Origin: an uncultured Pseudomonadota bacterium
Lineage (GTDB): Bacteria; Pseudomonadota; Gammaproteobacteria; Steroidobacterales; Steroidobacteraceae
DNA length: 32,052 nucleotides
NCBI GenBank assembly: GCA_903908265.1
Contig: CAIVRI010000121.1
Location: forward strand, 1-32,052
Reading direction: 5' to 3'
Part shown: positions 1 through 32,052 of the stretch, one piece after another
Position numbering within the stretch: the first letter of the stretch is position 1
How the letters are laid out: every line of letters begins with the position of its first letter
The notes under the pieces: generated by a model
The model's database searches: none
What the model was told of the DNA's origin: nothing
What the model saw: the letters and a program-made list of their open reading frames with translations, nothing else
Position numbers and translations under genes: made by a program

Positions 1-2
1 TG

Positions 3-218
3 GATCCAGCCGGCATTCCCGGCCGGCCGTGGTTCAAGCACCTGCTCTACTCCTCGCGCTATACCTATGCGCATTTAGAGCTGCCGGGACTCACCGAGGC
101 GGTCGAGGGCGGCGATTGGGCGCTGGCCGAGGACCAGTCGCAGCGTCTGAGTGCGGCATTGGCCAAAAATACCCGGCTGTTGAGCGAGGCCAAGGCGGCT
201 TGGCTCGCACGACACTAG
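3..218 (+). CDS. M28-family glutamate carboxypeptidase-like protein, C-terminal fragment
   Basis: The reading frame is open from the window edge to the TAG at 216-218 and gives 71 residues. The text GIPGRPWFKHLLYSSRYTYA, followed by LPGLTEAVEGGDW and a helical tail, looks like the C-terminal transferrin-receptor-type dimerisation domain of glutamate carboxypeptidase II/M28 peptidases, where a 'GLPDRPFYRHV' stretch precedes a 'PGIYDAL' stretch. The catalytic zinc domain would lie upstream, outside the window. It is co-directional with the steroid operon but is separated from it by 200 bp that hold a hairpin and a promoter-like sequence, so it is probably a separate transcript. No link to steroid metabolism is evident. 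Confidence 0.6.
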   Translation, partial: DPAGIPGRPWFKHLLYSSRYTYAHLELPGLTEAVEGGDWALAEDQSQRLSAALAKNTRLLSEAKAAWLARH

Positions 219-240
219 ACGCGACCCGGTTTACCGGTGG

Positions 241-262
241 GCCCGGCGATCATGGGCCGGGC
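241..262 (+). terminator. GC-rich hairpin after the peptidase gene
   Basis: GCCCGGC (241-247) and GCCGGGC (256-262) form a perfect 7-bp stem with an 8-nt loop, 22 bp after the peptidase stop codon. No T-run follows, so intrinsic termination is only possible. Its place between the upstream stop and the next promoter-like sequence fits a transcription boundary. Confidence 0.4.
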
Positions 263-265
263 TCG

Positions 266-294
266 TTGGCGCGCTCGTATTTGTAACGTATACT
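266..294 (+). promoter_or_regulatory. Candidate sigma70 promoter of the ring C/D operon
   Basis: TTGGCG (266-271) and TATACT (289-294) are separated by exactly 17 bp, close to the sigma70 consensus. The predicted start near 301 leaves about 118 nt of leader before the first gene. The leader holds TGATTACGCAT (300-310) and ACGCATTCGA (369-378), words that recur in other intergenic regions of the window and could be operator half-sites. Confidence 0.5.
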
Positions 295-418
295 CATTTT
301 GATTACGCATAGTGTTGCTATGACCCGCTTTTTTAGCGAGGTAACAGCGTAGAAAGGCAATAAAAAAGACGCATTCGACCAAAATCGATTGTGAATTTCG
401 AAACTCGGAGAAACCGCA

Positions 419-1216
419 GTGCCCTCTTCCTCTACCGACACGCTGCAACGCCGCGTGGTCATCGTGACCGGTGGCACCCGCGGGATTGGCCGAGAGGTTG
501 CCATGGCTTTTCTAGCCGCCGGCTGCGAGGTCGTCGTCTGCAGCCGCAACGCACCGGCTGACTTGCCCACGGTAGCGGACCGTACGGCCGTATTTGCGCC
601 CTGCGATGTGCGTAACCCAGAAGCCGTGCAGACCTTTGTCGACGGGGTCGCCGCGCTGTATGGACGCCTCGATGTGGTCGTCAACAACGCCGGCGGGTCG
701 CCGCGCGTCGATGCAGCAACTGCCTCACCCCGATTTTCTGCAGCGATCGTCGCCCTGAACTTGCTCGGGCCTCTGTATGTCGCACAGGCGGCCTATCGCT
801 GGATGGCACAACAAGCAACCGGCGGCAGCATCATCAACATTGCCAGCATCTCCGGCGTGCGGCCATCACCCGGCACCGCCGCCTATGGGGCAGCGAAAGC
901 AGGCCTACTGAGCCTGACCCGCAGTTTGGCGCAGGAATGGGGGCCTCGCGTACGCGTCAATGCCATCATCGGCGGCCTGATCGACACCGGCACTGCCGAC
1001 GCGACCTACGGCTCTGCCGCGGCGCGCGAACAACTGGCCGCAACGCTGCCGCTCAAACGCATGGGCACCGGCCAAGACATTGCAGCGACCGTCCTGTTCC
1101 TCGCCTCGCCTGCTGCGGCCTACATCAGCGGCGCCCAAATCGCAGTGGATGGGGGTGGCGAACGCCCACTGTTCCTCGACATCGTCGACGCCCATGCGGC
1201 AGCGCCACCGACCTGA
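419..1216 (+). CDS. SDR family oxidoreductase (Rv3549c-like), first gene of ring C/D operon
   Basis: This 265-residue classical short-chain dehydrogenase has the cofactor motif TGGTRGIG (residues 17-24), NNAGG (89-93), an active-site serine around 143-145 and Y156-x3-K160. It starts at GTG 419 behind GGAG (407-410). The NNAGGSP and RPSPGTAAYGAAKAG segments resemble the SDR encoded next to echA20 in the mycobacterial KstR2 regulon (Rv3549c as I recall it). Its substrate is not known to me; a hydroxyacyl-CoA or hydroxy-indane intermediate of HIP breakdown is an inference from context. It lies 18 bp upstream of ipdA and is the first gene behind the candidate promoter at 266-294. Confidence 0.8.
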   Translation: MPSSSTDTLQRRVVIVTGGTRGIGREVAMAFLAAGCEVVVCSRNAPADLPTVADRTAVFAPCDVRNPEAVQTFVDGVAALYGRLDVVVNNAGGSPRVDAATASPRFSAAIVALNLLGPLYVAQAAYRWMAQQATGGSIINIASISGVRPSPGTAAYGAAKAGLLSLTRSLAQEWGPRVRVNAIIGGLIDTGTADATYGSAAAREQLAATLPLKRMGTGQDIAATVLFLASPAAAYISGAQIAVDGGGERPLFLDIVDAHAAAPPT

Positions 1217-1234
1217 ACTGAGTACCCATAGACC

Positions 1235-2110
1235 ATGCTCGACAAGCGCCTCTCTATCGACGACATCGTCGGCCAACTGCGCGATGGCATGACCCTCGGC
1301 CTCGGCGGTTGGGCGACGCGCCGCAAACCGATGGCCTTAGTGCGGGCGATCGCGCGTTCCGGACTCAAAGATCTCACCGTAGTTTCCTACGGCGGCCCCG
1401 ATGTCGGTTTGCTCGCCGCGGCCGGCAAGATCAGCAAACTCATCTTTGCCTTTGTTTCCCTCGATCACTACCCTCTCGATCCGCACTTTCGTAGCGCACG
1501 ACAAAACGGCCTCGACGTACTCGAACTCGATGAAGGCCTGCTGCACTGGGGTCTGCGCGCCACGGCAATGGGCCTGCCATTCTTACCCACTCGCATTGGT
1601 CTAGGTACGGATATCGCGCGCCAATCCGCATTCCGCGCCATACGGAGTCCGTTCGACGACGGTGAGGAATTATTGGCGATGCCGGCGATCGCCCTCGATG
1701 TCGCCCTGCTGCACGTACACCGCTGCGACGCGCTCGGCAACAGTCTGACGCTGAGTCCCGACCCGTTCTTTGATGAACTGATGGCCAGAGCCGCACAAAA
1801 GGTATTCCTCACCACCGAGCAACTGGTCAGCACAGAGGCGCTCGGCATGGCCGAGAACTACCGCTGCAACTTATTCGAGCGCAGCCTCGTCACTGGCGTC
1901 GCGCTCGCCCGTTATGGTGCCCACCCGACCAGCGCTGCACCCGACTATCCGCTGGATTTGGCCCACCTCAAGACCTATGTGGACAGTGCCGCGTCCGCAG
2001 AAGCACTCGCGCAGTATCGCGCGCAGTACGTTGCGGTTGCCGACGAAGAGTATCTGACCGCGGTGGGCGGACCGGTTCGGATCGACGCCCTACCGACTGT
2101 GATTTACTGA
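1235..2110 (+). CDS. ipdA: COCHEA-CoA hydrolase alpha subunit, IpdA
   Basis: IpdA and IpdB form a class I CoA-transferase-fold heteromer that acts as a ring-opening hydrolase. It cleaves the remaining six-membered ring C of COCHEA-CoA to give an open-chain dioxo-decanedioyl-CoA. The 291-residue protein has the family signatures GWATRRKPMALVRAI (25-39), TVVSYGGPDVGLL (48-60) and LDEGLL (98-103). Glu100 sits where the catalytic glutamate of actinobacterial IpdA is expected. The start is ATG 1235, 18 bp after the SDR gene, and ipdB follows after 13 bp, as expected for two subunits of one enzyme. The resemblance to Rv3551 runs along most of the length. Confidence 0.92.
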   Translation: MLDKRLSIDDIVGQLRDGMTLGLGGWATRRKPMALVRAIARSGLKDLTVVSYGGPDVGLLAAAGKISKLIFAFVSLDHYPLDPHFRSARQNGLDVLELDEGLLHWGLRATAMGLPFLPTRIGLGTDIARQSAFRAIRSPFDDGEELLAMPAIALDVALLHVHRCDALGNSLTLSPDPFFDELMARAAQKVFLTTEQLVSTEALGMAENYRCNLFERSLVTGVALARYGAHPTSAAPDYPLDLAHLKTYVDSAASAEALAQYRAQYVAVADEEYLTAVGGPVRIDALPTVIY

Positions 2111-2123
2111 GCACGCCGCGCCG

Positions 2124-2933
2124 ATGAACAACACCGACTACTCGCTCGCTGAACTACTGATCTGCGCTGCTGCCGAAGCATGGCGCGATGATGGCGAACT
2201 GCTCGCCACCGGGATTGGACCATTGCCACGGCTAGCGGCAAGCTTGGCCAAAGACCTGATCAACCCAGCGCTGTTGATGACCGATGCTGAGGCTTTTGCG
2301 GTGACCGAACCAGTCCCGCCGGGACCCCGCAAAGGCTACGTCCCGTTGGTCGAGGGTTGGATGCCCTATGACCGCGTGTTCTCACTGCTCTGGTCGGGTC
2401 GGCGCCACTCCATGGTCGCGCCGGTACAGGTGGACCGCTTCGGCCAAGCCAACATCAGCGTGATCGGCAGCCATGCCAAGCCGAAGGCTGCGATGCTGGG
2501 CGCACGGGGTTTCCCCGGCAACTCGGTGCATCACCCGAACAGTTTTTTCCTACCCAGCCACAACGCCCGCGCGCTCGTCGCCGGCGAAGTCGACTTTGTC
2601 TGCGCTGCAGGATTCAATCCCGACCGTTACGTGAACGGCCGGCCGCCGCCTGGACTCGACTTGCGGCTGATTGTGACCGACCTGGCTATTCTGGACTTCG
2701 AAGGGCCAGATCACGCGATCCGTGTGCGCTCACTGCACCCCGGTGTCAGCTTCGAGCAAGTGCAGGACAACACGGGTTTTGCGCTTGTACGCCCGGAATT
2801 CCTGCTAACGACGCCTGCGCCGACCCCAATACACCTCGCCGCGATCGGTCGACTGGACCCGAACGGCGTGCGCCGTTCGGTCCTAAAAGGCGATCCCCCG
2901 GGAAATCCCGTCCAGAAAGGAGTTCCTTTGTGA
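2124..2933 (+). CDS. ipdB: COCHEA-CoA hydrolase beta subunit, IpdB
   Basis: This 269-residue partner of IpdA belongs to the CoA-transferase beta-subunit family. Recognisable segments are VEGWMPYDRVFSLLWSGRRH (about residues 76-95), QVDRFGQANIS, the glycine-rich RGFPGNSVHH and, near the C-terminus, FEGPDHAIRVRSLHPGVS, all matching Rv3552-type proteins. It is needed together with IpdA for hydrolytic opening of ring C. The last four bases, GTGA at 2930-2933, overlap the GTG start of the next gene, which suggests translational coupling. No strong ribosome-binding site precedes ATG 2124, so it too may be coupled to ipdA. Confidence 0.92.
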   Translation: MNNTDYSLAELLICAAAEAWRDDGELLATGIGPLPRLAASLAKDLINPALLMTDAEAFAVTEPVPPGPRKGYVPLVEGWMPYDRVFSLLWSGRRHSMVAPVQVDRFGQANISVIGSHAKPKAAMLGARGFPGNSVHHPNSFFLPSHNARALVAGEVDFVCAAGFNPDRYVNGRPPPGLDLRLIVTDLAILDFEGPDHAIRVRSLHPGVSFEQVQDNTGFALVRPEFLLTTPAPTPIHLAAIGRLDPNGVRRSVLKGDPPGNPVQKGVPL

Positions 2934-3826
2934 GCGACTTAGTCGAACCACGGCAGACGCCCGTCGAATACGAGACCGAGCAACCCGTTCGCTACGACGT
3001 GGAGGGTCCGATTGCCTGGATCACGCTGGACCGACCGCGTTACCACAACGCGCAAAACTCGCAGATGACCTATGCGCTAGACGCGGCATTCCGACGCGCC
3101 GTCGATGACGAGACCATCCGAGTGATCGTGCTGCGTGGTGAAGGCAAGCATTTCAGCGCCGGACACGACATCGGCACACCCGGCCGCGACTTGCACGAAA
3201 CCTTCGAACGCAAACACCTGCTGGCCGACCACACCAATAAGCCCGCCGCGGAATTGCTGTACACACGCGAGCAAGAGGTCTACCTCGGCATGTGCCGACG
3301 CTGGCGCGATATTCCCAAGCCCACCATCGCGATGGTCCATGGTGCCTGCATCGCCGGGGGACTGATGCTTGCTTGGGTCTGTGACTTGATCGTTGCCGCG
3401 GAGGACGCCTTCTTTCAAGACCCAGTCGGCCGAATGGGTATTCCCGGGGTCGAATATTTTGCACATGCCTTTGAGTTGCCACCCAGAGTCGCCAAGGAAT
3501 TTATCCTGCTAGGCGAACGCATGAGTGCGCAACGCGCCTATGCACTCGGTATGGTGAACCGTCTAGCGCCGCACGCAGAACTCGAGCAAACCGTGCGCAG
3601 CATGGCCATAGAACTGGCCTCGCGCCCGCGGCTCGGAAACTGGCTTACAAAGCAAGCGATCAACCACGTCGAAGACCTGCGCGGCAAACGCACCGCGATG
3701 GATGCCGTGTTTCACATGCACCATTTCGCCCATGCGCAGAATGATCTCGTCTCCGGCAACAGCATTGGCGGTCTCGATGCCCGCGCGATGGCTGCAGCCA
3801 ACAAAGCGGAAGCCGACAAGCGCTGA
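2930..3826 (+). CDS. Crotonase-superfamily enoyl-CoA hydratase-like protein
   Basis: This 298-residue crotonase-fold protein starts at GTG 2930 behind AAAGGAG (2916-2922). Oxyanion-hole segments HFSAGHD and HGACIAGG are intact. The two glutamates of classical enoyl-CoA hydratases are not obvious. The first (in GGGCELA) aligns with a hydrophobic residue in AGGLMLAW, and the second (in QPE) aligns with QDP, so the chemistry may differ from simple hydration. It resembles long crotonases found beside ipdAB in proteobacterial steroid clusters. One possible role is hydration of the enoyl-CoA formed from MOODA-CoA, but that is inference from position. EchA20 is a separate gene downstream. Confidence 0.8.
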   Translation: MSDLVEPRQTPVEYETEQPVRYDVEGPIAWITLDRPRYHNAQNSQMTYALDAAFRRAVDDETIRVIVLRGEGKHFSAGHDIGTPGRDLHETFERKHLLADHTNKPAAELLYTREQEVYLGMCRRWRDIPKPTIAMVHGACIAGGLMLAWVCDLIVAAEDAFFQDPVGRMGIPGVEYFAHAFELPPRVAKEFILLGERMSAQRAYALGMVNRLAPHAELEQTVRSMAIELASRPRLGNWLTKQAINHVEDLRGKRTAMDAVFHMHHFAHAQNDLVSGNSIGGLDARAMAAANKAEADKR

Positions 3827-3829
3827 GCC

Positions 3830-4930
3830 ATGGGAAATAGCCTCCTCCACACCCGACTCACCGAGCGTCTTGGCTGTCGCCACCCCATCATCCAGACCGC
3901 GATGGGTTGGATTGCAGAACCACCACTCGTTGCCGCAGTGTGTGACGCGGGCGGCTTTGGCTTTCTCGGCGCTGCCGTCATGACGCCTGCAGAACTGACC
4001 ATGAAGATCGCCGATTTGCGGGCACGGACAGCACAACCCTTTGGTGTGAATTTTCATATGTTCCAGCCGGGTGCCGCGGCGATTGTGGAACTGATCATCG
4101 CCAATCGAGCACAGATCCGAGCGGTTAGCTTTGGCCGCGGCCCAGACGCGCAAATCATCCGTCGCTTTCGTGACGCCGGCATCCTCTGCATCCCAACGGT
4201 CGGTGCGGTCAAGCACGCCCTTAAAATGGTTGAACTCGGCGTAGACATGATCACCGTACAAGGCGGCGAAGGCGGCGGCCATACCGGCTCTGTGGCCACA
4301 ACGATCCTTTTGCCGCAGGTACTCGATGCTGTAGATGTGCCCGTCATCGCAGCCGGCGGCTTTGCCGACGGGCGCGGTCTCGCAGCCGCCCTCGCCTATG
4401 GCGCCGCGGGCATTGCCATGGGGACCCGCTTTTTGCTGACCCAAGAAAGCCCAGTGCCTGCAGCGACCAAGCAACACTACCTCGCAGCCGGGACGGACCA
4501 GATCTTCGTCACCACGAAAATTGATGGCATGCCGCAACGCATGCTGCGCAATGCGCTGGCACAGCGCATCGATGCTGCCGGTCGCACTGCAATGGCGGCG
4601 CGTGCGCTGCACGCCGCTTGGAAACTGAAAGCGCAAACGGGTGCATCCTTCAAAGACCTTTACCGTGCAGCTCGGGGCATGACCGGGCACGGCGGCCTCA
4701 CATGGGGCCAAGCCCTGATGGCCGCGAGCGCACCCATGCTCATCCAAAAAGCCGTGGTCGAGGGATGTCCTGACGATGGACTGATGGCAACGGGCCTCGT
4801 GGCCGGGCGCCTGCGCGATGTCCCCACCTGTCTGGAACTGATCGACCGCATCATGACTGAGGCCACCACTCGGCTGACCGCCCTCGGACAGTTAGCCGAC
4901 GTACCCTTGGCGACGGCAGGAGACTACTAA
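3830..4930 (+). CDS. ipdC: FMN-dependent 5-OH-HIC-CoA pathway oxidoreductase, IpdC
   Basis: This 366-residue TIM-barrel flavoprotein belongs to the nitronate monooxygenase/2-nitropropane dioxygenase-like superfamily. The signature GGEGGGHTG (residues 145-153), the phosphate-binding AAGGFADGRGLA (174-185) and MGTRFLL (197-203) are clear. The N-terminal HPIIQTAMGWIAEPPLVAAV and the tail match mycobacterial IpdC (Rv3553) rather than true nitronate monooxygenases. IpdC works with IpdF on 5-OH-HIC-CoA to set up the unsaturated diketone that EchA20 hydrolyses. The stop overlaps the echA20 start by one base (TAATG at 4928-4932). Confidence 0.92.
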   Translation: MGNSLLHTRLTERLGCRHPIIQTAMGWIAEPPLVAAVCDAGGFGFLGAAVMTPAELTMKIADLRARTAQPFGVNFHMFQPGAAAIVELIIANRAQIRAVSFGRGPDAQIIRRFRDAGILCIPTVGAVKHALKMVELGVDMITVQGGEGGGHTGSVATTILLPQVLDAVDVPVIAAGGFADGRGLAAALAYGAAGIAMGTRFLLTQESPVPAATKQHYLAAGTDQIFVTTKIDGMPQRMLRNALAQRIDAAGRTAMAARALHAAWKLKAQTGASFKDLYRAARGMTGHGGLTWGQALMAASAPMLIQKAVVEGCPDDGLMATGLVAGRLRDVPTCLELIDRIMTEATTRLTALGQLADVPLATAGDY

Positions 4931-5682
4931 TGCCCATTACCCTCGAGATTCACGACCGCATCGCGCAGGTGATCTTCAATCATCCGCCCGTGAACGCCTT
5001 CGATACAGCCGGCTGGGAGTTGATCCCGCAGCTGATCGATGAGGCCGGTGCGCGTGATGACGTGCGCTGCGTTCTGATCCGCGCGGAGGGTCGCGGCTTC
5101 TGTGGCGGCGTCGACATCAAGGAAATGCAAGCGCATCCGGAACGCATAGTGCAACTCAATCGCGGCAATTTCTTGACCGCAAAAGCGGTGCGCGACTGCC
5201 CCATCCCAGTCGTCAGCGCACTGCATGGATTCGTCATTGGCGGTGGCGTCAACATAGCCGGTGCATCGGACGCCTTATTGGCTGCGGAAGGCACCTACTT
5301 TTCACTGCCCGAGATCGATCGCGGGGCCATGGGTGGTGCCGCTTTCATGCTGCGGATGTTCCCAGTACACAAGGTGCGGGCGGCCTTCTTTACCGGCGGC
5401 CGCGTCTCGGTCGATGAAGCCCATCGACTCGGCAGCATCGAGAAAGTAGTGCCTGCAGCACAACTGCTCGACGCGGCGGTTGCGTTTTGCGCGCTCATTG
5501 CCGCAAAAAGCCGAACCGCCTTAGTACTGGCGAAGCAAGCCCTCAACGGGCTCGATGCGACCGACCCCCTCGCCGGCTACAAGTTCGAGCAGGGATTTAC
5601 GCTGGAAATGTACTTGCATGCCGATAGCCAGAAGGCCAGAGATGCCTTCGTCATGGAAGGCGGCCAGAGCGCAAAATATTAG
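4930..5682 (+). CDS. echA20: Ring D-opening crotonase-family hydrolase, EchA20
   Basis: This 250-residue crotonase superfamily member cleaves the five-membered ring D of the indene-dione-carboxyl-CoA intermediate, yielding COCHEA-CoA. RAEGRGFCGGVDIKEMQ (51-67), FVIGGGVNIAG (101-111) and FSLPEIDRGAMGGAAFM (124-140) match mycobacterial EchA20 (Rv3550) closely. Glu128 in LPEI corresponds to the second glutamate of enoyl-CoA hydratases, while the first is replaced by Asn108, as fits a hydrolase. GGAG at 4919-4922, seven bases before ATG 4930, supports the start. It follows ipdC with a one-base overlap. Confidence 0.92.
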   Translation: MPITLEIHDRIAQVIFNHPPVNAFDTAGWELIPQLIDEAGARDDVRCVLIRAEGRGFCGGVDIKEMQAHPERIVQLNRGNFLTAKAVRDCPIPVVSALHGFVIGGGVNIAGASDALLAAEGTYFSLPEIDRGAMGGAAFMLRMFPVHKVRAAFFTGGRVSVDEAHRLGSIEKVVPAAQLLDAAVAFCALIAAKSRTALVLAKQALNGLDATDPLAGYKFEQGFTLEMYLHADSQKARDAFVMEGGQSAKY

Positions 5683-5690
5683 GCCGTTAT

Positions 5691-6851
5691 TTGAATCTCA
5701 CCTACACCCCTGCTCAGCAAGCCTTTCGCGCCGAGGTACGTGACTGGCTAGCCTGCCACGTACCCGCCAAACGGCTCGCTTCGTTTGACGACTCACGCGA
5801 CGGCTTCGAAGCCCACCGCACTTGGGAACGCACGCTCCACGCGGGTCAATGGGGCATGGTGACTTGGCCTGTGCAATACGGTGGACGCAACGTCGATCTC
5901 ATCAGCTGGCTGATCTTTGAGGAAGAATACTATCGCGCCAACGCCCCGGCACGGGTCAACCAAAATGGTATTTTCTTACTCGGGCCGACGCTGATGGAAT
6001 TTGGCACGGCAGAACAAAAGGCTCGGTTTTTGCCGGCGATGGCCGCGGGTGATGAAATTTGGTCGCAGGCGTGGTCGGAACCGCAGGCCGGAAGCGATCT
6101 GGCCGCCGTGCGATCCAGCGCCATGCGCGAGGGCGACCACTACGTCCTCAATGGACACAAGATTTGGTCCACTCGGGCTGTCTATGCCGATTGGGCCTTC
6201 GGCCTGTTTCGGACCGAACTCGGTAGCGAACGACACCGGGGCCTATCACTGATTCTCTTTCCACTCACCGCTCCCGGCGTGCGCATCAGTCCCATCGCCC
6301 GACTGGATGGCAAACCAGTCTTTGCAGAGATTTTTCTCAACGATGTCCGAGTGCCCGTTGACCAACGCCTCGGTGCCGAAGGTCAAGGTTGGGCCGTTTG
6401 CATGGCCACCGCAGGCTTCGAACGAGGACTCATGCTGCGCAGCCCGGCTCGCTATCAAGTCGCCGCAGAACGCTTGGTGGACCTGTATCGGCGCCATGGC
6501 GATCCTAACGACGACGTGACGCGGATCGCGGTACACCGCTCGTGGATGGATGCCCAAGCGTACGCCTTATCGATTTATGCGACTGCAAGCCGGCTAAGCG
6601 CCGGCGGTACGATCGGTGCGGAGTCAAGCACGAACAAGATCTTCTGGTCCGAATTAGACATCGCCTTGCATCAAACCGCTTTGGCGATTCTCGGCCCACG
6701 TGCGGAACTGCTGCCAAGCGCCCCCACGGCGCACCGCGACGGGGATTGGTTAGAGGATTTCATCTTCGCCCTCGCCGGACCGATATACGCAGGGGCCAAC
6801 GAGATCCAGCGCAACATCATCGCCGAGCGCATGCTCGGTCTGCCGCGCTAA
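5691..6851 (+). CDS. Acyl-CoA dehydrogenase, alpha-type subunit (FadE31-like)
   Basis: This 386-residue flavin-dependent acyl-CoA dehydrogenase has the segment SQAWSEPQAGSDLA (125-138), GHKIWSTRAVYADW (155-168), GFERG (242-246) and the C-terminal IYAGANEIQRNIIAERMLGL. The usual medium-chain base position in YEGT is alanine here; Glu244 in FERG is the likely catalytic base, as in steroid ACAD alpha subunits. It starts at TTG 5691, and no in-frame ATG occurs before about residue 56. The next gene, 9 bp downstream, looks like the beta subunit. By analogy with FadE31/FadE32, the pair probably oxidises MOODA-CoA. That substrate is inferred. Confidence 0.85.
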   Translation: MNLTYTPAQQAFRAEVRDWLACHVPAKRLASFDDSRDGFEAHRTWERTLHAGQWGMVTWPVQYGGRNVDLISWLIFEEEYYRANAPARVNQNGIFLLGPTLMEFGTAEQKARFLPAMAAGDEIWSQAWSEPQAGSDLAAVRSSAMREGDHYVLNGHKIWSTRAVYADWAFGLFRTELGSERHRGLSLILFPLTAPGVRISPIARLDGKPVFAEIFLNDVRVPVDQRLGAEGQGWAVCMATAGFERGLMLRSPARYQVAAERLVDLYRRHGDPNDDVTRIAVHRSWMDAQAYALSIYATASRLSAGGTIGAESSTNKIFWSELDIALHQTALAILGPRAELLPSAPTAHRDGDWLEDFIFALAGPIYAGANEIQRNIIAERMLGLPR

Positions 6852-6860
6852 GGCCGCCGT

Positions 6861-7916
6861 ATGCATTTCGCCTTCTCCAGCGAACAATTGATGGCGGCCG
6901 AGGTCACGACCCAACTATTGCAGGCGCACTGCACGCCAGCGCTATTGCGACAACTGTTGGCCCGTGATGCCGCAAGAGAGGACTCGCGCTGGCAGGCATT
7001 GTCCGAGATGGGCCTGATGGGCGTACTGATCCCAACGGACGCCGGCGGCCTTGGGCTCAACGAAACGGACTTCGTGCTGCTGGCGGAAGCCGGCGGCTAT
7101 GCCGCCCTACCCGAACCATTGGTTGAGCATGCCGGTGTCGCTGCGCCCTTACTGGCGCAGGTACAACCCGGACACCCCCTACTGACCGCCATGGCGTCCG
7201 GCACCAGCACGCTGGCCATCGGTCATCCAATCAACCCATTCGTCGCGGATGCAGACACCGCAACCGCGCTACTGCTGGTGCACGGCGACACACTGCACTT
7301 AGTCCGACGCGACCAAACCCACATAACGCGGCAGCCCAGCATTGATCCGTTCCGTCGACTCTACCAAGTGGATTGGCGCGCATCAGACTGCACGCGATTG
7401 GACGGGGCCGGTCCAAGCGACGCCCTGTTGGACCAAGCGTTGAATCGTGGAGCGCTCTTCGCCGCTGCGCAATGCCTTGGCCTTGCGCAGCGCAGCGTCC
7501 ATCTGGCCGTTGCCTATGCCCGCGAGCGCCAGCAGTTTGGCAAGCCTATCGGCTCCTATCAGGCCATCAAACATCTACTCGCCACGGCGCAGGTCAAGAT
7601 AGAGTTTGCACGCCCAGTCGTTTACGCCGCGGCAGCAGAGCTAGCGACCCATGCGCCGCACGCCGCCATGCGCGTCTCGCATGCAAAACTGGCGGCCTGC
7701 GAAGCGGCTGAACTGGCGACGCGCACCGCGATCCAGGTGCATGGCGCCATGGGCTACTCGTGGGAAGCGGACGTGCATTTCTTTCTAAAAAGAAGCCTCG
7801 CACTACACGCCGCTTGGGGGAGCCCTGCGTTCCATCGTGGCCGCATCGCCCATCACATTGACGGACAGCCCCTGGGGCCTGATCACACTTTCTACAATGG
7901 GACCGGACATGTCTGA
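6861..7916 (+). CDS. Acyl-CoA dehydrogenase, beta-type subunit (FadE32-like)
   Basis: This 351-residue acyl-CoA dehydrogenase-fold protein contains AVAYARERQQFGKPIGSYQAIKH (about 213-235) and VHGAMGYSWEADVHFFLKR near the C-terminus. It lacks the YxGTxxIQ ending and the FERG glutamate of the alpha subunits. That pattern fits the beta subunit of an alpha2beta2 steroid ACAD, with the preceding gene as alpha. AAGG at 6850-6853 precedes ATG 6861. A fadE32 mutant of M. smegmatis is known to accumulate MOODA, so this pair may handle the open-chain keto-diacid. The 3' end overlaps fadA6 by 8 bp (ATGTCTGA). Confidence 0.82.
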   Translation: MHFAFSSEQLMAAEVTTQLLQAHCTPALLRQLLARDAAREDSRWQALSEMGLMGVLIPTDAGGLGLNETDFVLLAEAGGYAALPEPLVEHAGVAAPLLAQVQPGHPLLTAMASGTSTLAIGHPINPFVADADTATALLLVHGDTLHLVRRDQTHITRQPSIDPFRRLYQVDWRASDCTRLDGAGPSDALLDQALNRGALFAAAQCLGLAQRSVHLAVAYARERQQFGKPIGSYQAIKHLLATAQVKIEFARPVVYAAAAELATHAPHAAMRVSHAKLAACEAAELATRTAIQVHGAMGYSWEADVHFFLKRSLALHAAWGSPAFHRGRIAHHIDGQPLGPDHTFYNGTGHV

Positions 7917-9060
7917 AGCTTATATCGTCGATGCTGTCAGGACGCCCATTGGTCGCAAGAAAGGCACCCTGGCGGCAATGCACCCAGCCGATCTGGGTGC
8001 CCACGCAATCAAAGCGCTGATGCTGCGCAGCGGCGTCGACCCGGCCGCTGTCGATGACGTGATCTATGGCTGTTGCGACACCATCGGCGGTCAGGCCGGT
8101 GACATCGCCCGCACCTGCTGGCTGGTCGCTGGACTGCCCCAGCACGTTCCTGGCGTCACCATCGACCGCCAGTGTGGTTCTGCCCAGCAGGCCGTGCATT
8201 TCGCCGCACAAGCCGTGATGAGCGGCACGCAGGATTTGGTCGTTGCCGGCGGCGTCCAACACCTCAACCAAATCCCGATCTCCGCGGCGATGTTCGCGGG
8301 ACAACCCTACGGATTTCCCGATCCCTTCAGCACCTCGCCCGGTTGGGTTGCTCGTTACCCCGACCAAGAGGTAAATCAGTTTCGCGCGGCCGAGATGATT
8401 GCTGAGAAGTGGAATTGCACGCGGGAAGACATGGAGCAATTCGCCCTGATGAGCCATCAGCGTGCGATCGCTGCCATGGATGCGGGGAACTTTCGCGCCG
8501 AAATCGCGCCAATCGGCGCATTTGCCGAAGATGAAACGCCACGACGGGACACGAGTCTTGCGCGCATGGCCACGCTGCAGCCGCTGACGCCGGGCGGCCG
8601 AATCACCGCCGCCGTGTCCAGTCAAAATGCAGACGCCTCAGCCGCACTACTGATTGCGTCGGAACAGGCACTGAAAACCCACGGCCTTCAGCCAAGGGCG
8701 CGATTGCATCACCTATCCGTACTCGCAGATGACCCCATCTGGATGCTCACGGCGCCTATTGCAGCCACGCGCCGGGCACTCACGAAGGCCGGGCTGCGCG
8801 TCGAGGACATTGATTTGTTCGAATGTAATGAGGCCTTCGCGCCCGTAGTATTGGCGTGGATGAAAGAACTCGGCATCCCACCGGCAAAGGTGAACGTCAA
8901 TGGTGGCGCGATTGCACTCGGGCATCCACTCGGCGCCACCGGCGCGCGGATCATGACCTCGATGCTGCATGAGCTGGAACGGCGACAAGGTCGCTATGCG
9001 TTACAGACCATGTGTGAAGGCGGTGGCCAGGCGAATGTCACGATCATTGAGCGACTATGA
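7909..9060 (+). CDS. fadA6: Steroid-type beta-ketoacyl-CoA thiolase, FadA6
   Basis: This 383-residue thiolase has the nucleophile Cys89 in TIDRQCGSAQQ, the His-containing [15 protein letters not shown] and the second cysteine in QTMCEGGGQAN. The N-terminus YIVDAVRTPIGRKKG and the stretch CCDTIGGQAGDIARTCWL match Rv3556c (FadA6), which thiolyses the product of IpdAB to MOODA-CoA. ATG 7909 is chosen because upstream in-frame codons lie inside the preceding dehydrogenase gene and YIVDAVRTP is the normal thiolase N-terminus. An 85-bp gap, the largest inside the operon, follows it. Confidence 0.9.
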   Translation: MSEAYIVDAVRTPIGRKKGTLAAMHPADLGAHAIKALMLRSGVDPAAVDDVIYGCCDTIGGQAGDIARTCWLVAGLPQHVPGVTIDRQCGSAQQAVHFAAQAVMSGTQDLVVAGGVQHLNQIPISAAMFAGQPYGFPDPFSTSPGWVARYPDQEVNQFRAAEMIAEKWNCTREDMEQFALMSHQRAIAAMDAGNFRAEIAPIGAFAEDETPRRDTSLARMATLQPLTPGGRITAAVSSQNADASAALLIASEQALKTHGLQPRARLHHLSVLADDPIWMLTAPIAATRRALTKAGLRVEDIDLFECNEAFAPVVLAWMKELGIPPAKVNVNGGAIALGHPLGATGARIMTSMLHELERRQGRYALQTMCEGGGQANVTIIERL

Positions 9061-9145
9061 ATAACGAGCGATCCACCCGGCCGTTCACACGGACCGATCA
9101 GCGCGCACTCGCGCTGCATCAAGACTCTAGTTTTGGAGGCGAGCA

Positions 9146-10057
9146 ATGAGTGGTATTTGCGCAGGCCGAGTGGTCATCGTGACGGGTGCTGGCAACGGAC
9201 TCGGTCGCGCCTATGCGCTCGGACTAGCGGCCGAAGGCGCCCGCGTGGTCGTGAATGACCTCGGTGTAGGTACGCATGGAGAAGCTGGCGTTACCGAAGG
9301 CGCGGCTGACCGGGTCGTTGCCGAAATTCGTGCACTGGGCGGTACAGCGGTCGCCAACTACGCGGACGTCAGCGACTGGGAAGCAGCGCGGCACATTGTG
9401 GCCGCCGCGCTGGATGCCTTCGGAGAGCTGCATGCGGTGGTCAACAATGCCGGCTTCGTGCGCGACCGCATGTTTGTCTCCTGTACTCCGGAGGAGTGGG
9501 ACGCGGTCCTGCGTGTCCACCTGCGGGGCCATTTTTGTACAAGTCGTCATGCGGTTGACTACTGGCGTTCCCGCTTGAAGGCGGGGCACGCCGTCGACGC
9601 GCGCATCATCAACACCAGCTCCGGAGCCGGGCTACAAGGGAGCTTAGGACAAAGCGCCTATTCCACTGCCAAGGGTGGTATTGCGACGCTGACCCTCGTG
9701 CAAGCGGCAGAACTTGCCCGCTACGGCGTGACGGCCAATGGGTTGGTGCCTAATGCGCGCACGCGCATGACCCAGACCGCATTTGCTGCAGAGATGAACC
9801 GCATGGAAGGCAATTTTGATCTCTATGCGCCAGACAACACAGCGCCCCTCGTCGCCTGGCTCTGCAGCGCAGCGTCTGCTGGGATCACAGGGCAACTGTT
9901 CGAACTCAAGGGAGGGCGAATCTGTGTGGCACAAGGCTGGGTCGATGGTCCTGCACAAGACAAAGGAGCCCGCTGGACCGCCGCTGAAATTGGGCCGGTC
10001 ATCGAGCAACTCGTCGCCGCACGTACTGGCCCCAAGCCGGTCTACGGGGCTGGCTAA
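9146..10057 (+). CDS. MFE-2-like (3R)-hydroxyacyl-CoA dehydrogenase SDR (Rv3548c-like)
   Basis: This 303-residue SDR strongly resembles the dehydrogenase domain of peroxisomal multifunctional enzyme 2. It has GRVVIVTGAGNGLGRAYALG (7-26), the VVVNDLG segment (34-40), VVNNAGFVRDRMF (98-110), HLRGHF and the active site Y172-x3-K176. Such enzymes oxidise (3R)-hydroxyacyl-CoAs, and the mycobacterial KstR2 regulon has a counterpart (Rv3548c). A MaoC-type hydratase, which makes (3R)-hydroxyacyl-CoA, lies 2 kb downstream in the same run, so a joint role in removing the HIP propionate side chain is likely. GGAGG at about 9136-9140 precedes ATG 9146. Confidence 0.82.
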   Translation: MSGICAGRVVIVTGAGNGLGRAYALGLAAEGARVVVNDLGVGTHGEAGVTEGAADRVVAEIRALGGTAVANYADVSDWEAARHIVAAALDAFGELHAVVNNAGFVRDRMFVSCTPEEWDAVLRVHLRGHFCTSRHAVDYWRSRLKAGHAVDARIINTSSGAGLQGSLGQSAYSTAKGGIATLTLVQAAELARYGVTANGLVPNARTRMTQTAFAAEMNRMEGNFDLYAPDNTAPLVAWLCSAASAGITGQLFELKGGRICVAQGWVDGPAQDKGARWTAAEIGPVIEQLVAARTGPKPVYGAG

Positions 10058-10069
10058 CGCGCCGCCACC

Positions 10070-11221
10070 ATGGAATGTTCCCTGACCCAAGACCAGCGTC
10101 TCATCCAAGAGAGTGTGTGTGCGGCGCTGGCCAGCGCCAGCGCACGCCAGAACCTACGCGCCGTGCTGAGCTCCCCTGTCGGCTGGGATCAGGGTCTATG
10201 GGAGACGCTGGCCGGCGAGATGGGCTATGCAGGCCTCATGATCCCGGAGGTGTTCGGCGGGAGCGGTCTTGGTGCGGTAGAGATGTCAGTGCTACTCGAG
10301 CAGACCGGCCGAACTCTTGCCGTGGTGCCGTACTTTGAAACTGCGGTCCTGTTCGTCCAAGCGCTCTTAGCCGCAGGCCACCGGCAGCAGCAGGACGCGT
10401 GGTTGCCCCGTGTTGCGCAAGGCCAGCTCAAAGCAACGCTCGCATTCATGGGCAGTGCAGGCCACGCCTGCCCTGCGGACATACAAGCCGTCTTGACCGG
10501 TGCTAACGATCACTGGCGTTTGTCCGGTGAAGCATCCTACGTCAGCTTCGGCCACTTGGCCGACCTGATCTTGATTGCCGCACGGGCCCCTGCCTCCACA
10601 GGATGGGAAGGCATCAGCCTGATTGCACTGCCGCAGACGACGCCCGGCCTCGTCTGCGAATCCCTTAACAACCTGGATCGGACACGCCCTTTCGCTCGTC
10701 TACGCTTCCAAGATATCGTGGTGACCGAGGACGCGATTCTCGGTGCACCAGAGCGCGCCGGGCCCGCTCTGGAACGTACGCTCAGTGTGGCTGCAGGCCT
10801 GCTCGCCGCAGAACAGACGGGCGGTGCTGCCTTTTGCCTAGATGCCACCGTCGACTATGCCAAGCAGCGCATGCAGTTTGGTCGTACCATCGGCTCGTTC
10901 CAGGCCGTCAAGCACACGCTGGCCGATATGATGGTCCAAGTCGAAGCTGCCCGAGCCGCCGCACTCTATGCGGCGGTTGCCATCGACGATGGGGGACCTG
11001 AACTGCAGGAAGCGACCGCTATTGCGCGCGCAGCGTGTACCGATGCGTATCAGCACTGTGCCGGCGAAGCGATCCAACTACATGGCGGCATCGGCTTCAC
11101 TTGGGAGCATCACGCGCACCTTTACTTCAAACGTGCGCAATCGAGCGCCTCTTGGCTCGGCACCGCTTCAGTCCACCGCGAACGTCTCGCGCGACTGATC
11201 GGCCTCGACGCCATCCTTTAA
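10070..11221 (+). CDS. Acyl-CoA dehydrogenase, probable beta-type subunit (IpdE2 candidate)
   Basis: This 383-residue protein has the acyl-CoA dehydrogenase fold: LAGEMGYAGLMIPEVFGGSG near residues 45-64, DYAKQRMQFGRTIGSFQAVKH and IQLHGGIGFTWEHHAHLYFKR near the C-terminus. Like the protein at 6861-7916, it lacks the C-terminal YxGTxxIQ motif and FERG. It is therefore the best candidate partner of IpdE1 (14085-15257), which has no other beta-type neighbour. IpdE1-IpdE2 oxidises 5-OH-HIP-CoA to the prop-1-enoyl derivative. It might also be a self-sufficient homomeric dehydrogenase. It starts at ATG 10070, 12 bp after the SDR, and is followed by ipdF. Confidence 0.78.
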   Translation: MECSLTQDQRLIQESVCAALASASARQNLRAVLSSPVGWDQGLWETLAGEMGYAGLMIPEVFGGSGLGAVEMSVLLEQTGRTLAVVPYFETAVLFVQALLAAGHRQQQDAWLPRVAQGQLKATLAFMGSAGHACPADIQAVLTGANDHWRLSGEASYVSFGHLADLILIAARAPASTGWEGISLIALPQTTPGLVCESLNNLDRTRPFARLRFQDIVVTEDAILGAPERAGPALERTLSVAAGLLAAEQTGGAAFCLDATVDYAKQRMQFGRTIGSFQAVKHTLADMMVQVEAARAAALYAAVAIDDGGPELQEATAIARAACTDAYQHCAGEAIQLHGGIGFTWEHHAHLYFKRAQSSASWLGTASVHRERLARLIGLDAIL

Positions 11222-11238
11222 ATTTAAGGCAATCACTC

Positions 11239-12021
11239 ATGATACAGAGCCCTCCTCCTTACCCCACGCCACGTGACCTGTTGCGAGACAAAACGATGCT
11301 CGTGACCGCGGCCGCCGGCACCGGTATCGGCTATGCGGTGGCCATGCGTGCCGCTGAGGAAGGAGCAAAGCTACTGATCAGTGACAGTCACGAACGCCGC
11401 CTGATGGAGGCGGCCGATCGCATCGAAGCAAAGGTTGGCCGCCGCCCCGCCGCCATCGTCTGTGACGTGACACGAGAGGCTGACATCCAAGCACTCCGGG
11501 CTGCTGCAGAGCAGCACCTCGGTGGTATCGATGTGCTGATCAATAACGCCGGCTTAGGCGGTCAGGTCGCCGTCGTGGACATGTCGGACGAGCAATGGTT
11601 ACGCGTGCTCGATGTGACCTTGACCAGTGTCATGCGCATGTCCCGCGCATTTCTACCAGACATGTACCGCCGCCGTACGGGCGTGATCGTCAACAATGCC
11701 TCGGTACTCGGTTGGCGCGCACAGGCCGGGCAAGCCCACTACGCGGCCGCCAAAGCGGGGGTCATGGCCTTCACGCGCTGCGCCGCGATCGAGGCCGCAG
11801 AACATGGGGTACGCATCAACGCGGTGGCGCCTTCCATCGCAATGCACCCCTTTCTGGCCAAAGTAACGACACCCGAACAACTGGAGCAACTCTCGTCCGC
11901 CGAGGCCTTTGGGCGCCCCGCTGAGGTATGGGAGGTCGCCAACGTCATGATCTTCTTGGCCTCCGATCTGTCGTCCTACATGACCGGTGAAATCGTTGCC
12001 GTATCGAGCCAGAGAGCCTAG
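11239..12021 (+). CDS. ipdF: 5-hydroxy-steroid-indanone CoA dehydrogenase, IpdF
   Basis: This 260-residue SDR has the unusual cofactor motif VTAAAGTGIG (22-31) in place of TGxxxGxG, then SDSHERRL (48-55), NNAGLGGQ (102-109), VNNASVLGWRAQ (151-162) and Y168-x3-K172. These are hallmark stretches of mycobacterial IpdF (Rv3559c). IpdF acts on the 5-hydroxyl of 5-OH-HIC-CoA and works with IpdC and EchA20. ATG 11239 is chosen over a longer frame because the upstream part lies inside the dehydrogenase gene and has no SDR character. The gap to the previous gene is 17 bp and to the next 4 bp. Confidence 0.9.
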   Translation: MIQSPPPYPTPRDLLRDKTMLVTAAAGTGIGYAVAMRAAEEGAKLLISDSHERRLMEAADRIEAKVGRRPAAIVCDVTREADIQALRAAAEQHLGGIDVLINNAGLGGQVAVVDMSDEQWLRVLDVTLTSVMRMSRAFLPDMYRRRTGVIVNNASVLGWRAQAGQAHYAAAKAGVMAFTRCAAIEAAEHGVRINAVAPSIAMHPFLAKVTTPEQLEQLSSAEAFGRPAEVWEVANVMIFLASDLSSYMTGEIVAVSSQRA

Positions 12022-12025
12022 GCAC

Positions 12026-12487
12026 ATGAGCAGAGTGTTCCAGCATCCCCGAGAACTCGTCGGTCAGGAAGGCCAGACACTCGGTCACAGCGACTGGCTG
12101 CTGATCGACCAAGCCCGGATCGATGGCTTTGCGGCAGTCAGCGGCGACCATCAGTGGATCCATGTCGACGTCGAACGCGCGCGCTTAGGTCCCTACGGAC
12201 GCACCATCGCCCATGGCTACCTCACCCTATCGCTCACCAATCACTTCCTACCCCAACTCATCGCGGTCAGAGGGGTACGACATGCCCTGAACATCGGGGT
12301 CGACCGTATCCGGTTTCTGGCACCTGTCCCTGAGGGCTCAAGAATCCGTGGTGCCGGCGAAATTCAGAAAGTGATCGAAACCACTGATGGCGCCATTCAA
12401 GCTACCATTCTGATTACGGTGGAGATCGAAGGTGCGAATAAACCGGCCTGCGTCGTCGAATCGATCAGTCGCTACTACCCAGAGTAA
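12026..12487 (+). CDS. MaoC-family (R)-specific enoyl-CoA hydratase
   Basis: This 153-residue hotdog protein carries the (R)-hydratase motif D-x4-H at Asp41 and His46 (GDHQWIHVD), followed by YGRTIAHGYLTLSL, the helix and oxyanion-hole region of MaoC/NodN-like hydratases. Its length matches a stand-alone single-hotdog hydratase. Together with the MFE-2-like SDR at 9146-10057 it would form an (R)-route hydration and oxidation pair, plausibly acting on the 5-OH-HIPE-CoA made by IpdE1-IpdE2. The start at ATG 12026 is four bases after the ipdF stop, and upstream in-frame codons overlap ipdF. Confidence 0.85.
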   Translation: MSRVFQHPRELVGQEGQTLGHSDWLLIDQARIDGFAAVSGDHQWIHVDVERARLGPYGRTIAHGYLTLSLTNHFLPQLIAVRGVRHALNIGVDRIRFLAPVPEGSRIRGAGEIQKVIETTDGAIQATILITVEIEGANKPACVVESISRYYPE

Positions 12488-12492
12488 AATCT

Positions 12493-12864
12493 ATGGCCAA
12501 TGCAGAACAGATGGTGAACGCCGTCCATGCCTATGTTGCCGCGTTTGACCGCGAAGCGGTGGACGCCATAGGCGCGCTGTATGCGGACGAGGCGACCGTC
12601 GAAGATCCAGTCGGCAATGGGTCGCTGGTGCGTGGTCGCGTAGCGATTCTCGCTTTTTACGCAGCGGCCATGAAAATGCGACCAAAACTGCAACTGCAAG
12701 GCCCAATCCGCATCTGCGCCAACTATGCCGTATTTGCGTTCACCGCCACCATCGGCGACGGCGAGCGATACATCGAGGTCATTGACACATTCCGTTTCGA
12801 CGACTCTGGAAAGATCGTCGAGATGCGCGCTTTTTGGGGCCCTTCGAACATGCACGGATTTTGA
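12493..12864 (+). CDS. ksi: Delta5-3-ketosteroid isomerase
   Basis: This 123-residue NTF2-fold protein aligns residue for residue with the N-terminus of Comamonas testosteroni ketosteroid isomerase (125 aa). It keeps Tyr14 (AYVAA), the catalytic base Asp38 in TVEDPVG, and an Asp at position 98 in VIDTFRF corresponding to Asp99. The ending [17 protein letters not shown] also fits. The enzyme moves the delta5 double bond of 3-oxo-delta5-steroids to delta4, a very early step in the cytoplasm. Its position among genes for the last rings is unexpected. GAGG at 12863-12866, which starts in its stop codon, serves the next gene. Confidence 0.92.
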
Positions 12865-12874
12865 GGAATTGACT

Positions 12875-14077
12875 ATGCGTGATGCAGTGATCGTATCGAC
12901 AGCTCGTACGGGAATCGGCAAGGCTTACCGGGGTGCGTTCAATGACACCGAAGCGCCGGTGCTCTCGTCGCATGTAGTGAACGCCGCGATTGACCGCGCG
13001 GGCATTGATCCGGCGCGCGTCGATGACCTCTATCTGGGTGTAGGAAATCACTGGAACACACAGGGCTACAACCTCGGGCGGCTAACGGTACATGGCTCGA
13101 AGCTACCCGATTCGGTGGCCGCATTCACTCTCGATCGCAAGTGCAGCTCCGGACTGAATGCCATCGCACTCGCAGCCCGCGCCATCATGCTCAATGAAAT
13201 CGACGTTGCGATGGCCGGGGGGATGGAGAGCATCTCACTCACGGTAAACAAGCACGCCCCGCAGTATCGAAACCGCAGCAAGTTCGTCATCGCAGCGGAT
13301 CCGACCGCCTACATGGCCATGATCGAAACCGCCGAAATCGTCGCCGAACGCTACAACATCAGTCGGGAAGCACAAGATCAATTCTCGGCCCAGAGCCAAC
13401 AACGCGCGGCGGCAGCCCAAGCGGCTGGGCGCATGGCGGCCGAAATCGTCCCGCTTACGGTCGAAAAAGCGCTCTTTGACAAGGAAGGCAATGAGACGGG
13501 GAAAGAAACCGTCAGTCTGGACCGAGACGAGGGCGTCCGCGGTGACACCACAGCGGAAGCGTTGGCCAAATTAAAGCCCGTCTGGAAGGACGGCCAGAAA
13601 GTGAAGGAAGGAAAGTACATCACCGCTGGCAACGCGAGCCAATTATCCGATGGCGCGTCAGCCTGCGTGCTGATGGATAGAGCAACGGCCGTACGCGAGG
13701 GACTGCCGATCCTGGGGATCTACCGTGGCTTTCAAGTGGCAGGATGTGCGGCCGATGAAATGGGCATCGGGCCGGTCTATGCGATCCCAAAGCTGCTCAA
13801 GCGCACCGGTCTGCGTCTTGCGGATATTGATCTGTGGGAGATCAACGAAGCCTTTGCCTCACAAGCATTGTACTGCCGCGACAAATTAGGAATTGACCCC
13901 GACAAAATCAATGTTGATGGCGGCGCAATTGCCCTAGGACACCCCTTCGGCATGAGCGGCGCCCGACTGGTCGGGCATGCCCTAATTGAGGGCAAACGGC
14001 GTGGCGCCAAGCGCGTGGTGGTATCCATGTGTGTGGCCGGTGGCATGGGGGCTGCCGGCCTCTTTGAGATCGCCTAG
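12875..14077 (+). CDS. Thiolase (acetyl-CoA C-acyltransferase), second of the operon
   Basis: This 400-residue degradative thiolase has nucleophile Cys90 in [40 protein letters not shown] and the second active-site cysteine in [12 protein letters not shown]. It is of the general FadA/AtoB kind and is clearly different from FadA6 upstream. A fitting role is release of acetyl-CoA from the 3-oxo derivative of 5-OH-HIP-CoA, which leaves 5-OH-HIC-CoA; this is inference from context. ATG 12875 has GAGG eight bases upstream; longer in-frame extensions run back through ksi. The next gene starts 7 bp after its stop. Confidence 0.85.
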
Positions 14078-14084
14078 GACGCCC

Positions 14085-15257
14085 ATGCAACTGGCTTTCG
14101 CACCTGAACTTGAGGCATTTCGAGGCGAAGCCGCCGCGTGGCTCGAGGGGCAGTTGTCAGGCCCTTTCCGCGCACTGCGCGGCCTGAACAACCACGTCGA
14201 TCAAATCGAAGAGCGCCGCGTCTGGGAGCAGGCGCTCGGAGAAGCCGGCTGGGGTTGCATCGGCTGGCCCACCCAATTCGGCGGTCGGGCTGCATCAATC
14301 ACGCAACAGGTCGTTTTTGCGGAGGAGTATGCACGGGCGCAGGCGCCATCACGCATCGGTCACATTGGCGTGGAACTGCTTGGGCCCACCTTGGTGGCCT
14401 TTGGCACCCCGGACCAACAGCAGCGGTTTCTGCCCGACATCGCGCAGGGCCGCAGCATCTGGTGTCAGGGATACTCGGAACCCAACGCCGGATCTGATCT
14501 TGCCAACGTGCGCACGCGAGCACAGCGTAAAGACCCTGTGTATCAAGTAGACGGTCAGAAAATCTGGACCTCCATGGGCGCATTCGCCGACTGGGCCTTC
14601 GTGCTGTGCCGAACAGAACCCGGCTCTGTGGGCCCGAAAGGCCTCTCGTTCTTGCTCTTGGATATGCACCAAAGCGGCGTCACGGTACGCCCCATTCGGC
14701 AAATGACGGGTGAGGCCGAGTTTTGTGAGGTCTTCTTCGATGGGGCCATCGCACAGGTGACTGATCGCATCGGCGCCGAAGGGGACGGCTGGAAAGTGGC
14801 CATGGCGCTGCTCGGCTTCGAGCGTGGTGTATCCACCCTAGCCCAACAAATGCAGTTCAAAAACGAGTTGGATGCGGTCATTGCGACTGCGCGGTCAAAT
14901 GGCCGTGCCCGCGATCCCTTGATCCGGCAGCGCATCGCGGATGCCTATGGTGGCCTGAAAATCATGCGGTACAACGCCTTACGCATGCTCTCAACCGCCG
15001 ACGCGGGCGCACTCAGCGCGGCGGCGTACACCTACAAGCTCTACTGGTCCAGCTGGCACCGAAACTTGGGTGAATTGGCGATGGACGTCCTAGGACCTGC
15101 TGGGGAGATTGGACAGACCGATGGCTCATTTGGACCGCTGACACGACTCTTCCTGATGTCTCGCGCCGACACCATTTATGCCGGCACCAACCAGATTCAG
15201 CGCAACATCATCGCCGAGCGCGCGCTTGGGCTACCGCGCGAGCCGCGCGGTCCATGA
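14085..15257 (+). CDS. ipdE1: 5-OH-HIP-CoA dehydrogenase alpha subunit, IpdE1 (FadE30)
   Basis: This 390-residue acyl-CoA dehydrogenase closely matches FadE30/IpdE1. It has IWCQGYSEPNAGSDLANV (125-142), GQKIWTSMGAFADW (157-170), AEFCEVFFDGA and the ending TIYAGTNQIQRNIIAERALG. The base position in the YEGT motif is alanine, and Glu246 in GFERGVSTL is the likely catalytic base. IpdE1 with IpdE2 catalyses the first beta-oxidation step on 5-OH-HIP-CoA. ATG 14085 is chosen because the longer frame would begin inside the thiolase gene. The stop overlaps the fadD3 start (ATGA at 15254-15257), linking CoA activation and first oxidation. Confidence 0.9.
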   Translation: MQLAFAPELEAFRGEAAAWLEGQLSGPFRALRGLNNHVDQIEERRVWEQALGEAGWGCIGWPTQFGGRAASITQQVVFAEEYARAQAPSRIGHIGVELLGPTLVAFGTPDQQQRFLPDIAQGRSIWCQGYSEPNAGSDLANVRTRAQRKDPVYQVDGQKIWTSMGAFADWAFVLCRTEPGSVGPKGLSFLLLDMHQSGVTVRPIRQMTGEAEFCEVFFDGAIAQVTDRIGAEGDGWKVAMALLGFERGVSTLAQQMQFKNELDAVIATARSNGRARDPLIRQRIADAYGGLKIMRYNALRMLSTADAGALSAAAYTYKLYWSSWHRNLGELAMDVLGPAGEIGQTDGSFGPLTRLFLMSRADTIYAGTNQIQRNIIAERALGLPREPRGP

Positions 15258-16819
15258 GCCCAACAGCGCCGCAAACGCACACAATTCCGGCCGTAGCCAA
15301 GTCGATTGCCGAGCGTCGACCGCACATTATCGCGCTCGTTGAGAACGGAAAAGCATGGACGTTTGCACAACTGTACCGGGATGCCCGCGCAGCCGCCTCG
15401 GCATTCCTCGCCCACGGCATCGGCAAGGGCGATATCGTTGGCATCTGGGCACCCAATCGGCGCGAGTGGATTTTGGCCGCCCTCGGCGCGCAGTTTGTGG
15501 GCGCGGCTATCACACCACTCAATACCCGACTCAAGGGGCGAGAAGCGGGAGATCTACTGCGCCGTTCGCGCGCACAAATCCTATTTACGACGGGCGCATT
15601 TCTAGGGACCGACTACCCGGCCCTACTGGCGCACGAGTCGCTGCCTGCGCTACGCAGCACCGTTCTACTGGACGGCACCGGCAACGATGGCTGGGCCGCT
15701 TTCGTCGGCCAAGGACGTGGAGCCGAAGACCCTGCCGTAGACGTCGCTATGGCTGCGGTAGGACCAGAGGATCTCAGCGATATTTTGTTCACCTCGGGGA
15801 CCACCGGCGCTCCAAAGGGCGCACTCAGCACCCATGGACAAGTCGTCCTCCTGTTTCGCAGTTGGGTGGAAACCACCGGATTGCGTGAGGGCGACCGTTA
15901 TCTCATCGCCAACCCGTTCTTCCACACTTTCGGCTACAAGGCAGGATGGCTGGCCGCGCTCATTGCTGGGGCAACGATCCTGCCAATGCCGGTATTCGAC
16001 GCCGCCGCCATGGCGCTCCTGATTGAACAGGAACGCATCACCTTTATCCCCGGCCCACCGACGATCTATCAGATGTTACTCGCGCAACTCGGGGACGAGC
16101 CGCGTGACTTTAGCTCACTGCGCGTGGCGGTCACCGGCGCAGCCACGGTGCCGCCCATACTCATAGAGCGAATGCAAAAAGAGTTGGGCTTTCAGATTGT
16201 GATCACCGCTTACGGCATGACCGAGTGCGGGGTCATCACCATGTGTCGCGCCGGCGACCCGATCACGCGGATTGCGGAAACCTGTGGCCGGGCAATACCG
16301 GGATTACAGGTGCACTGCGTCGATGATGCTGGCCAAACCGTCGCGCCCGGCGCAACGGGAGAGATCCTGGTTCGCGGTTATGGGGTAATGAGCGGGTATT
16401 TGGACGACGCTCAGGCGACCTCCGAGGCCATCGATGCTGACGGTTGGCTACACACCGGCGACGTCGGCACGCTCGACCAGGACGGCTACCTGCGGATCAC
16501 GGATCGTAAAAAAGATATGTACATCACCGGCGGCTTCAACTGCTACCCGGCAGAAGTTGAAAAGCTCCTCTCGGAACATCCAAAAGTTGAGATAGTCGCC
16601 GTGATCGGCATCCCAGATGACCGACTTGGTGAAGTCGGCAAGGCGTTTATCGTACTACGCCCGAACCAGGTTGCCAGTGCAGCGGAAGTCATCGCGTGGG
16701 CGCGCGACAACATGGCAAACTACAAAGTGCCACGCGTGGTCGAATTCTGCGTAGAGTTACCGAAGAATGCGTCAGGCAAAGTGTTACGTCGCGAACTACG
16801 CACTCGCTCAGCGCACTGA
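15254..16819 (+). CDS. fadD3: HIP-CoA ligase, FadD3
   Basis: This 521-residue ANL-superfamily acyl-CoA synthetase has the phosphate-binding motif DILFTSGTTGAPKGA (176-190), the aromatic motif NPFFHTFGYKAGW, the adenine motif TAYGMTEC, DGWLHTGDVG, ITDRKKDMYITGGFNCYPAEVE and the C-terminal lysine Lys509 in NASGKVLRREL. FHTFGYKAGW, PGPPTIYQMLLAQ and the GFNCYPAEVE core are very close to FadD3 (Rv3561). FadD3 ligates CoA to HIP, the propanoate left after ring A/B removal. It is the last gene of the plus-strand run and meets hsaB tail to tail with a 10-bp gap. Confidence 0.92.
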   Translation: MSPTAPQTHTIPAVAKSIAERRPHIIALVENGKAWTFAQLYRDARAAASAFLAHGIGKGDIVGIWAPNRREWILAALGAQFVGAAITPLNTRLKGREAGDLLRRSRAQILFTTGAFLGTDYPALLAHESLPALRSTVLLDGTGNDGWAAFVGQGRGAEDPAVDVAMAAVGPEDLSDILFTSGTTGAPKGALSTHGQVVLLFRSWVETTGLREGDRYLIANPFFHTFGYKAGWLAALIAGATILPMPVFDAAAMALLIEQERITFIPGPPTIYQMLLAQLGDEPRDFSSLRVAVTGAATVPPILIERMQKELGFQIVITAYGMTECGVITMCRAGDPITRIAETCGRAIPGLQVHCVDDAGQTVAPGATGEILVRGYGVMSGYLDDAQATSEAIDADGWLHTGDVGTLDQDGYLRITDRKKDMYITGGFNCYPAEVEKLLSEHPKVEIVAVIGIPDDRLGEVGKAFIVLRPNQVASAAEVIAWARDNMANYKVPRVVEFCVELPKNASGKVLRRELRTRSAH

Positions 16820-16829
16820 CGGCCACCTC

Positions 16830-17378
16830 TCAAACCCAACCTTCTTTCCAGGCGTCCCAGGGATCAATCTGTGGAGAGTTGTCTGGCAGCGACACCGCAG
16901 TAAAGCGACCAGCGAAAAAAGCGAGCGGCATTCCTGGCTGCCGCTGCAGGGCGAGCACCGCCCCGATCACCACGATGTGATCGCCGGCCGGACACAAAGC
17001 GTGCACCTGGCAATCGAAGCGGCACAGCACATCGGCCAAAACCGGCGGTTGCTGCGTAGCCCGCCATGCCTCATCGACTTCAAATTTGTGCTTTTTACGA
17101 CGCGAAAAATGCAATGCCAAGTCGCGCTGCTCATCACTCAGCACGTGCACAGAAAATGGCGCTCCGACAGCAAACGCGGCAACACTCTCACTACCAATAT
17201 GAATGCTCCAAAGAAGTAGCGGCGGCTCCAACGATACCGAAGAAAACGAATTGACGGTTAGGCCCACCGGCTCCCCATCGGGACGAACCCCAGTCACCAC
17301 CGTCACACCCGTGGCGAACATCCCAAAAGCATCACGTAGTTCGCGCGCAGTGGGCTGATCGGCTCTAGCAGTCTTCAT
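16830..17378 (-). CDS. hsaB: Flavin reductase of 3-HSA monooxygenase, HsaB
   Basis: This 182-residue flavin reductase (FMN-binding split barrel) starts ELRDAFGMFATGVTVVTGVRPDGEPVGLTVNSFSSV in pieces typical of HpaC/HsaB proteins, with SLEPPLLLW following. It supplies reduced flavin to HsaA, which hydroxylates 3-HSA. Unlike the usual neighbouring arrangement, hsaA lies 2.2 kb away on the other strand. ATG 17378 has GAGGGG about nine bases upstream. It is the last gene of a minus-strand operon hsaE-SDR-hsaB, 13 bp after the SDR gene. Confidence 0.85.
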   Translation of the reverse strand: MKTARADQPTARELRDAFGMFATGVTVVTGVRPDGEPVGLTVNSFSSVSLEPPLLLWSIHIGSESVAAFAVGAPFSVHVLSDEQRDLALHFSRRKKHKFEVDEAWRATQQPPVLADVLCRFDCQVHALCPAGDHIVVIGAVLALQRQPGMPLAFFAGRFTAVSLPDNSPQIDPWDAWKEGWV

Positions 17379-17391
17379 AAAACAACGCCCC

Positions 17392-18270
17392 TCACTGCAC
17401 TATCGCGGGATGCGCTACGCGGGGCGCCCCCAAAAACTGACGATAGGAAGGGCGGACTTGACCATCGCTGTCGGTGATTGCATAGCGCTCGGCCAACTCG
17501 GCAGAAATGTGGGTCATCCCTGTCAAGGACATCAAATCAGGATCACAAGCAAGCGCGTGGAGCACGCGGCCGTTGAACTCCGGCGTCTCTGCCTGCGCCA
17601 TAAACTCCTCGTACGTGCCAGGGCGTAGCGCCATCGCCACCGCGGTACGCTCCGTCTGTTGTGGACCCAGCCACAGCGAGACGGCAGCGACGTGATGCTC
17701 TTGCAACTCGACGGCCATATCCGCAGCAAACTTGTCAACGCCTGCTTTCTGCGCGCCATAGGCGGGGCCGTGCATATAACAAGCTCCCCCATAGGAGGAA
17801 GTAAAAGCGATCAAGCCATGGCGTTGGCGAACCATCAACGGGGCCGCATAGTAGCTCGCAACATAACCGGAGCGCAGGCCCACGTTGAGGATGCCAGCAA
17901 GCTCGAGGGGCCGTTCCCAAAACCCACCCCGATCGATCAAGGAATCGTGCAGATAGGTCGCGTTATTGACGAGGATATCAAGCCGACCGGTCTCGGTGGC
18001 CACTTGCGCAAACAACGCTTGTACCGCCGCATCATCACCATGATCACACCCCACGGCGATACCGCGTCCGCCCAGTTGATCAATCTCACGCGCGGTCTCG
18101 TGGATGGTGCCCGACAACGGCTGTCGACCGAGGCGGCCAAGACTGGTCGTAGTCGATCGACCGGTCACGTACACGGTCATCCCCTTGGCGCCGAGTGCCC
18201 GCGCGATACCGCGCCCTACGCCGCGACTCGCACCGGTCACGACCGCAACCTTTGGTGCATCAAGCTTCAT
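17392..18270 (-). CDS. SDR family oxidoreductase (DHRS1-like)
   Basis: This 292-residue SDR has VTGASRGVGRGIA (11-23), the TGRSTT segment (36-41), LVNNATY (100-106) and Y171-x3-K175. The insertion after the second beta strand and the YLHDSLIDRGGFWERPLE region resemble the DHRS1-like SDR subfamily rather than fatty-acid ketoreductases. It sits between hsaE and hsaB in one minus-strand transcript (23-bp and 13-bp gaps), so a hydroxysteroid or seco-steroid substrate is plausible, but none can be assigned from sequence. GGGG lies about eight bases before ATG 18270. Confidence 0.82.
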   Translation of the reverse strand: MKLDAPKVAVVTGASRGVGRGIARALGAKGMTVYVTGRSTTTSLGRLGRQPLSGTIHETAREIDQLGGRGIAVGCDHGDDAAVQALFAQVATETGRLDILVNNATYLHDSLIDRGGFWERPLELAGILNVGLRSGYVASYYAAPLMVRQRHGLIAFTSSYGGACYMHGPAYGAQKAGVDKFAADMAVELQEHHVAAVSLWLGPQQTERTAVAMALRPGTYEEFMAQAETPEFNGRVLHALACDPDLMSLTGMTHISAELAERYAITDSDGQVRPSYRQFLGAPRVAHPAIVQ

Positions 18271-18293
18271 TTTCTAACCCCCCAGTGCAATGG

Positions 18294-19112
18294 TTACGCA
18301 AAGCGGATGTTGGCTGAGCCCACGCCATCCAACTCCAAACGGAAATGATCCCCCGGGTGCGCCGGTTCGAGCGGCACGAGCGATCCGGACAGAATGACGT
18401 CGCCCGCCGCTAAGGCAATGCCATATTGCCCCAACGTGTTAGCTAACCAGGCAACGGAGGCCAAGGGCGAGCCCTGCACTGCCGATCCTAAGCCTTCCGA
18501 CAACGGCTGGTCGTTTTTCCACACCCGAACCTTCAGTCTCGCAAGATCCAGAGGCCGCGGATCAACACGCGCATCGCCGAGTACGAAGACACCGCACGAG
18601 GCGTTATCTGCAATCGTGTCGACAATGCCAATGTTCCACAGGTCGATACGCGAGTCGACCACCTCAAAGCACGGCGCGATGGATGCCGTTGCCGCCAAGA
18701 CATCAGCCGGCGTGACACCGGGTCCCTGCAGACCACTGCGTAGCAACAGCGCGATCTCCGCTTCAGCACGCGGCTGAATCAAGTTGCCTGCGATGGATAC
18801 GGTCGCCCCATTGCTGATCCACATGCGATCCGTGAGGAAGCCAAAGTCGGGCTGATTGACCCCAAGCATGTCTTGCACCGCTTTGCTCGTCACACCAATC
18901 TTTTTGCCCACGACGCGCTCCCCGGATCGCTCACGCCGCTGCAGGATGCCTAATGACACCGCGTAGGCATCATCGATCGTCAACTCTAGGCCGCGCAGGC
19001 GTAACGGCGCCACCGTGCGCCCTTCGCGCAGAGCAACATATAACTCCTCCGAAAGCCTTTCGCGCAGCGCTGCGCGCGCGGTGCTATCCGAGTCCAATTG
19101 CCGGGATGACAT
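18294..19112 (-). CDS. hsaE: 2-hydroxyhexa-2,4-dienoate hydratase, HsaE (TesE)
   Basis: This 272-residue member of the fumarylacetoacetase-like/2-oxopent-4-enoate hydratase family carries GERVVGKKIGVTSKAVQ (64-80), QPDFGFLTD, IQPRAEAEIALLL with metal-binding glutamates, and FEVVDSRI. It hydrates the dienoate released from ring A by HsaD to 4-hydroxy-2-oxohexanoate, which HsaF cleaves. AAGGAG lies ten bases before ATG 19112. It heads the hsaE-SDR-hsaB operon and is divergent from hsaA across a 457-bp control region. Confidence 0.9.
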   Translation of the reverse strand: MSSRQLDSDSTARAALRERLSEELYVALREGRTVAPLRLRGLELTIDDAYAVSLGILQRRERSGERVVGKKIGVTSKAVQDMLGVNQPDFGFLTDRMWISNGATVSIAGNLIQPRAEAEIALLLRSGLQGPGVTPADVLAATASIAPCFEVVDSRIDLWNIGIVDTIADNASCGVFVLGDARVDPRPLDLARLKVRVWKNDQPLSEGLGSAVQGSPLASVAWLANTLGQYGIALAAGDVILSGSLVPLEPAHPGDHFRLELDGVGSANIRFA

Positions 19113-19433
19113 GATGACGAATCTCCTTTGCCTGATCGATCAGCGCCAAAACTATAAACGTCGGCACATCGCCCACCTGCGTCTGCGCTAGCGCCACACA
19201 GCGCGCTCCTCGATACGCACCCGAGCAGACGGCGATTTTGCCGAGGCTGCGCACCGGGGCGACGCACTGTTGCAGCGGCGGTCACGCCGATCCCATTCAG
19301 CACCCAAGGCCCGTCGGCCGTCGGACGGCAGGATGCCCGGGGCGGCCTGCGCGGCACGTGCTTCAGCCGAATAAGGCCGCTCAACAACAACTTATCGCAG
19401 CGCAATATGTTAGCTATCTAACAGCGAAAATAG

Positions 19434-19445
19434 TCCTATATAGGA
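19434..19445. promoter_or_regulatory. Perfect 12-bp palindrome, candidate operator
   Basis: TCCTATATAGGA is a perfect palindrome between divergent hsaE and hsaA. With flanks, AGTCCTATATAGG matches AGTCTTATATCGG at 30308-30320 upstream of hsaC in 11 of 13 positions. The upstream decamer AAAATAGTCC (19427-19436) recurs at 31304-31313 before the SDR at 30453-31256. This repetition suggests a common DNA-binding protein. Confidence 0.45.
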
Positions 19446-19495
19446 TTGTATGACGTTTCATGCGTAATTTAACAGACATAAAACTACGCGAATTT

Positions 19496-19525
19496 TTTCC
19501 AATTGCGGGCTGACGGCGGTATACT
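19496..19525 (+). promoter_or_regulatory. Candidate hsaA-kshA promoter
   Basis: TATACT (19520-19525) is a good -10 hexamer; TTTCCA (19496-19501), 18 bp upstream, is a moderate -35. Transcription would start near 19532, about 38 nt before the chosen hsaA start. TACGCGAATT just upstream resembles words at 27087 and 30288. Confidence 0.4.
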
Positions 19526-19569
19526 TTTTGTCCGTGGGCGCTGCCTCTGGCGCCACTGAGGGGGACTCG

Positions 19570-20769
19570 ATGGCGACCGTCATGCAAGAGAATTCTGCCG
19601 ACCTGATCACCGGCTTACTAGAGCGCGCTCGGGGCATGGTGCCGGCACTGAAGGCCCGGGCCGAAGCCGCCACTGCGGCGCGCGCACTGCCCGAGCAGAC
19701 CATCCGCGAGATGCACGAGGCAGGATTTTGGCGGGTACTCCAGCCACGCCGATACGGCGGCTACGAACTCCATCCCAGCGTCTTTTTCGATATCCAAATG
19801 ATCCTTGCTGAAGGTTGCATGTCGACCGCATGGGTCTATGGCGTGATGGGGGTCCATCCATTCCAACTTGCCCTATTCGACGCGCGCGCGCAGGACGCGG
19901 TCTGGAAGGCCGATCCTTCCACACTTGTCTCGTCGTCCTACCAACCAGTCGGCAAGGTCGAACGGGTGGAAGATGGCTTCGAGCTGTCTGGCCGCTGGGG
20001 CTTCTCCAGTGGCTGTGACCATGCCGACTGGGTGCTCCTCGGCTCACTGGTCATGCCAGAGACCCCGGGTGATGCGGTCGATATGCGCACTTTTCTCGTG
20101 CCACGGCACGATTACACCATCGTGCGTGACTGGAACGTCTTCGGTCTGCAGGCGACAGGAAGCCACGGCATCATTCTGGACAAAGCCTTCGTCCCGGAAT
20201 ACCGCACCCATCGGGCCGTGGATGGCTTTCTCGGCACAAACCCCGGCAATGCGGTCAACGACGCGCCGCTATATCGGATCCCGTGGGCGCAGATCTTTGT
20301 CCGCGCCGTGTCCACTGCCGCCATCGGCGCCGCGCAAGGCGCCCTCGACGCGTACCTCGCTGTGGTCAGCAAGCGCGTATCCACGAACACGGGCCGCGCG
20401 ACGCGAGTGGACCCCTTGGCGCTCAATGCGGCTGCGCGGTCGCAATCCACGATTCTTGAGCTCAAGACCGTATTGCACCGCAACATGGAAGAATTGATGC
20501 ACCACGTCCATGCAGGGCGAGAGATTCCCATGGTGGACCGAGTGCGCTACCGCTTCGAATCCTCTCAGGTCGTGCAGCGCTGCGCGGCGCTGGTAGACGG
20601 ACTCATGCCCTTGCTTGGCGGCCGAGCGATCTATATGGACAGCGCACTGGTGAAATACTGGCTCGATATCAACGCCGCACGCGCGCATATTGCCAATGAC
20701 CCGAATCTGGTCGCAACATCACTCGGGGCTATGTACGTGGGCGAAGGCGCACAAGAGTTCTTCGTCTGA
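19570..20769 (+). CDS. hsaA: 3-HSA monooxygenase oxygenase component, HsaA (TesA2)
   Basis: This 399-residue group D flavin monooxygenase has an acyl-CoA dehydrogenase fold. It shows RALPEQTIREMHEAGFWRVL, QPRRYGGYELHPSVFFD, SGRWGFSSGCDHADWVLLG and GLQATGSHGI, typical of HsaA/HpaB-like oxygenases of about 394 residues. With HsaB it hydroxylates 3-HSA to the catechol 3,4-DHSA. ATG 19570 is preferred to the upstream GTG 19528 because GAGGGGG (19558-19564) lies just before it and the protein then has the family length. kshA follows 27 bp downstream on the same strand. Confidence 0.9.
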   Translation: MATVMQENSADLITGLLERARGMVPALKARAEAATAARALPEQTIREMHEAGFWRVLQPRRYGGYELHPSVFFDIQMILAEGCMSTAWVYGVMGVHPFQLALFDARAQDAVWKADPSTLVSSSYQPVGKVERVEDGFELSGRWGFSSGCDHADWVLLGSLVMPETPGDAVDMRTFLVPRHDYTIVRDWNVFGLQATGSHGIILDKAFVPEYRTHRAVDGFLGTNPGNAVNDAPLYRIPWAQIFVRAVSTAAIGAAQGALDAYLAVVSKRVSTNTGRATRVDPLALNAAARSQSTILELKTVLHRNMEELMHHVHAGREIPMVDRVRYRFESSQVVQRCAALVDGLMPLLGGRAIYMDSALVKYWLDINAARAHIANDPNLVATSLGAMYVGEGAQEFFV

Positions 20770-20796
20770 CGGTTACCTGACTTGGAGACACGCAGA

Positions 20797-21900
20797 ATGG
20801 CGCTTACAGCGGATTATGCTATCGGCACCTTCACCTTCCCACGCGGCTGGTTCATGGTCGCTGAGTCTTCGGAGGTGACCCAGAAGCCGCTTGCAGTACG
20901 GTACTTCGGTCAGGATTTGGCGCTTTTTCGTGGCCATAGTGGCCGCGTCATCCTGCTCGACGCCTATTGCCCGCACATGGGCACCCACTTCGTAAAAAAT
21001 GCTACGTCTTACGTCATCCACGATGGCCAGGTCGAGGGGGACTCCTTACGCTGCCCTTACCACGCCTGGCGTTTTGGCCCGGACGGCAAATGCAATCACA
21101 TCCCCAACCATACGGGCAGCATCCCCACCGCCGCCCGGGTCCGCTCCTGGCCCCTGATTGAAGCCTTCGGTGCCGTGTTCGTCTGGCACGACCCGGAGGG
21201 CGGCGATCCGGAATGGGCAGCGCCTTCACTACCGGAGTATGGTCAGCCCGGATGGGTCCCTTGGACCTTCGATCACCTCGGCACCTTGGCCTGCCATCCG
21301 CAGGAGGTCATCGACAATATCGCCGACTATGCCCACCTCGGTCCGGTGCACGGCTCCACCGTCGAGTGGTACCGCAATGAATTTCACGGCCACCGCGCGG
21401 TGCAGTATCAGGGCGGCGGCCATCGCACGCTGGTTTCCACAGGCGGCGCCGCACCGACGCTCAGCACGGACACCACCTATCACGGCCCTGGCTTTCTGCT
21501 GTCCTACATGTCCGGCTTTTATGAATCGATCATCTACATTGCGCACACACCCGTCGATGATGGGTTGATCAAGGTTTGGCATGGCTTGTTGGTGAAGTGT
21601 GCGCAGGATGTCCCGACGGCCGAAGACATCACTAATGCGCGCAGTTATCAAGAAATGAGCCGCCTGGCTTTTGCGCAAGACTTCGACGTCTGGGCAAACA
21701 AGCGTCCTGCACAGACCATTCTGCAGACCAGCGCTGACGGCCCCTTTCATAAAGCCAGAATCTGGTACAAGCAGTTCTACAACCCAAGGGCCCAACGCGA
21801 GCAATTCCGCAAGCAAGTCGAAGGCACCGTCTATCAAGTGCCCTCGGTCCCGCCGCACCGGCCGACCGCGTGTCTCGACCGTACGCCGGACGGTACGTGA
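20797..21900 (+). CDS. kshA: 3-ketosteroid 9alpha-hydroxylase oxygenase, KshA
   Basis: This 367-residue Rieske non-haem iron oxygenase has Cys58-x-His60 and Cys86-x2-His89 for the [2Fe-2S] cluster and Asp177, His180 and His185 for the mononuclear iron (EVIDNIADYAHLGPVH). The later QDFDVWANK and ARIWYKQFY stretches match KshA proteins. Hydroxylation at C9 together with delta1-dehydrogenation opens ring B. ATG 20797 has GGAG at 20784-20787; the TTG at 20782 lies in that site and is rejected as a start. No KshB reductase is seen in the window. A related steroid Rieske specificity is possible. Confidence 0.85.
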   Translation: MALTADYAIGTFTFPRGWFMVAESSEVTQKPLAVRYFGQDLALFRGHSGRVILLDAYCPHMGTHFVKNATSYVIHDGQVEGDSLRCPYHAWRFGPDGKCNHIPNHTGSIPTAARVRSWPLIEAFGAVFVWHDPEGGDPEWAAPSLPEYGQPGWVPWTFDHLGTLACHPQEVIDNIADYAHLGPVHGSTVEWYRNEFHGHRAVQYQGGGHRTLVSTGGAAPTLSTDTTYHGPGFLLSYMSGFYESIIYIAHTPVDDGLIKVWHGLLVKCAQDVPTAEDITNARSYQEMSRLAFAQDFDVWANKRPAQTILQTSADGPFHKARIWYKQFYNPRAQREQFRKQVEGTVYQVPSVPPHRPTACLDRTPDGT

Positions 21901-21949
21901 CCCCTGTCCGCTGCTACGATGTGCGCACTAGCCAAAACCCATGACTGGG

Positions 21950-22720
21950 CTACTGTGCCGTAAATCCGCCATCAATCACCAATTCTGTGCCCGTCATATA
22001 ACGCGATTCATCGGAGGCAAGGAACAAAACGCCATTGGCGATATCGATCGGTTCCCCAAAAGCTCCGAGTGGAATCCCTGCGCTCAGCCGCGCTTTGAGC
22101 GACTCACTAAGATCTGGCGGCAGCGCTGCGAACGCATTTTCCACCATGGGTGTACGAATCACGCCTGGATGCACCGAATTAACACGAATGCGGTAGCCGT
22201 TCTTTGCACAATGCAGTGCAGCCGACTTAGTGAAGATACGCACCCCACCCTTACTGGCATTGTAGGCAGCCGTCATTGGGTCGCCGATGATGCCTTCGAT
22301 CGACGAAATATTAATAATCGAACCGCCATGAGACTTCATGGCCCGAATGGCCGTGCGCGTGCCCAGAAACACCGCCTCCAGATTGACGGCCTGACTACTA
22401 CGCCACGCTGCAAGCGTCGTGTCCTCAGCAGTACCGGTAGCAACAATACCTGCATTGTTGACCAGCACATCTAACTGCCCGAGTCGGCCGCAGACATCGC
22501 CGACGAGTTGTTCCCACCGCGCCTCATCCGTCACATCCTGATGCTGCGCCTCAGCCCGCCCACCCGCAGCGTGGATCGCCGCAACGACTCCTGTCACCGA
22601 CGCTAGCTGAATATCGGTGGCCACGACATAAGCACCCTCCTGCGCCAACCGAAGGGCCGTCGCCTCTCCAAGACCGGAGCCCGCACCGGTGACCAAGGCC
22701 ACTTTATTTGTCAGACGCAT
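21950..22720 (-). CDS. 3beta/17beta-hydroxysteroid dehydrogenase-like SDR
   Basis: This 256-residue classical SDR has ALVTGAGSGLGEATA near the N-terminus, VLVNNAGIV, SIINISSIEG, Y153-x3-K157 and RVNSVHPGVIRTPMV. Pattern and wording (AIRAMKSHGGSIIN, ALHCAKNGYRIRVNSVHPG) resemble Comamonas 3beta/17beta-hydroxysteroid dehydrogenase, so oxidation of a steroid 3- or 17-hydroxyl with NAD is likely. GGAGGAG lies just before a GTG-ATG pair; ATG 22720 has the better spacing. It is convergent with kshA across 49 bp, where TAGCC/GGCTA could form a weak hairpin. Confidence 0.8.
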   Translation of the reverse strand: MRLTNKVALVTGAGSGLGEATALRLAQEGAYVVATDIQLASVTGVVAAIHAAGGRAEAQHQDVTDEARWEQLVGDVCGRLGQLDVLVNNAGIVATGTAEDTTLAAWRSSQAVNLEAVFLGTRTAIRAMKSHGGSIINISSIEGIIGDPMTAAYNASKGGVRIFTKSAALHCAKNGYRIRVNSVHPGVIRTPMVENAFAALPPDLSESLKARLSAGIPLGAFGEPIDIANGVLFLASDESRYMTGTELVIDGGFTAQ

Positions 22721-23030
22721 CACGGCTCCTCCGGTTATATATGCGAGTAATAAATTGACAGGCTAGCGGCTTATTATCAATAGGGTTCGCTGCCAATCAA
22801 TCCTCAGGTGCGAGGCGAACTGACAGCGAGGCCGCCACACAGGATCTCATGGGACAAGCCACGTGGGGACGCACTCTCGGCTCGCCGGCAACACAGAAGG
22901 ATATGGACTGGCTAGAAGATGAGTGCAGCGCTAAGGACAGCCCTGCTCTGTCGAGCTGGCCTAGAACTGGCAACGAAAACTGACGCGCGCGCCGAAATAG
23001 AGTCGGCAGCCTACACAACAGGGGTAATCG
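22721..23030. other. Divergent intergenic region before 23031
   Basis: These 310 bp separate the minus-strand HSD from the plus-strand extended SDR gene. An AT-rich block at about 22735-22790 holds TAATAA (22748-22753) facing TTATTA, and TTGACA on the plus strand, but no well-spaced -10 follows. The rest, to 23030, shows no gene I can support; an 86-codon frame from 22919 overlaps the next gene out of frame and looks spurious. Confidence 0.5.
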
Positions 23031-23936
23031 ATGAAAATATTAGTGGTTGGTGGCACCGGCATGATTGGTGGGCACGCGGCGCTTTGGATGCAATCGCAGG
23101 GCCATGCGGTCAGTATCGCCTCACGCCACGCGCCACAGGCGCGTTGTGCGTTAGCTGCGTTGCCTTTTTTGCAAGGTGATTACATTCAGGACGGATTCTC
23201 TTCGAGCCAGCTTGCGCAGTTCGACGCCATCGTATTTGCGGCGGGAAACGACATACGCCACCTCCCAGCAGCGACCGATTTCGACCAACATTGCGAACGC
23301 GCCAATACGCAGAGCGTGCCTCGATTTGCAGTACTCGCGCGCACCGCCGGCGTGAAAAAGTTTGTACTGGTTGGCAGCTTCTACCCCCAAATCGCACCGG
23401 ATCTCATTACGACAAACGGCTATGTCCGCTCTAGACACTTGTCGGATGCGGACACTCGCTCCTTGGCTAACGCGCAATTTAGCGTCTGCAGCATCAACGC
23501 GCCCTTCGTCGTGGGCGCCGTACCGGGTTTGCACAGCGCCATGTTTGAAGCCTATACGCGGTATGCGGAAGGCGCCTTCGGTATACCGGCCTATGGACCG
23601 GCGGGTGGCACAAACTTCATGTCTACGCAGTCGCTGTCGGAAGCCATCTTGAGCGCCTTACTGCGTGGGGAGTCCGGCAAAGCCTATTTAGTGGGCGACG
23701 AAAATCTACTCTTTTCAGACTACTTCCGAATGTTCTTCCGTGCGGTCGGCAACGATCAGCCAGTACCATCACTCGACCAAGAACACCCCATGCTCCCCGA
23801 TATGGCGATCTACACCGGGCGCGGGACACAAGTCACCTATGAACCGGACCCTACAGACCTGGCGCTATTGGACTATCGCCGACACGACGTGCAACGGGCC
23901 ATCAACGAAGTGGTCGCGCAGTACCACGGTGTGTAA
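23031..23936 (+). CDS. Atypical extended SDR / NAD(P)-binding protein
   Basis: This 301-residue Rossmann-fold protein starts MKILVVGGTGMIGGHAAL, with the extended or atypical SDR glycine motif GGTGMIG (7-13). Later come VLVGSFYPQ (113-120) and Y131-x3-R135 where extended SDRs usually have Y-x3-K, so the catalytic lysine appears replaced by arginine. It could be an epimerase-like or 3beta-HSD-like reductase, or a non-classical enzyme; I cannot assign a substrate. It is the first of three plus-strand genes with a SnoaL-like protein and a KstD-like flavoprotein. Confidence 0.75.
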   Translation: MKILVVGGTGMIGGHAALWMQSQGHAVSIASRHAPQARCALAALPFLQGDYIQDGFSSSQLAQFDAIVFAAGNDIRHLPAATDFDQHCERANTQSVPRFAVLARTAGVKKFVLVGSFYPQIAPDLITTNGYVRSRHLSDADTRSLANAQFSVCSINAPFVVGAVPGLHSAMFEAYTRYAEGAFGIPAYGPAGGTNFMSTQSLSEAILSALLRGESGKAYLVGDENLLFSDYFRMFFRAVGNDQPVPSLDQEHPMLPDMAIYTGRGTQVTYEPDPTDLALLDYRRHDVQRAINEVVAQYHGV

Positions 23937-23983
23937 CAAGGACCGTTCCGTGTATCCCACAACCTCTGCCTAAGGATGACTCC

Positions 23984-24412
23984 ATGACGACTGCAACGAC
24001 TGCGCCTGCCGACATACAGGCACTTCTTTACCGATACGCGCTGGGCGCCGATCAGCGGGACCCTGTCCTGCTCGCCAGTTGCTTTGTAGCCGAGACGAAA
24101 ATCATCGGCCCCGGCTACGAGTTGGCGGGTCCTATAGCTGAGATAATTGCCAGCGAACTACAACGGCGCTTTGTGTGGACGCAACACAACGTCTTTAACC
24201 CCCTCTACGCAGTCAACGGTGATACCGCGACAGGTGCCACAAACTGCATCGCCAGTCACGTCGAGAAGCAAGCGGATGGGAGCCATCTAAAGCACGACTG
24301 GTATATCCGCTATCACGATCAACTGGTACGCCGAGACGACCAGTGGCGCTTTTTGGAACGCCGCATGGACGTGGGATTTACGAGCACCATAGCGGTCAAC
24401 CCGCTGGGCTAG
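23984..24412 (+). CDS. SnoaL/NTF2-like protein, possible hydroxysteroid dehydratase
   Basis: This 142-residue alpha+beta-barrel protein of the SnoaL-like superfamily has IQALLYRYALGADQRD, a central TQHNVFN, GDTATG and a final YHDQLVRRDDQWRFLERR. The layout resembles bile-acid 7alpha-dehydratase BaiE and Hsh2-type hydroxysteroid dehydratases, which also belong to this fold. Tyr17 or Tyr19 and the histidine in TQHN could be catalytic. Placement between an SDR and a KstD-like flavoprotein fits removal of a steroid hydroxyl as water, but this is inference. AAGGA at about 23972 precedes ATG 23984. It is distinct from the true isomerase at 12493-12864. Confidence 0.75.
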   Translation: MTTATTAPADIQALLYRYALGADQRDPVLLASCFVAETKIIGPGYELAGPIAEIIASELQRRFVWTQHNVFNPLYAVNGDTATGATNCIASHVEKQADGSHLKHDWYIRYHDQLVRRDDQWRFLERRMDVGFTSTIAVNPLG

Positions 24413-24574
24413 CCTGCATCACCCCGTCCGCTTGCATCCACGCAGACGCCTTTAGCGGGTTGCCACTACGGTTCCGTCCATTCGCGTGGGGCTCCCTCCA
24501 AAAGAATCCTGCGAGCGAACAGAACCTATTGCGTTAGCTATCAGCCCACAGACGTATAGACCGGAGTCACGACC

Positions 24575-26059
24575 ATGAGCGCACTGCGCGACGTTGCAAC
24601 CGACAGCCCGATACCCCTTAGCGCCATCACGCAGTGGGATTTTGAAGCCGACGTTGCCGTGATTGGGTTCGGCGCGGCTGGGGCCAGCGTCGCCCTCGAA
24701 GCGGCTCGGGGCGGGGCTCAGGTCATGCTCTTCGAGGCAGCGAGCGGGCCTGGCGGCACCTCCGCGCTCTCGGGTGGAGAGATTTATATGGGCGGTAGCG
24801 GCGGCACGCCCATTCAGCGCCTGGCGGGCTTCACTGACGACACCGAGGATCTCTATCAGTACTTGATGCTGAGTGCAGGACCCAATCCCGACGCTGCAAA
24901 GGCCAGACAATACGCAAACGAAAGCCTCAGCCATTACCATTGGCTGATCGAACAGGGTATCGAGTACAAGGCTTCTTACATCGCCGAACGCTGTATTGAA
25001 CCGGCCACAGATGATTGCCTCATTTGGTCTGGCAGCGAAGAGGCCTGGCCTTATGCAGCGCAGGCAAAGCCAGCGCCGCGCGGGCACTGCCCGAAGTACG
25101 TTGGTGCAGGCGGCGGCAAATATCTGATGGAGATACTGGCCAACCGTGTCGCCGAAACCAACACTGCGGTGCACTACAACGCCCGGGCCGTAGCGCTCAT
25201 CGTTGCCCCCCACCAGGAAGTGCATGGGGTTGCGGTCCGAATCGATGGGCAACTACGCACCGTGCGGGCTCGACGGGGTGTGGTGCTCTGTGCCGGCGGC
25301 TTCGTCATGAATAGGGACATGGTCCGACGCCATGCGCCGCTGCTCTTGCGGTCCCAATTTCCCATTGGCGCGATGGATGATGGCTCAGGCATCCGACTCG
25401 GGATGAGCGTTGGCGGCGCAACAGTCAACATGCACGAAGGATTCGTGACGTTGCCTTGGTATCCACCCAGTTCTTTGGTGCACGGCATCTTTATTAATGA
25501 GCAAGGGCAGCGTTTCATCAATGAAGACAGTTATCACGGCCGCGTGTCGCACCATGCCATCAGTCAGTTAGGGAATCGCATCTGGCTCCTCCAAGACCAA
25601 GCCACGTATGCGACCAGCGAGATGCAAACGTTCGCGCGGATGGAGATCGGCGCCGCCGGGGAAACTTGGGAGGAGGTGGAACAGGAATTGGCCCTACCCC
25701 AAGGGTCGCTGACCCAAACCGTGGCGGTATACAACCAGTATGCAGCGGCCGGCACCGACCCGCTCTTCCACAAGGCGGCCCGCTGGCTCAAGCCATTGGA
25801 CCAACCGCCGTTCGTTGCGATCGATTGTCGCGTCGACCATTGCTTCTATGCCTCGTTCACTTTGGGCGGCCTTGACACGCTGCCGAGCGGCGCCGTCTGT
25901 GACGAATCAGGGACCCCGATCCCAGGTCTATTCGCCGCAGGCCGGACGGCCTGCGGCCTACCGCGATTTGGTGCGGGCTACAGTTCTGGCCTTTCGCTCG
26001 CTGACGCCACGTTTTTCGGCAGACAGGCCGGGTTGCATTTGTCTAACACTTTGCGTTAA
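24575..26059 (+). CDS. KstD-like FAD-dependent 3-oxosteroid dehydrogenase/reductase
   Basis: This 494-residue flavoprotein belongs to the fumarate reductase/3-ketosteroid dehydrogenase family. The FAD motif VIGFGAAGASVALEAARGG lies near residues 31-50, GGTSALSGGEIYMGG near 65-79, and the C-terminal PGLFAAGRTACGLPRFGAGYSSGLSLADATFFGR closes the FAD site. The ending differs from canonical delta1-KstD (YPGPG...IG), so it may be a delta4-dehydrogenase or another steroid desaturase. An in-cluster role in introducing a ring A double bond is likely but not proven. GGAG lies shortly before ATG 24575, 162 bp after the SnoaL-like gene. Confidence 0.75.
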   Translation: MSALRDVATDSPIPLSAITQWDFEADVAVIGFGAAGASVALEAARGGAQVMLFEAASGPGGTSALSGGEIYMGGSGGTPIQRLAGFTDDTEDLYQYLMLSAGPNPDAAKARQYANESLSHYHWLIEQGIEYKASYIAERCIEPATDDCLIWSGSEEAWPYAAQAKPAPRGHCPKYVGAGGGKYLMEILANRVAETNTAVHYNARAVALIVAPHQEVHGVAVRIDGQLRTVRARRGVVLCAGGFVMNRDMVRRHAPLLLRSQFPIGAMDDGSGIRLGMSVGGATVNMHEGFVTLPWYPPSSLVHGIFINEQGQRFINEDSYHGRVSHHAISQLGNRIWLLQDQATYATSEMQTFARMEIGAAGETWEEVEQELALPQGSLTQTVAVYNQYAAAGTDPLFHKAARWLKPLDQPPFVAIDCRVDHCFYASFTLGGLDTLPSGAVCDESGTPIPGLFAAGRTACGLPRFGAGYSSGLSLADATFFGRQAGLHLSNTLR

Positions 26060-26108
26060 CTTAAAGTTATAATCTATTGAAAATTAAGTAAGTTTTAAAT
26101 TAAAATCT

Positions 26109-26588
26109 TTAGGCCGGCGTTATTTTGGCCATGCGGTGGTCATACTTCAGTGTCTTGACCGCAATAGCGGTCTCGACGTGGCTGACGCCCGGTAGCGCTA
26201 GGATGCGGTTATTGGCCACCTGCGCAATTTCTTCCAAGGACTGAAACAAGCCTATGGCCAGCAAGTCGTAGCGGCCGAGCATACGGATCACGCAGGCAAT
26301 TTCCGGCATCGCCGCCAACTGCTCGCAGAGCGATTGCAACTCGGTCTGACTCGCCTCAATACCAATCAACACCACGCGCGGCGCCCCGACCACCAAGGTA
26401 TTGGTGACGGCCGTCAATCGAATGCAGTGCGTTTCTTCCAACCGGCGGATTCTGCCCCGGATGGTGCCCTCGGTCACCCCCAACTGGGTCGCAATACGGC
26501 GATTGCTAACCCGTGCATCCTGAGCTAACAACTCGATCAACTTATGATCCAAGTCATCGAGTACCGGCTTCTTCGTGTTGTTGATCAC
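26109..26588 (-). CDS. Lrp/AsnC-family regulator, second of pair
   Basis: This 159-residue protein has the AsnC-type winged helix near residues 10-60 (LDHKLIELLAQDARVSNRRI, QLGVTEGTIRGRIRRLEE) and a C-terminal RAM/ligand-binding domain with LGRYDLLAIGLF and PGVSHVET. It begins with GTG, overlapping the upstream regulator's stop as GTGA (26585-26588), so the two are translationally coupled and may form mixed oligomers. The effector is unknown; the neighbours suggest a steroid-derived CoA ester. It is convergent with the KstD-like gene across a 49-bp AT-rich gap. Confidence 0.88.
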   Translation of the reverse strand: MINNTKKPVLDDLDHKLIELLAQDARVSNRRIATQLGVTEGTIRGRIRRLEETHCIRLTAVTNTLVVGAPRVVLIGIEASQTELQSLCEQLAAMPEIACVIRMLGRYDLLAIGLFQSLEEIAQVANNRILALPGVSHVETAIAVKTLKYDHRMAKITPA

Positions 26589-27061
26589 ATTGGCACCCTG
26601 TCGAAGTTGTACTTCACAACATCAACGGCGAGACCGGCGGAAATACGCCGGATGCCAGGAATGTGCACAATCTCATTCTCTAGAAAATGTCGCAATTCAT
26701 CAAAATCCTTGACCGCCACGAGCAACTCCAGATCGCGCGCACCCGTTACCAGGTGAACGGAGAACACTGCCGGCAACTTTGCCAACTCTAGGCCCACCGC
26801 TTCGGCCGCCCGACCACCGACCTCGATGCCGACCGCGATCAGCACGTCGTATCCTAGTGCGGCAAAGTCCGTCACGGCCACAACGCGCAGGGCATTGGCA
26901 TCCTCCATGCGGCGAATGCGCGCACCGACGTTGGTCGGCGAGATTTTCAGTGCGCGCGCGATATCGCGATTGGTTTCACGGCCATGGGCCTTGAGCAGCG
27001 CCACAATGCGCTTGTCAGTTTCGTCGAGGACGATGCTGCCATCTGCGGGTTCAAAAGCCAT
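26585..27061 (-). CDS. Lrp/AsnC-family regulator, first of pair
   Basis: This 158-residue protein has LDETDKRIVALLKAHGRETN, an HTH at about residues 32-51 (DIARALKISPTNVGARIRRM) and a RAM domain with VTGARDLELLVAVKDF and PGIRRISAG. ATG 27061 has AGGA nine bases upstream. It is divergent from hsaG across 187 bp that contain palindromes and repeated words, so autoregulation and control of hsaG-hsaF are likely by usual Lrp-family habit. No TetR (KstR2) or LuxR (TesR) gene is seen in the window, making this pair the leading local regulator candidate. Confidence 0.88.
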   Translation of the reverse strand: MAFEPADGSIVLDETDKRIVALLKAHGRETNRDIARALKISPTNVGARIRRMEDANALRVVAVTDFAALGYDVLIAVGIEVGGRAAEAVGLELAKLPAVFSVHLVTGARDLELLVAVKDFDELRHFLENEIVHIPGIRRISAGLAVDVVKYNFDRVPM

Positions 27062-27085
27062 CTTGTGAAATCCTACCTTGCCGCT

Positions 27086-27105
27086 TTACGCGTAATAAGA
27101 CTTTA
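27086..27105. promoter_or_regulatory. Candidate operator: TTACGCGTAA palindrome plus ATAAGACTTTA
   Basis: TTACGCGTAA (27086-27095) is a perfect palindrome joined to ATAAGACTTTA (27095-27105). The latter recurs exactly, in reverse orientation, at 30304-30314 upstream of hsaC. TTTACGCG also recurs at 30285-30292. The element overlaps the -35 of the hsaG promoter candidate, as a repressor site would. Confidence 0.5.
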
Positions 27106-27130
27106 CCTTATTTACGCATTCGATTATAAA
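27102..27130 (+). promoter_or_regulatory. Candidate hsaG-hsaF promoter
   Basis: TTTACC (27102-27107) and TATAAA (27125-27130) are 17 bp apart. The spacer contains TTTACGCATTCGA, whose ACGCATTCGA core also occurs at 369-378 in the leader of the ring C/D operon. The predicted leader is about 110 nt. Confidence 0.45.
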
Positions 27131-27248
27131 AAGTCCCTCAGAAGCCCCTTGCGCGGATCCTTAGGGTCCGCCTATTGGAGCTACTCTCAGTCGGTCTGCG
27201 TGTATAGAACGCGCCAATCCGGCCGGAAGATCATCCCAAAGGCAGCCT

Positions 27249-28154
27249 ATGACCTCGATCAACGTCGCTCTCCTCGGTTCCGGCAACATCGGCACCGACC
27301 TGCTCATTAAAGCCTTGCGTAGCCGCTGGGTAAACCCCGTTTGGATGGTTGGCATCGATTCCCAATCCGAGGGACTCCAAACCGCCCACGCCCGTGGGCT
27401 CAAAATTACGGCCGATGGCGTCGACGGACTACTTCCCCACATCAAGGCCGATGGCATCCAACTCGCGTTCGACGCCACCTCCGCCTACGTCCATCCGGAG
27501 AACGCACGCAAATTACAGGCTTTAGGCGTCGTCGTCATCGACCTGACGCCCGCGGCGATCGGCCCGTTTTGCATACCCCCCGTCAACCTTGCCGAGCAAG
27601 TTGCCAAGGGTGCCATGAATGTCAATATGGTGACCTGCGGGGGTCAGGCCACCATCCCAATGGTAGCGGCCGTCAGCCGAGTCCAGCCAGTAGCCTATGG
27701 CGAGATCATCGCTACCGTCGCCTCGCGGTCGGCCGGTCCTGGCACCCGTAAGAATATCGACGAGTTCACACGCACCACCGCAACGGGCATCGAGACGGTA
27801 GGCGGAGCGCGCAAAGGCAAAGCCATCATCATCATGAATCCGGCGGAACCGCCGTTGATTATGCGCGATACCGTCCATTGCCTGACGGACAGCACACCAG
27901 ACCAAGCGAAAATAACGGCTTCAGTCCATGCAATGATTGCAGAGGTGCAGAAATATGTGCCCGGTTACCGACTGAAGAACGGGCCTGTCTTCGACGGCAA
28001 CCGCGTCTCCATTTATCTGGAGGTCGAGGGACTCGGCGACTATCTCCCCAAATATGCGGGCAACCTCGACATCATGACGGCCGCGGCGCTGCGCACCGCG
28101 GAGATGATCGCCGAGCAAATGATTCACGGCAGCTACGCTGCTCGCGCTTCCTGA
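27249..28154 (+). CDS. hsaG: Acylating propanal/acetaldehyde dehydrogenase, HsaG (TesF)
   Basis: This 301-residue CoA-acylating aldehyde dehydrogenase has the NAD motif [12 protein letters not shown] (8-19), FDATSAYVH (74-82) and catalytic Cys130 in [12 protein letters not shown]. It converts propanal channelled from the aldolase HsaF to propionyl-CoA. Length and motifs match BphJ/DmpF/HsaG. AAAGG at 27238-27242 precedes ATG 27249, and the aldolase gene starts 9 bp after its stop, the usual pairing for this channelling complex. Confidence 0.93.
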
Positions 28155-28163
28155 GGATTACCG

Positions 28164-29204
28164 ATGAACATCCACGGCCGCAAAGTCACCCTCCACGACA
28201 TGTGCCTGCGCGATGGCATGCATCCGAAGCGCCATCAACTCTCGCTCGAGCAGATGCGCCGCGTAGCCACCGCGCTAGATGCCGCCGGCGTGCCCCTCAT
28301 TGAAGTCACGCACGGTGACGGCTTAGGCGGCGCGTCCGTCAACTATGGGTTCCCGGCGCATAGCGACGAAGAATACCTCAGAGCGGTTGTCCCTTTGATG
28401 CAGCGGGCTAAGATTTCCGCCCTCCTCCTGCCGGGCATCGGCACTGTGGAGCATCTGTATTTGGCGCAAGACTGTGGTGTTTCGACCATCCGCATCGCCA
28501 CACACTGCACCGAAGCGGATGTCTCAGAGCAACACATTACGTTGGCCCGCAAGCTGGGGCTGGATACCGTTGGCTTCCTGATGATGGCGCACATGATCGA
28601 GCCGGCAGCGCTACTACAGCAAGCGCAATTGATGGAAAGTTACGGCGCAAACTGCATCTACTGCACCGACTCGGCCGGCTACATGCTCCCGGATGACGTC
28701 AGCGCCCGCATCAGCCTATTGCGCGAAAACCTGCGACCGGAAACAGAGTTGGGCTTCCACGGCCACCACAACATGGCAATGGGCATCGCCAATTCACTGG
28801 CCGCCGTAGCAGCAGGCGCCAATCGGATTGACGGCTCCGCAGCGGGACTAGGGGCAGGCGCGGGCAATACGCCCCTGGAAGTATTTGCTGCGGTGCTCGA
28901 TCGCATGGGGGCCCAGACCGGTGTTGATGTATTCCGGCTCATCGACGTCGCCGAAGATGTGGTGACGCCACTCATGGATCAACCGATCCGAGTGGATCGC
29001 GACTCGCTGATCATGGGCTACGCCGGCGTTTATTCGTCTTTCTTATTATTTGCGCAGCGTGCCGGCAAAAAATATGGCGTCTCGTCAGCCGACATTCTCG
29101 TCGAGATGGGCCGCATGAAGACCGTCGGCGGCCAGGAAGACCTGATCGAGGACGTCGCCATGAACCTCGCACGTGCGAAAAAGAGCGCCAAAGGCGCGCG
29201 CTGA
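28164..29204 (+). CDS. hsaF: 4-hydroxy-2-oxohexanoate/valerate aldolase, HsaF (TesG)
   Basis: This 346-residue HMG-CoA-lyase-like class II aldolase has the [11 protein letters not shown] motif (Arg16, Asp17, His20) and the metal-binding [11 protein letters not shown] with its two histidines, then [17 protein letters not shown]. It splits 4-hydroxy-2-oxohexanoate from ring A into pyruvate and propanal. GAGGA (28153-28157), overlapping the hsaG stop, precedes ATG 28164. It is convergent with hsaC; a hairpin lies between them. Confidence 0.93.
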
Positions 29205-29213
29205 GTCCTAGGT

Positions 29214-29242
29214 CGGCCTGGGGCCACGCATGCGTCAGGCCG
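29214..29242. terminator. Hairpin between convergent hsaF and hsaC
   Basis: CGGCCTG (29214-29220) and CAGGCCG (29236-29242) form a perfect 7-bp stem; the loop contains the palindrome ACGCATGCGT (29226-29235). It spans the hsaC stop and the end of the hsaF transcript. No T-run follows on either strand, so a bidirectional terminator is plausible but unproven. Confidence 0.45.
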
Positions 29243-30140
29243 GGGGCGTCCAGCGGTGACCCCAGAGATCGGGAATGAGGCTAGTGGTCGGCACCCAGGT
29301 CGACCAGTCCGGCTGTAGACCATAACAGCCAAACTCCAGATCGAAGCCGCCCGGAGTGCGGGCGTAGAACGACACCATGCCATCATTCGAATGGCGGCCA
29401 AGCGTCGAACTGATCGTCACGTTATCGGCCAGACAGCGATCCAAGGCATAGCCGACATCGTCCAAGCTCTTCGCTTCCAACATGATATGCACGCAGCCCG
29501 AAGGCACCGGGGCCCCCATCAAGGCCAAGCTGTGATGCCGCGGATTAGCCGCGTGCATGAAGTAAATACCGAGTTTTGGGTCCGTTGGATTTGGACTCAT
29601 TTGCAGCCACATCTGGTCGGAGTCTCCAAAACCCAGATGCTGCTGATAGAAAGCCCGTGTTCGCTCCAATTGTGGCGCCGGCAGTACTACGTGCCCCATG
29701 CCCAAATCGCCCGTCACAAAGCCGCTCAGGCCGTGCGGAGAGGCAAAAGGCGCATAGTCGAGGCTTCGACCCACATATAACTCGAGTGGATTTCCATCCG
29801 GATCGGTGCAGCGGCGCAGCAACCGCGCGGCCCGAAGGGCGGCGTCAGATGCATCGGCATCCACGACCGCAACACCTGCCGCACGCAGGCCCGCGCAACA
29901 CGCCTCAAGCGCCGCCTCATCGCGGAACTCCCAACCCGCTGCCAGAAAACGGTCTGCGGCACCCGGCTGAATGACGATACGAAATGGACGCTCATCGATC
30001 CGCAATCGCAGCGATCCGTCCGCGCCCGCTGGCGCCTCCATGAGCCCCAACGTACTCACGGCGAAGTGCCGCCACTGCGCAAGATCCGTGGACGAAACGA
30101 CAATGTAACCGAGTGCACTCGTAGCCATATTCAGACCCAT
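29235..30140 (-). CDS. hsaC: 3,4-DHSA extradiol dioxygenase, HsaC (TesB)
   Basis: This 301-residue type I (two-domain vicinal-oxygen-chelate) extradiol dioxygenase has iron ligands His150 (GMGHVVL), His202 or His203 (RHHSLAL) and Glu269 (GGFDLEFG). Length and architecture match BphC/HsaC, which opens aromatic ring A of 3,4-DHSA by meta cleavage to the substrate of HsaD. The start may be ATG 30140 or the in-frame ATG 30128 (MATSALGY); AGGA directly abuts the first ATG, so the second is possible. It is transcribed alone, from a region containing the repeated ATAAGACTTTA word. Confidence 0.92.
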   Translation of the reverse strand: MGLNMATSALGYIVVSSTDLAQWRHFAVSTLGLMEAPAGADGSLRLRIDERPFRIVIQPGAADRFLAAGWEFRDEAALEACCAGLRAAGVAVVDADASDAALRAARLLRRCTDPDGNPLELYVGRSLDYAPFASPHGLSGFVTGDLGMGHVVLPAPQLERTRAFYQQHLGFGDSDQMWLQMSPNPTDPKLGIYFMHAANPRHHSLALMGAPVPSGCVHIMLEAKSLDDVGYALDRCLADNVTISSTLGRHSNDGMVSFYARTPGGFDLEFGCYGLQPDWSTWVPTTSLIPDLWGHRWTPPA

Positions 30141-30303
30141 TCCTAAACTTTTGATTGATGGAATTCCAGCCTGTCCCTGGAGCGCGACCGCGCTGACACC
30201 AGCTCCCCGACCAGCCGATACCAGAACGAGACTAAGGACTTAAAATCCCAGTCGCAAGCATTTCCAACGTTTTTTCTCGTTATTTTTACGCGAAAGCAAC
30301 AAA

Positions 30304-30314
30304 TAAAGTCTTAT
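30304..30314 (-). promoter_or_regulatory. ATAAGACTTTA word upstream of hsaC
   Basis: On the minus strand this reads ATAAGACTTTA, identical to 27095-27105 upstream of hsaG and in the same orientation relative to the gene it precedes. In both places it is followed after about 8-10 bases by TTTNCGC. The shared layout supports common regulation of hsaC and hsaG-hsaF. Confidence 0.5.
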
Positions 30315-30320
30315 ATCGGT

Positions 30321-30336
30321 ACTTTCAGTTGAAAGT
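30321..30336. promoter_or_regulatory. Inverted repeat ACTTTCA-GT-TGAAAGT
   Basis: Two perfect 7-bp arms are separated by two bases, about 180 bp upstream of hsaC and 7 bp from the ATAAGACTTTA word. The size and symmetry fit a dimer-bound operator. I did not find a second full copy in the window. Confidence 0.45.
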
Positions 30337-30452
30337 GCATCGGCCGAAACGCAGGCATCCAGCGCCAGGGGCGCAGCCGCCCCCCCCAGTCACAAAGTCG
30401 GCGCGACGCTAGGCTGGCCCTAAGCGGGTAGCACGCGCGAGGCAGAGAGCCG

Positions 30453-31256
30453 TCAGAGGCTAAATCCGCCGTCCAACACCAACGTCTGGCCGGTCACGTA
30501 CGCCGCCCGCTCCGAGGCCAGAAACACCACCGCATCAGCCACCTCAGCCGCCGTGCCGAGCCGCTTCAGTGCCGTGTTTTTGACCGCAGCTTCAAAGTAC
30601 TTATCGTCATACCCGCTGCCTTTCAAGCGCAGTGCAAGGCCCGCGTTGATCAAACCCAGAGCCACCGTATTGGCCCGGACACCAGAGCGGCCCTCCTCAC
30701 GGGCAATGCCTGTGATCAGGGCGTCAATCGCCGCTTTCGGCGCCACCGACAGCACATCCCGGGCAGGCCAACGGTGCATACCCACGGTGCCAATCTGTAC
30801 GTAGGACCCACCTAGTGCTCGCAAATGCGGTAACGAAGCGTGCATGACGTTGAAAAAACCATTCGCGTCCGAATTCATCACCGCAAGCCACTCCTCACGC
30901 GTGAGATCACCGATAAACACCATGGGAATATGCGCGCCGGATGCGTTAATGACGCTGTGGATGCGCCCGTGCACACCGACGACCTGCGCAAAGAATTGAT
31001 CAACGTCCGCTGCTTGTTCCACCGACAGCGCATAACTGTGCGCTTGGCGCCCGTGCGCACCCACGCCGGCCACGACAGCATCCGCCGCCGCACGACTCGT
31101 ACGGTAGGTCAACACCACATCCGTGCCGGCCTCCGCCAACGCCAGACAGATGGCGCTGCCAATGCCGCCACTCCCACCAATGACCACCGCTACCCCGGCC
31201 GGGAACTGGTCACGCCGATGCACAGGGGGACCCTCGCGCGATACAGAATTATCCAT
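30453..31256 (-). CDS. Atypical SDR lacking the catalytic tyrosine
   Basis: This 267-residue SDR has a good cofactor region (VVIGGSGGIGSAICLAL, 24-40) and a normal C-terminus (TGQTLVLDGGFSL), but the active site is altered. The Y-x3-K position reads S170-x3-K174 (VLSVAPKAA), NNAG is NASG, and the usual serine region is QIGTVG. It may be a non-classical reductase, a binding protein or a partner subunit. ATG 31256 has GAGG about ten bases upstream; a TTG at 31280 is an alternative start. AAAATAGTCC at 31304-31313, near its promoter, repeats a word in the hsaE/hsaA region. Confidence 0.8.
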   Translation of the reverse strand: MDNSVSREGPPVHRRDQFPAGVAVVIGGSGGIGSAICLALAEAGTDVVLTYRTSRAAADAVVAGVGAHGRQAHSYALSVEQAADVDQFFAQVVGVHGRIHSVINASGAHIPMVFIGDLTREEWLAVMNSDANGFFNVMHASLPHLRALGGSYVQIGTVGMHRWPARDVLSVAPKAAIDALITGIAREEGRSGVRANTVALGLINAGLALRLKGSGYDDKYFEAAVKNTALKRLGTAAEVADAVVFLASERAAYVTGQTLVLDGGFSL

Positions 31257-31398
31257 CGTCTGCTGACCTCGCACGTACAAATGCCGTGCATTCCAATGAG
31301 AATAAAATAGTCCAAGCCGATTCTGGGAAACACCGCAGCCCTACGCCGAGTTGCATCGCCCGTAACCGCACCAGCGACGCCCAACCGCCAACAGCGAC

Positions 31399-31830
31399 TC
31401 AGGCACCTTGAACAAGCTTCGGCTCCCGAGGTGCCACCAACATCATCGTAGCGCTTGCGCGCGCGAGCAGAAGCCCCGTCTCGTCCATTAACTCGCCTTC
31501 GACATAAAAGGTGCGGCGCGTGCGCGAGACAACTCGAGCCTTAGCGAGGATGCGGCCTGAGCTTTTAGCACGCAAAAAATTGGTCTTTAACTCCAACGTC
31601 GGGGTATAACTCCCGGGTAGGGATCCAGCGCGGGACGCGCGCGCCATGGCCGTATCCAATAAGCTCAGATACACGCCCCCGTGCACGCCATTCGCCTCGT
31701 GCAGGTGCTGCGGGCCCAGCATCAACTCGATACAATAGTCGTCGCCTTGGAATCCTTTCAATTCCAGACCCAAAAGACTATTAAACCCGCCATTCGCGGT
31801 CTCAGTCGTCACAGAGGCCTCGCAAGGCAT
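31399..31830 (-). CDS. PaaI-like hotdog-fold acyl-CoA thioesterase
   Basis: This 143-residue protein has the hotdog thioesterase segment ANGVHGGVYLSLLDTAMARAS (HGG followed by an acidic residue on the central helix) and YTPTLELKTNFLRAKSSGRI on the strands. This is the PaaI/YbgC-type II hotdog family, which hydrolyses acyl-CoA or aromatic acyl-CoA esters and commonly recycles CoA from dead-end intermediates. It starts at ATG 31830, 48 bp downstream of an acyl-CoA dehydrogenase on the same strand, probably in one operon. Substrate unknown; a steroid-derived CoA ester is a guess from context. Confidence 0.82.
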   Translation of the reverse strand: MPCEASVTTETANGGFNSLLGLELKGFQGDDYCIELMLGPQHLHEANGVHGGVYLSLLDTAMARASRAGSLPGSYTPTLELKTNFLRAKSSGRILAKARVVSRTRRTFYVEGELMDETGLLLARASATMMLVAPREPKLVQGA

Positions 31831-31878
31831 GCTTCAAAACACGACGGCTCCGCCTAGTGTCGGACGCAAGCAAAGACC

Positions 31879-32052
31879 TCAAAGCCCCCGTCCGATAATT
31901 TCTTTCATAATTTCATTGGTGCCGCCGTAAATCATCTGGGCGCGAGCATCCGCCCAGGCACGCGCCACCGGATAGTCCAGAATGTAACCGTAGCCGCCAT
32001 GCAGTTGTACGCACACATCCAGCACACGGTTCTGCAGTTCCGAGCACCACCA
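31879..32052 (-). CDS. Acyl-CoA dehydrogenase, C-terminal fragment
   Basis: Fifty-seven codons and a TGA (31879-31881) read in from the window edge. VQLHGGYGYILDYPVARAW, MIYGGTNEIMKEIIGRGL and the DARAQ link between them form the classic acyl-CoA dehydrogenase C-terminus, with G in the YEGT glutamate position and the MKEIIGR ending of long-chain/AcdA-like enzymes. It is unlike the steroid alpha-type endings (IQRNIIAER) seen elsewhere in the window. It is probably the upstream gene of the thioesterase operon. Confidence 0.85.
   Translation of the reverse strand, partial: WWCSELQNRVLDVCVQLHGGYGYILDYPVARAWADARAQMIYGGTNEIMKEIIGRGL

Follow-up and report, generated by a model that had tools for sequence, protein, structure and literature searches.

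A pair of Lrp/AsnC-type genes that overlap by four bases, called lrpA and lrpB here, very probably controls steroid catabolism through an operator of the form TGCGTAR-N16-YTACGCA that emerged from the comparison of loci across genomes. The explanation that we judge best as a whole, and likely to be right on these comparative grounds, is that of a coupled, obligate pair of Lrp proteins binding this fixed repeat at the promoters of steroid genes and at their own. The original prediction of a coupled Lrp pair controlling steroid genes has thus gained strong comparative support from the conservation of the pair, its linkage to steroid genes, and the dyad. The 32,052 nucleotides of the window make up the whole of contig G000:C121, one of 174 in a genome of 3.4 Mb that is 97.6% complete.

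The gene pair and its steroid context

The pair consists of the following genes.

26585..27061, minus strand: lrpA-like, first gene of the pair; Lrp/AsnC regulator of 158 aa, ATG start
26109..26588, minus strand: lrpB-like, second gene of the pair; 159 aa, GTG start over the lrpA stop

The bases GTGA at 26585-26588 are common to the stop of lrpA and the start of lrpB. Both products carry an AsnC-type HTH and an Lrp ligand-binding (RAM) domain above the Pfam cut-offs (HTH_AsnC-type and AsnC_trans_reg), and neither reaches an NCBIfam equivalog cut-off. Two overlapping Lrp/AsnC genes divergent from hsaG-hsaF had been described from the sequence, and this is what we find, the pair lying on the minus strand back to back with 27249-28154 and 28164-29204. 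The two products are 29% identical over 142 residues. AlphaFold models, built from 11 rows and of moderate confidence, show the usual Lrp architecture, with three N-terminal helices followed by an alpha/beta domain for the lrpA product (pLDDT 71) and three helices followed by an alpha/beta domain for the lrpB product (pLDDT 80.6). The source genome has seven RAM-domain matches in total, two of which are the pair.

The protein families encoded in the region of the pair fit the 9,10-seco steroid pathway. They include CoA-transferase, crotonase, and nitronate-monooxygenase genes and a FadD3-type ligase, as well as HsaE/F/G-type meta-cleavage enzymes, an HsaC-like dioxygenase, a KshA oxygenase, and a KstD-like flavoprotein. 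We assigned the gene names (ipdA and hsaA, for instance) by family and position. The match to the HsaC model is below cut-off (289 versus 450 bits), and 2124-2933, named ipdB, matched no NCBIfam family.

The pair is the only regulator among the 31 window genes, of 33 listed, that were checked against Pfam or NCBIfam, a scan that covered the window apart from 6861-7916, 11987-12487, and the minus-strand open reading frame (ORF) 21950-22723. LuxR-type proteins were likewise absent from these 31 genes. By eye, the long minus-strand ORF at 21950-22723 resembles another short-chain dehydrogenase (SDR), and a plus-strand ORF in the stretch 21901-23030 has no Pfam match. As for a KstR2 homologue controlling the same promoters, which would have spoken against the original prediction, the one match in the genome to TetR_C_24, presumably the C-terminal domain of KstR2, scores 22.6 bits, below the cut-off of 26.4.

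Of 296 genomes of the order, 14 contain the first gene, and these same 14 contain the second. Among the loci from named genomes, which are the best 80 of 187 relatives that an lrpA profile retrieved, an lrpB homologue lies directly behind the lrpA homologue in 79, the exception being L122. The overlap of the lrpB start with the lrpA stop is exactly 4 nt in 70 of the 79 pairs, a recurrence that argues against chance. In a tree of 76 rows, made from every third pair plus the window, the 28 A proteins and the first members of other pairs form one clade with 100/100 support, separate from the B proteins and from the other Lrp proteins of the genome; several branches of this tree are long and the inner order of the B proteins is weak. 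The mirror-tree correlation of A and B is 0.93, a value that we set aside as proof of contact between them, for it largely reflects shared descent. Two metagenome bins have a further Lrp gene close to the pair, on the opposite strand (30% to lrpB; L036, 11103-11525; L037, 8147-8590).

The search for such pairs near steroid clusters in other genomes had been proposed. Steroid markers flank 54 of the 80 pair loci, and 38 of the 46 at which both flanks extend to near 10 kb, whereas none of 20 regions picked at random from related genomes has any; a locus was counted if it had one or more markers with an identity of at least 45%, or else two of hsaE/F/G. With KshA left out, markers are found at 31 of the 80 loci (35 with an extended marker set). 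A KshA homologue is the sole marker at 23 loci, and 14 of the 80 have none of the marker genes. All five KshA-like neighbors of the pair that were tested, four from sphingomonads and one from Caulobacter, contain the KshA_C domain (181-198 bits). One of three 50-kb sphingomonad plasmid control stretches also holds a KshA homologue, at 49%, and KshA homology by itself is a weak marker in sphingomonads.

In the 296 genomes, the pair and ipdA occur together in 12, the pair alone in 2, ipdA alone in 6, and neither in 276 (Fisher 2e-15, uncorrected for kinship). The pair is thus absent from 6 of the 18 ipdA genomes in this sample of the order. A class-level search found ipdA in no more than 5 of 369 genomes, which is not enough for broader statistics. 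Going by the record titles, carriers of the pair include Sphingomonadales, Caulobacter, Kordiimonadaceae, Lysobacterales, Microbulbifer, Steroidobacteraceae, and Pseudomonadales, and some metagenome bins seem to be titled incorrectly. Loci L060 and L049, titled Klebsiella pneumoniae and Janthinobacterium lividum, are odd for steroid clusters nearest to gammaproteobacterial bins and are perhaps mislabeled metagenome bins themselves.

Lrp/AsnC pairs are present in all three sphingomonad plasmid clusters that we opened, and some of these clusters hold them without adjoining ipd/hsa homologues. Two separate Lrp/AsnC pairs, at 11926-12968 and 19295-20334 and with no adjoining ipd/hsa homologues, lie in a single catabolic region of Novosphingobium aromaticivorans (pNL2; L025). 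Pairing of Lrp genes may therefore be a common layout in the catabolic clusters of sphingomonads.

A probable bipartite operator and its predicted mode of action

In the intergenic DNA of pair loci, TACGCA/TGCGTA ranks first of all 6-mers, with 160 occurrences observed versus 36 expected from shuffles; in control intergenic DNA, TACGCA occurs 12 times versus 11 expected. The test used 503 of 565 pair-locus intergenic regions (110 kb), those sharing 24-mers having been removed, and the regions came from a simple longest-ORF gene finder that misjudged parts of the window. Of 51 close half-site pairs, 33 are spaced 24 bp apart, and a further six, scored as 26, also come to 24 bp when GCGTA is taken as the half-site. 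The half-sites thereby combine into one fixed inverted repeat, TGCGTAR-N16-YTACGCA, or in its wider form TWTGCGTAR-N16-YTACGCAWA. Only distinct windows were used in listing the dyad sequences.

With at most one mismatch allowed (strict dyads), the pair loci contain 80 dyads in 1.32 Mb, distributed over 45 of the 80 loci, against 3 matches to the reversed pattern; these locus counts include some near-identical loci, and 35 of the 80 have no strict dyad. None was found in 0.69 Mb of other DNA, which comprised random related regions (398 kb), sphingomonad plasmid controls (150 kb), ipdA loci lacking a close pair (97 kb), and the surroundings of non-steroid pairs (49 kb). These ipdA loci number seven, and one of them (L045) stems from a genome, G243, that has a distant pair (38%). 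The dyad often abuts the pair itself.

A symmetric matrix was built from 75 non-redundant dyads, all of which fitted the strict pattern (at most one mismatch), so that its base frequencies (core G 0.93, T 0.97) lean to the pattern and its counts in pair loci are in-sample. It gave one match in 548 kb of controls, and the non-steroid pairs L023/L025 yielded one match over 18 bits, equal to the reversed control. The half-site in the matrix is TWTGCGTAAW, a near-palindrome with a constant asymmetry; in line with this, TACGCA leads the 6-mers and the symmetric TGCGCA and TACGTA are not among the best 25. In the window alone, a palindrome listing gave nothing above chance, and the half-site counts for TTACGCR and TTACGCGTAA were at chance (11 versus 7.9 expected and 9 versus 8.7), the signal becoming visible only across loci and as a dyad.

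The matrix finds three sites above 18 bits in the window, all intergenic, the next score being 8.5. These dyads, a single half-site, and genes near them, with those that we predict as targets marked as such, are as follows.

27089..27118, no strand: operator dyad CGCGTAATAAGACTTTACCTTATTTACGCA, between lrpA and hsaG; 31.2 bits
19461..19490, no strand: operator dyad TGCGTAATTTAACAGACATAAAACTACGCG, between hsaE and the hsaA-like gene 19528-20769; 32.2 bits
280..309, no strand: weaker operator dyad TTTGTAACGTATACTCATTTTGATTACGCA, preceding the SDR gene 419-1216, which itself lies before ipdAB; 23.1 bits
30286..30292, plus strand: single half-site TTACGCG, upstream of the hsaC-like gene 29235-30140
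27249..28154, plus strand: hsaG-like acetaldehyde dehydrogenase, predicted target; a dyad also precedes hsaG in locus L167
28164..29204, plus strand: hsaF-like 4-hydroxy-2-oxovalerate aldolase, predicted target
19528..20769, plus strand: hsaA-like flavin monooxygenase (Pfam Acyl-CoA_dh_2), predicted target; the hsaE/hsaA dyad is kept in relatives
18294..19112, minus strand: hsaE-like hydratase, divergent from hsaA, predicted target
419..5682, plus strand: SDR, ipdA, ipdB, echA20, nitronate-monooxygenase-like ipdC, and enoyl-CoA hydratase, predicted target operon
20782..21900, plus strand: kshA-like 3-ketosteroid 9alpha-hydroxylase oxygenase; KshA_C 203 bits
29235-30140: hsaC-like dioxygenase with the single half-site upstream

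Three regions had been put forward for DNA binding by the pair; 27062-27248 and 19390-19530 each contain a dyad, and 30261-30340 has the single half-site, with no dyad at that position (0.3 bits at 30263). In many sphingomonad loci, a kshA homologue comes after the pair, behind a dyad.

The mechanism that we favor starts from translational coupling, through which the lrpA and lrpB products would be made together and act as an obligate Lrp/AsnC transcription factor pair. The pair is predicted to bind TWTGCGTAR-N16-YTACGCAWA over or next to its own promoter and those of the operons for steroid ring degradation. A and B may associate as heterodimers, with one on each asymmetric half-site and hence two on a dyad, and a steroid-derived ligand might bind the RAM domains and relieve what would by default be repression.

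The positions of candidate promoters bear on this last step. Counting only genes within 250 nt, the median distance from dyad center to start codon is 82 nt. A -35 element starts within 10 nt before the dyad center in 11 of 40 gene-facing candidate promoters versus 3 of 23 on the reverse strand, a control that covered a shorter span, and the counts are not independent because related loci are included. For hsaG, a loose consensus scan gave the candidate promoter TTTACC-17-TATAAA, the -35-like hexamer of which starts 2 nt before the center of the 27089-27118 dyad; a standard promoter scan of 26900-27300 found none. Since -35-like hexamers lie at several dyad centers, that of hsaG included, we lean to repression by occlusion.

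Alternatively, the pair might activate the steroid genes when bound to its ligand and repress only itself, as regulators of the BkdR and PutR type within the Lrp family activate with ligand bound. Such a role would suit the divergent arrangement, in which the center of the dyad is 43 nt from lrpA and 145 nt from hsaG, and the candidate -35 of hsaA lies beyond the dyad, which leaves room for activation. Several dyads center on a -35-like hexamer, however, and on balance we regard activation as the less probable mode, albeit a serious contender.

A second question is whether A and B act on the same sites. Lrp proteins mostly work as homo-oligomers, and the tree places A and B in separate old lineages, so each could be a homodimer with sites of its own, the overlap merely coupling their expression. 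Yet the unbiased search returned one type of operator with an asymmetric core, and A and B never part in 296 genomes, which makes separate homodimers somewhat unlikely in our view. The constancy of the half-site asymmetry is the reason why we infer a heterodimer as the binding unit.

In its widest form, the favored reading would make an obligate LrpA-LrpB heteromer the master steroid regulator of Alpha- and Gammaproteobacteria, two heterodimers clamping the 30-bp dyad until a ring-degradation intermediate (e.g., a CoA thioester) releases them, with a regulon that extends from TonB-receptor uptake to ring C/D degradation. We offer this extension tentatively and would not yet count on it being right.

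The operator across genomes

The source genome (3.4 Mb) has two strict dyads, both in the window contig, which represents 0.9% of the genome, and four matches to the reversed pattern, so the number of strict dyads alone is not evidence. Similarly, G265 has 3 strict dyads versus 9 reversed matches genome-wide. In several genomes, strict dyads are not in excess of the reversed pattern, and only their place and quality stand out. With two mismatches allowed, the search of the source genome was undiscriminating (23 versus 20 reversed), 4 of the 23 falling in the window contig (0.9% of the genome).

Outside the window, the looser search found a dyad of 32.4 bits on another contig of the source genome (G000:C39 [L186], 6010-6039), within a short minus-strand ORF. 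A gene for a TonB-dependent receptor (6288-8603) begins 263 nt from the center of this dyad and is followed by a glyoxalase-fold gene, and the receptor is a candidate for steroid uptake. A dyad of 20.1 bits also adjoins a TonB receptor in Sphingobium sp. Chol11, a strain employed in bile-salt research (C9:13119; L188, 9920-9949); the two receptors are 28% identical. The best of the three strict dyads of Chol11 lies between hsaA and hsaC-ipdAB. All five strict dyads of Caulobacter sp. Root343 fall within ~16 kb on the contig of the pair, and five of the six in Sphingorhabdus contaminans fall within ~70 kb around it. The Lysobacterales and Microbulbifer genomes searched gave two matches each, none operator-like. 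In relatives, the dyad recurs at hsaE/hsaA, fadD3/SDR, hsaG, and hsaC-ipdAB.

Five of the 14 pair-bearing genomes lack a strict dyad (G106, G122, G281, G243, and G178), and G110 and G235 have single strict matches each that are unlike the others. At the hsaC-ipdAB promoters, which were chosen beforehand, weaker sites are present in G106 (15.5 bits), G122 (19.2 bits), and G110 (16.7 bits), none of which has a strict dyad that is AT-rich; as these genomes belong to one genus, the three count as one orthologous site. The best matrix scores in 17-20 kb of G281 and G178 are 11.4 and 10.4. Of 20 family members without the pair, seven have one or two strict dyads each, 10 in total.

Conceivably, the dyad is bound by a regulator encoded elsewhere, the Lrp pair being linked to steroid genes for another reason. 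We infer the tie between protein and DNA, and the 35 pair loci that lack a strict dyad would fit such a regulator. The distribution argues against it, in that the dyad follows the pair. A genome-wide search with the strict pattern found no dyad near ipdA in any of the eight ipdA genomes without the pair (G048, G091, G261, G269, G295, G103, G455, and G517; the ipdA match is weak in G103 and G269). Strict dyads are absent altogether from three of the eight and lie on another contig in three, and in the single-contig genomes the one nearest to ipdA is 1.8 Mb (G048) or 0.68 Mb (G517) away. On the ipd contig of G261, the best matrix score over 19.6 kb is -10, and the first 9 kb scores under 14. Conversely, G537, with the pair and two dyads on one contig, keeps a dyad before hsaC-ipdAB on another. 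The frequent position of the dyad next to the pair and the lack of a further regulator among the 31 scanned window genes also speak against a different binding protein, which we consider improbable. That the pair is instead a siroheme decarboxylase of the AhbA/AhbB type, an enzyme of two Lrp-like proteins and hence suggested by paralogues encoded side by side, has a negligible chance of being true given the steroid catabolism context and was rejected, as profile searches of solved structures (26 sequences each) gave only regulator-named chains at E <=1e-5.

Relation to known regulators

The best solved relatives of the pair are members of the Lrp/AsnC (feast/famine) family, to which PH1519, PH0140, and E. 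coli Lrp and AsnC belong and which shares with the pair the AsnC-type HTH and the RAM domain. The pair differs from this family in that two paralogues would form an obligate unit with a sharp bipartite operator. According to the available portion of one study, the sites of Lrp proteins in archaea are degenerate and lie two or three helical turns apart (PMC2995911), unlike the dyad, the 24-bp spacing of which is neither, a point against the favored explanation. The same portion provides a precedent for hetero-assembly within the family, the FL11-DM1 hetero-octamer of Pyrococcus (PMC2995911); DM1 is a stand-alone RAM domain, whereas both partners of the window pair have an HTH.

The named steroid regulators that appear in the available parts of the literature are KstR/KstR2, TeiR/TesR, HsdR, and EdcR (PMC8399759, PMC8700777, PMC6678751). 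KstR, KstR2, and EdcR are TetR repressors and TesR/TeiR are of the LuxR type, some of them with palindromic operators and autoregulation, according to the accessible text of one of these papers (PMC8700777). They too control steroid catabolic operons, with protein families and operators that differ from those of the pair. A review, as far as its text was at hand, calls the regulatory mechanisms of bile-acid degrading Proteobacteria largely unknown (PMC8399759), and the accessible part of a report on the testosterone cluster of Novosphingobium tardaugens states that no regulator was found nearby (PMC6895838).

The closest likeness comes from the bile-salt cluster of Sphingobium sp. Chol11, for which a 2026 paper lists two contiguous Lrp/AsnC genes, NCHOL11_RS15865/15860, a pair within a steroid cluster like that of the window (PMC12882949). 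The part of this paper available discusses them in terms of amino acid metabolism and gives no operator or regulon (PMC12882949). The claim that the pair would be a new control system thus stands in one respect, in that the open-access literature searched, as far as its texts were available, yielded no operator or regulon for such an Lrp pair and a single mention of one (PMC12882949); as to the paired genes themselves it has to be narrowed, given the pairs in three sphingomonad plasmid clusters and the one in the bile-salt cluster (PMC12882949). These comparisons point to the pair and its operator as a steroid control system that has hardly been studied so far.

For the many steroid degraders concerned, the pair and its operator amount to a concrete, testable regulon. 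The operator predicts regulon members that are not annotated as such, for instance TonB receptors, and together with the pair it offers parts for steroid biosensors. If true, Lrp regulators that consist of two obligate partners and recognize a sharp operator would widen our knowledge of the Lrp family.
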